Shown: piece by piece, positions 1 through 64,000 of the stretch
Layout of the letters: every line of letters starts with the position of its first letter
Position numbering within the stretch: the stretch's first letter is position 1
NCBI RefSeq assembly: GCF_900168295.1
Contig: NZ_FVZL01000001.1
Coordinates: 706,134 to 770,133 of the forward strand
Origin: Arthrobacter sp. P2b
GTDB lineage: Bacteria > Actinomycetota > Actinomycetes > Actinomycetales > Micrococcaceae
Reading direction: 5' to 3'
Length of the DNA: 64,000 nucleotides
Position numbers and translations under genes: made by a program
The notes under the pieces: model-generated
Databases searched by the model: none
Told to the model about the DNA's origin: nothing
Seen by the model: only the letters and a program-made list of their open reading frames with translations

Positions 1-521
1 GAAATCCTGACCACTTCCCCGGCGGTGATGTCCGCGATGGTTCCGGCTGACTGCTTATGCCGCTTGCCGCCGTCGCCCGTTGCCCCCGGACTGCTTGTAG
101 ACCCAGGACTGCCTGTAGACCCGCCGTCAGCCGCAGGAGCCGGGACCTTGGTGATTTTCGTATCAGCGGTAACGGCGTACGTCCGGGTGTAGCCGTCCTC
201 GCTCCTGACCGTGATGGAGGTGGCGCTCACCGCTTCCACGGTTCCGCGCTGCTCAAGAACCGTCTGGAAGGTGCCGTCCGCCCTTTTAACCACGCTTTCG
301 CTGTGCTGCAGCTGGGGCCGCTGGGCCTTGTCCGGTTTGGCCGGCTTGTCCGGTTTGGCCGGCTTGTCCTGGCGGTTGTCCTGCCCGGGCGCCGACTGGG
401 ACGGTGAAGGCGTGGGTGAGTCGGCAGACCAAGCCAGGGCCGCGCCCGTTCCGGTCAGGGCAAGGGCCACAGCCCCCGCCAGGAGTGCCTTCCGGATCCC
501 CGGCTGGTCCTGCTGTGGCAT
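1..521 (-). CDS. Secreted or membrane-anchored protein with KP-rich linker, 3' end cut by window edge
   Basis: This minus-strand reading frame starts at an ATG at 521 and runs off the left edge without a stop, so only about 173 residues are visible. A GGGGG-type purine run precedes the ATG. Residues 1-32 look like a signal peptide or anchor (LLAGAVALALTGTGAALAW). A Ser/Pro/Gln linker follows, then a lysine-proline repeat (PAKPDK units). From about residue 75 comes a beta-rich segment with the pattern GTVEAVSATSITVRSEDG...TYAVTADTKI, which resembles DUF5666-type small beta-barrel domains in secreted actinobacterial proteins. A Gly/Ser-rich loop interrupts it. I do not recognise a specific function. 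The domain assignment is by pattern only. Confidence 0.7.
   Translation of the reverse strand, partial: MPQQDQPGIRKALLAGAVALALTGTGAALAWSADSPTPSPSQSAPGQDNRQDKPAKPDKPAKPDKAQRPQLQHSESVVKRADGTFQTVLEQRGTVEAVSATSITVRSEDGYTRTYAVTADTKITKVPAPAADGGSTGSPGSTSSPGATGDGGKRHKQSAGTIADITAGEVVRI
327..369. repeat. 18-bp tandem repeat inside the secreted-protein gene
   Basis: The unit CTTGTCCGGTTTGGCCGG occurs at 327-344 and 345-362, with a partial third copy. It encodes the PAKPDK repeats on the minus strand. In-frame 18-bp units can expand or contract by slippage without breaking the protein. Confidence 0.8.
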
Positions 522-648
522 CGCGGCCCCCTTCGCATCGCTGGCCGGGGCCGCCATAGGCCGGCCCCGTGCGCTCCAGTGTAGGACCGTGACGGGCGCC
601 TGAATACGCGTACTTTTCCGCGCGGCCACCTGAGTACTTAAAGCACAA

Positions 649-695
649 CCGGGCAGCAGTAGATGCCGTGATGAACGGCAAAAACTGCTGCCCGG
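649..695 (-). terminator. Hairpin downstream of gatB
   Basis: A 12-bp perfect stem (649-660 with 684-695) encloses a small second hairpin (665-669 with 675-679). It lies 16 bases past the gatB stop, so it probably ends the gatCAB transcript. The U-run is weak, so a processing or stabilising role is also possible. Confidence 0.5.
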
Positions 696-710
696 CTGGG
701 GCGGAAGGAC

Positions 711-2219
711 CTAGACGGTGACGCCCAGCTTCTCCAGGATCAGCTCACGGACGCGGCCGGCGTCGGCCTGGCCGCGGGTGGCCTTCATGACCCCGCCCAC
801 GATGGCGCCGATGGCCTGCACCTTGCCGCCGCGGATCTTGTCCGCGACGTCGGGCTGCGCTGCCAGGGCGGCGTCAATGGCTTCGAGCAGGGGGCCGTCG
901 TCGGACACGACGGCGAGGCCGCGCTTGTCGACGATCTCCGCCGGAGTGCCTTCGCCGGCGAGCACGCCGTCCAGCACCTCCGAGGCCATCTTGTTGTTGA
1001 TCTTGCCCTCTTCCACCATGCGGGCGAGTTCCACGATGGTGGCGGGACGGACACCCAGCTGGCCGGGATCCACGTCGGCGTTCTTGGCGCGGCCCACGAT
1101 CTCGCCCATCCACCACTTGCGGGCAACCGAAGCCGACGCACCGGCGGCGATGGTTTCCTCGATCTCGTCCATAACGCCGGCGTTCACCACGTCGCGGAAT
1201 TCCAGGTCCGAGTAGCCCCAGTCGGCCTGCAGGCGCTTGCGGCGGGCAGCCGGCGGCTCGGGCAGCGTGGCCCGGAGTTCCTCAACCCATTCCCGGGACG
1301 GAACCACGGGAACCAGGTCAGGCTCCGGGAAGTAGCGGTAGTCGTCAGCGTCGGACTTGGCCCGGCCGGACGTGGTGGTCCGGGTGTCCTCGTGCCAGTG
1401 GCGGGTCTCCTGGACCACCGGCTCGCCGGAGTCCAGCACGGCGGCGTGCCGCTGGATCTCGTACCGGACGGCGTGCTCGACGGCGCGCAGCGAGTTCACG
1501 TTCTTGGTCTCTGACCGGATGCCGAACCTTTCGCGGCCGTGCGGGCGGAGCGAGACGTTGGCGTCGCAGCGCACGTTGCCGCGTTCCATCCGGGCGTCGG
1601 ACACACCAAGGTTCTTCACGATTTCGCGGACCGCAGCCACGTAGGCCTTTGCCAGCTCCGGAGCACGGGAACCCGCTCCCTCGATGGGCTTGGTGACAAT
1701 TTCCACCAGGGGCACGCCGGCGCGGTTGTAGTCCACCAGCGAAAAGTCCGCACCCTGGATGCGGCCCGTGGCCCCGCCCATGTGGGTCAGCTTTCCGGCG
1801 TCCTCCTCCATGTGCGCGCGTTCGATCTCAACGCGGAACACGGTGCCGTCGGACAGCTCAATGTCCAGGTAGCCGTCGTACGCGATGGGTTCGTCGTACT
1901 GGGAGGTCTGGAAGTTCTTGGGGGTGTCCGGGTAGAAGTAGTTCTTCCGGGCGAAGCGGCAGGACTCGGCGATCTTGCAGTTGAGCGCCAGTCCGATCTT
2001 GATGGAGGACTCGATCGCAGCCTTGTTCACCACGGGCAGGACGCCCGGCATGCCCAGGTCCACCTCGTTGACGTTGGTGTTGGGCTCGTCGCCGAAGACG
2101 TTGGGCGCGGAGGAGAACATCTTGGTCTTGGTGTTGAGCTCCACGTGGACCTCGAACCCCAGGACGGGATCGTACTTCTCCATGGCCTCTTCGAAGCTCA
2201 GGATTGCGTCAGTGTTCAT
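711..2219 (-). CDS. gatB: Asp/Glu-tRNA(Asn/Gln) amidotransferase subunit B
   Basis: This 502-aa protein is the tRNA-binding and ATP-dependent activating subunit of GatCAB. The complex converts mischarged Glu-tRNA(Gln) and Asp-tRNA(Asn) to the cognate aminoacyl-tRNAs in the cytoplasm. The N-terminal [10 protein letters not shown] start of the catalytic cradle is present. The family signature [14 protein letters not shown] is near residue 165, and the C-terminal helical GatB/YqeY tail begins near residue 350. Length is normal for the family. The ATG overlaps the gatA stop by one base (TAATG), so it is translationally coupled as the last gene of gatC-gatA-gatB. Confidence 0.97.
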
Positions 2220-3775
2220 TATTTTGCCTCCTTGGCTTCAACGAGCTCACCCAGCGCGGGCGCCTGCGCCAGCAGCGGGCCGCCCCACTTGGCCTCAAGC
2301 AGCGACTCCAGGACGGCGCCAACCCGGTACAGGCGGGCGTCCTCCCGGGCGGGGGCGAGCAGCTGGATGCCCACCGGCAGTCCGTCCTCGTCCGCAAGTC
2401 CTCCGGGCAGGGACAGCCCGGGCACACCGGCCAGGTTGGCCGGGATGGTGGCGACGTCGTTGAGGTACATCGCCAGCGGGTCGTCCAGCTTTTCGCCGAG
2501 GCGGAAGGCGGTGGTGGGCGCCGTGGGGGAAATCAGGACGTCGGCCACGGTGAAGGCGGCATCGAAGTCGCGCTGCACCAGGGTGCGGACCTTCTGCGCC
2601 GAACCGTAGTAGGCGTCGTAGTAGCCCGCGCTTAGGGCGTAGGTGCCCAGGATGATGCGCCGCTTCACTTCGTCGCCGAAGCCGGCGGCGCGGGTGGCAC
2701 CCATCACGCGTTCAATGGTCATGGGACCGTCCTCGGGCAGGACGCGCAGGCCGTAGCGGACGCCGTCGAACTTGGCGAGGTTGGAGGACGCCTCGGACGG
2801 CATGATCAGGTAGTAGGCGCCCAGGGCGTACTGGAAGTTGGGGCAGGACACCTCAACGATTTCCGCGCCCGCTTCCCGCAGCAGTTCCAGGGAATCGTTG
2901 AAGCGGTTCTCGACGCCGGCCTGGTAGCCCTCGCCGTGCAGTTCCTTGATGATGCCGATCCGCATGCCCTCGACGCTGCCGGTCTTTGCGGCGGCCACGA
3001 GGTCCGCCAGCGGGTCCGGAAGGGAGGTGGAGTCGCGCGGATCGTGCCCGCCGATGACCTGGTGCAGGAGTGCCGAGTCCAGGACAGTCCGGGACACCGG
3101 GCCGATCTGGTCCAGTGAGGAGGCCATGGCGATGGCGCCGTAGCGGGACACGCTGCCGTAGGTCGGCTTCACGCCGACGGTTCCGGTGACTGCTCCGGGC
3201 TGGCGGATGGACCCGCCGGTATCCGTGCCGAGGGCAAGCGGGGCCTCGAAAGCGGCGACGGCGGCAGCGGACCCGCCGCCGGAGCCGCCCGGGATCCGGT
3301 CCAGGTCCCAGGGGTTGCGGGTGGGGCCGTAGGCCGAGTGCTCGGTGGAGGAGCCCATGGCGAACTCGTCCAGGTTGGTCTTGCCCAGGATGGGCATCTT
3401 CGCCGCGCGCAGGCGCTCCACCACGGTGGCGTCGTACGGGCTGTGCCAGCCCTCGAGGATCTTCGAGCCGGCCGTCGTGGGCTGGCCGACAGTGACGATG
3501 AGGTCCTTGACGGCGATGGGAACGCCGGCCAGGACGTGCAGCGCATCGGCTTCGGCACCGCCGGCGGCGCGGATGGCATCCACCTCGGCTGCGACGGCGA
3601 GCGCCTCTTCGGCGTTGACGTGCAGGAACGCGTTGACGCCCCGTTCACCGCCGTCCACCGCGGCGATCCGGTCCAGGTATGCCTGCGTGACCTCCACGGA
3701 GGTCACCTCGCCGGCGGCCAGCTTTTCCGCCAGCCGGGCGGCGGAGAGGCGGATGAGTTCGTTGTTGTCAGTCAT
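2219..3775 (-). CDS. gatA: Asp/Glu-tRNA(Asn/Gln) amidotransferase subunit A
   Basis: This 518-aa protein is the glutaminase/amidase subunit of GatCAB and releases ammonia from glutamine for transfer to the tRNA-bound acid. The amidase-signature catalytic triad is visible as Lys90 (AVKDL), Ser165 (GGSGGGSAA) and Ser189 ([11 protein letters not shown]). The spacings of 75 and 24 residues match the family. It sits two bases after the gatC stop and overlaps gatB by one base, so the three genes form one operon. Confidence 0.97.
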
Positions 3776-3777
3776 GG

Positions 3778-4074
3778 TTATGCCTCATCCAGGATTGCCG
3801 GGACCTTGAAACGGTTGTCATCGGAATCCGGCGCACCGGAGAGTGCCTGTTCCGCGGTGAAGGTGTGCCCCACAACGTCCTCGCGGAACACATTGTTCAG
3901 CGGGATGGGGTGGGACGTGGCCGGGACGTCGTCACCGGCGGCCTGACTGACGGACTTGACCGAATCAACGATGACGGCGAGTTCTCCGGCCATCCTGTCC
4001 AGCTCTTGAGCACTCATCTCAATGTGAGCGAGCCGCGCGAGATGCGCAACGTCGTCACGGTTGATCGCAGCCAT
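3778..4074 (-). CDS. gatC: Asp/Glu-tRNA(Asn/Gln) amidotransferase subunit C
   Basis: This 98-aa protein is the small belt subunit that stabilises the GatA-GatB interface. The start at 4074 is chosen because GGGGAGA lies four bases before the ATG and the product [18 protein letters not shown] matches the family start. The open frame extends further upstream, but the extra residues look like non-coding translation crossing the preceding hairpin. The FREDVV core and the KVPAILDEA end are typical. A possible -10, TAGAAT, lies at about 4115-4120 in reverse. It is the first gene of the gatCAB operon. Confidence 0.95.
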
Positions 4075-4132
4075 GGATCTCCCCTGCAAAGTTTGAATTG
4101 ATTTCCGATCCATTCTAGTGGGGAAACGATGA

Positions 4133-4170
4133 TGCCCGTCTGACGACCCCCAGCGGGCGTCAGACGGGCA
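4133..4170 (-). terminator. Strong hairpin between the citrate transporter and gatC
   Basis: A 13-bp perfect stem pairs 4133-4145 with 4158-4170 around a C-rich loop. It lies about 50 bases past the stop of the CitMHS gene. The bases after it in the reading direction are only modestly T-rich. Confidence 0.6.
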
Positions 4171-4220
4171 CCTTCCTACCGGGCCCCCACCCCTCAGGGC
4201 AGCACCGCGGCAGCTACAGA

Positions 4221-5681
4221 CTAACCGATTCCAATGGCTCCGGTCAGCACGCCGATTCCCAGCATGACCAGGGACACCACCGCGCTGCGCCACAGCACTT
4301 TCTTGTGGTGGTCGCCGAGGTCCACCTTGGCCAGTGATACGAGGAGCAGGATGGCGGGAACCAACGGGCTCTGCATGTGGAACGGCTGGCCGGTGATGGA
4401 GGCGCGGGCCATCTCGGCTGCGCTGATCCCGTAATGGCCGGCGGTCTCGCTCAGGACGGGGAGCACGCCGAAGTAGAAGGCGTCGTTGCTCATGAAGAAC
4501 GTCATGGGGATGCTGAGGACGCCGGTAATGACGGCCATGAGCGGGCCCATGCTGGACGGGATGATCTGCACCAGCCACGCGGACATGGCCTCCACCATGC
4601 CGGTGCCGGTGAGCACGCCGGTCAGGACTGCGGCAGCCATGACCATGCTGACCACGGCAACAACTGACGGGGCATGGGCCACGATCTGCGCGGCCTGGTC
4701 CTTGACGTGGGGGAAGTTCACCAGCAGGGCGATGGCCGAGCCCACCATGAACACGTACGGCAGGGGCACGAGGTCGGCGATGAGCATGCCCATCACCGCG
4801 ACCGTGAGGACCAGGTTGAACCAGAACAGCTTGGGGCGCAGGGTGCTGCGGTTGGGGTCCAGGGCGGTGTCCGCCATGGCGGTGTCGCTGTCATCCACGA
4901 GGTCTTCGGTGTGTTCCAGGACGGCAACGGAGGAACCGCCGACGGCGGGGGCTGCTCCGCCAGGGTTGGTTCCCTTGCGTCCGCGGCCGGTTCCTGAACC
5001 GCCCGCGGGGGTGCTGCCGTCGAACCCTTCAGCGGTGTCCGGCACGCCCCAGATCTCCGGCGCCGTGGCGCGGAGGCGGTTGCGCTCCTGCAGGCCAAGG
5101 AGCCAGGCGAAGGCGAGGACGACGGCGATGCCGCCGATCAGCGACGGGAGCATGGGAACGAAGACGTCGTTGACATCGATCTTCAGGGCGGTGGCGGCGC
5201 GGGCGGTGGGGCCGCCCCACGGAACGATGTTCATGGTGCCGTTGGCCAGGCCGGCCACACAGGTGAGGACCACGGGGCTCATCTTCAGGCGGAGGTAGAT
5301 GGGCAGCATGGCCGCGGTGGTGAGGATGAAGGTGGTGGAGCCGTCACCGTCCAGGGACACTGCGGCAGCCAGCAGGGCGGTGCCCAGGACCACCTTGGCG
5401 GGGTCGTTGCCCAGCTTGCGGAGGATGAACCTCACCAGCGGGTCGAACAGCCCGACGTCGATCATCAGTCCGAAGTAGATGATGGCGAACATCAGCAGGG
5501 CTGCGGTGGAGGTCATGGACTTCATGGCGTCCATCACCATGTCGCCGATGCCAAGGCCGGCACCAGCGAAAAGTCCGAAAACGGTGGGGACGATGATCAA
5601 CGCCAGCACTGGCGTCAACTTTTTCGTCATGATCAGCACCATGAATACCGCGATCATTGCGAATCCAAGTAATACCAGCAC
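4221..5681 (-). CDS. CitMHS-family metal-citrate:proton symporter
   Basis: This 486-aa integral membrane protein imports citrate, as a divalent-metal complex in characterised family members. About twelve hydrophobic segments are seen, with family stretches such as IIYFGLMIDVGLFDPLVR and SLDGDGSTTFI near the first third. GTG at 5681 is preferred because AAGGAG lies seven bases upstream. An upstream in-frame extension is hydrophilic and lacks a ribosome site. Odd: a hydrophilic Gly/Ser/Pro/Asp-rich insert of roughly 75 residues separates the two membrane halves. It is divergent from a CitA/CitB-type two-component pair, which likely induces it in response to external citrate or a related acid. 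Confidence 0.88.
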   Translation of the reverse strand: MLVLLGFAMIAVFMVLIMTKKLTPVLALIIVPTVFGLFAGAGLGIGDMVMDAMKSMTSTAALLMFAIIYFGLMIDVGLFDPLVRFILRKLGNDPAKVVLGTALLAAAVSLDGDGSTTFILTTAAMLPIYLRLKMSPVVLTCVAGLANGTMNIVPWGGPTARAATALKIDVNDVFVPMLPSLIGGIAVVLAFAWLLGLQERNRLRATAPEIWGVPDTAEGFDGSTPAGGSGTGRGRKGTNPGGAAPAVGGSSVAVLEHTEDLVDDSDTAMADTALDPNRSTLRPKLFWFNLVLTVAVMGMLIADLVPLPYVFMVGSAIALLVNFPHVKDQAAQIVAHAPSVVAVVSMVMAAAVLTGVLTGTGMVEAMSAWLVQIIPSSMGPLMAVITGVLSIPMTFFMSNDAFYFGVLPVLSETAGHYGISAAEMARASITGQPFHMQSPLVPAILLLVSLAKVDLGDHHKKVLWRSAVVSLVMLGIGVLTGAIGIG

Positions 5682-5727
5682 GGCCGGCTCCTTCTTTGTG
5701 AACAGCGGCACAGCGTTGTGACGCGTG

Positions 5728-5740
5728 CTACAGACTGTAG
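5728..5740. promoter_or_regulatory. Palindrome CTACAG-A-CTGTAG in the divergent citrate region
   Basis: This perfect 6-bp-arm inverted repeat lies 47-59 bases upstream of the transporter GTG, in the gap between the transporter and the sensor kinase. It is a candidate regulator site or part of the minus-strand promoter, since TACAGT within it fits a -10. No factor can be named. Confidence 0.35.
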
Positions 5741-5881
5741 GGTGGCCGCCGTCACGGCAGTGCCTTTGGCTCAATTGATTGGCATACTGCTTATTGGGAG
5801 CATTTTGCGCATTGTGCTCACGCTTCTGCCCACGCCACTGCCGAACGCCCCGCCGCCGCCGGACACCCATCAAGGAGGATC

Positions 5882-7615
5882 ATGCAGCGTTCCGCACCCC
5901 GCCCGCCGTTGCGGTTCTCCACCCAGACGCTCCTGCTGCAGGTGGCCGTGGTGCTCCTGGTGGTCCTGCTCAGCGCCGCGGTCCATGCCTGGCTCACCTA
6001 TGACCGGGTGGGCAGCGAGGCCGAGAACCAGGCGCTGACCCTTGCCCGGACCGTTGCCTCGGACCCTTCCGTGCGCGAGGACGTGCTGGCCATCAGCAGA
6101 CAGCCCGGGACTCCCCCGCCGGCCGAGCTGGCGGCCGGGCCCCTGATGCGGGAAGCCGAGGCCGCGAGGGTGCGGACGGGCGCCCTGTTCGTGGTGATTA
6201 CCGACGAGACAGGTTTGCGGCTGGCGCACCCGGACCCGGAGCGGCTGGGCGAAAAGGTCAGCACGGATCCCACCGAAGCCCTGGCGGGCCGGGAGGTCAC
6301 CACCCGGAACACGGGAACCCTCGGCCCGTCCGCGGGAGCGAAGGTGCCGGTGTACTCGCCGGACAGCACCGCCGTGGTGGGCGAGGTGAGCGTGGGCTAT
6401 TCGATGGAAACCGTGGGCCAGAGCGTGGCCCGCGACATCGGGCCGGTGGCGGTGACGGCCGCCGGCGCCCTGCTGGCCGGCGTCCTGGGATCCTTCCTGC
6501 TGCGCCGCCGGCTGCAGCGGCTCACGCTGGGGCTCGAGCCTGAGGAGATCAGCATGCTGGTCCACGACCAGGTGGCGGTGCTGCAGGGCGTGGACGACGG
6601 CGTCATCGGCATTTCGGCCGACGGCCGGATCAGTGTCTTCAACGCAGCGGCGCAGCGCCTGCTGGATTTGCCTGACCTGGCGGGCACGCGCTGGGAGGAC
6701 GCCCCGGTCCCGGACCAGCTGAAGTCCCTCACCAGGCCAGGTCCCGCCGGTACCGACGCCCTGGAGATCGTGGCCGGCGGCCGGGTGCTGGTGGCGAACG
6801 CCCGCAAGGCACTGCACCGGCGGGAGGACCTGGGCTGGGTGGTGATGCTGCGGGACCGCACCGAACTGCAGGAACTCACCCGGCAGCTGGACGCCGTGGG
6901 CACCATGTCAACCGCCCTGCGGGCCCAGCGGCACGAGTTCGCCAACCAGCTGCACACGCTCGCAGGGTTCATGAGCATCGGACAGCACCATCAGGCCCGC
7001 GAGTACCTTAGCCGGCTGGCTGCCACAGGGCCGCTGAAGTTTCCTGTCGAGCAGGCGGAACTGCTCCAGGACCCGTACCTGCAGGCCTTCGTGGGGGCCA
7101 AGGGCGTGGAAGCCGACGAGCGGGGCGTCGCCCTGCGGATCGGGCCCGAGACCCTGGTCCGCGGGCAGGTCACCGAGGCCCAGGACGTCACCACCGTGCT
7201 GGGCAACCTGATCGACAACGCGGTCAACGCCGCCGTCGCCGGCTCGGCGGAGGACCGCTGGGTTGAGCTTGAGGTGCTGGATGCGCCGGGCGACGACGGC
7301 GGCACCCTCCACGTGGTGGTCGCAGACTCGGGCGACGGGCTGGCTGAGGGGACGGACGCCGAGGCCGTCTTCGCCGAAGGCTTCACCACCGCAACGGGAC
7401 CGCTATCCCGGAACGTGCGGGCCGGCGGCGGCCAGGGGTTCGGGCTTGCGCTGGCCCGCCAGCTGGCCCGGCGGCGCGGCGGCGACGTCACGGTGCTGGA
7501 TCCGGGCAGCAGGGGCGGGCCGGGCGCAGTTTTTATGGCCACATTGCCGCACACCACGGCAGGAAGCCATACCGCAAAGATCCCGGGGGTAACTGGAAAG
7601 GATAACGATGGCTGA
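5882..7615 (+). CDS. CitA/DcuS-type sensor histidine kinase
   Basis: This 577-aa membrane sensor kinase likely senses extracellular citrate or a C4-dicarboxylate. TM1 is at about 17-38. The extracytoplasmic Cache-like sensor spans 39-185 and contains LFVVITDETGLRLAHP, typical of CitA/DcuS sensors. TM2 is at 188-206 and a cytoplasmic PAS domain at about 225-330. The phospho-acceptor is His351 in RAQRHEFANQLHTLAGF. The ATPase domain has the N-box DNAVNAA and the glycine box GQGFGLAL. AAGGAGGA lies just before the ATG. It overlaps the response-regulator gene by eight bases. The ligand is inferred from the divergent citrate transporter. Confidence 0.92.
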   Translation: MQRSAPRPPLRFSTQTLLLQVAVVLLVVLLSAAVHAWLTYDRVGSEAENQALTLARTVASDPSVREDVLAISRQPGTPPPAELAAGPLMREAEAARVRTGALFVVITDETGLRLAHPDPERLGEKVSTDPTEALAGREVTTRNTGTLGPSAGAKVPVYSPDSTAVVGEVSVGYSMETVGQSVARDIGPVAVTAAGALLAGVLGSFLLRRRLQRLTLGLEPEEISMLVHDQVAVLQGVDDGVIGISADGRISVFNAAAQRLLDLPDLAGTRWEDAPVPDQLKSLTRPGPAGTDALEIVAGGRVLVANARKALHRREDLGWVVMLRDRTELQELTRQLDAVGTMSTALRAQRHEFANQLHTLAGFMSIGQHHQAREYLSRLAATGPLKFPVEQAELLQDPYLQAFVGAKGVEADERGVALRIGPETLVRGQVTEAQDVTTVLGNLIDNAVNAAVAGSAEDRWVELEVLDAPGDDGGTLHVVVADSGDGLAEGTDAEAVFAEGFTTATGPLSRNVRAGGGQGFGLALARQLARRRGGDVTVLDPGSRGGPGAVFMATLPHTTAGSHTAKIPGVTGKDNDG

Positions 7616-8273
7616 GGATTTTCGCGTCCTGATCGTGGACGACGACTTCCATGTGGCCAAGCTGCACGCCGCCTACGTGGACTCGGTGGCGGGTTTCCTG
7701 GCGCTCTCGCCGGTGGGCACCGCCTCCCTGGCCCTGCAGGCGATCCACAGCCTGCGGCCGGACCTGGTGCTGCTGGACGTGTACCTGCCGGACGCTTCGG
7801 GTCTGGACCTGCTGCAGCAGCTGGACGTGGACACCATCATCCTCAGCGCAGCGTCGGACGCGGCGTCCGTCCGGCTGGCCTTCCGCCGCGGCGCCCTGGG
7901 CTACCTGCTGAAGCCGTTCACGGCTGACGCCCTGTCGCAGCAGCTGCGGTCCTACGCCCGCTACCGCCGCCTCCTGGCGCAGCCCGGTGCACTGGACCAG
8001 GACTCCGTGGAGCGGGCCAAACGTTCGCTGATCCCGGGGGACGTCACGCCGTCGGCCAGGCCGCGCTCCGCGACCGAAGCCGCGGTGCTCGAATCGCTGG
8101 TTCCCGGCGAGCAGTACTCCGCGGCCGAGGTCGCGGGCCGGGTGGGCGTATCCAGGGCGACTGCGCAGCGGTACCTGTCCTCGCTCGCGGACGACGGCGC
8201 CGTGGACATCCAGCTGCGCTACGGGACAACGGGCAGGCCGGAGCACCGCTACGGCCTGCCCGCGACGTCCTGA
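7608..8273 (+). CDS. CitB/DcuR-type response regulator
   Basis: This 221-aa cytoplasmic DNA-binding regulator pairs with the upstream kinase. The receiver domain (1-120) has the acidic pocket Asp11-Asp13, phospho-acceptor Asp57 (LLDVYLPD) and the conserved Lys in LLKPF. The C-terminal part (about 150-215) is a helix-turn-helix with AAEVAGRVGVSRATAQRYL, as in CitB/DcuR regulators. Its start overlaps the kinase stop by eight bases, so the two are translationally coupled. It probably activates the divergent CitMHS transporter gene. Confidence 0.92.
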   Translation: MAEDFRVLIVDDDFHVAKLHAAYVDSVAGFLALSPVGTASLALQAIHSLRPDLVLLDVYLPDASGLDLLQQLDVDTIILSAASDAASVRLAFRRGALGYLLKPFTADALSQQLRSYARYRRLLAQPGALDQDSVERAKRSLIPGDVTPSARPRSATEAAVLESLVPGEQYSAAEVAGRVGVSRATAQRYLSSLADDGAVDIQLRYGTTGRPEHRYGLPATS

Positions 8274-8285
8274 GCCGCGCCTTGG

Positions 8286-8669
8286 TTAGTTGGCGCTCTT
8301 CTGGGCCACGAGCTCGATTTCGACGAGCATCTTCGGGTCCAGGAACGGCAGCACGTGTACCAGCGACAGGGTGGGGCGGATGTCACCGAAGACTTCCCCG
8401 TGGGCCCGGCCGGCTTCTTCCCATTTGCTGATGTCCGTCAGGTACAGCTTGGACTGCACCACGTCCTCCAGCCCGAATCCGGCGTCAGCCAGGACCTTGC
8501 CCAGCTTCTGCAGGATGTACTGGGTCTGGGTGTAGAAGTCCTCGCCCACGATGCCGTCCTCGCCGCTTGCTGCGGTGGCGGAAATGTAGAGCGTGTTGTC
8601 TACCTGGACGGCGCGGGAGTAGCCGAGGGTCTGTTCCCAGACGGAGCCGGTGCCGAAGGTTTTGCGCAT
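8286..8669 (-). CDS. Rid-superfamily (YjgF/YER057c) protein lacking the deaminase Arg
   Basis: This 127-aa protein has the Rid fold signature, with the end pattern RPTLSLVHVLP...LVEIELVA. In RidA itself an Arg (Arg105 in E. coli) before the Ser carries the imine-deaminase activity. Here that place is Leu101, so the protein fits better with Rid subfamilies that lack this activity than with true RidA. GAAAGG precedes the ATG. It is convergent with the response-regulator gene, twelve bases apart. Its upstream region holds a CTGTAG-N5-CTACAG inverted repeat overlapping a -10-like TACAGT. Confidence 0.85.
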   Translation of the reverse strand: MRKTFGTGSVWEQTLGYSRAVQVDNTLYISATAASGEDGIVGEDFYTQTQYILQKLGKVLADAGFGLEDVVQSKLYLTDISKWEEAGRAHGEVFGDIRPTLSLVHVLPFLDPKMLVEIELVAQKSAN

Positions 8670-8705
8670 GGTGGGCCTTTCAGAGCTGGAATGAGGTCGC
8701 CACCA

Positions 8706-8722
8706 CTGTAGGGCTGCTACAG
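8706..8722. promoter_or_regulatory. Inverted repeat CTGTAG-N5-CTACAG upstream of the Rid-family gene
   Basis: The 6-bp arms are perfect and separated by five bases. The repeat lies 37 bases upstream of the Rid gene ATG, overlaps a minus-strand -10-like TACAGT (8710-8705), and covers the stop of the neighbouring GNAT gene. The architecture matches the repeats before accD and the biotin carboxylase gene. Confidence 0.4.
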
Positions 8723-9220
8723 GTCCAGCCGGTAAACCAGCAGCTTTATGTCAGTTCCGGGTACGAACCAGTCCCGGTCCGGCACCCTGGCGAAGCCGGT
8801 TTTGTTGTACAGTCCGCGGGCGCTTTCCCAGGTGCTTCCGGTGGTCAGCGAAACGGCGTTGATGCCGTCCAATGCTTTGGCGTGGTCCACGATGGCCGCC
8901 ATCATGGCCTTGCCGGCGCCGCTGCGTTGCACGGCCGGGTCCACCACCAGCATGCGGAATTCCAGCTCGTCGCCCAGTGCGATGTCCGCGTACGGCTCGC
9001 CCGCCAGGGCCAGGGTCACCGACCCCACCACGGCCCCGGCCCGCTCTGCCACCCAGACGGTGGCCTGGCCGGCGCGCTGTGCGACGTCCTGGACCTTGCG
9101 CATGTAGGGGTGCTCGGCGTCGTCGAAGTAGCCCGCCGCGAGGTAGGAATCACGCGTGATGCGGGCAACGGCGTCGAAATCGGATTCGACGGCGGGACGG
9201 ACGGTTATCTGCGGATGCAC
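8717..9220 (-). CDS. GNAT-family N-acetyltransferase
   Basis: This 167-aa single-domain protein is predicted to transfer an acetyl group from acetyl-CoA to an unknown amine. The acetyl-CoA loop is QRSGAGKAM at residues 98-106, preceded by the strand FRMLVVDPAV. The N-terminus ITVRPAVESDFDAVARI is typical. The GTG start has no ribosome site but is preceded by TACCAT and six bases, which suggests a leaderless mRNA. The substrate cannot be predicted. Confidence 0.88.
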   Translation of the reverse strand: MHPQITVRPAVESDFDAVARITRDSYLAAGYFDDAEHPYMRKVQDVAQRAGQATVWVAERAGAVVGSVTLALAGEPYADIALGDELEFRMLVVDPAVQRSGAGKAMMAAIVDHAKALDGINAVSLTTGSTWESARGLYNKTGFARVPDRDWFVPGTDIKLLVYRLDL

Positions 9221-9226
9221 CCATCA

Positions 9227-9232
9227 ATGGTA
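9227..9232 (-). promoter_or_regulatory. -10 element TACCAT for a leaderless GNAT mRNA
   Basis: TACCAT ends six bases before the GTG at 9220, the geometry repeated at other genes of this window. Confidence 0.45.
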
Positions 9233-9301
9233 GTGGCGGCCGCCGCCCAACCGGCCCCAAAGGGCGTTTTCCGTGATCGAACTATCACCTTTTGGCAGCT
9301 T

Positions 9302-12450
<3,149 letters not shown>

Positions 12451-13047
12451 TCAGTGCGCGCGGAGGCGGTTCCTGCCCCACCAGGTAAAGACGCCTCCGC
12501 CGAGGCCCACCAGGAGGACGCCGGCCGTGACGGCCGCCAGGTTGGGTGCGCCCGGGCCGTGGCTGCCGGGACGGGTCACCGCGGCGGCCTGGGTGGCCTT
12601 GGCTGAGCGGGTGACGGGCTTGTTCCAGTTTGATTCCGACGACGGTCCAGCCGTGGAGGGACTGACGCCGGCCGGGGTGCCGGTTTCGGGCGGGCCGGAC
12701 GTTCCGGCGGGGTCGGGAGCGTCGGCATCAGCCGGTTCTGCGGGCTCGGGGACCACAGTGGGGGCTGCGGGAGCGGGCGCGGAGGGCAGCTGGGGCTGCG
12801 GGGCCACCGGAGCAGGGCCGTCCGGCTGGCCGGGGGGATCGTCGGGATCCCGGGGCTTCTCTGTACGCTCCGTGGTCTTGGTTTCCGTTGGTTCCGCAGG
12901 ATAGGTGGTGCTGGTAGTGGCAGAACCTGTTGGCTCGGGCGAATCAGCGAAGGCGGCTCCGCCTGCGGGAAGGGTCACTGAGAGCGCCAGTACGGCTGCT
13001 GATGCGGTTGCCGAGGCAGCGCGGAGTATCGGGGAGGACGCGGTCAT
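12451..13047 (-). CDS. Proline-rich envelope protein with C-terminal membrane anchor
   Basis: This 198-aa protein has a signal peptide (1-34, ending AFADS). A long low-complexity Pro/Thr/Glu/Ala stalk follows (about 35-165). One transmembrane helix (about 168-187, AAVTAGVLLVGLGGGVFTWW) and a short Arg-rich tail (GRNRLRAH) end it. The layout resembles sortase substrates, but no LPxTG-type motif is present, so it is probably a membrane-tethered stalk protein. GAAAGG lies before the ATG. It follows the eleven-gene operon on the same strand beyond a hairpin, so it is probably transcribed separately. Function unknown. Confidence 0.75.
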   Translation of the reverse strand: MTASSPILRAASATASAAVLALSVTLPAGGAAFADSPEPTGSATTSTTYPAEPTETKTTERTEKPRDPDDPPGQPDGPAPVAPQPQLPSAPAPAAPTVVPEPAEPADADAPDPAGTSGPPETGTPAGVSPSTAGPSSESNWNKPVTRSAKATQAAAVTRPGSHGPGAPNLAAVTAGVLLVGLGGGVFTWWGRNRLRAH

Positions 13048-13120
13048 GGGTACCTTTCGACGCGCGCAGTCCCCCGTCTGCGGCTTTCTGGTGTCCCTGC
13101 AGTCTTCTACAACACGCCGG

Positions 13121-13151
13121 AGGGCCGCAAATCCATCGAATGTGCGGCCCT
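13121..13151 (-). terminator. Hairpin after the EccC-like gene
   Basis: A 9-bp perfect stem (13121-13129 with 13143-13151) lies 16 bases past the stop. It is the likely end of the large FN3-type operon. No clear U-run follows. Confidence 0.5.
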
Positions 13152-13166
13152 TCGGTTATATGGTTC

Positions 13167-16100
13167 CTAGTCCCGGTTTTCGGGCGGCAGCGCCACCTGG
13201 ATTTTGCGCGCCTTTCCGCGGCCCACCACGTATCCGCGGCCCGGGATGAAGTCCGGGCTGACCCGGCCCAGCGACGTGTTCAAAAGGCTGTCGCCCTCGA
13301 TGTCGCCGGGGTTCAGCAGCAGGCCCCGGCGGCCGGACTTGAAGGGCTGGGCGAGCTGCCATGCCGAGGACCAGGTGGAGGTTTCCGACTCCCCCACCAC
13401 CCATTGGTCCGCTTTGATGGACGCGGTGACGAGTTGTGCCACGCCGGATTCCGCCAAGGTATCCGTGTATTCCGTCAGGCCTTCGATGAAGATGGCCAGC
13501 CGGCCCGGGTTTCCGGAGGAATGCGCCACCAGGTCCTGCACCACCTCCGCCAGGTCATCGGGTCCCACCACGGAGCGGTTCCACAACGGCAGCGAGGCCA
13601 CCGCCGAGCGCCGGGCACCGAGGTAGATCAGCTCGGTTTCGGGGTTGGACCGGCGCAGGGCGTAGGCGAGCGTCACCAGGGCCACGGTGCGGCCGGCGCC
13701 GGGAGGTCCTGCCAGCAGCAGCGGACCGCGGGCCATGATTCCCGCGGGCTGCAGGGTTTCATCATCGACGCCGATAACCGGCACGTCCGGGCCGCCGGCC
13801 GGCAGCACGTCCAGTTCCACCTGGTCCGGAAGCCGCTCGATGGCAGGCGCTGCGTCCAGGCCCTGGCGCAGCATCGCTTCGCTGAGCTTGTGCACCTCGC
13901 GTGCCTGCAGGGCCAGGTTGGAGTTTCCGCCGAGCACGGCCAACTGGACTTCCAGCCCGTCCAGCAGTCCCCGGCCGGGCGGGGAGGTGGCGCCCAGGAC
14001 GTCGCGGGGCACGTCCAGGGAGAGGTAGTCGTCCTCGGAGGACAGGCGAAGCACCAGCCGGCGCTGGATGGAAGCGAGCAGCGACGCAGGCACGGCGTTG
14101 GGCCGGTCCCCCGTCACCACCAGGTGGATACCCAGGGCACGGCCGTCGGTTGCCAGTTGGAGGAAGATGTCCCAGAGTCCGGACAGCCGGCTGTGCTCAT
14201 AGGCCTCGCGGAACGCTGACATGCCGTCCACCAGGACAAAGATGCGCTTCTCCTCGGGCCTGTTGGCGAGCTTCCTGTACTCCACGATGGTGGATGCCCG
14301 GACTTCGGCGAAGCGGGCTGAGCGCTGGTCGGCGATGTCGCGCAGGAGGCGCAGCAAGCGGCCTACCCGTTCGACGTCGTCGCCGTCGATGATTTCACCC
14401 ACGTGCGGAAGTTCTTCCAGCATCCGCAGGCCGGCCGAGCCGCAGTCGATGCCGTAGACGTGGACGGGCCCGCCGCGGGGCGTGACGGCGGCGGCGATGG
14501 CTATCCCGCGCAGGGCGGCGGATTTTCCGGACCCGCCCGTGCCGTAAATGGCCATGTTGCCGTCCTTGTCCGGCTCATAAAACACGGTGGGCTGGTCCTG
14601 CCGGACGGGGTCGTCGGCCACGCCGAGCAGGAGCTGCTCGTCGGTACGGGGATTGGGCAACCTGGAGAAATCGTAGGTTTTGGCCAGTTCGTCCAGCCAT
14701 GGCTTGCGGGGCGGCCGGATGGCGAGCGCATCGGCGGCCCGCGCGATGTTTGCCGTCATCCTGGCGATATCGTTGGGCCCGGCAGGTTCGGCCACTGCCG
14801 GTTTTTTCGGGGCGGGCGCTTCCCAACTTGGCCCTGACCCGAAAGCCATTTCCACGATGTCGATCTGCGGACGCTGCGGTTTGTCGGTGGTCCATCCGCC
14901 GGCGTAACCGGTCTGGAACCCCTGGATGCGGCCCGGGCCGGTCTTCGCGGCGCCGCGCCCGGGAATGCCCGGGTCGAAGTAGGCGGCGTCCGGCACGCCC
15001 AGGATGTCGGTGGCGTCTTCCTCGTCCGCCATGCGCAGGGCCACCCGGAGGTTGGTGTTGGCGCGGAGGTTGTCCTTGATCACGCCGGCGGGCCGCTGGG
15101 TGGCCAGGATGAGGTGGAGGCCCAGGGACCGGCCGCGGGCAGCGACGTCCACCACGCCGTCCACGAACTCGGGGACCTCGCTGGCGAGGGCCGCGAATTC
15201 GTCCACGATGATGATGAGGTAGGGCGGTGCCTCGGGGTCGGCTTCGCGCTGCAGCGCCAGCAGGTCCTTCGCCTTCTTGCGGTTCAGCAGGTGCTCGCGG
15301 TAGTGGAGCTCAGCCCGGAGCGACGTCAGGGCGCGGCGCACCAGGTGCGGCGAGAGGTCGGTGACCAGGCCTACCGTGTGCGGAAGGTTGATGCAGTCGG
15401 CGAAGGCGGCGCCGCCCTTGTAGTCCACGAACAGGAAGCTGACGCGGTCCGGGCTGTAGGCGGCCGCCATCCCCATCACCCAGGACTGCAGGAACTCGGA
15501 CTTGCCGGCGCCGGTGGTGCCGCCCACCAGGGCGTGCGGGCCCTCGTTCTTCAGGTCCAGGTACAGCGGCTCGATGCCCTTGGACCCCACCAGGGCGCGG
15601 AGGGTGCCGTTGTCCTTCCGGTTAGGCACAGCGGTGGCGTGGACGGAGTTGTTTTCCGTCCAGCGTTCGGCCACTGCCTGGGGGTTGTCCAGGAAGTCCT
15701 TGCCGATCAGCGTTGCGTAGGAGACCGCGCGGGGCAGGTCCGAGTCGTCGTTCACCGGCTTGCCCACATCAACCACGGGGGCGAGCATCCGTGCCAGCTG
15801 GCCGGCGAGTTCGGCGTCCACGCTCTCGCAGCTGACCGGGTAGGTGTGGCGGCCCAGGCGTACCTGGCCGGTGGTGGTGCCGTGATCGCCGTCCACCACC
15901 ATAAAGTCCCGGCAGGCTGCCGGCAGGGCCTGGACGTCAGTGGCCACCCACATGACGTGGACGCCGGAGTCGGGTCCGCGTTCGGCAAGCCTGGTGAGGC
16001 GTCCGCGGTGCACGGGCGCGTCGTCCTCCACGATGACCAGCACAGATGGCAGCACCGGCGCTTCAATCTCATGCTTGGCGGGATCCACAGCGGGACGCAG

Positions 16101-17612
16101 GTCCGGGGCGGACCGTCTGGCGGCCGCCTCCCGCGCGTCGAGCAGGTCTTCGAGGCGGGCCACGAGTGAGGAGCCGCCGGCTGATCCGGCGGCGAGGTGG
16201 TCGCCGGAGAGGGGGCTGTGGCCGGAGCCGACGTGCGGCAGCCACTGCAGCCAGTTCCAGCGCTCCCGCGATTGCGCCGAAGTGATGGCGGTGAGGACCA
16301 CCTCCGCGGGCGAATGCAGCCCAACAAGCTGGAGCACCATGCCGCGGGCAACGTCGTCCACCAGGCCGCGCGCGCCGGCCAGGCCGAGGGAACCGGAGGT
16401 ACGGAACTGCGAGACCACGGGCACGCCTTCGATGTCCCGGAACTGCTTAAGGCAGTCCTGGATTTCGCGGGTGTACTGGACTTCGGTGTCGTTGCTGGAC
16501 GGTTCTTCCAGCTGGATGCGCGACGGCGCCGTCCCCAGCCCGAACCGCAGGCCCAGGAAGAACTCGTGCTCCGGGCGGTGGGTCCAGAGCAGCGGTCCGA
16601 GCTTGTAGATGGCATCAACGGTGTCACTGACCGACGGTGCTTCCTGCAGGCGGACAGCACGCTCCACCTGCTGGGCTTCGGTGAGGTCCTGCCGGAAGGC
16701 CGCCATGGAGGCCCGGAACTGCTTGAGTGCTTCCTTCTGCTGGCGCCTGCTCCGCATCTTCTGGTCCACATAATGGCCCACCACGAACAGCGGCATCATC
16801 AGCATGAACACCATCGACAGCGCGTTGCGCGTGACGGCGAAAATGACGGCACCCATCATCAGCGGGGTGATCAGCATGATGTAGGGGAAAGGCTGGTCAT
16901 CGGGCCGTTTGGGCCCGGCCGGAACCACCCGCTTGGGTTCCTCGAACCGCGGCACCACGCGGGGTGACCGGTTGAAGTCCACAAGGGGCGACGTCGGGGC
17001 TGCCGCATGGTTGTGCCCCAGCGGAACCACCGTCACGGTGGTGTCGCCCAGGGTGACCGTGTCCGAGGAGTTCAAGGTGGCGCGGGTAACGGGAAGGCCG
17101 TCCATCAGGAGCCCGTTGGCCGAGTTCGTGTCCACGATCTCCACGCTTTCGCCCACGGTGATGCGGGCATGGCGCTTGGAGGTCAGGGGGTCAGTGAGCC
17201 GGATGTCGACGTCCCGGTCCCGGCCGATGTAGCTGGTGCCGGTGGGCAGGGAAAATTCCCGTCCGACGTCGGGCCCGGACAGTACACGGAGGGTGGCGGC
17301 GGCCGGCCCGCGGCTGGCGCCGGGAACATGGAACTGTTCGCTCACCTGGGCCAGCGATACCACCGAGCCCGGGCGGAGGCCGGACTCGAGGAGGTTGTCG
17401 GTGCGGGTCAGGACGTTCCCGCTGATGCCGGCGCCCACGAAGGCCTCATCGATGCGCAGGGAAAGGTTCTCCGGCGCAGGGGTGCCCTTGCGGTCCGGGT
17501 CCGCAGCCCAGAGCACGGCGGCGATGTCAGCCACCGTGGCCAGGCCGTCCACGGTCACGGCCAGGTCCTTGGCTTCGGCGGGTTCCCTGCGGAGTGTCAG
17601 CCGGATCCTCAT
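13167..17612 (-). CDS. EccC-like FtsK/SpoIIIE ATPase with N-terminal FHA domain
   Basis: This 1,481-aa protein resembles the motor ATPase of type VII secretion systems. Residues 1-95 are a small alpha/beta domain. An FHA domain spans about 105-200 (YIGRDRDVDIRL, SKRHARI, NSANGLL). Two transmembrane helices are at about 240-285. Three P-loop ATPase domains follow. Walker A motifs are GGTTGAGKSEF near 700, GTGGSGKSAAL near 1027 and GPPGAGRTVAL near 1304. The third has Arg instead of the catalytic Lys. The first domain has an intact Walker B (IIIVDEF). It is last in the operon and its ATG overlaps the previous stop (ATGA). No WXG100 substrate, EccB, EccD or mycosin gene is visible nearby. Confidence 0.9.
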   Translation of the reverse strand: MRIRLTLRREPAEAKDLAVTVDGLATVADIAAVLWAADPDRKGTPAPENLSLRIDEAFVGAGISGNVLTRTDNLLESGLRPGSVVSLAQVSEQFHVPGASRGPAAATLRVLSGPDVGREFSLPTGTSYIGRDRDVDIRLTDPLTSKRHARITVGESVEIVDTNSANGLLMDGLPVTRATLNSSDTVTLGDTTVTVVPLGHNHAAAPTSPLVDFNRSPRVVPRFEEPKRVVPAGPKRPDDQPFPYIMLITPLMMGAVIFAVTRNALSMVFMLMMPLFVVGHYVDQKMRSRRQQKEALKQFRASMAAFRQDLTEAQQVERAVRLQEAPSVSDTVDAIYKLGPLLWTHRPEHEFFLGLRFGLGTAPSRIQLEEPSSNDTEVQYTREIQDCLKQFRDIEGVPVVSQFRTSGSLGLAGARGLVDDVARGMVLQLVGLHSPAEVVLTAITSAQSRERWNWLQWLPHVGSGHSPLSGDHLAAGSAGGSSLVARLEDLLDAREAAARRSAPDLRPAVDPAKHEIEAPVLPSVLVIVEDDAPVHRGRLTRLAERGPDSGVHVMWVATDVQALPAACRDFMVVDGDHGTTTGQVRLGRHTYPVSCESVDAELAGQLARMLAPVVDVGKPVNDDSDLPRAVSYATLIGKDFLDNPQAVAERWTENNSVHATAVPNRKDNGTLRALVGSKGIEPLYLDLKNEGPHALVGGTTGAGKSEFLQSWVMGMAAAYSPDRVSFLFVDYKGGAAFADCINLPHTVGLVTDLSPHLVRRALTSLRAELHYREHLLNRKKAKDLLALQREADPEAPPYLIIIVDEFAALASEVPEFVDGVVDVAARGRSLGLHLILATQRPAGVIKDNLRANTNLRVALRMADEEDATDILGVPDAAYFDPGIPGRGAAKTGPGRIQGFQTGYAGGWTTDKPQRPQIDIVEMAFGSGPSWEAPAPKKPAVAEPAGPNDIARMTANIARAADALAIRPPRKPWLDELAKTYDFSRLPNPRTDEQLLLGVADDPVRQDQPTVFYEPDKDGNMAIYGTGGSGKSAALRGIAIAAAVTPRGGPVHVYGIDCGSAGLRMLEELPHVGEIIDGDDVERVGRLLRLLRDIADQRSARFAEVRASTIVEYRKLANRPEEKRIFVLVDGMSAFREAYEHSRLSGLWDIFLQLATDGRALGIHLVVTGDRPNAVPASLLASIQRRLVLRLSSEDDYLSLDVPRDVLGATSPPGRGLLDGLEVQLAVLGGNSNLALQAREVHKLSEAMLRQGLDAAPAIERLPDQVELDVLPAGGPDVPVIGVDDETLQPAGIMARGPLLLAGPPGAGRTVALVTLAYALRRSNPETELIYLGARRSAVASLPLWNRSVVGPDDLAEVVQDLVAHSSGNPGRLAIFIEGLTEYTDTLAESGVAQLVTASIKADQWVVGESETSTWSSAWQLAQPFKSGRRGLLLNPGDIEGDSLLNTSLGRVSPDFIPGRGYVVGRGKARKIQVALPPENRD

Positions 17613-18313
17613 CCTTCGTCCACGCCCCTCATCTTCTCGAGGAGGTGGAGGTCGTCCGGTGTCACCAGGTGTGAGGTGACGGCGTGTTCCACGAGCCGTG
17701 CCCGGCGGTTGGTGGCGAGCTTGCCGCCGCCGCCGCGCAGCCCCACCACGCCCACGCGGTCCAGTTTGTCGCAGACGTTGTCCAGTTTCCGGTTGAAGCG
17801 GGTCAGGGCCCAGCCAAGGGTCTTGGCCGCCGCGGCTGAGGAGGGAATGGCGCTGAACCCCGTCCCTTCACGCCGGAGCATCGGCTCGGCAAGCGCCACA
17901 ATGAGCGCCTTCTGCGAATCGGTGAACACCACCGGGCCGATGGTGGTGTCGCCGTTGCTGTCGCCGTCGCGCGCCTCCTGTCGGAAGGAGGGAGTCTTCA
18001 GGTGCACCGCAAACTCGTACGTTGTGGGACCGGCCGTGAAAATGATGTTGGTGTGGCTGAACACCAGCGGGATGCGGGCGCCGGGCGAGAGCCATGCCTG
18101 CATGCCGCCCGAGGCGTCGGCAACGGTGGCGGACAGCATGCTGCCCACGTTGCTCAGCCACCAGATGCCGTCGTAGCGGGCCACCTGCAGGAACTGCCGG
18201 TGCAGGTACGGGTTGTCGTCCACCTCCAGGTCGCCTTCACGGCCGATGTTGAAGACGTCCTCGTCCGACGGCTCGTACCATTCACCACAGAAATCTATTG
18301 CTAGATCCCCCAT
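17609..18313 (-). CDS. Small FHA-like protein with C-terminal winged-helix-like region
   Basis: This 234-aa cytoplasmic protein starts at the ATG at 18313, eight bases after GAGGAGG. An in-frame TTG at 18337 lies upstream of that ribosome site and is rejected. Residues 20-110 look like an FHA fold (FNIGREGDLEVDDNPYLHRQFLQV...WWLSNVGS). The C-terminal part (about 145-225) is helical with VGLRGGGGKLATNRRARLVEHAV and may be a winged helix. The segment SAAAAKTLGWALTRFNRKLDN resembles HTH proteins that read kinase-linked signals. It overlaps the EccC-like gene by four bases. It probably links kinase phosphorylation to the ATPase, by inference. Confidence 0.75.
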   Translation of the reverse strand: MGDLAIDFCGEWYEPSDEDVFNIGREGDLEVDDNPYLHRQFLQVARYDGIWWLSNVGSMLSATVADASGGMQAWLSPGARIPLVFSHTNIIFTAGPTTYEFAVHLKTPSFRQEARDGDSNGDTTIGPVVFTDSQKALIVALAEPMLRREGTGFSAIPSSAAAAKTLGWALTRFNRKLDNVCDKLDRVGVVGLRGGGGKLATNRRARLVEHAVTSHLVTPDDLHLLEKMRGVDEG

Positions 18314-18358
18314 GCTCTGTGCCTCCTCAGTGGGCAATGTGCTTGTGTCATACGCCGG

Positions 18359-20128
18359 CTAATCCTCCAGGCAGGCAATGGAGTCCGGGCCCCCCGGAGA
18401 AGCACTGCCGTCGGCCCGTACCAGGATCACCTGAACGCAGAGAGGCCGTTCCGTCCGGCCGGAAACGATAGCGTAGTTCGTGTCTGTCGACTCGTAAGGG
18501 CCCTCGGACTTTGCTGATTTGACCCGCCATCGGAAGGTGTCGCCATCTTTCAAGTTCGGGTTGTCCCAACGAAAGATGATCAACGGCGGACCCAACCCCC
18601 CGCCCTGGACCTCGGGATGGAGGTCGGCTACTTCAGGCACCCCGCCATCCCCAAGGGCATCGGCGGGCGGATTGTTCACCTGCTGGGTCTCAACTGCTTC
18701 GGGCGTGTGCGGGGCGGCGTTTGCCACCACCAGGCCGACGACGGCGGCGAGCGCCAGCAGGGTCCCCCCGGAGAGGGCGAGCCAGAGGTTGCGCTTGCCG
18801 TGGTCCCTGGCCGGCGCCACGGCAGGCTCGTCCACCCTTGCCGGCCTGTGGACGGTGGCATCGGCAGCGCCCGTGTAGGAGGCATCGGCAGCATAAACGG
18901 GCCCGCCGTCATGAGGAGCAGCGCTTCCCGCGGCGCCGCGAAGGACCGTAGCCTGGGCCCATTCCTGCGGGCCGCCGTCGTGCCTAACGTCCTGGCCCGA
19001 GAGGCCGGCGGGGACCTGCGGGGCGGGCGCCGCCGGGGACGCGGGCAACGCCCCTGCTGCGGGAAGGCGCGACGGCGGTGCGGCGCTTCCTGGGCCGCCG
19101 GTTCCCCGGTTGTTGCCTCCCTTGCTTGTGTCCTGGGGCCACGTGCGTGCCGGAAAGGTGGGCGCGCTGCCTGTCCGCTCCGGATCGATGGCGGCGATGC
19201 TCCGGACACGGGTCTCCTCGAAGCCGTCGTCCGGGTGGCTGTCCTCCTGGTGCGGTTCCTCCAGCACCTCGAACGGCGTGACGGAGAGGTTGAGCTCGGC
19301 CTGGATCCGCTGCAGGGCAAGGGCGAAGGCGTGCGCGGACGAGTAGCGGGACTGCGGGGACTTTGCCATCGCCGTGGACAGCGCCAGTTCCAGGGACTCG
19401 GGCACGTCGGCGCGGCCCAGCCGGGGCAGGGCCATGGTGCTGATCCGGTTGATCAGCTCACGCTGCGAATTGTCCGCGCCGGGCATCACGAAGGGCGACC
19501 GGCCGGCCAGGAGCGTGTAGAGCGTCGCGCCGAGGGCCCAGACGTCCACCATCACGCCGTCCACGCTGCCGTCCCTGAACTGCTCGGGCGGCGACCACGG
19601 GATGGACATGCCCGAGTCGTCGTCGGAGTCGCCGGCCAGCGTGCCGGAGATTCCGAAGTCGGTGAGCGCCGGGCGGTTGTAGTCGGTCACCAGGATGTTG
19701 GCGGGCTTGATGTCACGGTGGGCAATGCCTGCGCGGTGGGCTGTTTCGACGGCGGACGCCACCTGGATGCCGACGGCCAGGACCTCATCCACGCTGAAAC
19801 GCTGACGGCGGTACCTGACGTCAAGGCTTGGCCGGGAGCAGTATTCCATGGCCAGGTAGGAGTGCCCGGCGTCGGTCACTTCCGCTTCGTAGATCGTGAC
19901 GATGTAGGGGTGCGAGGACAGCTGCGCCATCAGGTTGGCCTCGGACTCGAAGCGGCGGCGGGCGCCCTCGGTCTTCAGGTCCGAAAGCAGCACCTTGACG
20001 GCGACTTTCCGCCGGGGCCGGTCCTGCTCATACAGGTAGACGTCGGAGAACCCGCCGGAGCCGAGCAGGCTGATGTACGTAAACCCCGGGATGTGGGGCG
20101 GCGGCGCTACAGGCCGTTTGGAACTCAA
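18359..20128 (-). CDS. Membrane Ser/Thr protein kinase with extracellular domain
   Basis: This 589-aa kinase has a cytoplasmic Hanks-type domain (15-280), with the glycine loop LLGSGGFSDVY, Lys45, HRDIKPAN (Asp139) and DFG at 157-159. A Pro/Ala-rich juxtamembrane linker (about 300-440) and one TM helix (about 447-470) follow. The extracellular region of about 110 residues has fn3/beta-sandwich-like features (FRWDNPNLKDGDTFRWRV) rather than PASTA repeats. It starts with TTG overlapping the preceding stop (TTGA). Neighbouring FHA proteins are likely phospho-readers and the PP2C gene two places upstream its antagonist. It is comparable to Pkb2 of the bifidobacterial FN3 cluster. Confidence 0.92.
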   Translation of the reverse strand: MSSKRPVAPPPHIPGFTYISLLGSGGFSDVYLYEQDRPRRKVAVKVLLSDLKTEGARRRFESEANLMAQLSSHPYIVTIYEAEVTDAGHSYLAMEYCSRPSLDVRYRRQRFSVDEVLAVGIQVASAVETAHRAGIAHRDIKPANILVTDYNRPALTDFGISGTLAGDSDDDSGMSIPWSPPEQFRDGSVDGVMVDVWALGATLYTLLAGRSPFVMPGADNSQRELINRISTMALPRLGRADVPESLELALSTAMAKSPQSRYSSAHAFALALQRIQAELNLSVTPFEVLEEPHQEDSHPDDGFEETRVRSIAAIDPERTGSAPTFPARTWPQDTSKGGNNRGTGGPGSAAPPSRLPAAGALPASPAAPAPQVPAGLSGQDVRHDGGPQEWAQATVLRGAAGSAAPHDGGPVYAADASYTGAADATVHRPARVDEPAVAPARDHGKRNLWLALSGGTLLALAAVVGLVVANAAPHTPEAVETQQVNNPPADALGDGGVPEVADLHPEVQGGGLGPPLIIFRWDNPNLKDGDTFRWRVKSAKSEGPYESTDTNYAIVSGRTERPLCVQVILVRADGSASPGGPDSIACLED

Positions 20129-22089
20129 AGAATCTCCTCAAAACGCAGCGAGATGTTGTCTCCCAGTTCGGCGATGTCGCCGTCCAGCAGGATGGCCATC
20201 TCGTTCTGGGCCAGCCGGCGCGGCGGCTGGCCGTCCCGCACCAGGACGGTGCCGTTGGTGGCTTTCAGGTCGCAGAGCATGACGTGCCAGCCTTCCAGCC
20301 GGACTTCAACATGGGATCGGGAGATGTCGCCGCCGGGACTCGCCACCTGGACCAGGCGCGGCATAACGCCGCCCTGCACGCGGGATACGGACGGCTGCCG
20401 GCCGATGACCAGGGACTGGTCCAGATCCAGCAGCTCGCCGGTGGACAGGCGCATCCGGCCCAGCCTGGGACGGGCCACCTGGACGGCGTCAGGCAACAGC
20501 GCCGCTCCGCATGCTGCGCATTGGGCACGGGTGGGAGGGTTCGCGTGGCCCTGGGCACAGACCCGGGCCAGCACAGTGGGCCCTGCGGCGGGATCCGCGG
20601 AGACGGCCGGGGCGGGATGGGACACCATACCGGCGAGGCTGCCCTTCATCACGGTCTGGCCGTCGTGATCACCGTCAAAGTCCACCGCGGCCTGTGGATG
20701 CGCCCCTCCTTGCCAGCCAGTCCCTTCCGGCGGCGTTGTTCCCGCCACGGGTGCCGGCACGTCCGACGGCGGTGTTCCCGGGGTTGGCGGGATTGAGGGG
20801 GTTGGCGGTGCTGGAGGCGCGGCGATGTGCGCCGCTGCGGTTGGGGTTGCGGTGATGTGCGCCCCCACCTGCGCCTGCGCCTGGCCGGAGGCTGGGTTTC
20901 CCGTCCGCCAGGGTACGGAATCAATGAGGGTCCCGGCCTGGGCCGGGCGTGCTGCTGACACGGGCCCGTTGCCGGACCCGGGCCGGTGCCCGGGACCATC
21001 AAGCGGACCGGAGCCCGGCGCGCTTGCGGAGTCCCCGCTGGTGGCGGGCTCGCCCTGCACCTCCCCCTCGTCGGCGGGTTCAAGCGCCGCCCGCTGGGCC
21101 GCCGGCTCTAGGGCCGGGGCTTGGGCGGCGACCTCGGTCGGGGCCCGGAAAGAGGCCTGCGCAGCCTCGTCCGCCTCCGCGTCTTCCCGCACGGCCGCAT
21201 CTTCGATGTTCCGTATCACCGTGCGCTCCCACAAATGGTCATAGGAACCCGTGAGGTCACTGGCCGCCACAGTTTCAGCCTGTGCAGACCCCACCCCGCC
21301 AGGTGTGCTGCCTGCCTCCGCGGTCCCTGATTGAGAAGCGTCGAGCGGCGTGACGGATACCTGCGGAATCGGGGAAACCGGGGCGTGCCCCGCATGGCCT
21401 TCCATCTCCGGCTGCCCGCCGAAGCCCGCATCGTCGTGGTCCGGATCGTTGTGGTCCGCCTCGTCGTCGATAACTTCGAGCACTGTTTCCGCTGACACCC
21501 CGTGCTCCGGCGACACCGTCATTTCCAGCGCATCCGCTTCGGCTTCAACTTCCAGGTGCCCTTCGATGGCGGTTTCGGCGTCAACCTCTCCCTGAAGTGC
21601 AGCGGCGCCGACTGTCGCCTGCACTGAGCCGGCTCCTGCCTGTCCCGTAGCCAGCGCAAGGGTCAGGGACTGCAGCAGGACCGCCCCCTCACGCAGCGGA
21701 AGTTCCCGGTGCCCCTCGGAAGCAGCGTCCGGAATGGTGAGTGTGCACTGTCCCGGCATGTCGAAGCGGCGTTCGTTCCAGGTAGTGACGTCCCGGCCGT
21801 TGAGCTCCATTGTGCCGTCCGGCAACGCGACGGTGAGCTCCAGTTCCCCCCGCAGGAACACCCGCAGGGGCCCGGTGAAGTCGAGGATGCCGAAAGACGG
21901 GATGCTCGCCAGGGAGCCGCCGGAGCTGCTGGTGACGGCATGCAGTACTTCGTGGACCTCGGGTGTGTCCGCCAGCAGGGTCCAGAGCGCATCGGCAAGG
22001 GCGGGCGGTGTGTCCGGGCCGAGGAGGACGGCGGTCCGGGAACGGACGATGCCCAGCCAGGTGCCCGGTACGTAGCTAATGCCGGCCAT
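20125..22089 (-). CDS. FHA-domain protein with zinc ribbon
   Basis: This 654-aa soluble protein has an N-terminal globular region (1-130) of unknown fold. A long Ala/Pro/Glu-rich disordered stretch follows, then a zinc-ribbon-like cluster (CAQGH...CAACGAAL). The C-terminal FHA domain of about 100 residues has GRQPS, ISRSHVEV and LKATNGT. The start is set at the ATG at 22089, which has GGGGAG upstream. A longer in-frame start exists but would add Arg-rich residues inside the PP2C gene. It overlaps the PP2C gene by 14 bases and the kinase gene by four. It likely binds phospho-Thr made by the neighbouring kinase. Confidence 0.85.
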   Translation of the reverse strand: MAGISYVPGTWLGIVRSRTAVLLGPDTPPALADALWTLLADTPEVHEVLHAVTSSSGGSLASIPSFGILDFTGPLRVFLRGELELTVALPDGTMELNGRDVTTWNERRFDMPGQCTLTIPDAASEGHRELPLREGAVLLQSLTLALATGQAGAGSVQATVGAAALQGEVDAETAIEGHLEVEAEADALEMTVSPEHGVSAETVLEVIDDEADHNDPDHDDAGFGGQPEMEGHAGHAPVSPIPQVSVTPLDASQSGTAEAGSTPGGVGSAQAETVAASDLTGSYDHLWERTVIRNIEDAAVREDAEADEAAQASFRAPTEVAAQAPALEPAAQRAALEPADEGEVQGEPATSGDSASAPGSGPLDGPGHRPGSGNGPVSAARPAQAGTLIDSVPWRTGNPASGQAQAQVGAHITATPTAAAHIAAPPAPPTPSIPPTPGTPPSDVPAPVAGTTPPEGTGWQGGAHPQAAVDFDGDHDGQTVMKGSLAGMVSHPAPAVSADPAAGPTVLARVCAQGHANPPTRAQCAACGAALLPDAVQVARPRLGRMRLSTGELLDLDQSLVIGRQPSVSRVQGGVMPRLVQVASPGGDISRSHVEVRLEGWHVMLCDLKATNGTVLVRDGQPPRRLAQNEMAILLDGDIAELGDNISLRFEEIL

Positions 22090-23101
22090 GGTCGGGCTCC
22101 CCGTTGTCGTCGCTGCCCTGTTCATTCTTCGCTTCCGGGCCCTGGCCGTTGTTCGTTTCAGCACCCTGGTCCGGCGTCTGCCCCGTGTGCTGCCCTGCGT
22201 CGTCCTCCCCTGCGTCCTGCTGAGGCAACGGCTGGGTGGCCGACTGCACGGCCTGCGAGCGGGGCAGCGTCACTTCGTCTTCCGCGGAGGAGTCGGGCCG
22301 CGGCGCGGTGGTGGCCGCGCCGGCGTCGTTCAGGACGTTTCGGGCGTCCACTACGATCACCGTGACGTTGTCCCTTCCGCCGTTGCGCAGTGCGGCCTGG
22401 ATGAGGGCATCCACGGCATCCTGCGGCTGGCCCACGGTGCTGAGGATCCGGAAGATATGTTCATCGCTCAGTTCTGAGGTGAGCCCGTCGGAACACACCA
22501 GGATGCGGTCCCCTTCCTCAACGGGAAGAAGCCAGTAGTCGGCCTCCGTCTCGTCTCCCGTGCCCAGGGCCCGCGTGACCACGTGGCGCCGGGGGTGCAC
22601 AGTGGCCTGCTGGGGGGTGATCTCGCCGGCGTCCACGAGTTCCTGGACTTCGGAGTGGTCAACACTGATCTGTTCGAACCGGCCCTGGCTGAGGCGGTAG
22701 GTGCGGGAGTCGCCGATGTTCATGACCAGCCAGTAGGGCACGCCCATCTGCTCCACGATTACGGCACCGCTCAGGGTGGTGCCGGCGCGGGCGCCAGTGG
22801 CTTCCCGGATGGAGTTGTCCGCCCGGACCAGGTATTGCTGGAGGACCGCGGCCGTGGCGGTCCGCTCGCCGGTGGTGAGCTGGGGCATGGCGGCCAGGGC
22901 GCGGACGCACAGTCCGCTGGCCACCTCGCCGGCTTCGTGGCCGCCCATGCCGTCCGCCACTGCGAAAACGGGATCGGAAGCAATGTAGGAATCCTCGTTC
23001 AGCTCCCGGCGGAGGCCCCGGTCGGTTCCGTAACCGCAGGTAAGGCTGAGGCCCGGCCCCGGCTGCATGATGGAGGGAACGCTGGCGGGCTGTTGGTTCA
23101 T
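22076..23101 (-). CDS. PP2C-family Ser/Thr protein phosphatase
   Basis: This 341-aa Mn/Mg-dependent phosphatase has metal motifs RRELNEDS near residue 33, VADGMGGHEAG near 50, CSDGLTSELSDEH near 205 and GRDNVTVIVVD near 245. A hydrophilic Gln/Asp-rich tail of about 80 residues follows, with no TM helix. The ATG overlaps the preceding stop (ATGA). It is the expected off-switch for the cluster kinase and corresponds to prpC in the bifidobacterial FN3 cluster. Confidence 0.93.
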   Translation of the reverse strand: MNQQPASVPSIMQPGPGLSLTCGYGTDRGLRRELNEDSYIASDPVFAVADGMGGHEAGEVASGLCVRALAAMPQLTTGERTATAAVLQQYLVRADNSIREATGARAGTTLSGAVIVEQMGVPYWLVMNIGDSRTYRLSQGRFEQISVDHSEVQELVDAGEITPQQATVHPRRHVVTRALGTGDETEADYWLLPVEEGDRILVCSDGLTSELSDEHIFRILSTVGQPQDAVDALIQAALRNGGRDNVTVIVVDARNVLNDAGAATTAPRPDSSAEDEVTLPRSQAVQSATQPLPQQDAGEDDAGQHTGQTPDQGAETNNGQGPEAKNEQGSDDNGEPDHGRH

Positions 23102-24690
23102 GCCTGTCCTAGGTAAAAGGTTCGGTCTCCAAAATGAACACTGGATCCCGGGGTAACAAAGGTGGGGACACCCGGCACAAGTGCTGTGCGGAGTCCGTCT
23201 GGGGTGGTCACGGCGCTGCCGTTGGTCGAATTCCGGTCGGTCACCCAGATCCCTGCGCCGTCCGTGAGCAGGTGCAGGTGGGTCTTCGAGATGGAGCGGC
23301 CGGGATCGTCAACGGCCAGCAACTGCGCATGCTGTTCACCGGCCTGGCCCACAGGGTTGCGGCCCACCAGCACGCTGCGGTCCAGCTGGAAGTCGCGGCC
23401 GTCGTCGAGCCGGATCCTCAGGACGGCAACGGGAGCAGGGCCGCCGGTTCCCGGCCGCACCTGCGTGCGCTCGACATCGTCGTCCGGGTGGTATGCCCGG
23501 ACGTGCTGCGGAGCCGGTGACTGTAGGGCAGCCGGAGCCGCTTCCAACCCCGTGCCGGAAGGCGGCGCAAAGGACGCCGGGGCCGTGTACGGCATCGTCT
23601 GGGAGGGCAGCGTAACGCCCGGTCCTGGCTGGACTGGCAGTGCGCCCGGCGCCTGGGTGGTGGCCGCCGGCGCCTGGCCCGGGCTTACCGGGCCCTGGGC
23701 ATTGATGACCGTGGGAGCTTTGGCACCGGCCACCGGCGACAGCACCTGCTGCACGGGCGGCAGGTCCAGCGGCGCGAAACTGTAGGGCCCCTGGATGCCG
23801 CCGGTGGTGATGGGGTCGCGGCCTGCCTTAACGTCAAAAACAAGCGTCTTGGCAGCGGCATCGTGCCACCCCCGAAGCCGGCCGTTCTTGTCCCAGCTGT
23901 TGGACACCACCACCAGCACGGCCCAGGCCGCGCCCACCAGCATCAGCGGCGTGAGGATGAACAGGGCGGGACCGAACCATTGGAAGACCACCACCAGGAT
24001 CGCCGCGAGCAGCGCCAGCAGGATGCCGGCACCCGTGACCAGGCCACGCAGGAAGACGGCACCTGCACCGGGGGCGTAGCCGTCGTTATCGGCGCTGCGG
24101 ATGCCCATCAACAGGTTTCCCGGAGTCTTGCCGGTCCGGGCTTCGATTCCCATCACCACGAAGGTGTAGACGAGGGTAAGCCCCAGTCCGATGCTGCCGA
24201 ACAGCACCAGGGACGCTGTGTCGTAGGTGATAAACCCGCCGCTTCGGGTACGGGTGATCCCCGCAAAACCAATGGCGAACGTCACCACCAGCACTGCCAG
24301 CGGCGGCAGCCAGTCAATGACGGCGGCACCGAGCCGCTTGCCCGCCGTGGCCGGAACAAGCTGAAGGTTTGTTGCCATTCCCGTTCCTCCCCCTGGAGCG
24401 GCACCCACCTGGGCAGTGGAACCGCCGGAACTCCCCTGCCCCGTGCCCGCGATGCCCGCGGCGTGATGGGCCGGGGGCGTTTGTACTACCGGGATAGTAC
24501 CGGGAATCGCCGGCCCGTGCGCGGCGCGCAGGCCGGTACGGGAGTCCACGCCGTGGTTCGGCCTGCGGTCCAGGTTGCTGGTGCTCCGCGCCGACCGGTT
24601 GGGCAGGGGCGCACCACAGGCCGTACAGAAAGCCGCCCCCGTGAGGATCAGTTGCTGGCATCGCGGGCAGCGTTCGGCGTCGGAGGTCAC
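23098..24690 (-). CDS. RDD-family membrane protein with zinc ribbon and C-terminal FHA domain
   Basis: This 530-aa protein starts with a zinc ribbon (CPRCQQ...CTACGAPL, residues 8-28). A disordered stretch and an RDD membrane domain with about four helices (about 115-275; KRLGAAVIDW, RTGKTPGNLLMGIR) follow. Another Pro-rich linker leads to a C-terminal FHA domain (about 420-525; LVGRNP, SISKTHLHL, NSTNGSAV). GTG at 24690 overlaps the transglutaminase-like stop (GTGA). It may dock phosphoproteins at the membrane. Confidence 0.88.
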   Translation of the reverse strand: MTSDAERCPRCQQLILTGAAFCTACGAPLPNRSARSTSNLDRRPNHGVDSRTGLRAAHGPAIPGTIPVVQTPPAHHAAGIAGTGQGSSGGSTAQVGAAPGGGTGMATNLQLVPATAGKRLGAAVIDWLPPLAVLVVTFAIGFAGITRTRSGGFITYDTASLVLFGSIGLGLTLVYTFVVMGIEARTGKTPGNLLMGIRSADNDGYAPGAGAVFLRGLVTGAGILLALLAAILVVVFQWFGPALFILTPLMLVGAAWAVLVVVSNSWDKNGRLRGWHDAAAKTLVFDVKAGRDPITTGGIQGPYSFAPLDLPPVQQVLSPVAGAKAPTVINAQGPVSPGQAPAATTQAPGALPVQPGPGVTLPSQTMPYTAPASFAPPSGTGLEAAPAALQSPAPQHVRAYHPDDDVERTQVRPGTGGPAPVAVLRIRLDDGRDFQLDRSVLVGRNPVGQAGEQHAQLLAVDDPGRSISKTHLHLLTDGAGIWVTDRNSTNGSAVTTPDGLRTALVPGVPTFVTPGSSVHFGDRTFYLGQA

Positions 24691-27311
24691 TGCGTCATGG
24701 GTCCTTGCGTGGGAGGTGCTGTTGTGGGCGGTTGTCCTGTGCCCGGCTGTCCTGTGCCTGGCTGTTCTGTGCCCGGCTGTCCGGCCGGCGGGGCCTGCGA
24801 TGCAGGACCGTCAGCCGGCTCCTGCCCCGGCCCCGGTCCTGCCGCGGCACGGCGCCGCCCGGGCAACGTGATGGACGGCAGGGCCAGCAACGCCAGGCGT
24901 GAACCCCGCAGGTTGAGGACCGTGCGGGCATCGGCAAGGAGGGAACGCGGGGAGAACCTCGCCTGTTGCCGGCGCCAGAATCCCATCGTTGCGGTCATCT
25001 CGGTCAGGGAGCTGTCCACAATGGTCCAGTACTCCCGGACCTCGTCCTCGGTGGGCTGGCCGGCACCAAAGATCGATGCGTCGGCCCGTCGTGCCAGCAG
25101 GGTGGTTGTTTCCCTGCTGGCGGGGAACGCCTCGGCCAGGACCGCGGCGCTTTCCCGGCGCGTGGCACGGGTATCAACGGCGGCGCCCAGGTCCGTGGCA
25201 AGGCTCACCACCTCGCTCCAGCCTCCGCCGACCCGCTGCGCAGGGTGGCCGTCGCTGAAACGCGACTTCCGGCGTCGTGATTTCAGCAGGGCAATCAGCA
25301 GCAGCGGCAACGCAAGGATGGACAGCGGGATCAGGGCGACGCCCAGCGCGCCCAGCAGGGCACCCCAGAACAGCCAGGGGTTGTTCTTCTTCTGGTCGGC
25401 GTCCAGCGCATCGGGCGAGGAGTCCGGCGGAAGGTCCGCGGGCTCCTGCGGCGGGGGCGGCGGCTGCAGCACCTGGGGCTTGGGCTTGGACTTGTTTTCC
25501 GGGTCCGGCGGGATGGGAACGTTGTCCTTCGGAGGGGTGGGGTCGAAGCTGACCCAGCCCACGCGTTCGAAGGCCACTTCCACCCAGGCATGGACGTTCT
25601 TGCCGGTGATCTTGACCTCGCCCGCACCGTTTTCGGGGCTGGTGGGATCAGGGTAGAAGCCCATCACCACGCGGGACGGAATGCCCAGGTGGCGGAGCAT
25701 CAGGGACATGGCGACGGCGTACTGCTCATCGTCACCAAGCATCTGTTTCGCCGTCAGCAGGTTTCGGATCCGGGCGGCACCGTGCCCGGAGACACTGGGC
25801 AGCTGGCCTTCACTGACCAGGCCGTTGCTGAATGCGCCGGTCTTCTGGAAGTGCGCTTCGATCTGGCGCACACGGTCAATCGCGGTGGGCGCATCCGCGG
25901 ACAGGTCGTTGGCCTGGGACGCTACGACAGGCGGCACCTCCAGGGCATCCGGCAGGGTGATTTTGGCGAAGTCGTATTGGGTGAGCTGCCCGTGTTCCAG
26001 CTTGACGGGGTCGGACACCTGCACGCTGTAGGAATCGCCGCGGGACAGCCCGTTGGTGGTGACGGCGGTGTCCGTGCCCGAGTTGAAATAGAGGCCGGAG
26101 GCTGCGGCGGAGGCACCCTGGTCAAAGCTGAGGCCGGTGGTTTTGCGCCCGCCCGGAACAAAGAAGCCCTGGTAGTCCTCGATGGTGATGTTGATGGCGT
26201 AGTCGTTGGTGGGCACGGTCCCGGAGGTGTCCGCCAGCGTGTTGATGGATTCGGTATCGCCCACCTTGCTGAAGTTGCCCGATCCGTTGGGGTCCATGTT
26301 GTAGTTGGTGCCGTTGAAGGCGTCCAGCGCCCCCAGGCGCACCCGGGCATCGCGAGGGAGGCCCTTGACGACGAACAGGGTGTCGTCCTTCTTGTCCTTG
26401 ACGAAGGTCCGGAAGCTGGCCAGCGGAGTGATGTAGTCCTTGGGGTCGAACGGCGGGACCACCACGTTCCGCAAAACTTTCCGGTCGTTGCCGGCGGTGA
26501 CCAGCGGGGCGGACAGTGCGGTGACGGCGACGCTGACGGCGATGACGGCCGCGGCCATCCCCAGCCGCCGGACCTTGGCGCGGCGGGCGGTGGAGGAATC
26601 CGTCTGCGGGTTGTTCACCGAGACCTTGCGGGTGCTGTTCCGCCGCAGGGCGTCCCGGCGGAACGTTGCCCAGGCGATGCCCAGGACCGTGAGGCCGATG
26701 CCGCGTTCGAGCGTGAGGAACGCTGCGTTGGTGCTGAACGCGATGCCCGTGACGAACAGGACCAGCACGGGAAGGAGCGGAAAGTAGGGGCTCCTGGCGC
26801 GCCAGGTCAGGATCGCAGCGATCAGCGCGGTGATCATCGAGCTGAGGAAGGGGACGATGAGCACGCCGCCGGCCGTTCCAACCGGCACGCCGACCGTGAG
26901 CATGTCCTTCCACGCGAAGACGATGCCCAGCAGCAGGATCCGCAGCGAGTCCAGGGTGGGAACAAACCCCGCGATGGCCGAGTCAGGGACCGCCAGCAGC
27001 GTGCCGAACACCAGGTAGGCACCCAGGGCGAGGGCTGTGGTGATCAGCAGGCCCAGGCGGAGGTGGGCATTGACGACGCCGAGGGCCAGGCCGAGGATAA
27101 TCCCGCCAAAGCCGGACAAGAGGTAGTAGGGATCGCCGCCGAAGCTCAGCCCGAAGCCGAGCAGGCCCAGTCCCAGCAGGACTGTCAGGGCGCCGGCGTC
27201 GAGCACGAAATGCCAGCGCGGCTGGCCGTCGTCGAACGGCGAGCCCTGCTGGTTCCTTGACGCAGCGCGGCGGGAGGTCATGCGCGGGCCCTGGCCCGGT
27301 GCGGAGCTCAT
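24687..27311 (-). CDS. Transglutaminase-like membrane protein with substituted catalytic Cys
   Basis: This 874-aa protein has about eight N-terminal transmembrane helices (DUF3488/TgpA-like), a large extracytoplasmic part with a transglutaminase-core fold (about 470-600), one more TM helix near 640 and a cytoplasmic DUF4129-like tail. Of the expected Cys-His-Asp triad, His574 (NVHAWVEV) and Asp590 (SFDPTP) are present. The Cys position is Asp528 (GDDEQYAVA, where active enzymes read GDCEQ). It is probably not a standard transglutaminase. Its start overlaps the DUF58 stop (ATGA). It corresponds to tgm of the FN3 cluster. Its partners by context are MoxR, DUF58 and the giant surface proteins. 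Confidence 0.88.
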   Translation of the reverse strand: MSSAPGQGPRMTSRRAASRNQQGSPFDDGQPRWHFVLDAGALTVLLGLGLLGFGLSFGGDPYYLLSGFGGIILGLALGVVNAHLRLGLLITTALALGAYLVFGTLLAVPDSAIAGFVPTLDSLRILLLGIVFAWKDMLTVGVPVGTAGGVLIVPFLSSMITALIAAILTWRARSPYFPLLPVLVLFVTGIAFSTNAAFLTLERGIGLTVLGIAWATFRRDALRRNSTRKVSVNNPQTDSSTARRAKVRRLGMAAAVIAVSVAVTALSAPLVTAGNDRKVLRNVVVPPFDPKDYITPLASFRTFVKDKKDDTLFVVKGLPRDARVRLGALDAFNGTNYNMDPNGSGNFSKVGDTESINTLADTSGTVPTNDYAINITIEDYQGFFVPGGRKTTGLSFDQGASAAASGLYFNSGTDTAVTTNGLSRGDSYSVQVSDPVKLEHGQLTQYDFAKITLPDALEVPPVVASQANDLSADAPTAIDRVRQIEAHFQKTGAFSNGLVSEGQLPSVSGHGAARIRNLLTAKQMLGDDEQYAVAMSLMLRHLGIPSRVVMGFYPDPTSPENGAGEVKITGKNVHAWVEVAFERVGWVSFDPTPPKDNVPIPPDPENKSKPKPQVLQPPPPPQEPADLPPDSSPDALDADQKKNNPWLFWGALLGALGVALIPLSILALPLLLIALLKSRRRKSRFSDGHPAQRVGGGWSEVVSLATDLGAAVDTRATRRESAAVLAEAFPASRETTTLLARRADASIFGAGQPTEDEVREYWTIVDSSLTEMTATMGFWRRQQARFSPRSLLADARTVLNLRGSRLALLALPSITLPGRRRAAAGPGPGQEPADGPASQAPPAGQPGTEQPGTGQPGTGQPPTTAPPTQGPMTQ

Positions 27312-28639
27312 GCTGCCGCCTTTCTCAGCACGATGGCAAGGTCGGCCAGGTCGCCAAGCGTCAGCACCGTCAGGTCTGCGATGTTGGCCCTGGTGGGGGC
27401 GGCTCCCGCCTCGATCCTCACGGCGAGGCTGCGGACGCCGGGCGGAACAGACACCGCCGCGGAACGGAGCTGCGTGGCGGTCACGTTGCTGCCCACCACG
27501 AAGAAAATGACGGAGGCGTTGGGGACAGTGTCCGCCAGGGTCCTGGCGAGGTCGACGGCGGTGCGGCGCATGGGAGTGCCGATGATCCTTGTCATGTCGT
27601 CCAGCATGTTGCGGCCGGTTTCACAGCGCAGCGGGCCTTTTTGGGTGAGGATATCCAGTTCCCGCTGTTCACGGATGGCCTGGCGGCCGATCGATGCTGC
27701 CGCCGAGATGGCCATCTCGAATTCGGTCTCGGAGGCATACTCATCAGTGTTGATGGACAAGGAGATGGCCAGGTGGGCGCGGCGGGTTTCCTCGAACTGG
27801 CGCACCATCAGCTTGTTGGTCCGCGCGGTGGTCTTCCAGTGGATGTGCCGCCGGTCATCGCCCGGGACGTAGTCGCGCAGCGCATGGAAGGACACGTCGG
27901 CGCTGGACAGGTCCGTGGTGGGCATGCCTTCCAGGTCGCGGATGAATCCGGCTGCGGAACCGGCGAGGGCAACGGTGCGGGGGTGGACGAAGAGGTCTTC
28001 CGGTTCGGTCCACAGGACCTGCCGGCGCAGGAGGTGCAGCGGGTCCGCCCGGACGGACCGCACGGGCCCCACCACGATCACGGCGCGGCGGGCCGTGGGG
28101 ATGGTGAACAGGTCCTCGTGGACCTGCTGGGGTTTCATCCGGGGCAGGTGGAACACCGCGGTGGCATTGCCCACCGGCAGTTCCAGTGCCGCCGGCAGCA
28201 AAGGACGGGCTGACGTGTTGGACACGGCGATGCTGCCTACGGCGCTGTCCCCAACGGCCACCCGTGTGCGGGCGAGGTCCAGCACCACTCCGTAGGAGGA
28301 TCGGCCCAGGATGAAGCCCACCGCAACCAGGAGCATGACGAAGGCTGCAATGGCAGCTGCCTTGGCCTCCTGCCACCCGAAGGCCTGGCCTGTTGCCCAA
28401 AGCAGGATGGAAGCGGCAAGCACGGACCAGCCCAGGACGCTGACCACTGACAGGACCGACCAGGCGTACTTCAGCCAGGCGCCGCGGACCGCCCGCCACG
28501 CTGGTGCCAGTGCCAGTCCGGCCGTGCTGCTCGCTTCGGCCCAGACGGCGGCCGGGTGCAGCCGAGTGGGCTGGCCGTTCCTGGCGAAGGGTTGCTTGAG
28601 ACGCTCCGTGAGACGGATCAACGGGGTGCCGCTGGACAT
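27308..28639 (-). CDS. DUF58-family membrane-anchored protein
   Basis: This 443-aa protein has two N-terminal membrane helices (about 45-90) and the DUF58 core, whose signature is GDDRRHIHWKTTARTNKL. A von Willebrand A-like domain follows. The ATG at 28639 has GAAGG upstream. A longer frame to 28810 is rejected because the extra residues are Arg-rich and overlap the MoxR gene. DUF58 genes regularly sit with MoxR ATPases, which may load metal or fold this VWA-like partner. It is coupled to the transglutaminase-like gene by a four-base overlap. Confidence 0.9.
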   Translation of the reverse strand: MSSGTPLIRLTERLKQPFARNGQPTRLHPAAVWAEASSTAGLALAPAWRAVRGAWLKYAWSVLSVVSVLGWSVLAASILLWATGQAFGWQEAKAAAIAAFVMLLVAVGFILGRSSYGVVLDLARTRVAVGDSAVGSIAVSNTSARPLLPAALELPVGNATAVFHLPRMKPQQVHEDLFTIPTARRAVIVVGPVRSVRADPLHLLRRQVLWTEPEDLFVHPRTVALAGSAAGFIRDLEGMPTTDLSSADVSFHALRDYVPGDDRRHIHWKTTARTNKLMVRQFEETRRAHLAISLSINTDEYASETEFEMAISAAASIGRQAIREQRELDILTQKGPLRCETGRNMLDDMTRIIGTPMRRTAVDLARTLADTVPNASVIFFVVGSNVTATQLRSAAVSVPPGVRSLAVRIEAGAAPTRANIADLTVLTLGDLADLAIVLRKAAA

Positions 28640-28692
28640 ATGTGTGCCTTCGTTATGTTGCGCTGGATTATTTTTCGCGGGGGTGGCGGCGG

Positions 28693-29670
28693 TCAGACGT
28701 TGGTGCGCTGCTGCGGAGCGGCGACGTCCGCGAGGATACGGGTCAGCACAGCCCCGGCTGTTGCTCCGGAGAATTCCGCTTCGGGGTCCATCACAAAACG
28801 GTGCGTCCACACCACGGCAGCCAGTTCCTTGATGTCGTCCGGGAGGACGAAGTTCCGTCCCTGCGAGGCGGCCCAGACCTTGGCGGCACGCACCATCGCC
28901 AGCGCGCCGCGGACCGAGACGCCGAGGCGGGTCTCGGGGGCGTTGCGGGTTTCTTCACACAACCGGGAAATGTATTCCAGGACGGCCGTGTCCACATGCA
29001 CCGTGGCGGCGAGGTCGGCCATGTCAGCGACGGCCTGGGTGGTGATGACGGCCGACAGTTCCTTGGAACGGTCCTTGAGGTTGGACCCGCCCAGGAGGCG
29101 CACGGTGGAGGCGTGGTCCGGGTAGCCGATGGAGGTCTTGATCAGGAAGCGGTCCAGCTGTGCTTCGGGAAGCCGATAGGTGCCGGCCTGTTCAATGGGG
29201 TTTTGGGTTGCCATCACCATAAACGGCCGCCCTGCCTCGTAGGTGACGCCGTCCACGGTGACGCGGGATTCCTCCATCACCTCGAGCAGCGCGGACTGGG
29301 TCTTGGGCGAGGCACGGTTGATTTCGTCGGCGAGGACGATGTTGTTGAAGATCGGGCCTTTGTGGAACTCGAACTTCTGCGTTTTCTGGTCGTAGATGGT
29401 GACGCCGGTGACGTCCGAGGGCAGCAGGTCCGGGGTGAACTGGATGCGGTTGTTCGAGCCCTGCACCGTGGCGGCGAGGGCCCGGGCCAGGGACGTCTTG
29501 CCTGTTCCCGGCGCGTCTTCGAACAGCACGTGGCCCTCGGCGAGCATGGCCGTGAACGTCAGCCGGATGACGTGTTCCTTGCCCAGGACGGCCTGGCCCA
29601 CATTGGCAACGAGTTTCTCGAACGTGTCGGCAAACCAGGCGGCCTGCTCGGTGGTCATGGTCATGGTCAA
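28693..29670 (-). CDS. MoxR-family AAA+ ATPase
   Basis: This 325-aa cytoplasmic ATPase has Walker A APGTGKTSLARA near residue 54 and Walker B VLADEINRASPKTQSALLEVMEE near 112, with the MoxR lid region after 230. MoxR proteins act as chaperone-like partners of VWA-domain proteins. The adjacent DUF58 gene (53-base gap) is the expected partner. The gene lies 37 bases after the first giant surface-protein gene. It matches aaa-atp of the FN3 cluster. Confidence 0.93.
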   Translation of the reverse strand: MTMTMTTEQAAWFADTFEKLVANVGQAVLGKEHVIRLTFTAMLAEGHVLFEDAPGTGKTSLARALAATVQGSNNRIQFTPDLLPSDVTGVTIYDQKTQKFEFHKGPIFNNIVLADEINRASPKTQSALLEVMEESRVTVDGVTYEAGRPFMVMATQNPIEQAGTYRLPEAQLDRFLIKTSIGYPDHASTVRLLGGSNLKDRSKELSAVITTQAVADMADLAATVHVDTAVLEYISRLCEETRNAPETRLGVSVRGALAMVRAAKVWAASQGRNFVLPDDIKELAAVVWTHRFVMDPEAEFSGATAGAVLTRILADVAAPQQRTNV

Positions 29671-29707
29671 TCCTTTGCTTGATGGGTAGGGGGAAAGCGG
29701 TAACGGG

Positions 29708-32700
29708 CTAGCGCTGCGGCATGCCGGCGGGCGGGCCTTGGCCGTCCCTGTTGGTGGTGTCGTGACGGACGTAGTTGCCGGCGGCGGGACCGCTGGTCAG
29801 GTGGTACCAGATGCCGGATGGGTTCTCCGAGGTCTTGTACCAGACCACATAAAAATCCGACTCGGACGGGGTGTTTTCGGGCAGCCACTTGCCGGGGCTG
29901 ACGCAGCTGGACGGGTTGCCGGCGCGGAAGCTGTCCACGCCGTAACCGGGCTCGGTGCAGCTGCGGACCGGTGTGGCGCTGATGGTCCACGAGGTGGGTT
30001 GCGGCGGAGGTGGCGCCGATCCGCTGCGTGAGGTGTCGCTGCCGATCCGGCCCGGCTGACCGGCGCTGATGGCCCGCACCCGGAGGGTATGGGTTTCGCT
30101 GTAGCCGGCACCCGTGGAGAAGGATCGCGCATCGGTATTCGTCCAGGCACCGCCGTCGAGGCTGTACTGGTAGCCGGTCACGGGCCGGCCATTGCCGCTG
30201 GGCTGGGTCCAGGTCCAGGAAACCGACCGTTCCCCCTGGGGCTTGCTGGCCCCTGTCACCACGGGAGCATGCGCCAGGCCGTACGGGTTGACGGAGTTGG
30301 ACGGGGCGCTGGCATCGCCGGCAACGGTACTGCGGGACGACACGGCCCACACCACAACTGCAGTGTTAGTGCCGTTGGGAGCTGCCACCACGCCTCCTCC
30401 GGCCGGGATGGTTCCGGAGCCGCCTCCCGACGTGAGCCTGTACTGGTAGGTAATTTCGGCCGGGGCGGACCCGTTCCTCTGCGCTTCCGTCAACACGGTG
30501 AAGCGGACGTCGATCTTGCCGCCGTTGCCGTCGGTGTCCACCAGGGCTGCCGTGGGGGCAGCCACGGTTCCTGGCTTGCCCACGGCGCGGATTGCCGCCG
30601 ACTGCGCGCTGGTTGCACTGGTGCCCGCCTTGTTGGTGGCGGAAACCGTGAACGTGTAGTTGGTTTCCGAGTTGTCCACCGTCACGTTCTGGGACGTACC
30701 CGCCACCTGTTGGGTGTTGACCACAGTACCGCCACGAAGCGTGGTCAGGGTGTACGCGGACACGGCGTCGCCGTTGTTGTTCGGCGCCGTCCAGGTCACC
30801 TTCATCTGGCTCTGGCTGCCAACCGAGGATGCCTGGGCAGCGGTCGGCGCCGCCGGGGTTGCGGGGACGCCGGCCGGCACTTCGGCAGCCGAGTACGGGC
30901 TCCACTCGGACGGTTCCTTGGCATCGTTGCGGGCCAGGACCCGGACCTTGTAGGAGACGCCGTTCTGCAGGCCCTTCCAGACGTAGCTGACAGCCGTCAG
31001 GTTCTGGATCTGAGCGTTCTGCCCTGCCGGCGGCGGCGAGATCTCCAGGTCGTAGGACTTCACCGGGGAACCCTTGCTGGCCGGGGCGGTCCAGGTGATG
31101 GACAGCTCCTTGTCGCCGAACTTCAGCGAGGGCGCCAGCGGGGTGTCGGGCTTGACGTCGGGACGGACCTCAGCCGAGGCCGGGGACCGCTCGGACTCGC
31201 CGAACTCGTTGGTGGCAGTGACCTGGAAGTGGTACTTGGTGTTGTTGACCAGTCCGTTGAGGGTGCAGGTGTTGGCGGGGCAGTCCTGCTGGAACCCGCC
31301 CTCGCCGTACACCGTGTACTTGGTGATCGGGGAGCCCCGGTCCGCCGGCGCCGTCCAGTTCAGGAGTGCTGTCCGGTCCCCCACGCTTTGCGCCTGCGGG
31401 GTGGCGGGCGCCTGCGGCTTGTCCTTGACGGTGAGCCGGATCCGGGCCGTCGCCTGCCGGGAGGAGTCCCCTGTCTTGTCGGCCACCGTGTAGGACACCA
31501 CCATGGTTCCGGTGAAGCCCGGCGCCGGGGTGACCGTCACGGCGTCACCGTTGACGTCAACGTTGCCGCTGCCGGTTTCCGCCCCGGCCGCGATGATCTT
31601 CAGCGGCGTTTCCGGGAAGGGGTTGGCGTCGTTGGCCAGGACATTGACCGTCACGGGCTTGCCGGCGGCAACGTTGTCCTGGACATCATCATTGGCCACC
31701 GGTTTCGGCCGGTTGGACGCCGTAACTGACAGCTGGTACGTGGCCACTGCCTCGAGCCCGCGCGGGTCCCTGGCCTTGACCTGGACGGCACCCGTGGTTC
31801 CGGTGCCGGTGGAGTCAGCTGCGGAAACCTTCAGGGCCTTGCCGTCGATGGCGGCGTTGAAACCGGCCGGTGAGCCGCCCACCAGCTCATACTTCATCTT
31901 TTCGACGTCGTCCCGGTCAGGATCCGAGGTCAGCTTGCCCAGGTCGATGCTGGCGGAGTCGCCCTTGGGCACATCAACACTGGCACCGAGGAGCTCGGGC
32001 GGGTTGTTCCTGTTGGGATCGGGCAGCACCTTCGTGCGGATGCTGAGGGTGGATTTCAGGCCGGCCGGATCGTCCGGGCCGGTTCCGTCCGTCACCTCGA
32101 AGGTGAGCGAACCGGGCCCGACGTAGTCAGTGCCGGCGGTGTATTTCAAACCGTCGCCGTCGCCGGTGACAGGATCGCTTCCGTCGGAGCCGATCAGCTT
32201 GATCCGGTCCGTCTGCGTCAGGCGGGGCGAACGGCCCTCGCGCACCTTAACCCATTCGTCCAGGTCCACCTCGACGGACTGGCCGGCGACGACCTCGATG
32301 ACCTCGTCCTTCGCCAGGGTGGGAAGCTGCTGGCCCAGGCCCGGAACCCAGATGACCGCCGTCGACTGCTGGCCGTCCACGTCCTCCACCGTGTACGGGA
32401 TGAGCTGTGGTTGTTCGGTGAGGTCCACGATCACGGTGCCCTCTGCGCCGGGCCGGGCCGTGGCGGCCTCTGTGCTGATCTTCAGGTTCTCCCCCACGCC
32501 GTCGGGATCCTCGTCGTTCTTCAGGACGGGGACGTCCACGGCGGATTTCCCCATGGTCTGCGCGGACGTGACCCTGTCGTCACGGGCGATCGGCGCCTTG
32601 AGGGGCACCTCATTGTCGACCACGACACCGATGGCAGCCTGGGCGGAAGCATCCCTGTCGTCGGCGATGGTATACCGGACGTTGACGGTTCCGGCTTCGC

Positions 32701-35700
32701 CCGGCGCCAGCAGGATGATCCTGCCGCTGGCCTTGCTGACGGTGGCCTGCAGTGCGGGATCGGCTTCGATGCCGTCCGTCAGGATGCGGAGGAGGTCGCC
32801 GTCCGGGTCCGTGTCGTTGCCGGTGGCGTCGACGGCGATCTGCCGGCCCGGGCGGACCCGCACCTCGTCATCCACGGGGGTGGGTTTCTGGTTGGTCTCG
32901 CCGCGCGGCGCGATGCCCACAGTCACCGTTCCGGTGTTGACAGCCCCCTGGCGGTCCACCACTTTGTAGCGGAAGGTGTCTGTTCCGGCGCCGTCCCCGG
33001 CTGCCGTGAAGTCGATGAAGTTGCTGCCGACGGCGGCCGTTCCCATCGCCGGGGTGCTGTCGATGCCGGTGAGCTGGACCGAGTCGCCGTCCGGATCGAT
33101 GCCGTCCAGGGGAACGGGGATCCGGACCGTGCCGCCGGCCACCACGCGTGCGGTGAGGTTGCGCGGCTGCGGACGCGAGTTTTCGGCACCTTCGAGCGGA
33201 AGGATATGGATGGTCACCGCGGCGGCGCTCTTCTGGCCCTGCGGATCCACGGCGTTATAGATGGCACGCACCGTTTTGGGCTGGCTGCCGGCAATGAACC
33301 GCAGCGTGTTTTCCGAGACGAAGCTCTTGCCGTCCACCGGGTCCACGCCCTGCGGCAGGACCGGATCCACGGTGAGTTGCTGGCCCTGCGGGTGGGTGTC
33401 ATTGTCGAGCACCGGGATGGTCACGACGTCGTTCACGCGGACGTTGACCTCGTCCGGTTTCGGCTGGGGAGCCTCCACCACGGCGGGGGCGGGGACCGGC
33501 ACAACCGAGACGCTGCCCGTGGCCGATTTCCTGCCGTTGGACATGGTGTATTCGAACAGGATGGGGTCCTTCGTCCCCAGGATGTCCGTGATGCGCAGGA
33601 CGCTGTGGTTGATCACGCTGACAGATGCGGTGGAGTTTTCGGGCAGCCTGACGGACTGGAGTACCAGGACCCCGCCTGACGGATCGGAGTCGTTGGCGAG
33701 GGGGTCCAGCAGCACGCTTCCGCCGGTGGGCATCAGCGCCACGTCGTGGACGGCGACGGGGTTGCCGGTCTCATCCCCGGATTCGACGTCAACGCGGATC
33801 AGGCCCTGGCTGCTCTGCGGGCCGTTGCTGGCGATATAGGTCAGGTACACGGGGCCGGGGGTGGTGCTGCGGAAGGTGAACGTGCCGCCGTCGGTGACCG
33901 GGCCGAGTTCGGCCGGGCCGTTTGCTTCCACTTGGGCGAGCCGGAGGGCGCCGCCGTTGGGGTCCACGTCGTTCTTCAGCGGGGAAATGACCAGGTCCTG
34001 GCCCACCACGGCCGTGACGTGGTCCGCATTGACCACCGGCGCTAAGGCTCCCGGCGGCTGGACGTTGACCACGACTTCCCCGGTCACGGTGGCGCGGCCG
34101 TCCCAGATGGTCACCTCGACGTTCTTCTTGCCGGCCGTGGCGCCCGAGTCCTGGAACGTCAGGAGCCCGTCGCGGCGGACTTTCACCTGGTCCTGGTCGT
34201 TGTCTGCCTTGGCGTCGAGGAGGACCAGGTCGTCGCCGTCGGGGTCGATCCAGTCCGTGAGGATGTTCTGGCTGACGGTCTTGCCCTGCTCCACCAGCAT
34301 GGTGGTGTCATCGCCGCGCTTGAACTGTGGCGGCTTGTTCTCGTCAGGGCCCACCACGCTGAGCGTGACCTGGCCGCCGGCCGAGAGGCCGCGGCCGTCC
34401 GAGGCGTTGTAGTTGAACGTCTCCGTGCCCGGTTTCGCATCTGCCGGGACGGAGACCTGGAAGGCCGTGCCGCCGTAGATGTTCTCCAGGGTGCCGGATT
34501 TCGGGCCCGTATCCGCCAGGGCGGCGGTGAGGACGTCGCCGTCGGGATCGGAATCGTTGTCCAGGACGCTGAGGACGGTGGTCCGTCCGGGGCGGACGCC
34601 GACGGCGTCGGGCTTGGTTTCCGGCGGACGGTTGGGTTTGGTGCGGTCCGGCAGGACGTTGATGGTGTTGTTGTCCGCCGATTCCTGGTCCTGCTCGTCG
34701 GATTCGTTCTTGGGCGGGATGACGTCGTCCCAGTTGTTGACGAGCTGCATGTTCTGGTTGACCAGCCACACATTGCCCGAGTTCACATCATTCAGGACCA
34801 CCAGGTCCCGGTTCACCCGGAAAACATACGACGGCGACGCACTGGCCTTGGGCACGTCCACGTTCTTATCGTCAGCATCGTTCGTACAGTCCCGGACGTA
34901 CTTGTTCGCCCCCGACCACGCCGCGTGCACACACCCGCCCAACTGCACCGGCGCAGCCGGGACACCCTCGCCGTCGAACGCCACCGTTTTGGCCGTGCCG
35001 CCATCCAGCGGCTGCTTCAGCAGCGCCTTCTGCGTGGAAACTGCCACAAAGTCGCTGGCGGGACCGCCCTGCTGCAGCTTCGCCTCGCGGGCGTTGTCCA
35101 GCTGCAGCCGCTTCCCGCCAGGCAGGAACAACTCCCCCGCAGCCGCATCAAGGACCACCGGCTGGTCCCCCACCACCGTGATCTGCAGGTCACCCGCGCC
35201 CTTCAACTCGCCCCACGTCTCCGACTCCGAGGACGTGACCTCACCGTTGGCACCAACACCGGTCACCGTCACCACACCCGACTCCGGATCCGCCGAGTAA
35301 ATCCGGTCATCCTCCCCCACAGCCGAAACGGTGCCCTCGGAGCCCACCAGCACCGGCTCGGAAGCCTCCTCATCAAAACCATTCACCGTCGACGGCGACA
35401 CCGCCCACACCTTGCCCGAAGCCGCATCCGTCACCGAGATCACCTCGGAGCCGAAACTCACATCAGCAGCCCCCGGCAACTGCTTATCCCCACCCAGGCG
35501 CATGTTCGCCGGCGACACCTGATTCAACGTCGAACCAGACTCATCATCAACAAACACATCCCCCGCGTCCTGCAAAATGTCGAAGGTCGTGGACGCCGGC
35601 GTCACCGCACCATCAAGGACACGCGACGGATAATTCAGCCGCCCCACCGCATTCTTGGACTTCGACACCACCCACACACCGCCGTCGTTCAACTCCACCT

Positions 35701-35830
35701 CAGTGGTCTTAAACCCCGGATAGAGCACTGCCCCGGTCACCACAACAGCCACTGCGGCACCAAAGGCAGTGCCGGTGACGATCTTGTTGTGGCGCCGTTT
35801 CAATCCAAGTTTCCCCAGCAGACTTGTCAC
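29708..35830 (-). CDS. Giant membrane-anchored surface protein with Ig/cadherin-like and FN3 repeats (paralogue 1)
   Basis: This protein is about 2,040 aa from a GTG at 35830 (weak GAGGG ten bases upstream). An ATG 45 bases further up is possible but encodes unconvincing residues. A signal-anchor helix (about 17-38) has a short basic cytoplasmic end. Residues 40-375 are repetitive and beta-rich, propeller-like (LNDGGVWVVSKSKNAVGRL). From about 410 to 1,500 some ten Ig/cadherin-like units carry calcium-type DNDxDPDGD motifs. Three to five FN3-like units follow to about 1,930, with Trp/Tyr-rich strands. A distinct tail has two Cys (VRSCTEPGYG...PSSCVSP). It is second in the operon and corresponds to fn3 in the bifidobacterial cluster. 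Likely a cell-surface adhesin or stalk. Confidence 0.88.
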   Translation of the reverse strand: MTSLLGKLGLKRRHNKIVTGTAFGAAVAVVVTGAVLYPGFKTTEVELNDGGVWVVSKSKNAVGRLNYPSRVLDGAVTPASTTFDILQDAGDVFVDDESGSTLNQVSPANMRLGGDKQLPGAADVSFGSEVISVTDAASGKVWAVSPSTVNGFDEEASEPVLVGSEGTVSAVGEDDRIYSADPESGVVTVTGVGANGEVTSSESETWGELKGAGDLQITVVGDQPVVLDAAAGELFLPGGKRLQLDNAREAKLQQGGPASDFVAVSTQKALLKQPLDGGTAKTVAFDGEGVPAAPVQLGGCVHAAWSGANKYVRDCTNDADDKNVDVPKASASPSYVFRVNRDLVVLNDVNSGNVWLVNQNMQLVNNWDDVIPPKNESDEQDQESADNNTINVLPDRTKPNRPPETKPDAVGVRPGRTTVLSVLDNDSDPDGDVLTAALADTGPKSGTLENIYGGTAFQVSVPADAKPGTETFNYNASDGRGLSAGGQVTLSVVGPDENKPPQFKRGDDTTMLVEQGKTVSQNILTDWIDPDGDDLVLLDAKADNDQDQVKVRRDGLLTFQDSGATAGKKNVEVTIWDGRATVTGEVVVNVQPPGALAPVVNADHVTAVVGQDLVISPLKNDVDPNGGALRLAQVEANGPAELGPVTDGGTFTFRSTTPGPVYLTYIASNGPQSSQGLIRVDVESGDETGNPVAVHDVALMPTGGSVLLDPLANDSDPSGGVLVLQSVRLPENSTASVSVINHSVLRITDILGTKDPILFEYTMSNGRKSATGSVSVVPVPAPAVVEAPQPKPDEVNVRVNDVVTIPVLDNDTHPQGQQLTVDPVLPQGVDPVDGKSFVSENTLRFIAGSQPKTVRAIYNAVDPQGQKSAAAVTIHILPLEGAENSRPQPRNLTARVVAGGTVRIPVPLDGIDPDGDSVQLTGIDSTPAMGTAAVGSNFIDFTAAGDGAGTDTFRYKVVDRQGAVNTGTVTVGIAPRGETNQKPTPVDDEVRVRPGRQIAVDATGNDTDPDGDLLRILTDGIEADPALQATVSKASGRIILLAPGEAGTVNVRYTIADDRDASAQAAIGVVVDNEVPLKAPIARDDRVTSAQTMGKSAVDVPVLKNDEDPDGVGENLKISTEAATARPGAEGTVIVDLTEQPQLIPYTVEDVDGQQSTAVIWVPGLGQQLPTLAKDEVIEVVAGQSVEVDLDEWVKVREGRSPRLTQTDRIKLIGSDGSDPVTGDGDGLKYTAGTDYVGPGSLTFEVTDGTGPDDPAGLKSTLSIRTKVLPDPNRNNPPELLGASVDVPKGDSASIDLGKLTSDPDRDDVEKMKYELVGGSPAGFNAAIDGKALKVSAADSTGTGTTGAVQVKARDPRGLEAVATYQLSVTASNRPKPVANDDVQDNVAAGKPVTVNVLANDANPFPETPLKIIAAGAETGSGNVDVNGDAVTVTPAPGFTGTMVVSYTVADKTGDSSRQATARIRLTVKDKPQAPATPQAQSVGDRTALLNWTAPADRGSPITKYTVYGEGGFQQDCPANTCTLNGLVNNTKYHFQVTATNEFGESERSPASAEVRPDVKPDTPLAPSLKFGDKELSITWTAPASKGSPVKSYDLEISPPPAGQNAQIQNLTAVSYVWKGLQNGVSYKVRVLARNDAKEPSEWSPYSAAEVPAGVPATPAAPTAAQASSVGSQSQMKVTWTAPNNNGDAVSAYTLTTLRGGTVVNTQQVAGTSQNVTVDNSETNYTFTVSATNKAGTSATSAQSAAIRAVGKPGTVAAPTAALVDTDGNGGKIDVRFTVLTEAQRNGSAPAEITYQYRLTSGGGSGTIPAGGGVVAAPNGTNTAVVVWAVSSRSTVAGDASAPSNSVNPYGLAHAPVVTGASKPQGERSVSWTWTQPSGNGRPVTGYQYSLDGGAWTNTDARSFSTGAGYSETHTLRVRAISAGQPGRIGSDTSRSGSAPPPPQPTSWTISATPVRSCTEPGYGVDSFRAGNPSSCVSPGKWLPENTPSESDFYVVWYKTSENPSGIWYHLTSGPAAGNYVRHDTTNRDGQGPPAGMPQR
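34711..35722 (-). repeat. 1,012-nt block nearly identical to part of the second giant gene (copy 1)
   Basis: It matches 41015-42026 without indels, with only about twenty base differences and four amino-acid differences by eye. Codons here favour NNG and NNT (TCG, GCG, GTG, GAT, TTG), whereas the flanking coding sequence favours NNC. It encodes the propeller-like region just after the membrane anchor. Confidence 0.9.
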
Positions 35831-35993
35831 AGCGATTTTTCCCTCAAGGTTTGGCGGTGGCCCCCAGGCCGGCACATCGGAGTACCCGGTATTGGACTCT
35901 CCGTTCCCCGGGCAAGCCTACCCAAGAGGCAGTAAGCCCGCGATGGGGAGGTCTCCCCCCGGGTCCGGCCTGCTGCATCTCTCTGCCAGGCTG

Positions 35994-38900
35994 TCAGCAC
36001 GGCGGCACCCCGGCATTTCCCGGCTCGCCCAAGGTGGTGGAACCAGCCACAACGTAGCGGCCCACGTTGCTCGCAGAGCCTGCCTCGATCCGGTACCAGG
36101 CGCGAATCGGGTTGGGGGTCCAGTGGTCGCTCTGAATGATGTAGCAGCGGACCACGAGAGTGTGGTTGTCGGCGACGTACAGCCACGGCGGCCGGTGCGC
36201 GTTGATGCCGTCGCAGTCATAGTAGGGTGCCGGCCGGTAGTTCGCCCCGCCCAGGGTGTAGGTGCAGGACCGTACAAAAGCCGGGTCTGCGGAACTCAGC
36301 CGGGTGGTCCATTCGCCGCGCTTGCCGGAGGTGGCGGTGGCGCTGACCTGGGCGCTGCCGGTGCCCAGGGAGTTGAACGTCTGCACGGTGATGGTGCGCT
36401 GCTGTTCCCAGCCACCTGTGTTGATCGTCCTGCTGCCGGAGGGGGCAACACTCTCCCAGCCGCCTCCACTGATGAGGATCCGGGTTTCCGCAACGTCATT
36501 GGTGGACGTGGAGGGCGATGACCAGCTCAGGGTTACGGTCTGGTCATTGAGCTGTCCGTTGGTGCCGCTGGCGGAGGGCGTGCCCGGTGAGCCGTACGGC
36601 GTGACCCTGGCGGGTGCACTGGCGTCAGAGCTCGGCGCCACGGTGGAGACCGCGGTGACGGTAACGGCGATGTCCTGGCCGTTGGTGAATCCACCCACGG
36701 ATTCGCCGGGGCTGATGGGCCCGCTTTGTCCTCCCGCCGAGTAGCGGTAGCTGACTTCCTCTGCACGGGAACCGTTGCGCTGGGCGTCCGTGAGCCGGTT
36801 GAACTGGATGGTGACCTGGCGGCCGGCACCGTTCGTATTGGCCGGCGTGGCGCTGACGCCGGTGACCTGGGCGAGTTTTCCGGTCGCGCGCCGGGGCGCG
36901 GAGGAGGGGCTGGCGGTTCCCTTGCCGGCTTTGTTTTCGGCCTGGACGGTGAAGGTGTAGGCCGTCTCGGAGTTCTGTGCCCGGAACACGGCAGTGCGGA
37001 CTGTCCCGGCCACCACCTGGGTCTGTGGGGCTGTGCCCCCGCCGTTCATGGTGACGTAGTAGTTCCGGATGGGATCGCCGTTGGTGTCAGGTTCGGCCCA
37101 GTCCACCCTGATCTGGTTTTCGCTGCCCACTGCGGCGGCCACAGCCGTGGTGGGTGCAGCGGGGGCGGCCGGGACACCGGCAGGGTTGTCCTCTACGGAG
37201 TAGATGCTCCATTCGGAGGGGCCAAGTTCGTTGACGGCCTGCGCGCGGACCCGGTATTTGACGCCGTTCGTGAGGCCGGTCCACGTGTAGTTCAGGCCGG
37301 CCACCTCATTCTTGACGGCGATGCCGTTGGAAGGCGGTGGCGAGATCTCCAGGTTGTAGTGCTTGACCGCGGAGCCCTCCGTCTTGGCGGCAGGCCAGTT
37401 GATGACCATGTTCCTGTCGCCGGCTTTGACCGACGGCGCGTCCGGCGGGGAGGGCTTTTCATCCGGCCGGATCTCGTTCGAGGCTGCCGATGGCCGGGAT
37501 TTGCCCACTTCGTTCTCGGCGATGACGGTGAAGACGTATTTGACGTCGTTGGTCAGCCCGGAGAGGGTGCACGTGGTGGTGGGGCACGCCTGCGAAAAGC
37601 CGTTGTTGGATTCCACGCGGTAGCCGGTGATGGCGGCGCCATTGTCCGACGGCGGCGCCCACTTGAGGACGGCTGTCCGGCTGCGGACATCCGTGGCGGA
37701 GGGGGCAGAGGGCGCGTCAGGCACGTCGCGGACGGTCAGCCGCAGGCGGCCGGTGGCCTGCCGTGAAACGTCGCCGGTCTTGTCCACCACCATGTAGCGG
37801 ACCACCATCACGCCCTTGAAGCCCGGTGCCGGGGTCACCGTGACGGAGTCCCCGTCAAATGTTGGTTGTCCCGCCGCAGATCCCGTTTCCACTCCCGCGG
37901 CAACAATCTTCAGCGGTGCATCGTCGAACGGGTTTCCGTCGTTGCCCAGGACGTTGACGGTTTCCGTCTTTCCCGCGTTCGCTTTTTCGACGACGTCGTC
38001 GTTGGCCACGGGCATGGGCCTGTTGGAGGCCACGTGCCGTGCAGAGATGTTTGCTTTCACCGCCGGAGACCTGCCGTCGGTGACCCGGACGGGGATGTTT
38101 CCGGTAAACCCGGCCGCTACCGACGTTTCGGCCCTGACTTCGAGGATGGAACCGTTCACGGAGGCCGAGAATCCGGCGGGAAGACCGCCGTCGAGCTCGA
38201 ACTTCAGGTTGCCCTTGTCCTGTTGATCAACATCCTCAGCGAGCGGCCCCAAGTCCAGCCGTGCTGATTCGGCCTTGGGTACGTCCAGTGCAGCACCGCT
38301 GAAGGTGGGCGGGTGGTTGGCGTTGGGATCCGGTATCACCCTGGTCATGATGACAAGGGTGGACTTCAGGCCCTGGGGATCGTCCGGACCGTTGCCGTCC
38401 GTGACTTCGAAGGTCAGGGACCCCGGGCCCACGTAGTCGGCCTTGGCGGCGTAGCGGAGCGCGGTCCCGTCTCCGGCAATGACGTTTTCCGGCGAGGCGC
38501 CCTGGACCTTGACGGAGTCTGCCACGGTGATGCGCGGCCGCTTCCCGTCGCGCACCCGGACGTAGTCGCTGAGTTCGAGGGTGACGTCCTTGCCGGCCAT
38601 CACTTCGACGATGTCGGTCCTCGACAGGCTGGGGTATTGGGCTCCCTGTCCGGGGATCCACATAACGGCGGTCGAACTCAGGCCGTCAACATCCGTGACG
38701 GTATAGGGAATCAGCTGGTCCTCCGGCGTGAGGGTCACCACTACGTTGCCGGAGCCCCCGTCCCGCGCGTTCGGGTTGCCGTCGGGGAGGCTGATCTTCA
38801 GGTCCGCGGCGACGCCGTCGGCATCGGAGTCGTTCTTGAGGACCGGGACGTCGACAGCGGCCTTGCCGAGGGTTTCCGAGGGCGTAACCCTGTCATCCTT

Positions 38901-41900
38901 TGCGGCCGGGCGCTTGAGCTCGGCGTCGGGACTGATCCGGATCCGGATGGCAGCCCCGGCCCCTGCCTTCTTGTCATCCTGGATTTGGTAGCCGATGCCG
39001 GCGTTGCCGGCAATCGACGGGGCTGTGAAGAGTACCTTGGAGTCCTCGGTGGCTTCCGCCTGGAGCTCGGGCAGTGCCTCGAACGAGCCGGCGAGCAGGG
39101 CGATGGGGTCGCCGTCGGGGTCGGAGTCGTTGGCCAGCGCGTCCACCGCAACTTTGCGCCCGGGCCGGACATCGATGGAGTCTTCCACGGCGATGGGGTT
39201 CTGGTTGTTGGCTTCCGGCGGGGCGATGCCCACAATCACGGTTCCCGTGTTTTCGGCTCCGATGCGGTCGCGGACCCGGTAGGTGAAGGTATCGGTGCCT
39301 GCGGCGTCACCGGCGGCGGTGAATTCGAGGTAGCCGTCCTTGACGGTGGCCGTACCCATCGCGGCGGCCTTGTCGATGCCGATCAGCTGAACGGAGTCGC
39401 CGTTCGCGTCTATCCCGTCCAGCGGTACCGGGATCTTCACGGTCATCCCGGAGACAACCCGGGCCGTCAGGTTCCGCGGCTCGGGGCGGGAGTTGCGTTC
39501 GTCGTCGCGGGCCTGGATCCGGATGGTGACCTGCTGGGAGTCCACCTGGCCGGTGTCATTCCGCACCTTATAGATGGCGTAGACGGTTTTGGGGGTCTCG
39601 CCGGCAATGAACCGCAGCGTGTCCCCGGATACGAACATCCGCCCGTCCGCGGCATCGGGCTCCTGGGCAAGTTCGGGAACCAGTGCCAGTTTCCCGCCGT
39701 TGGGGTCAGTGTCATTACCCAGGACCGGGATGGTCACCACGTCCCCGGCGCGTACGGTGGCCTCGTCCGGCTTGGCCTGCGGCGGCTGGAGTTTGGCTGG
39801 GGCCGGGACCAGCAGCACCGCGATCTCGCCCACTGCGGACGCGCGGCCATTGGAAATGGTGTACTTCATGGTCAGCTGGCCTTCGGCACGGATATCCGTC
39901 ACGCGGACCACCGAATGGTCCAGGACGGAGACGCTGACCGGCAGGCCGGAATCCGCGGTAACGGACTGGACTACCAGCACGCCGCCCGACGGGTCGGAGT
40001 CGTTCCCCAGCACATCCACCAGCACGCTGCCGCCGGTGGGAAGCAGGGCGATGTCGCGCACCGCTACCGGTGCGCCCTCATCGTTGCCTGGAACGACGTC
40101 GACGCGGACCAGCTGCTGGGCGCTCGCCGGCCCGTTGGTCACTAGGTAGGAGACGTAGTGTGCCCCCAGCACCTCGGAGTTGAAGGTGAAGGTCTGCTGG
40201 TCGGCCCCGATGGTGGCTGTTGACTGCTCATCCGTTGTAGCCTGCGCCAGGCGCAGGGATCCGCCCTGCGGATCAACGTCGTTCTTGAGCGGGGCGATCA
40301 CGGTGTCGGCGCCGGCCACGGCGATGACGTGGTCGGCGTTGGCCAGGGGCGGCAGTGCGCCCGGCGCGCGGACGTCAACGGCAATCCGTCCCTCGGCCGT
40401 GGCTTTTCCGTCGGAAATGCGGACGGTGAGGACTTTGCGGCCGGGGGCTGTTCCCGAGTCCTGGAAGGTGAGCTGCCCGTCGGGCCTGATCCGGACCTGG
40501 TCCAGCGGGTCCGGGCTGGTCACGGATTCCGCGAAGAGGTCGTCGCCGTCGGGGTCAATCCAGTTGGGGAGGATGTTCTGGGTGAGCGCCTTGCCCTGCT
40601 GGAGCACCAGCGTGGTTTCGCGGTTTGGTTTCTGCTGCGGCGCTGAATTTTCGCCGGCAGGAACAATGCGCAGTGCCACGTCGGCAGTTCCTGACAGTCC
40701 GCGCCCGTCGTCCACTGTGTACTGGAAGGAGTCTGTTCCGGTCTTGTCCGCGGGCACCGCGACCTGGAAGCCGGTGTCGCCGTAGATGGTGGAAAGGGTT
40801 CCGGACTTAACCTCGGCGGGCGGTCGCAGGGTGAGGATGTCGCCGTCCGGATCCGTATCATTGTCCAGCACGGGCAGGATGGTAGTCTTGCCGGCCCGGA
40901 CACCAAAGGCATCCGGTTTTGCCGAGGGCGGGCTGTTGGGTTTGGTGCGGTCGGGCAGGACGGTCTGCTGGACTTCGTCGGCGGAGTCCTTGTCCGCGTC
41001 GTCCGACGTTTCTTTGGGTGGGATGACGTCGTCCCAGTTGTTCACGAGCTGCATATTCTGGTTGACCAGCCACACGTTGCCCGAGTTCACATCATTCAGG
41101 ACCACCAGGTCCCGGTTCACCCGGAAAACATACGACGGCGACGCACTGGCCTTGGGCACGTCCACGTTCTTGTCGTCAGCATCATCCACACAGTCACGGA
41201 CGTACTTGTTCGCCCCCGACCACGCCGCGTGCACACACCCGCCCAACTGCACCGGCGCAGCCGGGACACCCTCGCCGTCGAACGCCACCGTTTTGGCCGT
41301 GCCGCCATCCAGCGGCTGCTTCAGCAGCGCCTTCTGCGTGGAAACTGCCACAAAGTCGCTGGCCGGACCGCCCTGCTGCAGCTTCGCCTCCCGGGCGTTG
41401 TCCAGCTGCAGCCGCTTCCCGCCAGGCAGGAACAACTTTCCCGCAGCCGCATCAAGAACCACCGGCTGGCCCCCCACCACCGTGATCTGCAGGTCGCCCG
41501 CGCCCTTCAACTCGCCCCACGTCTCCGACTCCGAGGACGTGACCTCACCGTTGGCACCAACACCGGTCACCGTCACCACACCCGACTCCGGATCCGCCGA
41601 GTAAATCCGGTCATCCTCCCCCACAGCCGAAACGGTGCCCTCGGAGCCCACCAGCACCGGCTCGGAAGCCTCCTCATCAAAACCATTCACCGTCGACGGC
41701 GACACCGCCCACACCTTGCCCGAAGCCGCATCCGTCACCGAGATCACCTCGGAGCCGAAACTCACATCAGCAGCCCCCGGCAACTGCTTATCCCCACCCA
41801 GGCGCATGTTCGCCGGCGACACCTGGTTCAACGTCGAACCAGACTCATCATCAACAAACACATCCCCCGCGTCCTGCAAAATGTCGAAGGTCGTGGACGC

Positions 41901-42164
41901 CGGCGTCACCGCACCATCAAGGACACGCGACGGATAATTCAGCCGGCCCACCGCATTCTTGGATTTCGACACCACCCACACACCGCCGTCGTTCAACTCC
42001 ACCTCAGTGGTCTTAAACCCCGGATATACGATGGCGCCAACCACCAGGACAGTGAGCGCGAGCCCGAAAATTGCTGAGGTAAGGAGCCGGGACCGCAGGA
42101 ACGAGGTGCGGAACGGTGCGGCTGGCACGGCGTTTTGCGCGCGACTTTGTCCGCGAAGTTTCAT
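35994..42164 (-). CDS. Giant membrane-anchored surface protein with Ig/cadherin-like and FN3 repeats (paralogue 2)
   Basis: This 2,056-aa protein starts at the ATG at 42164, with GGGGGAAG seven bases upstream. It is collinear with paralogue 1: basic N-terminus, signal anchor (about 28-48), the shared propeller-like block (47-383), about ten Ig/cadherin-like units with NDxDPDGD motifs, then several FN3-like units. The final approximately 100 residues differ from paralogue 1 and are Cys-rich (VRSCTYTL, YYDCDG, VVRCY) with Cys as the last residue. Outside the shared block the two proteins are clearly diverged. It is the first gene of the eleven-gene operon. An AT-rich stretch with TATATT (42234-42229) lies upstream. 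Confidence 0.88.
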   Translation of the reverse strand: MKLRGQSRAQNAVPAAPFRTSFLRSRLLTSAIFGLALTVLVVGAIVYPGFKTTEVELNDGGVWVVSKSKNAVGRLNYPSRVLDGAVTPASTTFDILQDAGDVFVDDESGSTLNQVSPANMRLGGDKQLPGAADVSFGSEVISVTDAASGKVWAVSPSTVNGFDEEASEPVLVGSEGTVSAVGEDDRIYSADPESGVVTVTGVGANGEVTSSESETWGELKGAGDLQITVVGGQPVVLDAAAGKLFLPGGKRLQLDNAREAKLQQGGPASDFVAVSTQKALLKQPLDGGTAKTVAFDGEGVPAAPVQLGGCVHAAWSGANKYVRDCVDDADDKNVDVPKASASPSYVFRVNRDLVVLNDVNSGNVWLVNQNMQLVNNWDDVIPPKETSDDADKDSADEVQQTVLPDRTKPNSPPSAKPDAFGVRAGKTTILPVLDNDTDPDGDILTLRPPAEVKSGTLSTIYGDTGFQVAVPADKTGTDSFQYTVDDGRGLSGTADVALRIVPAGENSAPQQKPNRETTLVLQQGKALTQNILPNWIDPDGDDLFAESVTSPDPLDQVRIRPDGQLTFQDSGTAPGRKVLTVRISDGKATAEGRIAVDVRAPGALPPLANADHVIAVAGADTVIAPLKNDVDPQGGSLRLAQATTDEQSTATIGADQQTFTFNSEVLGAHYVSYLVTNGPASAQQLVRVDVVPGNDEGAPVAVRDIALLPTGGSVLVDVLGNDSDPSGGVLVVQSVTADSGLPVSVSVLDHSVVRVTDIRAEGQLTMKYTISNGRASAVGEIAVLLVPAPAKLQPPQAKPDEATVRAGDVVTIPVLGNDTDPNGGKLALVPELAQEPDAADGRMFVSGDTLRFIAGETPKTVYAIYKVRNDTGQVDSQQVTIRIQARDDERNSRPEPRNLTARVVSGMTVKIPVPLDGIDANGDSVQLIGIDKAAAMGTATVKDGYLEFTAAGDAAGTDTFTYRVRDRIGAENTGTVIVGIAPPEANNQNPIAVEDSIDVRPGRKVAVDALANDSDPDGDPIALLAGSFEALPELQAEATEDSKVLFTAPSIAGNAGIGYQIQDDKKAGAGAAIRIRISPDAELKRPAAKDDRVTPSETLGKAAVDVPVLKNDSDADGVAADLKISLPDGNPNARDGGSGNVVVTLTPEDQLIPYTVTDVDGLSSTAVMWIPGQGAQYPSLSRTDIVEVMAGKDVTLELSDYVRVRDGKRPRITVADSVKVQGASPENVIAGDGTALRYAAKADYVGPGSLTFEVTDGNGPDDPQGLKSTLVIMTRVIPDPNANHPPTFSGAALDVPKAESARLDLGPLAEDVDQQDKGNLKFELDGGLPAGFSASVNGSILEVRAETSVAAGFTGNIPVRVTDGRSPAVKANISARHVASNRPMPVANDDVVEKANAGKTETVNVLGNDGNPFDDAPLKIVAAGVETGSAAGQPTFDGDSVTVTPAPGFKGVMVVRYMVVDKTGDVSRQATGRLRLTVRDVPDAPSAPSATDVRSRTAVLKWAPPSDNGAAITGYRVESNNGFSQACPTTTCTLSGLTNDVKYVFTVIAENEVGKSRPSAASNEIRPDEKPSPPDAPSVKAGDRNMVINWPAAKTEGSAVKHYNLEISPPPSNGIAVKNEVAGLNYTWTGLTNGVKYRVRAQAVNELGPSEWSIYSVEDNPAGVPAAPAAPTTAVAAAVGSENQIRVDWAEPDTNGDPIRNYYVTMNGGGTAPQTQVVAGTVRTAVFRAQNSETAYTFTVQAENKAGKGTASPSSAPRRATGKLAQVTGVSATPANTNGAGRQVTIQFNRLTDAQRNGSRAEEVSYRYSAGGQSGPISPGESVGGFTNGQDIAVTVTAVSTVAPSSDASAPARVTPYGSPGTPSASGTNGQLNDQTVTLSWSSPSTSTNDVAETRILISGGGWESVAPSGSRTINTGGWEQQRTITVQTFNSLGTGSAQVSATATSGKRGEWTTRLSSADPAFVRSCTYTLGGANYRPAPYYDCDGINAHRPPWLYVADNHTLVVRCYIIQSDHWTPNPIRAWYRIEAGSASNVGRYVVAGSTTLGEPGNAGVPPC
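41015..42026 (-). repeat. 1,012-nt block nearly identical to part of the first giant gene (copy 2)
   Basis: Partner of 34711-35722, with the same length. Identity drops sharply at both borders: just after the membrane helix and just after the NNWDDVIPPK segment. Confidence 0.9.
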
Positions 42165-42228
42165 GGAAAAGCTTCCCCCAAGTATTTTCCGGCGCCGGCT
42201 TCCGGCCGTGCGGCGGCCGGGCACACCT

Positions 42229-42234
42229 AATATA
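42229..42234 (-). promoter_or_regulatory. Possible -10 (TATATT) for the FN3-type operon
   Basis: This is the most AT-rich point in the 114-base gap upstream of the operon's first gene. No convincing -35 was found at standard spacing, so the call is weak. Confidence 0.25.
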
Positions 42235-42278
42235 GCCCGTAAGACCAACAAATGGATAAACTGTGTGGAAACGCGGCC

Positions 42279-43403
42279 CTAATCCAGGACGAGCCCCTTG
42301 CCCAGGCCGCGGGCTAGCCTGACGGGCCGGATTTCGCCGAAGCCGCGGACGTTTTCCGGCGGCTGGGGCACCAGAACGAAGCGCTCATCCTGCTCAAGGG
42401 CGGAGGCAGTCATCGAGTCCACCAACACCGTTCCGGGATCAGCAAGGGTGGTAAGCCGGGCCGCGAGGTTCACGGTGGGACCGTAGATGTCCCCGAGGCG
42501 GGACAGGATCCTGCCCCATACCATTGCCACCCGGGCTTCCGGCAGGATTTCATCCTCCGTGAAAGCCTGGGCAAGGGCGAGTGAGATCTCGGCGCCGGCA
42601 GCCGGAGTTTCGGCAATATAAAGGACTTCGTCGCCGACCGTCTTGACCAGGCGGCCGCCGCCGACGGAGATGATTTCGGCGCACTTGTTTTCGAAGCGCT
42701 GGACCAGGCGCGCCAGCGTCTTTTCGTTCATGCGGCGGGACAGGCTGGTGTAGGACACCAGGTCGGCGAAGCCCACCGCACGGGCCAGCGGCAGCGGCGC
42801 GTCATCCTCGTCCCCCTCACGGCCCTCTTCGCTGGCCTGCAGGCCGGCCTCGGCACGGACGGCGAGCCGCTGGACTCCGGCGTTGAGTTGCCGCCGCCAG
42901 GAGTAGACAAGAACCTCTTCGAGGGCATCAACCAGGGCGGGCAGTTCGTTGACCAGGCGCTTGCGCGCCACGGCGTCCGTGACGCCCTGCTCGTGGACCA
43001 TGTCCTCCACGAGGGCCTCGATCTGCCAGACCACCATGCGGTCCGTCATCTGGCCGATGGAGCGCGTGACGGAGATCGCTGCTTCCTCCGTGAGCTTGCC
43101 GGACCGGACCAGGTCCACCACGGTGGAAAGGGCCGCCTGGTCGCGTTCGGTAAAGGCGACATCCTCATCGCCAAAGTTGGGGAAGCCGAGGGCACGCCAC
43201 AGCTTGCGTGCGGACAGGAGCGACAGCCCGGCGCCGGCGGCCACCTCACGACGGCGGAGCTTGCGTTCCCCGCCGAGCAGCCGGCTTTCCAGCGCCTTCA
43301 TGGCCAGCCGCTCGGCGGACATGGTGCCGGTGGCAGGGTGGGGGTCCGCCGCGGGTGCGGGCGCGATGGATTCGACGCGTTCCTGCTGGTCCTCATCGTT
43401 CAT
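42279..43403 (-). CDS. Class III adenylate cyclase with Rv1264-like N-terminal regulatory domain
   Basis: This 374-aa cytoplasmic protein is predicted to make cAMP from ATP. The N-terminal helical domain (about 35-195) resembles the autoinhibitory, pH-responsive domain of mycobacterial Rv1264, including REVAAGAGLSLLSARKLWRALGF. The cyclase domain (about 210-365) keeps its key residues: metal Asp in GFADLVSYT, purine-selecting Lys in RLVKTVGDEV, the second metal Asp in GDE, and the Asn/Arg pair in GPTVNLAARL. The ATG at 43403 has AGAAGG eight bases upstream. An in-frame GTG at 43412 is too close to it. It overlaps the PH-domain gene by eleven bases. Confidence 0.9.
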   Translation of the reverse strand: MNDEDQQERVESIAPAPAADPHPATGTMSAERLAMKALESRLLGGERKLRRREVAAGAGLSLLSARKLWRALGFPNFGDEDVAFTERDQAALSTVVDLVRSGKLTEEAAISVTRSIGQMTDRMVVWQIEALVEDMVHEQGVTDAVARKRLVNELPALVDALEEVLVYSWRRQLNAGVQRLAVRAEAGLQASEEGREGDEDDAPLPLARAVGFADLVSYTSLSRRMNEKTLARLVQRFENKCAEIISVGGGRLVKTVGDEVLYIAETPAAGAEISLALAQAFTEDEILPEARVAMVWGRILSRLGDIYGPTVNLAARLTTLADPGTVLVDSMTASALEQDERFVLVPQPPENVRGFGEIRPVRLARGLGKGLVLD

Positions 43404-43992
43404 CCCGTCCACCTTCTCTCATTTCCCACGGCAAAGCTTCGGCGGGGTAGTGCGTTGTGCCGCCCGGCTGGACATCACGTTCCTCCGGCAATTCCTCGAT
43501 GGCATCGAGGATGAAATCCCGGAATGTGGCAACCTCGGGCACGTCCTGGAATGTCACCACGCCCTGGTGCCCGGTTTCCAAGGATATATTCCCGGAGCGC
43601 AGGAGGCGTTGCAGTACCGACTCGTGGACGGTGAGGTTGCGCACCGAAGCCAGGTTGACCTGCTGGTCCCGCCGTTTCAACCTGCCGTATCTGGCCACCA
43701 TCCTTTGGCTGGTGAGGGTGTACCGCGTGCCGTGCCAGCGCAGCAGCTTGGGCAGGCAGAAGCCGAGCCAGACCCAGGCAGCCGCGGCAATGCAGGCAGC
43801 CACCAGCCACGGCGTCCATTGTGCTGTGAGGAAAGGTACATGGCGGCGCGCCTCTCCCCGGATGATCCAGGCCGAAGCGTACGCCGCCAGCGCGGGCGAC
43901 ACGATGAAGGCGAGTGCAGCTCCTGCCAGCTTCCTCGGCTGCGGGCGTGTGGTGACAATCACCTGTTCGCCCGGAACGAGGTCTTTACGCAT
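43393..43992 (-). CDS. Bacterial PH-domain membrane protein
   Basis: This 199-aa protein has two N-terminal transmembrane helices (about 20-42 and 58-80). A bacterial PH-like domain (about 85-165) carries RYTLTSQRMVARYGRLKRRDQQVNLASVRNL, the usual bPH signature. A hydrophilic tail follows. It overlaps birA by eight bases and the cyclase gene by eleven, so the three are one operon. Function unknown. Confidence 0.85.
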   Translation of the reverse strand: MRKDLVPGEQVIVTTRPQPRKLAGAALAFIVSPALAAYASAWIIRGEARRHVPFLTAQWTPWLVAACIAAAAWVWLGFCLPKLLRWHGTRYTLTSQRMVARYGRLKRRDQQVNLASVRNLTVHESVLQRLLRSGNISLETGHQGVVTFQDVPEVATFRDFILDAIEELPEERDVQPGGTTHYPAEALPWEMREGGRDER

Positions 43993-44893
43993 AACCGCCT
44001 TGGCCGGGGTCGTCGGGGGACGTCCAGGGGCGCAGGTGCACCACGTCCCCGGCGGTCACCACGTGCTCCCGGGAGTCCCGGTCCATCACCAGCAGCGACC
44101 CGTACTCGTCAAGCCTGGAGGCGTGGCCGATGATTTCGTGGTCGCCGGGAAGCTGGGCGCGGACCTGCTTGCCGAGTGTCAGCATGACCGCTTCCACCCG
44201 TTTGTGCAGGGAGGGTCCGCCGGCCATTCCCGCCGCCGGATCGCCGTCGGCGTTGCAGAAGCTGCGGTAGAGCACAGCGAAGCGTGAAAGGTAGCTTTTC
44301 AGCAGCAGGGTGCGGTCTGCGGTGCGCGCACCCTCCAGCACCACGGAGGTGGCGGTGGGGACCGGCAGTTCGCCTTCGCGCAGCGTGACGTTCAGGCCGG
44401 TGCCCAGGATGACCGGGGGCACGGTGCCGTCCACCATGGGGCCAAGCTGCGCCAGGATGCCGGCGATCTTCCTGCCGCGCACCAGGACGTCATTGGGCCA
44501 TTTGAGTTCGGCCGGAAGGCCGGCGGTCTCCAGGAGGGTTTCGCGCAGCGCCAGGGCAGCAATCAGTGAAAGCCAGGAGTAGCTCTGGGTGGGCAGCGGC
44601 CTGCCTTCGGCATTCACGGGCCGCAGGACCACCGAGACGGAAACCGAGCTCAGCGGCGGCGCTTCCCAGTGCCTGTCCAGGCGGCCGCGCGCGGCCGTCT
44701 GGTACTCGGCGGTAAGGACCGACAGGTCCGGCCAGGCCTGCGGCTCCACCGTGACGGCGCGGAGGAGGTCCGCGTTGGTGGATCCGGTGGAATCCACCAC
44801 CTCGAGCCGGGAAATGCCTGTCGCGGCCAGGAAACGCTGGTCGTCCAGGTCCCCTCGGTCCAAAGGGGTGCCGGGGGTGCGTGCGTCATCCAT
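43985..44893 (-). CDS. birA: Biotin--[acetyl-CoA-carboxylase] ligase, HTH-less
   Basis: This 302-aa enzyme attaches biotin to the carrier domain of biotin carboxylases through biotinyl-AMP. The catalytic motif is ARGRLDRHWEAPPLSS, and the KWPNDVLV...KIAGIL segment binds biotin and AMP. The small SH3-like C-terminal domain is present. There is no N-terminal HTH, so it is not expected to act as a biotin repressor. Its substrate is probably the product of the biotin carboxylase/BCCP gene at 56302-58113. The ATG is preceded by TAGGAT and six bases, with no ribosome site, suggesting a leaderless mRNA. Confidence 0.95.
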   Translation of the reverse strand: MDDARTPGTPLDRGDLDDQRFLAATGISRLEVVDSTGSTNADLLRAVTVEPQAWPDLSVLTAEYQTAARGRLDRHWEAPPLSSVSVSVVLRPVNAEGRPLPTQSYSWLSLIAALALRETLLETAGLPAELKWPNDVLVRGRKIAGILAQLGPMVDGTVPPVILGTGLNVTLREGELPVPTATSVVLEGARTADRTLLLKSYLSRFAVLYRSFCNADGDPAAGMAGGPSLHKRVEAVMLTLGKQVRAQLPGDHEIIGHASRLDEYGSLLVMDRDSREHVVTAGDVVHLRPWTSPDDPGQGGYA

Positions 44894-44899
44894 GCCTAA

Positions 44900-44905
44900 A
44901 TCCTA
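44900..44905 (-). promoter_or_regulatory. -10 element TAGGAT for leaderless birA operon
   Basis: TAGGAT ends exactly six bases before the birA ATG. Confidence 0.55.
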
Positions 44906-44974
44906 GCGAGCTAATCCTTCCCCGGCGGAGTTGACCTGCCCCCGATTGCCCCGCGCGGTGTGCCGCCCGCCGCC

Positions 44975-45862
44975 TTACAGGAAGATGTCCGGAACCAGCC
45001 CGTCCTCGGGCGCGCCCAGGCTGTAAGGACGGAAATCCGTCACTCCTGCTGCCGCCAGGACCTGCTCATCCGTGTAGAAATTACCGGTCGCCGCCCCGCC
45101 GGACGCAAGGTTGCTGCCGGTGAGGATGGCGTGGGCGGCATCGGCCATGATCTGCGGTCCGCGGGCCGCCTGAACCATTACCTCGCCATGGGGCATATTG
45201 CGGATGGCCGCCGTGTCGATCAGGGTGCACGGCCACAGCGAGTTGACGCTGATCCCGTCCGCCTTCAGTTCCTCGGCGAGCCCAAGGGTGGTCAGGCTCA
45301 TGCCGTACTTGGCCATGGTGTAGGCAAGGTGCTTGCCGGCCCAGTAGGGGTCGAGGTTCAAGGGCGGTGAGAGGGTGAGGATGTGCCCCCGCCCGGAGGC
45401 GCGGAGCGCGGGCAGCGCAAGCTTGGACAGCAGGAACGTGCCGCGCACGTTGATGTCCTGCATGAGGTCGTACTTTTTCATGTCCACGTCGTCGGTCCGG
45501 GACAGGTCAATGGCGGACGCATTGTTAATGACGGCGTCGATGCCGCCAAAGTGTTCCACCGCGGCTGCCACAGCGCGGGCCACGTCCTCGTCCCGGCGCA
45601 CGTCACCCACCAGGGGCAGGGCCTGGCCGCCGGCATCCACAAGTTCCCGGGCAGCCGTATGGACAGTTCCGGCCAGTTTGGGGTGCGGCTCCCCCGTCTT
45701 GGCCATCAGGACGATGTTTGCGCCGTCCCGCGCGGCGCGCCGGGCAATGGCCAGTCCGATGCCGCGGCTTCCCCCGGAGATAAGGATGGTCTTCCGGTGC
45801 AGCGAACCTGCGGCCCGGTACGGGCTGCCGGGGGCGTGCAAAGCGTCATTGCTTGAAGTCAT
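44975..45862 (-). CDS. HSDL2-like short-chain dehydrogenase/reductase
   Basis: This protein is 295 aa from the ATG at 45862. The start is supported by TACAGT ending six bases upstream (leaderless geometry). A TTG 18 bases further up is less likely. The Rossmann fold has the cofactor motif SGGSRGIG near the N-terminus, NNAS in the middle, the catalytic Ser in ILTLSPP and the YTMAK Tyr/Lys pair. The pattern DLMQDINVRGTF and the DPYWAGKHLAYTMAKYGMS stretch are typical of HSDL2-type SDRs linked to acyl-CoA metabolism. It is divergent from accD with a perfect 16-bp palindrome between them. Substrate unknown. Confidence 0.88.
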   Translation of the reverse strand: MTSSNDALHAPGSPYRAAGSLHRKTILISGGSRGIGLAIARRAARDGANIVLMAKTGEPHPKLAGTVHTAARELVDAGGQALPLVGDVRRDEDVARAVAAAVEHFGGIDAVINNASAIDLSRTDDVDMKKYDLMQDINVRGTFLLSKLALPALRASGRGHILTLSPPLNLDPYWAGKHLAYTMAKYGMSLTTLGLAEELKADGISVNSLWPCTLIDTAAIRNMPHGEVMVQAARGPQIMADAAHAILTGSNLASGGAATGNFYTDEQVLAAAGVTDFRPYSLGAPEDGLVPDIFL

Positions 45863-45868
45863 GCAATC

Positions 45869-45874
45869 ACTGTA
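45869..45874 (-). promoter_or_regulatory. -10 element TACAGT for leaderless SDR mRNA
   Basis: It ends six bases before the SDR ATG. The 16-bp palindrome at 45885-45900 would cover the spacer and -35 region. Confidence 0.5.
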
Positions 45875-45884
45875 ACCCAAGTAA

Positions 45885-45900
45885 GTTACTCATGAGTAAC
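45885..45900. promoter_or_regulatory. Perfect 16-bp palindrome GTTACTCATGAGTAAC
   Basis: This is a fully symmetric operator candidate in the SDR-accD divergent region. It lies where a repressor would block the SDR promoter. TTACT/AGTAA half-sites are common in TetR-type operators. The regulator is not visible in the window with certainty. Confidence 0.6.
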
Positions 45901-45932
45901 ATAGCGGGTGCGGGTGGCGGCACGGCAGAAAA

Positions 45933-45949
45933 TTGTAGGTTCCCTACAG
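45933..45949. promoter_or_regulatory. Inverted repeat TTGTAG-N5-CTACAG upstream of accD
   Basis: The sequence TTGTAGGTTCCCTACAG is almost identical to the element before the biotin carboxylase gene (56194-56210). It lies 23 bases upstream of a -10-like TAGACT (45972-45977). Confidence 0.55.
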
Positions 45950-45971
45950 CTGCGGGCGCCCAAACCGTCAC

Positions 45972-45977
45972 TAGACT
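45972..45977 (+). promoter_or_regulatory. Putative accD -10 element TAGACT
   Basis: This is the best -10 match upstream of accD and would give a 5' UTR of about 105 bases. No clear -35 is present, consistent with activator dependence. Confidence 0.4.
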
Positions 45978-46088
45978 TGCCAACAGGGTTCGTCCTTTGT
46001 GTGGAAGCTACTTAAGCTCCGGCATGACTCAGCCCGCCAGCAACCAGAGCGCCACAGAACCAATCTGCAACAGAGCCGGAGACACTTG

Positions 46089-47672
46089 ATGAGCCACGAT
46101 CTGACCACGACCGCGGGAAAGATTGCCGATTTCCGTGACCGCCAGGCCCGTGCCGAGCAGCCCTCCGGCCCCGAAGCGATCGAAAAGCAGCACGCGCGCG
46201 GCAAGAACACCGCACGGGAACGCATTGGCCTCCTGCTGGATGAAGACTCGTTTGTGGAATTCGACGCCCTCGCGGTACACCGCTCCACCGCGTTCGGCAT
46301 GGACAAGAAGAAGCCCCTCGGTGACGGCCTGGTATCCGGCTACGGAACGGTGGACGGCCGGCTGGTGGCTGTCTACAGCCAGGACTTTTCGGTCTACGGC
46401 GGCTCCCTCAGCCAGGTCAACGGGGAAAAGATCGTCAAGGTCCAGGAATTCGCACTGCGCAACGGCTGCCCGGTGGTGGGAATCCTGGACGGCGGCGGCG
46501 CCCGCATCCAGGAAGGCGTCGCATCGCTGGCAATGTTCGCGGACATCTTCCGCAACAACGTCCACGCTTCCGGCGTGGTCCCCCAGATTTCCCTGATCAT
46601 GGGGCCTTCCGCGGGCGGCGCGGCCTACTCCCCCGCACTCACCGACTACGTAGTGATGGTGGACAAGACCTCGCACATGTTCATTACCGGTCCCGACGTG
46701 ATCAAGACCGTCACAGGCGAGGACGTGGACATGGAGACCCTGGGCGGAGCGCGCCAGCACAATGCCACCACCGGCACATCCACCTACCTTGCACAGGACG
46801 AAGCGGACGCCATCGAATTCGTGCGCGAGCTGCTGGACTTCCTGCCCTCCAACAACCTCTCTGAAGCCCCCGTGCAGGAGCACCAGCAGGAGCTGGAGAT
46901 CGACGACGACGACCTCGCCCTGGACACGCTGGTCCCCGATTCCGCCAACCAGCCCTACGACATGCGCAGCGTTGTTGAGCAGATCGTGGATGACGGGCAC
47001 TTCCTGGAGATGCAGGCTCTGTACGCGCCCAACGTCATGATCGGCTACGGCCGGGTTGAAGGCCACACGGTGGGCATCGTGGCAAACCAGCCGCTGCAGT
47101 TCGCCGGCACGCTGGACATCGCGGCCTCGGAGAAGGCTGCCCGTTTCGTCCGCCACTGCGACGCCTTCAACATCCCCATCATCACCCTCGTGGACGTCCC
47201 GGGTTTCCTGCCCGGCAAGGACCAGGAGTTCCAGGGCATCATCCGCCGCGGAGCGAAACTCCTCTACGCCTATGCCGAGGCCACCGTTCCCAAGCTGACG
47301 GTGATCACCCGCAAGGCCTACGGCGGCGCCTACATCGTGATGGGTTCCAAGAAGCTTGGTGCCGACCTGAACCTGGCCTGGCCAACGGCACAGATCGGCG
47401 TCATGGGCGCCCAGGGCGCCGTCAATATCCTGTACCGCCGGGACCTCGCGGCCGTGGCGGAAGCGGGGGGCGACGTCGAGGCCCGGCGCGCCGAGGTTAT
47501 CCGCCAGTACGAAGAGGAACTCCTCAACCCCTACCAGGCGGCCGAGCTGGGCTACGTTGACGCCGTCATCGCACCCTCGGACACGAGGATCCAGATCATC
47601 AAGGGGCTGCGCGCACTCCGCGACAAGCGGGCCAGCCTCCCCACCAAGAAGCACGGAAACATCCCGCTGTGA
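46089..47672 (+). CDS. accD: Acyl-CoA (propionyl/acetyl-CoA) carboxylase carboxyltransferase beta subunit
   Basis: This 527-aa subunit transfers carboxyl groups from biotin to acetyl- or propionyl-CoA, giving malonyl- or methylmalonyl-CoA. Both crotonase-fold halves are present. Oxyanion and CoA-binding motifs include [24 protein letters not shown], and in the second half [11 protein letters not shown] with [12 protein letters not shown]. The start at 46089 is chosen for GGAG seven bases upstream and a family-like [13 protein letters not shown] frame open from 45999 would add 30 unlikely residues. The accE gene starts at its stop codon (GTGA). It resembles AccD5-type subunits. Substrate preference cannot be read from the sequence. 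Confidence 0.94.
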
Positions 47673-47968
47673 TCCCCGCCCGCCCCCTACCTTCGCAAGC
47701 TCAGCCAGGGAACCCTGCGGGCGTGGGCCCTTCAGGCGATGTTGAGCCTGTCGAAACCCCTGAACCGCCTGCCGCTCCACTGCTCTCTGTTGTCAAAGGA
47801 CAGCCGAGCGCCGAGGAACTGGCGGCCCTGACCGCCGTCGTACTGTCCCTGGGCGGCTCGGAACCTGCCCCAGCCAGCACCCCGACGGTCCGCCACTGGG
47901 TGCGCCGGCAGCAGCTGCGGCTCGCTCCCACACCCGGCCCCGGCGCCTGGAAGCGCAGCCGGGGCTGA
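47669..47968 (+). CDS. accE: Acyl-CoA carboxylase epsilon subunit with repeat-derived N-terminal extension
   Basis: This 99-aa protein is the small subunit that tethers carboxyltransferase and biotin carboxylase in actinobacterial complexes. The conserved core is at residues 38-60 ([21 protein letters not shown]) with the C-terminal W-containing, basic end ([10 protein letters not shown]). GTG overlaps the accD stop. Residues about 6-36 are encoded by a dispersed repeat whose inverted copy lies at 49733-49778, followed by a TTGAGCCTGTCGAAAC segment. The N-terminal extension is therefore repeat-derived rather than conserved. Confidence 0.88.
47684..47730. repeat. Dispersed repeat, copy 1 (inside accE)
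   Basis: This stretch matches the reverse complement of 49733-49778 at roughly 40 of 46 positions (GGGCCCACGCC, CAGGGTTCCCTGG, GAGCTTGCGA). It reads in frame through accE as [13 protein letters not shown]. Confidence 0.75.
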
Positions 47969-48025
47969 TCCCCACCGCCTCCGAGACGTAGCCCGCGCCT
48001 CCTTTCGGAACCTGCAGAGCGCGGC

Positions 48026-48031
48026 TAGTCT
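48026..48031 (+). promoter_or_regulatory. -10 element TAGTCT for leaderless DUF885 mRNA
   Basis: It ends six bases before the GTG at 48038. Confidence 0.5.
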
Positions 48032-48037
48032 CGGGAG

Positions 48038-49720
48038 GTGACTACCGACACCGCTCCTGCCGCCCGACCGAAGACCCGCATTGACGCCGTCGCTGACGAG
48101 TACACCGATACCCTCATCCGGCTGAACCCGTCATTCGCCACCACCCTGGGCGTGCCGGGACACGAAACCGAGTACCAGGATTTCTCCCCCGCTGGCATCG
48201 CAGAGTTCGCCGAGGCCGCCCGGAAGGCACTCACCGACCTTGAGGGCCTGGCGCCGGAGGACGACGTGGACGCCGTCACCCTGGACGCGATGCAGGAACG
48301 GCTGGGCCTGCAGCTGCTGATCCATGCCTCCGGCTGGGAGTATGCCGACCTGAACAACATCGCCTCCCCCGCCCAGGACATCCGGGCAATCTTCGACCTC
48401 ATGCCCACGGCCACCGAACAGGACTGGGCACACATCGCAGGCAGGGCGCACAACGTCCCCGGTGCCGTGGCCGGCTACATCGAGTCCCTCCGGCAGGCCC
48501 GTGACTCCGGCCGGGTGGCAGCCGCGCGCCAGGTCAACATCGTCATCGAGCAGGCCACGAAGTACGCAGCCGGAGACGGCTTTTTCGCGAAGCTGGCCGC
48601 AGGAGCAGCCACCCCGGAGGGTCCGTTGTCCCGAGGCGTCCGGCAAAAGCTCGACGCCGGCGCTGTCGCCGCCCGCCGTGCCTACACCGACCTTGCTGAG
48701 TTCCTCCGGACAGAACTCCTCCCCGCCGCCCCGGAAAAGGACGCCGTCGGACGCGCCCGCTACGCCCTCGCCTCCCGCGCCTTCCTCGGTGCCACGGTGG
48801 ACCTGGAGGAGACCTACGCCTGGGGCGTGGAAGAACTGGACCGCCTCATCGCCGAACAGGAAAAGGTGGCCTCCACCATCAAAGCCGGCGCCAGCATCGC
48901 CGAGGCAAAGGACATCCTCAACAACGATCCGGCCCGGCAGCTGAAGGGGACTGGGGCGCTGCGGGAATGGATGCAGGAACTTTCCGACAAAGCTGTGTCC
49001 GAACTCGCGGGCGTCCATTTCGACATCCCGGACGTCATGAAGAAGCTGGAATGCCTGATCGCCCCCACCGACGAGGGCGGCATCTACTACACGGGACCGT
49101 CGGATGACTTCAGCCGGCCGGGCCGCATGTGGTGGTCCGTTCCCGCAGGCGAGGACACCTTCACCACCTGGGCCGAAACCACCACCGTCTACCACGAGGG
49201 CGTCCCGGGCCACCACCTCCAGGTAGCCACGGCCACCTACCGGCGGGAACTGCTCAACAAGTGGCGGCGGAACGTGTGCTGGACCTCCGGCCATGGCGAA
49301 GGCTGGGCACTCTACGCCGAGAAACTGATGCAGGAACTGGGCTACCTGAACGACCCCGGTGACCACATGGGCATGCTGGACATGCAGCGGATGCGGGCAG
49401 CACGCGTGGTGTTCGATATCGGCGTCCACCTGGAACTCACGGTTCCGGCACGCTGGGGTTCCGGAACCTGGACCCCGGACAAGGGCTACGGGTTCCTGAA
49501 AGAAAACCTCCCTATCAGCGAAGGACAGCTCAACTTCGAGTTCACCCGCTACCTTGGCTGGCCCGGCCAGGCACCCTCCTACAAAGTAGGGCAGCGCCTG
49601 TGGGAACAGATCCGTGCCGAACTCGAAGCCCGGCCTGGCTTCGACCTCAAGGAGTTCCACACCAAGGCACTGAACATCGGCTCTGTTGGACTCGATACCC
49701 TGAGGCGGGCCCTGCTCTAA
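48038..49720 (+). CDS. DUF885-family putative metallo-peptidase
   Basis: This 560-aa protein belongs to DUF885, a family of zinc peptidase-like proteins. The metal-binding-type motif YHEGVPGHHLQ lies around residues 385-395, with a downstream HGEGWALYAEKL motif that supplies the conserved Glu. No signal peptide is seen. The GTG directly abuts a GGGAG run, too close to act as a ribosome site, while TAGTCT sits six bases upstream, so a leaderless transcript is more likely. It sits between two inverted copies of a dispersed repeat. Substrate unknown. Confidence 0.87.
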   Translation: MTTDTAPAARPKTRIDAVADEYTDTLIRLNPSFATTLGVPGHETEYQDFSPAGIAEFAEAARKALTDLEGLAPEDDVDAVTLDAMQERLGLQLLIHASGWEYADLNNIASPAQDIRAIFDLMPTATEQDWAHIAGRAHNVPGAVAGYIESLRQARDSGRVAAARQVNIVIEQATKYAAGDGFFAKLAAGAATPEGPLSRGVRQKLDAGAVAARRAYTDLAEFLRTELLPAAPEKDAVGRARYALASRAFLGATVDLEETYAWGVEELDRLIAEQEKVASTIKAGASIAEAKDILNNDPARQLKGTGALREWMQELSDKAVSELAGVHFDIPDVMKKLECLIAPTDEGGIYYTGPSDDFSRPGRMWWSVPAGEDTFTTWAETTTVYHEGVPGHHLQVATATYRRELLNKWRRNVCWTSGHGEGWALYAEKLMQELGYLNDPGDHMGMLDMQRMRAARVVFDIGVHLELTVPARWGSGTWTPDKGYGFLKENLPISEGQLNFEFTRYLGWPGQAPSYKVGQRLWEQIRAELEARPGFDLKEFHTKALNIGSVGLDTLRRALL

Positions 49721-49732
49721 GTTGCACAGGTT

Positions 49733-49778
49733 GGGCCCACGCCGGCAGGGTTCCCTGGCCGAGCTTGCGAGGCTAGGG
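49733..49778. repeat. Dispersed repeat, copy 2 (intergenic, inverted to copy 1)
   Basis: It lies 13 bases past the DUF885 stop. The rest of the 272-base gap to the next gene shows no other gene and ends in the -10 of the symporter gene. Confidence 0.75.
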
Positions 49779-49980
49779 AGCCGGTGGGGAGCAAGCTGCC
49801 GGAAGGCACCCACGCCGGGCCTTTTGCCTTGCTGCCAGGAGAGATATGCCACATCCTTGGCAGGAATAAGTAACAAAGCGGGCCGGAACCCTTGATTTTG
49901 CGCGGATCTTCTGTAGGTATCAGAATTTGGGGCGCGTAATATTTCTCAATATTCGTTCGTCGTGATATGCGGGGCGGCCC

Positions 49981-49986
49981 TAACGT
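49981..49986 (+). promoter_or_regulatory. -10 element TAACGT for leaderless symporter mRNA
   Basis: It ends six bases before the GTG at 49993. Confidence 0.55.
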
Positions 49987-49992
49987 ATTCGG

Positions 49993-51429
49993 GTGAGCAC
50001 TCAGACAAGCACCCCCTCCCCCGCAGGAAAGACCGGCTTCCAGCTGCCCAAGTGGGCCGGCTCGTTCGGCTTCCAGATCATCGCCGCCCTCATCGTCGGC
50101 CTCGGACTCGGCCTGCTGGCCAAGTACACCGGCAGTACCAAGGCCAGCCCGAACGGCCTCGGCGCGACGCTGCAGACCATCGGCTCCAGCTACGTGTCCC
50201 TGCTGCAGACCGCCGTCGTTCCCCTGATCTTCACGGCCGTCGTCAGCTCCATCTCCAACCTCCGCCAAGTATCCAACGCCGCGAAGCTGGCGTGGAACAC
50301 CCTGCTCTGGTTCGCCATCACCTCGCTGATCGCCGTGCTGATCGGCATCGGCCTGGGCGTCCTCCTGCAGCCCGGCGCCAACACCGGCATCACCGGCGAA
50401 GGCGAAGCGCCCAGCAAGGTGGGCGACTGGTGGGCCTTCCTGATCGGACTGTTCCCCAAGAACTTCCTGGGACTGGGTGCGAGCTCCACAGTGGCTGAGT
50501 CCGGTGCCGTAACCACCTCGGTCAGCTTCAATGTCCTGCAGATCCTGGTGATCGCCATTGCCGTGGGCGTCGCCGCCCTTAAGGTCGGCAAGGCCGCGGA
50601 GCCGTTCCTGAATCTCAACGCCTCTGCCCTCGCCGTCATCCAGAAGGTGCTCTGGTGGATCATCCGCATCGCTCCGCTGGGCACTGTTGGACTCATCGGC
50701 AACGCGGTTGCCGTCTACGGCTGGGACACCATCGGCTCGCTGGGCAAGTTCACCTTCGCCATCTACGTTGGACTCGCCCTGGTGATCTTCGCGGTCTACC
50801 CCATCCTGGTCCGGACCCACGGCCTCTCCGTCAAGCAGTACTTCTCCGGCGTCTGGCCCGCAGTCCAGCTGGCCTTCGTCTCCCGTTCCTCCATTGGCAC
50901 GCTGCCGCTCACGCAGCGCGTCACCGAACGCAGCCTGGGCGTCCCCCGCGCCTACGCCTCCTTCGCCGTGCCGCTGGGCGCCACCACCAAGATGGACGGC
51001 TGCGCAGCCATTTACCCGGCCATCTCCGCCATCTTCGTGGCCCAGTTCTTCGGCATCCAACTCGACTTCAGCCAGTACCTGCTGATCGCCCTGGTTTCCG
51101 TCCTTGGCTCCGCGGCCACTGCGGGAACCACCGGCGCGGTCGTGATGCTCACGCTGACGCTCTCCACGCTGGGACTGCCGCTGGCCGGCGTCGGACTGCT
51201 GCTGGCCATCGACCCGATCCTGGACATGGGCCGCACCGCGGTCAACGTCGCAGGCCAGGCACTGGTCCCCACGATTGTGGCCAAGCGCCAGGGCATCCTG
51301 GACGAGTCGCTGTACAACGCACCCCGCAACGGCACCCCGTTCGTGGACGACAGCGACGCTGCCGGCGCACCGTCGGACGGCACGTCCACTGACACCGCAC
51401 CCCGCGAACTGCAGGATGTAAAGGCCTAG
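49993..51429 (+). CDS. Dicarboxylate/amino acid:cation symporter (DAACS family)
   Basis: This 478-aa membrane protein resembles GltP/DctA transporters for glutamate, aspartate or C4-dicarboxylates, coupled to Na+ or H+. About eight helices plus re-entrant loops are expected. The serine-rich loop is SRSSIGTLPLT near residue 298, and the NMDG-type substrate motif reads TTKMDGCAAIYPA near 335. The DPILDMGRTAVNVAGQ end motif supplies the conserved Asp and Arg. A hydrophilic tail of about 45 residues follows. GTG start without ribosome site, six bases after TAACGT. A strong terminator follows. Confidence 0.93.
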   Translation: MSTQTSTPSPAGKTGFQLPKWAGSFGFQIIAALIVGLGLGLLAKYTGSTKASPNGLGATLQTIGSSYVSLLQTAVVPLIFTAVVSSISNLRQVSNAAKLAWNTLLWFAITSLIAVLIGIGLGVLLQPGANTGITGEGEAPSKVGDWWAFLIGLFPKNFLGLGASSTVAESGAVTTSVSFNVLQILVIAIAVGVAALKVGKAAEPFLNLNASALAVIQKVLWWIIRIAPLGTVGLIGNAVAVYGWDTIGSLGKFTFAIYVGLALVIFAVYPILVRTHGLSVKQYFSGVWPAVQLAFVSRSSIGTLPLTQRVTERSLGVPRAYASFAVPLGATTKMDGCAAIYPAISAIFVAQFFGIQLDFSQYLLIALVSVLGSAATAGTTGAVVMLTLTLSTLGLPLAGVGLLLAIDPILDMGRTAVNVAGQALVPTIVAKRQGILDESLYNAPRNGTPFVDDSDAAGAPSDGTSTDTAPRELQDVKA

Positions 51430-51449
51430 CCGCCAGTCTTGGCTGCAGA

Positions 51450-51487
51450 AAGTCCCCGGGAACCTGACGGTTCCCGGGGACTTTTTT
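51450..51487 (+). terminator. Strong Rho-independent terminator after the symporter gene
   Basis: A 15-bp perfect stem (51450-51464 with 51469-51483), a TGAC loop and a run of six T (51482-51487) form a textbook intrinsic terminator. Confidence 0.92.
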
Positions 51488-51516
51488 GTGCCTGCGGCTT
51501 TACCGGCCCGGAAGAA

Positions 51517-52074
51517 TCAGCGCCCGGCTCCGCCGATCACACCGTTCTCCACCGCCTTGGTGACGGCATCAGCTTCGGCCTGGGTCAGCTTCCCGTCCGC
51601 GACGGCCTGGTCCAGGCGCGTCTTCAAAGCGGCAGCCTTCTCTGCCTGCTTTTCACTGCGAAGCTCCTCCAGCCCAGCGGTGACCTTGGATTCCTCAATA
51701 CCCAGCGCAGCGGCCAGAGACTTCGCCAGTGCGCCGTCCCTGGTGGCTGCATCCGGCTTTTCGCCGTCAGCCGGCGCCGTGGTGGGCTTGTTGGCCTCCC
51801 GGAACGCCTGCAGCGCCTCGGTAACCTTTGCTTCCTCCACCCCAAGCTTCGCCGCGAGCGCGGACGCTTGGGCCGCACCCCGCTCGCCGCCGCGGCCACC
51901 GTGCTTTCCCATCCCGCCGGGCGTGGTGGTGCCGTCCGTCGAGGCGCTGGAACTGGCACTCGGGGCGGGAGTGGGGGTAGTGGTTGCGGAGGCCATGCCG
52001 GCGACTCCGATTCCGGCGCCAAGGGCCAGCGCGGTGGCTGACAGGCCGAGGGTCATTTTCTTTGTGCGTGACAT
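51517..52074 (-). CDS. Secreted helical-repeat protein
   Basis: This 185-aa protein starts at the ATG at 52074, with AGGAGA seven bases upstream. The open frame continues further up into the TetR promoter and is rejected. A signal peptide (1-30, ending ASATT) precedes a Thr/Ser/Pro linker and a Gly/His-rich stretch. Two related helical motifs follow (AAKLGVEEAKVTEALQAF and AAALGIEESKVTAGLEEL), then KLTQAEADAVTKAV, similar to DUF2680/YckD-type small secreted proteins. Function unknown. It is divergent from the TetR gene and may share its operator region. Confidence 0.75.
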   Translation of the reverse strand: MSRTKKMTLGLSATALALGAGIGVAGMASATTTPTPAPSASSSASTDGTTTPGGMGKHGGRGGERGAAQASALAAKLGVEEAKVTEALQAFREANKPTTAPADGEKPDAATRDGALAKSLAAALGIEESKVTAGLEELRSEKQAEKAAALKTRLDQAVADGKLTQAEADAVTKAVENGVIGGAGR

Positions 52075-52211
52075 TGTCTTGTCTCCTGGATCCGCCGTCG
52101 GTGACGGCTGCTGTTGGTGCGCCTCCTTCGAGGCATTCCAAGCTTCCGGGAGCAGGTTCTGGACAGGCTGTCGGGAACCTTTCATTCTCCTGTGAATCAA
52201 ACTTGCCCAGA

Positions 52212-52225
52212 GTGCAAACTTGCAC
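52212..52225. promoter_or_regulatory. Operator-like palindrome GTGCAA-AC-TTGCAC
   Basis: The 6-bp arms are perfect and lie between TTGCCC (52203-52208, possible -35) and TAGTGT (52227-52232, -10) of the TetR gene. This placement is classical for TetR autorepression. Confidence 0.65.
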
Positions 52226-52226
52226 G

Positions 52227-52232
52227 TAGTGT
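52227..52232 (+). promoter_or_regulatory. -10 element TAGTGT for leaderless tetR-MMPL mRNA
   Basis: It ends six bases before the GTG at 52239, with a possible -35 at 18-base spacing. Confidence 0.6.
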
Positions 52233-52238
52233 AAAAGC

Positions 52239-52955
52239 GTGACGACATCCCCTCCAACAGCCGAAGCTGCCGCGGTCCCTTCCCGCCGGGAGCTGAACAA
52301 AGCCGCCACGCGCCAGGCCATTACCGACGCCGCTTTGGGGCTGCTGCGCGCAAAGGGCCCCGGGAACTTCACTGCTGAGGACATCGCCGAGGCCGCAGGG
52401 ATATCGCGCAGGACCTTCTTCAACTACTTCAGCAGCACCGATGCCGCACTGGCATCCATCGTCCACGGCTTCCTCGACATTGCCATCCAGCAGCTGCGGC
52501 TCCGGCCGGCGGATGAACCCATGCTTGAGTCGGCGCAGGCGGCCCTGATGGCCCTCGCCGACCCCAAGGCCGTGGCGCCGCTGGCGGAACTATTCACCCT
52601 GACCCAGCAGAGTCCGCTCATGTCACATACCGAACTTGAAGCGTGGGACCACTGCAGGGCGCAGGTCTTTGCCGTGGCCCGCGAGCGCGTTGCAGGCAAC
52701 CGCGGAGAACAGGATGACCTGTATATCCATGCCCTGGCCGGGTCGGTCATCTCCTGCGGCAAGGCCGCAATGGAGGTCTGGTTCAGCCGCCGCGGACCAG
52801 ACCTCTCACCGGCATCCCTCGCGGACCTGCGGCAGCTGCTCATCGACGCCATGGCGCTGCTGGGTGCCGGCTTCAATGGCCCGCAGCTCAAATCCACGCC
52901 ACGTTCCCCGGTATCCACTGGATCCGCCACCCCAACAGACTCCCGTTCCTCCTGA
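52239..52955 (+). CDS. TetR-family transcriptional regulator
   Basis: This 238-aa repressor-type regulator has an N-terminal HTH (about 20-65; AITDAALGLLRAKG, TAEDIAEAAGISRRTFFNYFSS) and a helical ligand-binding domain. A Ser/Pro-rich tail ends it. The GTG start is six bases after TAGTGT, with a palindromic operator in the promoter. The MMPL exporter gene starts 17 bases after its stop, so regulator and pump are likely co-transcribed and autorepressed until a ligand binds. Confidence 0.93.
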   Translation: MTTSPPTAEAAAVPSRRELNKAATRQAITDAALGLLRAKGPGNFTAEDIAEAAGISRRTFFNYFSSTDAALASIVHGFLDIAIQQLRLRPADEPMLESAQAALMALADPKAVAPLAELFTLTQQSPLMSHTELEAWDHCRAQVFAVARERVAGNRGEQDDLYIHALAGSVISCGKAAMEVWFSRRGPDLSPASLADLRQLLIDAMALLGAGFNGPQLKSTPRSPVSTGSATPTDSRSS

Positions 52956-52972
52956 CCAGATCGGCTCCCCAC

Positions 52973-55495
52973 ATGGCACTGCTCCTTTACCGCCTTGGCA
53001 AGTTCTCCTACCGCCGGCGCTGGCTGGTCATCTCACTCTGGCTCGCGGCGCTTGTGGCCGTGGGCGGCTCCGCCGCGGCCTTCCACGGCACTTTGTCCAA
53101 TAACTTCCAGATCCCGGGCACGGAGACGCAGCGGATCGCGGACAAGCTGAAGGAGGAGCTGCCCTCGGCATCCGGCGGCACCGCAACGATCGTCTTCGAG
53201 GCGCCCGAAGGCGGCTTCACCGAGGAGAGCCGCACCGCCGTCACCGATGCGCTCAAGAAACTTGAGACCCTGCCGGACGTCCGGGGCACGGTGGATCCGT
53301 TCGCCACCCAGGCCCAGGTGGACCAGGCAGCGCAGGCCATCACCGAAGGCGAACAGCAGCTCGCCGCCGGCGAGGCCCAGCTGGCCGCCTCCCGGGCAGA
53401 GCTGGAGGCCGGCGCGGCGCAGCTCGCCGCCGCCGAGCAGCAGCTGGTTGCGGCCGGCGCCCCTGCTGCACTCATCGAGGCACAGTTGGGGCAGCAAAAA
53501 GCCGGACTGGCGGAAGGCCAGGCAAGGCTCGACGCCGGCGCCCGGGAACTGGAGGCCAACAAAGCCAGGCTTGAGCTGGGCAAGCGCCAGGCGGAGGCGT
53601 CGTCGGCCATCCGGTTCGTTTCCGAAGACGGCCGCGCGGCAGTCGCGCAGGTGCAGTTCAACACCTCCATCAACGGGCTTAGCCCGGAGGTCCGGCACCA
53701 GGTCCAGGACATCGCCCACGAAACGTCCGCCGCGGGCGTCACGGCGCTGGCCAGCAAGGAAATCACCGAGGACATTTCCGAGCTCTTCGGTGCCGCCGAG
53801 ATCATCGGCATCGCTGTGGCGGCCCTGGTCCTGATCATTATGCTGGGCACCCTGATCGCCGCCGGGCTCCCGCTGCTGATGGCGGTGGTCGGCGTGGGTG
53901 TGGGCGTCGGAATCACGTTCGCCCTCTCCGGCGTTTTCGACATGAGCTCCATCTCCCCCATGCTGGCCCTGATGCTCGGCCTCGCCGTGGGAATCGACTA
54001 CTCCCTGTTCATCGTGAACCGGCACCGGACCCAGCTCCTGGCAGGAATGGATCCGGAGGAGTCGGTAGCGCGTGCCACCGGCACCTCAGGCAATGCCGTG
54101 GTCTTCGCCGGCCTCACCGTCATCATCGCCCTGGCGGCGCTGGTGGTCCCCGGCCTTCCCTTCCTTGCCGTCATGGGCGTCGCAGCAGCCGGAACCGTGG
54201 CGGTAGCGGTCCTGGTGGCCATCACGCTGACCCCGGCCATGCTGTCCCTGATCGGCAGGCGCATCATCTCCCGGCGGGCCTGGGCGAAAGCCGAAGCGCA
54301 CAACGCCGAGCCCGGCCACGAGGCAGCGGACGAGGCCACGGACCGCGAGCGCAGCACGCACGGCTGGGGCGGCCTGGTCACGCGGCACCCCGTGATGGCG
54401 CTGATCGCGGGCATTGTGCTGCTGGGCACCCTGGCCCTGCCAGCCACCCAACTGCAGCTTGCATTGCCCGACGGCGGATCGGAACCCGTGGAGTCCGAGG
54501 CCTACCAGGCCTATGACCTGACAGCCCGCAGCTTTGGCGAAGGCGTTACCGGGCCCATCGTTGCCGTGGGCGAATTTCCCGCCAATCTTGACGAGGCCCG
54601 GGCGCAGGCCCTGCAGTACGACGTCGCCGACAAGCTCCGTGCGGTGGACAACGTGGTGGCGGCCGTTCCCGTCGCGCTCAGTGAGGACCGCCGGACCGCC
54701 GTTTTCCAGGTCATCCCCAAGGAAGGCCCGGCCAGCGCCAGCACCGTCCACGTGGTCTCGGAACTGCGCGGGCTCAATGATGAGATCCAGTCTGAATACG
54801 GTGTTGCCATGGGCCTGACGGGGCAGACGGCCGGCAACGTGGACGTCTCCACGAAACTTGGTGACGCCCTGCCGCCGTACCTCGCGATCGTCGTCGGCCT
54901 TTCCCTGATCCTGCTGCTGCTCGTGTTCCGCTCCATCGTGGTGCCGCTGCTCGCCACCGGCGGGTTCCTGCTCTCCCTCGCCGCCGCGTTCGGTGCCGTG
55001 GTGGCCGTGTACCAGTGGGGCTGGCTGGGGAACGTCTTCGACGTCGCGAACCCCGGCGCTGTGCTGAGCTTCCTGCCCATCATCCTGATCGGCGTGCTGT
55101 TCGGCCTGGCCATGGACTACCAGGTGTTCATCGCCTCGGGCATGCGTGAGGCCTACATGCACGGCTCGTCCGCGAAGGAGGCCGTCCGGGTGGGCTTCCG
55201 CCACGCCGCCGCCGTGGTGACGGCCGCCGCGATCATCATGGTGAGCGTGTTCGCCGGCTTCATCTTCAGCCACCTGACCATGGTCCGGCCGCTGGGCTTC
55301 GCGATGGCGTTCGGCGTGCTGCTCGATGCCTTCGTGGTGCGCATGACCATTGTCCCGGCCGTGATGTACCTGCTGGGCGAAAAGTCCTGGTGGCTGCCGC
55401 GCTGGCTGGACCGGATCCTGCCGGACGTGGATGTTGAGGGCGCCAAGCTCAACCGCGCAGAATCCGCTCCCACGTCCGGGGCACTGGTCCACTAG
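52973..55495 (+). CDS. MMPL-family RND transporter
   Basis: This 840-aa inner-membrane exporter has two repeats of an extracytoplasmic domain plus six helices, and twelve helices overall. The first loop (about 40-250) contains an unusually long Ala/Glu/Gln-rich coiled coil (EGEQQLAAGEAQLAASR and similar heptads). The MMPL signature GLAVGIDYSLFIVNRHR is near residue 340, and the matching FGLAMDYQVFIASGMRE near 710 supplies the proton-relay Asp-Tyr pairs. Likely substrates are lipids, fatty acids or hydrophobic toxic compounds. It is transcribed with the TetR gene. The ribosome site before the ATG is weak. Confidence 0.9.
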   Translation: MALLLYRLGKFSYRRRWLVISLWLAALVAVGGSAAAFHGTLSNNFQIPGTETQRIADKLKEELPSASGGTATIVFEAPEGGFTEESRTAVTDALKKLETLPDVRGTVDPFATQAQVDQAAQAITEGEQQLAAGEAQLAASRAELEAGAAQLAAAEQQLVAAGAPAALIEAQLGQQKAGLAEGQARLDAGARELEANKARLELGKRQAEASSAIRFVSEDGRAAVAQVQFNTSINGLSPEVRHQVQDIAHETSAAGVTALASKEITEDISELFGAAEIIGIAVAALVLIIMLGTLIAAGLPLLMAVVGVGVGVGITFALSGVFDMSSISPMLALMLGLAVGIDYSLFIVNRHRTQLLAGMDPEESVARATGTSGNAVVFAGLTVIIALAALVVPGLPFLAVMGVAAAGTVAVAVLVAITLTPAMLSLIGRRIISRRAWAKAEAHNAEPGHEAADEATDRERSTHGWGGLVTRHPVMALIAGIVLLGTLALPATQLQLALPDGGSEPVESEAYQAYDLTARSFGEGVTGPIVAVGEFPANLDEARAQALQYDVADKLRAVDNVVAAVPVALSEDRRTAVFQVIPKEGPASASTVHVVSELRGLNDEIQSEYGVAMGLTGQTAGNVDVSTKLGDALPPYLAIVVGLSLILLLLVFRSIVVPLLATGGFLLSLAAAFGAVVAVYQWGWLGNVFDVANPGAVLSFLPIILIGVLFGLAMDYQVFIASGMREAYMHGSSAKEAVRVGFRHAAAVVTAAAIIMVSVFAGFIFSHLTMVRPLGFAMAFGVLLDAFVVRMTIVPAVMYLLGEKSWWLPRWLDRILPDVDVEGAKLNRAESAPTSGALVH

Positions 55496-55511
55496 GCCGG
55501 CGCCCGTCAAT

Positions 55512-55517
55512 TAGGCT
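55512..55517 (+). promoter_or_regulatory. -10 element TAGGCT for leaderless maf mRNA
   Basis: It ends six bases before the GTG at 55524. Confidence 0.5.
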
Positions 55518-55523
55518 GGAACC

Positions 55524-56171
55524 GTGCTCCGCCTGATTCTCGCTTCCCAGTCCCCCGCCCGCACCAAGCTCCTGGCCGAGGCCGGCATCCGGCATTCAGT
55601 CCTGGTGTCGGACGTGGACGAGGACGCCGTGCAAACACGCTACGGCGTCACCGATCCGCACGACACCGCGCTGCTGCTGGCCCGGGCGAAGGCTGAGGCG
55701 GTGGCCGCGCTGCCGGAGGCCGAGGGTGCGCTGGTGCTGGGCTGCGACTCCGTCTTCGAGTTCGACGGCGAGGCGCACGGCAAGCCGTACACGGCCGCCG
55801 TCGCGCGCGAGCGCATGCTCCGGATGAGCGGCAATGCCGGGGTCCTGCACACGGGGCACTGGCTGGTGGACTGCCGGGACACGGATCCCGACGACGACGG
55901 CGGGGAGCAGGGCTCCGGTGCCACGCTGGGAACGGTCGCCTCCGCCGAAGTCTCCTTCCTGGAGATGGAACCGGCGGAGATCGACGCCTACATCGCCACC
56001 GGCGAACCGCTGCACTGCGCCGGATCCTTCACCATCGACGGCCTGGGCGGGGCCTTCATCCGGAAGGTCGACGGCGACCCGCACGCCGTCGTCGGACTTT
56101 CCGTCTCCACCCTCCGCGGCCTCCTCGCCTCCGCGAACGTGCGCATCACGGACCTGTGGGCCGCGCAGTAA
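55524..56171 (+). CDS. maf: Maf-family nucleotide pyrophosphatase
   Basis: This 215-aa enzyme is of the Maf/YhdE/YceF type, which hydrolyses non-canonical or canonical NTPs to NMPs and can affect septum formation. The start motif LILASQSPARTKLLAEAGI binds phosphate. The catalytic Asp lies in LGCDSVFEFDG near residue 75. The GSFTIDGLGGAFI...GDPHAVVGL end is typical. GTG start without ribosome site, six bases after TAGGCT. It sits between the MMPL gene and the biotin carboxylase gene. Maf beside acyl-CoA carboxylase genes is common in actinobacteria. Confidence 0.93.
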   Translation: MLRLILASQSPARTKLLAEAGIRHSVLVSDVDEDAVQTRYGVTDPHDTALLLARAKAEAVAALPEAEGALVLGCDSVFEFDGEAHGKPYTAAVARERMLRMSGNAGVLHTGHWLVDCRDTDPDDDGGEQGSGATLGTVASAEVSFLEMEPAEIDAYIATGEPLHCAGSFTIDGLGGAFIRKVDGDPHAVVGLSVSTLRGLLASANVRITDLWAAQ

Positions 56172-56193
56172 AACGTCCCCTTTTCGGCTCGTC

Positions 56194-56210
56194 TTGTAGC
56201 TTCCCTACAA
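56194..56210. promoter_or_regulatory. Inverted repeat TTGTAG-N5-CTACAA upstream of the biotin carboxylase gene
   Basis: The sequence TTGTAGCTTCCCTACAA has perfect arms and the same spacer TTCC core as the accD element. It lies 33 bases upstream of a -10-like TAATAT (56243-56248). Confidence 0.6.
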
Positions 56211-56242
56211 AGCATTGGCGCTTTACACGCGGATTCCGCAAG

Positions 56243-56248
56243 TAATAT
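56243..56248 (+). promoter_or_regulatory. Putative -10 TAATAT for the biotin carboxylase gene
   Basis: It is preceded by TTTACA at 15-base spacing. A second candidate, TAGGCT, lies at 56272-56277. Confidence 0.4.
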
Positions 56249-56301
56249 CGGCGGAACCCTCAAAACCGCGCTAGGCTCCCTGAAGGAAAGAAGGAGACGC
56301 C

Positions 56302-58113
56302 TTGTCAGCAAATTTTGAGCAGTCCGCAGGTCCCACGCAGTCGACCCTCACAAAGGTGCTGATCGCCAACCGCGGAGAAATCGCCGTCCGCATCATCCGG
56401 GCGGCACGCGATGAAGGCATCGCCTCCGTGGCTGTCTACGCCGACCCGGACCGCGACGCCCTGCACGTCCGCCTTGCTGACGAGGCTTACGCCCTGGGCG
56501 GCAACACCGCCGCCGAGTCGTACCTGGTGATGGACAAGATCATCGACGCCGCCCGCCAGTCAGGTGCGGACGCCATCCACCCCGGCTACGGCTTCCTGGC
56601 AGAAAATGCCCAGTTCGCCGCCCGGGTGATTGAGGCCGGCATCACGTGGATCGGACCGTCCCCCGAAGCCATCTCGGCCCTGGGCGACAAGGTCCAGGCG
56701 CGCCACATCGCCGAAAAAGTGGGCGCTCCCCTGGTTCCCGGCACCGCCGACCCCGTCGAGACGGCCGACGAAATCCTGGCCTTCGTGGACCGGCACGGAC
56801 TGCCCGTCGCCATCAAGGCAGCGTTCGGCGGCGGCGGCCGCGGCATCAAGGTGGCCCGCACCCGGGAGGAAATCCCCGAACTTTACGAATCGGCCGTCCG
56901 TGAAGCCACTGCCGCCTTCGGCCGCGGCGAATGCTTCATCGAGCGCTTCCTGGAGGCACCGCGCCACGTGGAAACGCAGTGCCTGGCCGATGCCTACGGC
57001 AACGTGGTGGTGGTCTCCACCCGTGACTGCTCGCTGCAGCGCCGCAACCAGAAACTGGTGGAGGAAGCCCCAGCCCCGTTCCTCACCGAGGACCAGAACC
57101 GCCGGCTCTACGAATCCTCCAAGGCCATCCTGAAGGAGGCCGGCTACCTGGGCGCCGGCACCTGCGAATTCCTGGTGGGCCAGGACGGCACCATCTCCTT
57201 CCTCGAAGTAAACACCCGCCTCCAGGTGGAGCACTGCGTCTCCGAGGAGGTCACCGGCATCGACCTGGTCCGCGAGCAGTTCCGGCTGGCGCGCGGCGAG
57301 GAACTCGGCTACGGCGACCCCGAGGTGCGCGGCCACTCCTTCGAGTTCCGCATCACCGGCGAGGACCCGGGCCGGAACTTCATGCCCGCCCCGGGCACCA
57401 TCCGCGTCCTCAAGAACCCCACCGGTCCCGGCATCCGCATCGATTCCGGCATCGAGCAGGGTGACGTGATCAGCGGCAACTTCGACTCCATGCTGTCCAA
57501 GCTCATCGTGACCGGCGCCAGCCGCAAACAGGCGCTGGAGCGGTCCCGCCGGGCACTGGACGAGATGGTGGTCGAAGGGATTCCCACCGTCATCCCGTTC
57601 GACCTTGCTGTTGTGTCCGATCCTGCGTTTGCCCCCGCCGAGGGTCCCTTCAAGGTCCACACCCGCTGGATCGAAACCGAATTCGTGAACAACCTGGCCC
57701 CTTGGGCCCCCGACGCCGGCACCGGCGCGGAGGAGACCGCCGAGGACCGCCAGCGCGTGGTGGTCGAAGTTGGCGGCAAACGCCTCGAAGTGGTGCTGCC
57801 CGCCTCGCTGGGATCGGTTGGAAGCGGTGCTCCCGCTGCCGCCAAGCCCGGCAAATCCAAGAAGCGTATCCGCTCGGGCGGCACGGCAGCCGCCACCGGC
57901 AACGCCCTCACATCCCCCATGCAGGGCACCATCGTGAAGGTGGCAGTGGCTGAGGGAGACACCGTGGCCGAGGGAGACCTGATAGTGGTCCTGGAAGCCA
58001 TGAAGATGGAGCAGCCGCTGACGGCGCACCGTTCCGGCACCATCACCGGTCTCACGGCAACTGCCGGTGAGACCGTGTCCGCCGGTGCCGTCATCGCCAC
58101 CATCGAAGACTAG
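56302..58113 (+). CDS. Acyl-CoA carboxylase alpha subunit (biotin carboxylase with BCCP)
   Basis: This 603-aa protein carboxylates its own biotin with bicarbonate and ATP. The biotin carboxylase part (about 15-460) has the family start [14 protein letters not shown], the ATP-grasp glycine loop [13 protein letters not shown] and [13 protein letters not shown] linker leads to the C-terminal biotinyl domain, with biotin attached at Lys568 in EAMKME. TTG at 56302 is chosen because AAGGAG lies five bases upstream. It works with the AccD and AccE products at 46-48 kb and is biotinylated by the birA product. It is comparable to AccA3/BccA. Confidence 0.95.
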
Positions 58114-58131
58114 ACAGGCCCGGAGGCTCCC

Positions 58132-58569
58132 ATGCTTGCACCCAGCTTTCAGGAAGAAGTGGACCGCTACCACCTGGCGGTCCCCGAAATCACCCGCGGC
58201 AACCCCGCGCCCATCAAGGAGTTGTATTCACAGCTCGACGACGTCACCCTGGCGAACCCGTTCGGCGGCATCGCACGGGGCTGGGCGCAGGTGGAGGCCC
58301 GGCTGGACCAGGCAGCCCGCCAGTTCCAGGACGGTGAGATGCTCGGCTTCGACACCATCACGTCCTACACCGCTAGGGATACGGCCTACCTCGTGGAAAC
58401 CGAACACTTCCGCGCCCGCCTGGACGGTGGGGCCGTGGAGGAGTTTGCGCTCCGGGTGACCAGCATCTTCCGGCGCGAGGAAGGCTACTGGAAGCTGGTG
58501 CACCGGCACGCGGATCCGGCTGCCCGGCCCCAGTCCCGCCGGTCGCTGACCCAGCCCGCCGCTTCCTGA
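58132..58569 (+). CDS. NTF2/SnoaL-like protein
   Basis: This 145-aa protein has a SnoaL/NTF2-type cone fold pattern: helices with HLAVPEITRGNPAPIKELYS, then strands including WKLVHRHADP at the end, typical of DUF4440/SnoaL-like proteins. GGAGG lies six bases before the ATG and 18 bases after the carboxylase stop, so it is probably in the same operon. Function unknown; many relatives bind small hydrophobic ligands. Confidence 0.8.
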   Translation: MLAPSFQEEVDRYHLAVPEITRGNPAPIKELYSQLDDVTLANPFGGIARGWAQVEARLDQAARQFQDGEMLGFDTITSYTARDTAYLVETEHFRARLDGGAVEEFALRVTSIFRREEGYWKLVHRHADPAARPQSRRSLTQPAAS

Positions 58570-58640
58570 CGCAAACCGCCGGCAGGTGCCGGACTGCCCT
58601 GGCAGCCCGGCAAGCTGCTGACAGGATCCGGCGGGCGGGG

Positions 58641-58646
58641 CACACT
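58641..58646 (+). promoter_or_regulatory. -10-like CACACT for leaderless amidotransferase mRNA
   Basis: It ends six bases before the ATG at 58653 but lacks the leading T, so support is weaker. Confidence 0.3.
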
Positions 58647-58652
58647 TAGCAG

Positions 58653-59384
58653 ATGTTGCCTTTCCTGCTCCTGGCCTCGCGTGCCGAGGATGCCGCAGCC
58701 GAAGACGAGTACGCCGCCTACCTCCGGTACGGCGGGCTGGAGCCGCGGGAACTGCACAGGGTCCGGCTGGAGGCAGGCCCGCTGCCTGACATTGAGCTGT
58801 CCGATTACTCCGGTGTGATTGTCGGCGGCAGCCCCTTCACGTCCAGCGACCCTCCGGAGCAGAAGAGCCGGGTGCAACACCGGGTGGAACGCGAACTGTC
58901 GGGGCTCCTGGACCGGCTGGTGGCACAGGACTTTCCGTTCCTGGGAGCCTGCTACGGGGTGGGAACCCTGGGTACCCACCAGGGCGCCGTCATCGACCGG
59001 ACCTACGGCGAACCGTTGGGCGGCGTGGAGATCGAGCTGACCGAGGCAGGCCTCGCGGACCCGGTGCTGAAAGGGATGCCCCGTACCTTCACGGCCTTCA
59101 CCGGGCACAAGGAGGCCTGCACCACCCTGCCGCCGCACGCAGTGCTGCTGGCCAGGTCCGCGGCATGCCCGGTCCAGATGTTCCGGATCCGGAACAACCT
59201 GTATGCCACCCAGTTCCATCCTGAGCTGGACGTTGACGGGCTGGTGACCCGCATCGACATCTACCGGCACGCCGGATACTTCCCTCCGGAGTCCGCTGAG
59301 GAGCTGATGGACAGTGCCCGGCAGTTCACCGTCACCGAGCCCATGAACGTGCTGCGGAACTTCGTGGCGCGTTACGCGGCCTAG
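58653..59384 (+). CDS. Class I glutamine amidotransferase-like protein
   Basis: This 243-aa GATase1-fold protein is similar to stand-alone GMP-synthase-like amidotransferases. The nucleophile is Cys100 in LGACYGVGTLG. His189 and Glu191 in QFHPELD complete the triad. The start of the fold contains VIVGGSPFTSSD. No synthetase partner gene is adjacent, so the acceptor is unknown. Its TAG stop (59382-59384) is part of the CTAG target duplicated by the insertion sequence, so the element inserted at the stop without changing the protein. Confidence 0.88.
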   Translation: MLPFLLLASRAEDAAAEDEYAAYLRYGGLEPRELHRVRLEAGPLPDIELSDYSGVIVGGSPFTSSDPPEQKSRVQHRVERELSGLLDRLVAQDFPFLGACYGVGTLGTHQGAVIDRTYGEPLGGVEIELTEAGLADPVLKGMPRTFTAFTGHKEACTTLPPHAVLLARSAACPVQMFRIRNNLYATQFHPELDVDGLVTRIDIYRHAGYFPPESAEELMDSARQFTVTEPMNVLRNFVARYAA

Positions 59385-61198
59385 GAGACTGCTGAACTAA
59401 TCGGCGGATGTGGGGCGCGTCGGCTGGACTGGTGGGGCTGGTGGTTAAGACTGGTCTTATGCAGGGACGCGAGGACGCGCAACGCGGGTATTTGGATGTG
59501 GAGGCACTGGCCGGGGAGTTGTTGGCTCCGGGCAGTGTCTTCGCTTTTCTGGCCAGGCATCGGGGGCGCCTCTTTCCGGATTCGATGATGGAGGACCTCT
59601 TCCCATCGCGGCGGGGCCGTCCGTCGGTTCCGGCGCCCGTGATCGGGTCGGTGCTGGTGTTGCAGGCCTTGCAGGGCCTCTCGGACCGGGAAACCGCCGA
59701 GGCGCTGACCTTTGATCTGCGTTGGAAGGCTGCGTGCGGCTACGGGCTGACCGATACCGCGTTCCATCCGAGCACGCTGACGTATTGGCGCAGGCGGCTG
59801 GCCGCCTCGAAGAATCCGCACCAGTTCTGGAGGCCATCGCCGAAGTCCTTGCGGAGACCGGGGTACTGAAGGGCAAGCGCCGGCGGGCTGTGGATTCAAC
59901 TGTCTTGGATGACGCGGTCGCGAGGCAGGACACGATCACGCAGCTGATCGCCGCGGTCCGCCGCTTCGGCCGGGACATCCCAGGCGGCCAAGACCTGGTG
60001 GTCAGTCACGCGACGGGGTATGACTACACGCGTAACGGCAAACCCGACATCGCCTGGGACGACCAGGGCGCCAGGGACGGGCTGATCTCGGCCCTGGTCA
60101 CCGACGCGATGGCCCTGCTGGCCGCGGTCGATCCCGATTCCTTGGACGGTAAGGCTGCTGATGCGTACGCGCTGCTGGCCCTGGTCGCCGGGCAGGATGT
60201 GGAACCGGCCGAGGACTCGGACGGGACCGACGGGCGGTGGCGCATTGCCCGGAAGGTCGCCCCGGACCGGATGATCTCCACCGTTGACCCGGATACCCGG
60301 CACGCGCATAAAACCCAGTCCAGGCAGCAAGACGGATTCAAGGCCCACATCGTGATCGAACCCGACACCGGGCTGATCACCGCCGCGGAACTGACCAAGG
60401 CCTCCGGGCCGGAGAACAGCGACGGGACGGTCGGTGCCCGGCTGCTGACCCAGGATCCAACGATCAGCGGGACCAGTGTGGACGTCCTGGCCGACTCGGC
60501 CTACGGCACAGGAGACATGCTCGCCGCCCTCGCGTCCACCGGTCATACACCGGTGATCAAACCCTGGCCGCTGCGCCCAGCCGTTGAGGGCGGGTTCACC
60601 CTCGATGACTTCACCGTCGATGAAGCAGCCGGCACCATGACGTGCCCGAATGGCCGCACCCGCAAGATCACTGCCAAACGGAGGGTCACGTTCGGCGCCG
60701 CCTGCACCGGCTGCCCACTCCGGTACCGGTGCACCGCCTCACCGCACGGACGCAAAATCGAACTGCACGAACACGATGCGCTGCAGCGCGAACACCGTCA
60801 ACGCGCCAAGAACCCGGCCTTCCAGAACGACTACCGCACGCACCGGCCCATGGTGGAACGGTCCATCGCCTGGCTCACCCGGGGCAACCGACGCGTTCCG
60901 CACCGCGGCATTAGCCGGAACAACGCCTGGCTGCAGCTACGGATCGCGGGACTGAACCTGCGCAGGCTCCTCAACCTCGGACTCCGGGACAACAGCGGAA
61001 GCTGGATCCTGGCCTAAGAACCGGCCATCCCAACAACCTGCATTCCGCCCCGGAGCCACCGCCATCAGCATTCTCGCACTGGCTTCCGCGCCTCGGACGG
61101 AACCCGCGGCAGCCCTCACCACGGCTGGAACCCGCGTACGATCCAGCCAAGGAACCGGACAGCGAAGCCAAATACGCCCTAATTCAGCAGTCTCCTAG
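59381..61198. mobile_element. IS1182-like insertion sequence with CTAG target duplication
   Basis: The element proper is 59385-61194 (1,810 bp). Its ends are inverted repeats: left GAGACTGCTGAACTA and right, reversed, GAGACTGCTGAATTA (14 of 15 match). CTAG flanks it at 59381-59384 and 61195-61198, a 4-bp palindromic duplication. It carries one frameshifted transposase. The 61018-61194 stretch after the transposase holds no gene. Family assignment rests on the transposase type and palindromic target. Confidence 0.88.
59459..61017 (+). pseudogene. IS1182-family transposase, frameshifted
   Basis: The first frame from the ATG at 59459 gives the N-terminal DUF772-like domain (RRGRPSVPAPVIGSVL, HPSTLTYWRRRLAASKNP). 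It then stops at 59869. The rest (VLEAIAEVLAETGVLKG onward to 61017) continues in the frame one base back, so one base was lost around 59828-59836. The DDE-type nuclease core is visible in the second frame (RRRAVDSTVLDD, LADSAYGTGDM, MVERSIAWL), with a Cys cluster CTGCPLRYRC. No slippery heptamer is seen at the join, so programmed frameshifting is unlikely. The element is probably not autonomous. Confidence 0.85.
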
Positions 61199-61256
61199 CC
61201 GGCGCCGCCCCGCCGTCGTACCTTCCTGCCCACATACTGCCTCCCGGAAAGGAAAA

Positions 61257-61298
61257 TGCCGGGCACAATCCCCGCGGATACGGGGATCGTGCCGGGCA
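61257..61298 (-). terminator. Imperfect hairpin after the MFS gene
   Basis: Arms 61257-61274 and 61281-61298 pair at most positions around a GGATA-like loop. In the minus direction TTTT follows. It lies 38 bases past the MHS transporter stop. The remaining sequence between the IS end and the MFS gene shows no gene. Confidence 0.6.
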
Positions 61299-61335
61299 CT
61301 TCAGCCACCAAGTGGGCTGGAACGCGCGGAATGCG

Positions 61336-62748
61336 TCAGGCCACGTTGTTTTCGTAGTCCAGGTCGCGGGTTTCCTTGCTGACGAACAGGGCAATGAGGG
61401 TCAGCACGGCCATGGCGGTGAGGTAGATGCCCACCAGGACGGGGCTGCCGTCAGCCATTTCCCACAGCGCCACGGCGATGAACGGGGCAACCGCAGCACC
61501 CAGGATGCTGGAGAAGTTGTAGCTGACAGCGGACCCGGTGTACCGGACGTTCGTGGGGAACAACTCGGGCAGCAGCGCACCCATGGGCCCGAAGGTGAGT
61601 CCCATCAGGGAGAAGCCGATGACCAGCAGGGCCATGGTCCCCACGAAGCCGCCGCTGAACAGCGGGACGAACAGCAGGCCGAAGATGAAGATGCCGCCGG
61701 TAACAGCGAGCAGCATCTTGCGCCGGCCGTACTTTTCGGCCAGCGGTCCGGAGACCAGCGTGAAGATACCGAAGAACACGACGCCGGCGATCAGCATCCA
61801 GAGGAAGTCGTTGCGGGTGTAGCCCAGGCCGGGAACGAAGGCAGCCGCGGCGGCCTCCGTCATCGGCTTTCCGGCCTTCTCGGCGGCGGCCCTGGCAGCC
61901 TCGAGGCTGGCCGGCCGGGTGCCGTAGGTCAGGGTGAACGTGGTCATCAGGTAGAAGAGCACGTACGTGGCGAGCATGATGAACGTGCCCAGGATCAGCT
62001 GGCGCCAGCTCGTCTTGAAGACGCGGCCCAGCGGCAGCTTGGCCACCTCGTTGGACTCGAGGACCTTGGTGAAGGCGGGCGTCTCGATGAGCTTGAGGCG
62101 GACGTAGAGGCCGATGATCACCATAACGGCACTGAGCAGGAACGGCACGCGCCAGCCCCAGGCCTGGAAGTCAGCCGGCGACAGGGCGTAGCTGAAGACA
62201 AGGAAGATGACGTTCGCGATGATGAAACCGATCGGCGCGCCCAGCTGCGGGAAGGTTCCGTAGATGGCCCGCTTGTTGGCCGGCGCGTTCTCGGTGGCCA
62301 GCAGGGCGGCCCCGCTCCATTCGCCACCCAGTGCCAGGCCCTGGGCGAACCGCATGACCACCAGCAGGGCCGGAGCCCAGAATTCCCAGCCCGGCACCAG
62401 CGCGGTGGGCAGGCAGCCGATCAGGAAGGTGGCGATACCCATTGTCAGCAGCGAGGCCACCAGGGTGCCTTTGCGGCCGAACTTGTCGCCGAAGTGCCCG
62501 AAGACGATGGAGCCGAGCGGGCGGGCGATGAAGGCAACGCCGAACACTGCGAAGGAGCTCAGCAGCTGGGTTGTCTCGTTCTGGTTGGGGAAGAACAGCT
62601 GCGGGAACACGAGCACCGCGGCAGTGGCATAGACGTAGAAGTCGTAAAACTCGACCGTGGTGCCGATCAGGCTGGCAACGATCACGCGGCCGCGCGAGTT
62701 CACCGGCTGGGGCGAACCGGGCACCGTGGACGTATCGGTGGATGACAT
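61336..62748 (-). CDS. MFS transporter, metabolite:H+ symporter (MHS) type
   Basis: This 470-aa protein has twelve predicted membrane helices and resembles ShiA/ProP/KgtP-type symporters for shikimate, betaine, ketoglutarate or similar acids. Family motifs are the N-terminal GTTVEFYDFYVYATAA, the loop 2-3 motif GHFGDKFGRKGTL, and RFAQGLALGGEWSGAALL. A basic C-terminal tail is short. The ATG at 62748 lacks a strong ribosome site. A LacI-type operator-like sequence (62751-62764) directly abuts it. It is divergent from the narK-type gene. Substrate not predictable. Confidence 0.9.
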   Translation of the reverse strand: MSSTDTSTVPGSPQPVNSRGRVIVASLIGTTVEFYDFYVYATAAVLVFPQLFFPNQNETTQLLSSFAVFGVAFIARPLGSIVFGHFGDKFGRKGTLVASLLTMGIATFLIGCLPTALVPGWEFWAPALLVVMRFAQGLALGGEWSGAALLATENAPANKRAIYGTFPQLGAPIGFIIANVIFLVFSYALSPADFQAWGWRVPFLLSAVMVIIGLYVRLKLIETPAFTKVLESNEVAKLPLGRVFKTSWRQLILGTFIMLATYVLFYLMTTFTLTYGTRPASLEAARAAAEKAGKPMTEAAAAAFVPGLGYTRNDFLWMLIAGVVFFGIFTLVSGPLAEKYGRRKMLLAVTGGIFIFGLLFVPLFSGGFVGTMALLVIGFSLMGLTFGPMGALLPELFPTNVRYTGSAVSYNFSSILGAAVAPFIAVALWEMADGSPVLVGIYLTAMAVLTLIALFVSKETRDLDYENNVA

Positions 62749-62750
62749 AG

Positions 62751-62764
62751 GTAAACGCTTTCGC
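62751..62764. promoter_or_regulatory. LacI/GalR-type operator-like site GTAAACGCTTTCGC
   Basis: GTAAACGCTTTC matches the LacI-family consensus GAAAGCGCTTTC at 10 of 12 positions. It lies immediately upstream of the MHS transporter ATG. Confidence 0.4.
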
Positions 62765-62937
62765 TAGAACCGGCCGGAGGCTGGCATTGCCCCCGGCTCG
62801 AAATAGTTAGAGTTCAATATTAGTTCCCGCGGTCCAGTCAATGGACGAAAGGTCCAGCATGCGGACCTGTGCCGTGTGTCTCATTTTTGCCACCCTACTC
62901 CTGCCTAACGGCTGCCAAAAGGCGCCGATAGGCAAAT

Positions 62938-62953
62938 GTCACAGCCCGTTAAC
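62938..62953 (+). promoter_or_regulatory. GlnR-box-like site upstream of the nitrate transporter gene
   Basis: GTCAC-N6-TTAAC fits the loose actinobacterial GlnR pattern AC-N9-AC. It lies about 40 bases upstream of a -10-like TACCGT (62986-62991), a suitable place for an activator of nitrogen-limitation genes. Confidence 0.35.
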
Positions 62954-63024
62954 ATACGGCGTCGGTCCGTGAAACGCGCCCTACCTACCGTGGAGGAACA
63001 ACATCCCCCCGAAGGAGGTAACCC

Positions 63025-64000
63025 GTGACTGTTGACCGCACCGCTGATGCCGGCACCGGCAATTCCCTGGACCTTGACGATGCACAGGCCCCGGAAACCG
63101 TTGCCGCATCCGCCAGCGCACAGCCCGGCTCTACCCGCACCACAGACGCCCCCGTCCTTGAATTCCGCCCCGGCCGCTGGATCGCCAACTGGGATGCCGA
63201 GAACAAGGAACAGTGGGAATCCGCCGGCCGCACCATCGCCCGCCGCAACCTGAACTGGTCCATCTTCGCCGAATTCCTCGGCTTCGTCGTCTGGCAGCTC
63301 TGGTCCATCGTGGTGGTCCAGCTCCCCGCAGCCGGGTTCACCTTCACCACGTCGGAAATCTTCTGGCTCATCTCGATGCCCAGCCTGGTGGGCGCGACGC
63401 TCCGCATCCCTTACACCTTCATGGTCCCCCGCTTCGGCGGCCGCAACTGGACCATCGTCTCCGCCCTGCTGCTCCTGATCCCCTCCGTCGGCCTGGCACT
63501 CTGCGTCTCCAACCCGGAAACGCCGTTCGGCGTCATGCTGCTCGTAGCAGCCCTGGCGGGCTTCGGCGGCGGCAACTTCGCCAGCTCCATGGCAAACATC
63601 ACGTTCTTCTACCCCGCCCGTGAAAAGGGCTGGGCCCTGGGCCTGAACGCCGCCGGCGGAAACATGGGGGCCGCCGTCGCGCAGCTCGCCGTGCCCATTG
63701 CCATCACCCTGCTGGCCGCCGGGACCGTCAACCTGCCCCTGGCCGGCTGGATGTGGGTTCCGCTGATCCTGATCGCGGCGTTCGGCGCCTACAAGTTCAT
63801 GGACAACCTCACCAGCGCCAAGGGCGACATCGCCGGTTCGGTGGCCGCCATCAAGGAACCGCACCTGTGGATCATGGCGCTGCTCTACATCGGCACGTTC
63901 GGCTCCTTCATCGGCTTCGCCGGTGTGTTCCCCAAGCTCATCAAGGACTACTTCCCCGAGTTCTCCTCCATCGGCGTCGGAACCGTTGCCCTCTCACTCG
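63025..64000 (+). CDS. narK: NarK-type nitrate/nitrite MFS transporter, 3' end cut by window edge
   Basis: The frame starts at GTG 63025, six bases after AAGGAGG, and stays open to the window end (about 325 residues seen). After a hydrophilic N-terminus of about 50 residues come RPGRWIANWDAENKEQW and then membrane helices. The nitrate-signature region GFGGGNFASSMANITFFYP in helix 5 and GNMGAAVAQLAVP are typical of NarK/NasA transporters. It probably imports nitrate for assimilation or exchanges nitrate and nitrite. A GlnR-like site upstream would favour an assimilatory role. Confidence 0.9.
   Translation, partial: MTVDRTADAGTGNSLDLDDAQAPETVAASASAQPGSTRTTDAPVLEFRPGRWIANWDAENKEQWESAGRTIARRNLNWSIFAEFLGFVVWQLWSIVVVQLPAAGFTFTTSEIFWLISMPSLVGATLRIPYTFMVPRFGGRNWTIVSALLLLIPSVGLALCVSNPETPFGVMLLVAALAGFGGGNFASSMANITFFYPAREKGWALGLNAAGGNMGAAVAQLAVPIAITLLAAGTVNLPLAGWMWVPLILIAAFGAYKFMDNLTSAKGDIAGSVAAIKEPHLWIMALLYIGTFGSFIGFAGVFPKLIKDYFPEFSSIGVGTVALSL

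Follow-up and report, generated by a model that had tools for sequence, protein, structure and literature searches.

Intragenomic gene conversion, or concerted evolution, of bacterial paralogues is the closest described counterpart of the process presented here, being likewise segmental, repeated, confined within genomes and accompanied by deletion through crossing-over; unlike the usual paralogue conversion, here one domain of two diverged giant genes is concerned, together with a strand-specific base bias. Biased gene conversion is usually treated as GC bias. In GC-biased gene conversion the composition of converting DNA is likewise shifted through biased fixation, whereas here the bias sets G/T against A/C on a single strand, and third-position GC is lower in the block, 0.75, than in the rest of the gene, about 0.86 (means of the A copies of 36 homogenised pairs), contrary to an excess fixation towards G/C.

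The vls cassettes of Lyme Borrelia are also converting sequences with atypical codons and a coding-strand GC skew, on average 0.52, and are described in the passages of PMC11499132 as one expression site with silent cassettes and G clusters. Unlike vls, here two full-length genes are kept alike and not varied, T is enriched besides G, and in place of promoterless silent cassettes both copies form the N-terminal part of complete ORFs about 2,000 aa long. Conversion of paralogous regions in M. tuberculosis likewise takes place in an actinobacterium of the NucS type and alters the substitution spectrum; this preprint (PMC13061034) discusses NucS, suggests a base-composition change for converting regions and proposes reduced NucS action during recombination, but its enrichment of T>C/A>G is given with strands pooled, and its passages relevant here mention neither a keto bias resolved by strand nor a shift in codons. 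As to gene content, the bifidobacterial PFNA operon has kinase, FN3, AAA ATPase, DUF58 and transglutaminase genes in common with our locus (described in parts of PMC6803598 and PMC8430577), whereas here two giant FN3/Big_9 genes, each with a propeller at its base, stand in tandem; the word "propeller" is absent from the main text of PMC8430577.

The locus and its propeller block

The window, i.e. the whole 64,000-nucleotide stretch of Arthrobacter sp. P2b DNA that was analysed, carries the following features:

42279..43412, minus strand, adenylate/guanylate-cyclase-domain protein, immediately upstream of gene B (1.2e-9)
35994..42251, minus strand, giant gene B, upstream member, 2,085-aa ORF
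41015..42026, minus strand, homogenised keto-rich block, copy B (in frame 41013-42026)
29708..35875, minus strand, giant gene A, downstream member, 2,055 aa
34711..35722, minus strand, homogenised keto-rich block, copy A (in frame 34709-35722)
28693..29670, minus strand, MoxR-type AAA ATPase, downstream of gene A (AAA_3, 9e-63)
27308..28810, minus strand, DUF58 protein
24687..27311, minus strand, transglutaminase-like protein
23098..24690, minus strand, RDD / zinc-ribbon protein
22076..23101, minus strand, PP2C phosphatase
20125..22164, minus strand, FHA-domain protein
18359..20128, minus strand, serine/threonine protein kinase

The PFNA-type set pkb2, fn3, aaa-atp, duf58 and tgm is thus present together, by gene content, and RDD, PP2C, FHA and cyclase genes are added to it; genes A and B appear to be old, otherwise diverged tandem paralogues in a PFNA-like operon. 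The true start of gene B probably lies downstream of the listed TTG. RNA elements at Rfam gathering scores and tRNAs by ARAGORN were absent from the window.

Gene B consists of a TM helix, the propeller block, nine Big_9 and three FN3 domains, and gene A has the same architecture, with the propeller of copy A directly following the TM helix. The original prediction of a propeller-like domain agrees with the predicted block structure (mean pLDDT 65, pTM 0.65, with residues 26-84 and 291-338 poorly modelled and the blade number unsure), which matched NHL propellers in Foldseek with E about 7e-7 and reached a best VIA Z of 16.1. These models support the view that the 1,012-nt block encodes a membrane-proximal beta-propeller common to both paralogues.

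The two block copies are direct repeats 6.3 kb apart. They can be aligned gap-free and differ at 20 of 1,012 nt and at four of 338 residues (identity 0.988), and past the block the nucleotide identity drops to about 60%, so that the near-identical block with diverged remainder was read correctly from the start. At four-fold sites 9 of 203 differ inside the block and 310 of 550 after it. Third positions of copy A are A 0.6, C 25, G 55 and T 19% in the block, against A 6, C 54, G 33 and T 7% afterwards; the preference for codons ending in G or T that was noticed originally is therefore real, and the odd codon use amounts to an excess of keto bases (G or T) on the coding strand. Among 525 ORF-like stretches, from 864 kb of the own genome and with a mean third-position G+T of 0.458 (s.d. 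0.062), the two blocks rank first and second with 0.77 and 0.76; when codons are ignored and G+T is simply counted in 900-nt windows, they form the second and third peaks of the same 864 kb, not the first. Among the repeats listed for this sequence there is one other of at least 300 bp at at least 90% identity.

Recurrent conversion restricted to the block

A comparison with relatives had been proposed originally, and it was carried out on 56 complete tandem A/B pairs from the genus. The four-fold A/B difference of the block was below 0.25 in 36 pairs and below 0.07 in 26, whereas outside the block the genes of the homogenised pairs differed by 0.42-0.68. For 69 of the 72 sequences of the homogenised pairs the nearest block neighbour was their own paralogue, which was true of 0 of the 40 sequences from diverged pairs and, when the post-block part was used, of none of all 112. 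The trees agree with this: the block tree contains A/B cherries for 36 of the 56 pairs (35 of the 36 homogenised ones, all except L055, plus the diverged pair L056), the post-block tree none, so the flanks have kept separate ancestry. At silent sites the two blocks of one genome differ by a median of 3.5% (36 homogenised pairs), those of different species by 36%; hence purifying selection alone, which had been offered as the alternative in the form of a shared partner-binding domain, is rejected.

It was clearly demonstrated in this way that two neighbouring giant surface-protein genes of Arthrobacter-group soil bacteria keep overwriting each other's copy of a 1-kb block by recurrent intragenomic gene conversion restricted to that block. 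Conversion between the paralogues had been predicted correctly, its being recent had not: within-genome likeness exceeds between-genome likeness in 36 of 56 pairs, almost always separately for each genome. The genus-wide pattern, the coding-strand keto skew and its association with homogenisation go beyond what was noticed originally.

Crossing-over between such repeats is expected to delete the DNA between them, and this by-product was found as chimaeras with a B-type start and an A-type end in five single-copy genomes, where the B remainder had only 33-54% identical matches. The count takes in the five clear cases only: N-terminal typing was correct in 108 of 112 controls, and seven of the 20 single copies (L085, L086, L088, L090-L092, L097) have scores within 11 of both types, an ambiguity due to one B copy, L045_B, with a homogenised upstream stretch. 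One further single copy, L099, leans weakly to the B type.

A keto skew tied to homogenisation

Third-position G+T of the block rises with homogenisation, from 0.43 in the 20 diverged pairs (0.37-0.54, all 20) to 0.72 in ten and 0.83 in the 26 most homogenised pairs. The Spearman correlation of keto content with the A/B difference is -0.84 over the 56 pairs and -0.51 within the 36; independent contrasts gave r = -0.77 and Spearman -0.47 (p = 3e-4, n = 55), with the expected sign in only 19 of the 27 larger contrasts and with the diverged pairs coming mostly from one clade. Endings in G or T gain in all 18 degenerate codon families, TTG accounting for 48% of Leu in the block versus 4% elsewhere in the genes, and the GC skew of the coding strand is +0.31 in homogenised and -0.01 in diverged blocks.

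The skew also follows the homogenised tract upstream. In the 20 codons before the block keto content was 0.95 where these are at least 95% identical (four lineages) and 0.45 (A) and 0.39 (B) where identity is below 80% (11 lineages), a comparison leaving out 11 lineages in between; over all 26 lineages rho was 0.84. The final ~30 block codons are homogenised without being keto-rich, and outside them the 5'-3' trend is weak, as it is in diverged pairs too. Thirteen of the 15 non-chimaeric single copies have values of 0.44-0.65, lower than homogenised blocks, the exceptions being L093 (0.75) and L099 (0.86), which are still keto-rich. In L181 the B block is keto-rich (0.73) and its A partner diverged and normal, and L177 is homogenised yet only mildly keto-rich (0.56), which we read as a recent onset. 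Altogether the keto skew is tied to homogenisation.

Three simple causes were rejected. A hidden overlapping ORF is not needed, since the alternative frames of homogenised blocks contain as many stops as after synonymous shuffling, or nearly as many: 14.9 vs 14.9 and 19.8 vs 19.4 on the same strand and 0.42 vs 0.42 in the in-phase antisense frame, with a small deficit, 2.9 vs 4.2 and 6.4 vs 8.1, in the other two antisense frames. A Chi-like or other single short motif is not supported either, as no k-mer dominates: E. coli Chi occurs four times in the 36 A-copy blocks, and the looser motif GNTGGTGG 56 times, as raw counts. G-quadruplexes are too patchy, with a motif in 15 of the 36 homogenised blocks, none in the other 21 and 0 of 20 diverged ones.

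A probable fixation bias and its possible mechanism

Derived silent changes from A/C to G/T and the reverse were compared, with a tree check, between variants present in both copies and in one copy. Both-copy variants favoured the G/T direction with an odds ratio of 3.6 in 29 genomes and 5.5 in 19 (p = 3e-4 each), and non-significantly with 2.0 in the tightest set of 13 (p = 0.37), all these p values being rough because sites were pooled over related genomes. An earlier form of the test (odds ratio 1.9, same direction, similarly rough p = 0.005) was replaced, as its outgroups were possibly misplaced. Fixation of silent variants thus seems biased to G/T, and this one test, within its limits, supports an entry of the keto bias at fixation and not at mutation. 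We consider recurrent, biased conversion between the direct repeats the best explanation as a whole, with a probability of roughly 0.7.

A fixation bias alone cannot tell biased conversion from selection on silent sites, in favour either of translating the propeller or of a GT-rich sequence that suits RecA and so keeps the copies identical; the latter could draw on the reported greatest stability of RecA filaments on TGG repeats (part of PMC3763553). Yet translational selection should persist after divergence or loss of the partner, and a preference for TTG over CTG is not what it would produce, given how rare TTG is elsewhere in these genes, and selection for recombinability would, as an argument, be second-order and hence weak. 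Such selection is unlikely as the source of the skew.

Still less probable is a strand-specific mutation process, through transcription, R-loops or exposed single strands, whose outcome conversion would merely share. The keto-rich coding strand with its positive GC skew is what R-loop-prone DNA would show, C-to-T and A-to-G are changes of the deamination type, and in the tightest set G/T is favoured even among one-copy variants, at 0.015 vs 0.007 per site (4/261 vs 12/1732 sites). In the two larger sets, however, the one-copy rates are equal both ways (0.016 and 0.016; 0.017 and 0.018) while both-copy variants favour G/T, C-to-G is biased as well as C-to-T, and the same gene position is not keto-rich in any of the 20 diverged pairs.

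Horizontal import of a foreign block with later spread through the genus, raised originally because its codon use is sharply unlike that of the rest of the gene, is highly improbable, as the G/T codons occur genus-wide in dozens of species, vary continuously with homogenisation, are lower in related single copies and in all diverged pairs, and the block has no listed match above 57% residue identity outside the genus (149 family genomes searched). An assembly artefact by collapsed or duplicated repeats is no more probable in general, although contigs end inside the block in some drafts (G100, G088), and misassembly is unlikely for the present pair, since its copies differ at 20 sites on one 1.03-Mb contig, the pattern recurs in single-contig assemblies of relatives (e.g. 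G051, G063, G126) and no B-type remainder was found anywhere in the assemblies of the five chimaeric genomes.

Under biased conversion, homologous recombination between the repeats would convert one copy to the other as far as homology reaches, its limits being the TM helix and, at the opposite end, the ...IPPK linker, with occasional crossing-over removing the DNA between. Silent variants with coding-strand G or T would preferentially reach both copies, and the block would drift keto-rich during conversion and back once it stops. Selection for matching propellers may be the putative reason why lineages keep their pairs homogenised.

The bias might arise through NucS, which according to parts of PMC8228993, PMC11551744 and PMC5290159 prefers G:T, G:G and T:T mismatches and inhibits homeologous recombination. 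NucS_C was found in 14 of 14 genomes searched and MutS_V in none, the own genome included in both, with search controls positive in seven and 11 of the 14. If the heteroduplex consists mostly of recipient coding strand and donor template strand, a polarity we assume, a recipient G/T against a donor A/C would give a keto:keto mismatch and be aborted or corrected back, and the reverse would pass as A:C, C:C or A:A, on which NucS would not act; RecA, with its published preference for DNA rich in TG, could establish this polarity and strengthen it. The reduction of NucS action in recombination that PMC13061034 suggests speaks against this route. We put it forward tentatively, at slightly less than even odds.

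In a toy model built on these rules, with rejection of at least 0.9 and polarity of at least 0.8, keto content reached 0.62-0.96 with an A/B difference of 0-0.044, and at polarity 0.8 a low 3' edge appeared as well. This productive third simulation made 10 or 40 attempts at conversion for each attempt at mutation; the first two, with a diverged start or less conversion, gave little or no skew. The model thus shows sufficiency under the chosen settings, not proof, and works only when polarity and rejection are both strong and conversion is frequent; its whole-tract rejection is unlike the short-patch repair described in part of PMC11551744, where nearby mismatches are spared and clustered ones escape.

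It is a more doubtful, though possible, generalisation that these repeats represent a new class of biased conversion, in which bacteria with NucS and not MutS accumulate G/T on one strand of repeats recombining with fixed polarity, as only keto:keto mismatches are acted on. If so, recombining repeats, being also preferred by RecA, would be self-reinforcing, with two stable states, one homogenised and keto-rich, the other diverged and normal, and a silent codon skew would detect ongoing conversion from sequence only. With a strand-specific keto bias that toggles with conversion, a new evolutionary force would act on silent sites. Neither import nor selection on expression would then be needed to account for unusual codons, tests of selection that rely on codons could go astray, and genomes would reveal what NucS does in recombination; with so many replicate lineages, the idea can be tested directly.

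As a point against the explanation, the second near-identical repeat of the own genome, a DUF222/HNH gene pair, has only mild keto enrichment: the best 250 codons reach 0.64 in one copy and 0.56 in its 93%-identical partner, and two further copies on that contig reach 0.53 and 0.45. A stretch beside one DUF222/HNH gene is keto-rich on the opposite strand.

The duplicated block and its genes

The near-identical tract of 1,012 nt (the block) is carried by two tandem giant genes of the window.
35994..42251, minus strand: gene B, the upstream gene
41015..42026, minus strand: block copy of gene B
29708..35875, minus strand: gene A, the downstream gene
34711..35722, minus strand: block copy of gene A

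Both proteins have about 2,000 residues and consist of a transmembrane helix (read from sequence), the block, nine Big_9 domains, which are cadherin-like, and three FN3 domains. The block had been called propeller-like, and it is indeed modeled as a beta-propeller with moderate confidence (mean pLDDT 65, with a 33-sequence alignment as input); the model resembles NHL propellers (E about 7e-7, best VIA Z 16.1). On one side of the pair there is a cyclase-domain gene, and on the other a series of MoxR, DUF58, transglutaminase, RDD, PP2C, FHA and kinase genes, a gene content which matches the bifidobacterial PFNA operon (PMC6803598, PMC8430577). Two loci of the same kind in other genera (L187, L194) have three tandem giant paralogues, mutually diverged in the block and in the rest.

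Homogenisation restricted to the block

The near-identity of the two blocks was borne out, with 20 mismatches over 1,012 ungapped positions and 334 of 338 residues identical. The expected unevenness of synonymous divergence was also found: 194 of 203 four-fold sites agree inside the block, whereas past its ...IPPK boundary 310 of 550 differ and residue identity is 51%.

The block protein was matched in 119 of 150 genomes of the genus, and 80 loci, hand-picked among the genomes with matches, were fetched; with the window included, two matches were present at 61 loci and a single match at 20. After leaving out five incomplete pairs, 56 complete pairs were compared. The blocks differ at less than 25% of four-fold sites in 36 of them (the homogenised pairs) and at less than 7% in 26; outside the block, the 36 homogenised pairs show four-fold differences of 42-68%. 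In 31 of the 36, the best-matching segment ends on its 3' side at most 13 alignment positions from the ...IPPK boundary (others -90 and +179 to +184); on its 5' side it begins at the block start or up to 63 positions upstream of it in 32 (others -172, -123, +6 and +378). Silent sites of the block are not frozen, since their median four-fold difference is 36% between genomes versus 3.5% within genomes; the respective median protein identities of the block are 86.1% and 98.8%. Among block sequences, the own paralogue was the nearest neighbour for 69 of the 72 from homogenised pairs and 0 of the 40 from diverged pairs; among post-block sequences this held for 0 of 112. Of the 36 A/B cherries in the block tree, 35 belong to homogenised pairs (all but L055) and one to a diverged pair (L056); the post-block tree contains none. 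Neighbour counts, trees and edges thus support the gene conversion between paralogues suggested by the original prediction; it is recurrent across the genus and confined to the block.

Five of the 20 single-copy loci (L101, L102, L103, L105, L107) have a clear B-type start and an A-type remainder (chimaeras); the start type was ambiguous by score in seven others. In a whole-genome search of 22 genomes the matches of the five chimaera genomes to the B remainder of the window were only 33-54% identical, being the A-type remainder or weaker, and the B gene of G041, a genome with a pair, was matched at 72%. Since nothing better was found, the chimaeras look like true deletion products and not collapsed assemblies. 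Eight genomes with a single copy at the locus (G093, G002, G102, G105, G128, G137, G140, G035) carry, at another site, a further giant relative with 46-48% identity to the B remainder of the window. Matches in G100 and G088 start at contig ends within the block, so counts of giant paralogues from short-read assemblies may be unreliable.

Strand-specific codon skew

The deviant codon use ascribed to the block was evident in third-position counts of copy A: A 0.6, C 25, G 55 and T 19% in the block versus A 6, C 54, G 33 and T 7% after it. Ranked by third-position G+T (keto), the two blocks come first and second among 525 ORF-like stretches from 864 kb of the window's genome; for raw G+T in windows of 900 nt they form the second- and third-highest peaks. 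The same genome has two DUF222/HNH-type genes 258 kb apart (C21:438863-440851 and C21:697128-698300) with 1.4 kb common at 93% identity; in their best 250 codons third-position G+T is raised to 0.64 in the first and is 0.56 in the second.

Mean third-position G+T is 0.83 for the most homogenised class (26 pairs), 0.72 for the intermediate class (10 pairs) and 0.43 (0.37-0.54) for the 20 diverged pairs. The skew falls as A/B block difference grows (Spearman -0.84 overall, -0.51 within the 36 homogenised pairs). This relation persists in phylogenetic contrasts (r = -0.77; Spearman -0.47, p = 3e-4, n = 55), the larger contrasts having the expected sign in only 19 of 27. In the 20 codons upstream of the block, G+T is 0.95 in the 4 lineages where these codons are at least 95% identical, that is, where conversion extends there, 0.70-1.00 in 11 in-between lineages, and 0.45 and 0.39 in the 11 lineages below 80% identity (rho = 0.84 over 26 lineages). 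The skew falls in the last ~30 codons of the block despite homogenisation; elsewhere its positional trend is weak and partly common to diverged controls. The five chimaeras hold 0.72-0.85. Seven of the other 15 singles, from one clade, have 0.44-0.50 and eight have 0.49-0.86; 13 of these 15 do not exceed 0.65, and only L093 (0.75) and L099 (0.86) lie above it.

Nineteen loci were fetched from other genera of the family. One of them, L177, has a homogenised block (99%) with a mild skew of 0.56, and three loci of its genus (L178-L180) are diverged, which looks like a recent onset of homogenisation. In L186 and L193 the two copies are fairly alike from end to end (0.85 and 0.87 in the block, 0.72 and 0.80 in the rest). 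L181 (genus g31) is an exception: its upstream B block is keto-rich (0.73) but has no homogenised counterpart, the A copy downstream being diverged, with ordinary codon use and an ORF of just 1,407 aa. In L196 (G091), which is from the own genus but distantly related, 211 of 211 four-fold sites are identical between the blocks and G+T is 0.94; this is the most extreme case seen, with third-position C at 5% in the block versus 40% in the rest of the gene.

All synonymous families shift alike (GAG > GAA, GAT > GAC, GCG > GCC, GGT/GGG > GGC), and TTG makes up 48% of Leu codons in homogenised blocks versus 4% elsewhere in the genes. This pattern points to an effect on the bases of one strand and not to one at the level of tRNAs. 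In two antisense frames, stop codons are slightly rarer in the homogenised blocks than in synonymous shuffles (2.9 versus 4.2 and 6.4 versus 8.1 per block).

Direction of fixation and a possible role of NucS

Derived silent changes present in one copy or in both were polarised by means of sister and outgroup genomes, whose positions came from the A-remainder tree. This is a small test, and its p values should be taken as rough. At a divergence cut of 0.25 (19 genomes) changes from A/C to G/T versus the reverse numbered 6 versus 40 in one copy and 33 versus 40 in both (odds ratio 5.5, p = 2.7e-4), the per-site rates being 0.016 and 0.016 in one copy, 0.089 and 0.016 in both. Cut 0.35 (29 genomes) gave 10 versus 68 and 55 versus 104 (odds ratio 3.6, p = 3e-4), and the bias was present in C/T and C/G variants alike at these two cuts. 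At cut 0.20 (13 genomes) the counts were 4 versus 12 and 18 versus 27 (odds ratio 2.0, p = 0.37), and at this cut the supply of variants is already tilted towards G/T, with one-copy rates of 0.015 and, for the reverse, 0.007. The bias seems to lie in entry into both copies, with supply near neutral. Codon selection driving the fixation of G/T would give the same sign in this test, but it leaves unexplained why the skew is absent where the partner is diverged.

A biased conversion could arise from NucS, a mismatch nuclease that some bacteria use instead of MutS. NucS was found in 14 of 14 genomes and the MutS_V domain in 0 of 14, control searches being positive in 7 of 14 and 11 of 14. NucS favours G:T, G:G and T:T mismatches, others, notably A:C, being cut weakly or not at all (as reported in PMC8228993), and the preferred mismatches are exactly the keto:keto pairs. 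If the recipient coding strand were paired with the donor template strand, a polarity that is assumed, recipient G/T against donor A/C would form a keto:keto mismatch and be rejected, and recipient A/C against donor G/T would form an amino:amino mismatch and escape, so that conversion would run one way, towards G/T on the coding strand. We infer that the same would hold if NucS did no more than repair a short patch back to the recipient base, an action suggested for incoming oligonucleotides (PMC11551744). RecA filaments are described as most stable on TGG repeats (PMC3763553), and this preference could favour the coding strand as the active one, with feedback. Against the NucS step would count a weakened NucS action during recombination, as proposed for mycobacteria in a preprint (PMC13061034).

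According to the same preprint, converting regions of M. tuberculosis are associated with an enrichment of T>C/A>G, and asymmetric repair could remodel the composition of such regions. In vls cassettes of Borrelia, gene conversion occurs together with a coding-strand GC skew, which was interpreted in that work as strongly selected (PMC11499132). A search of open-access literature on NucS, biased gene conversion, GT-rich sequence, codon usage, strand asymmetry, GC skew and concerted evolution turned up no description of a strand-specific keto bias.

In a toy two-copy model keto content reached 0.62-0.69 at polarity 0.8 and 0.86-0.96 at full polarity, with rejection of at least 0.9 and conversion attempted 10 or 40 times for each mutation attempt; polarity 0.8 also yielded a low 3' edge. 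Less conversion, or no polarity, gave little or zero net skew. Copies diverged at the start remained diverged under rejection, an outcome that echoes the two observed states.
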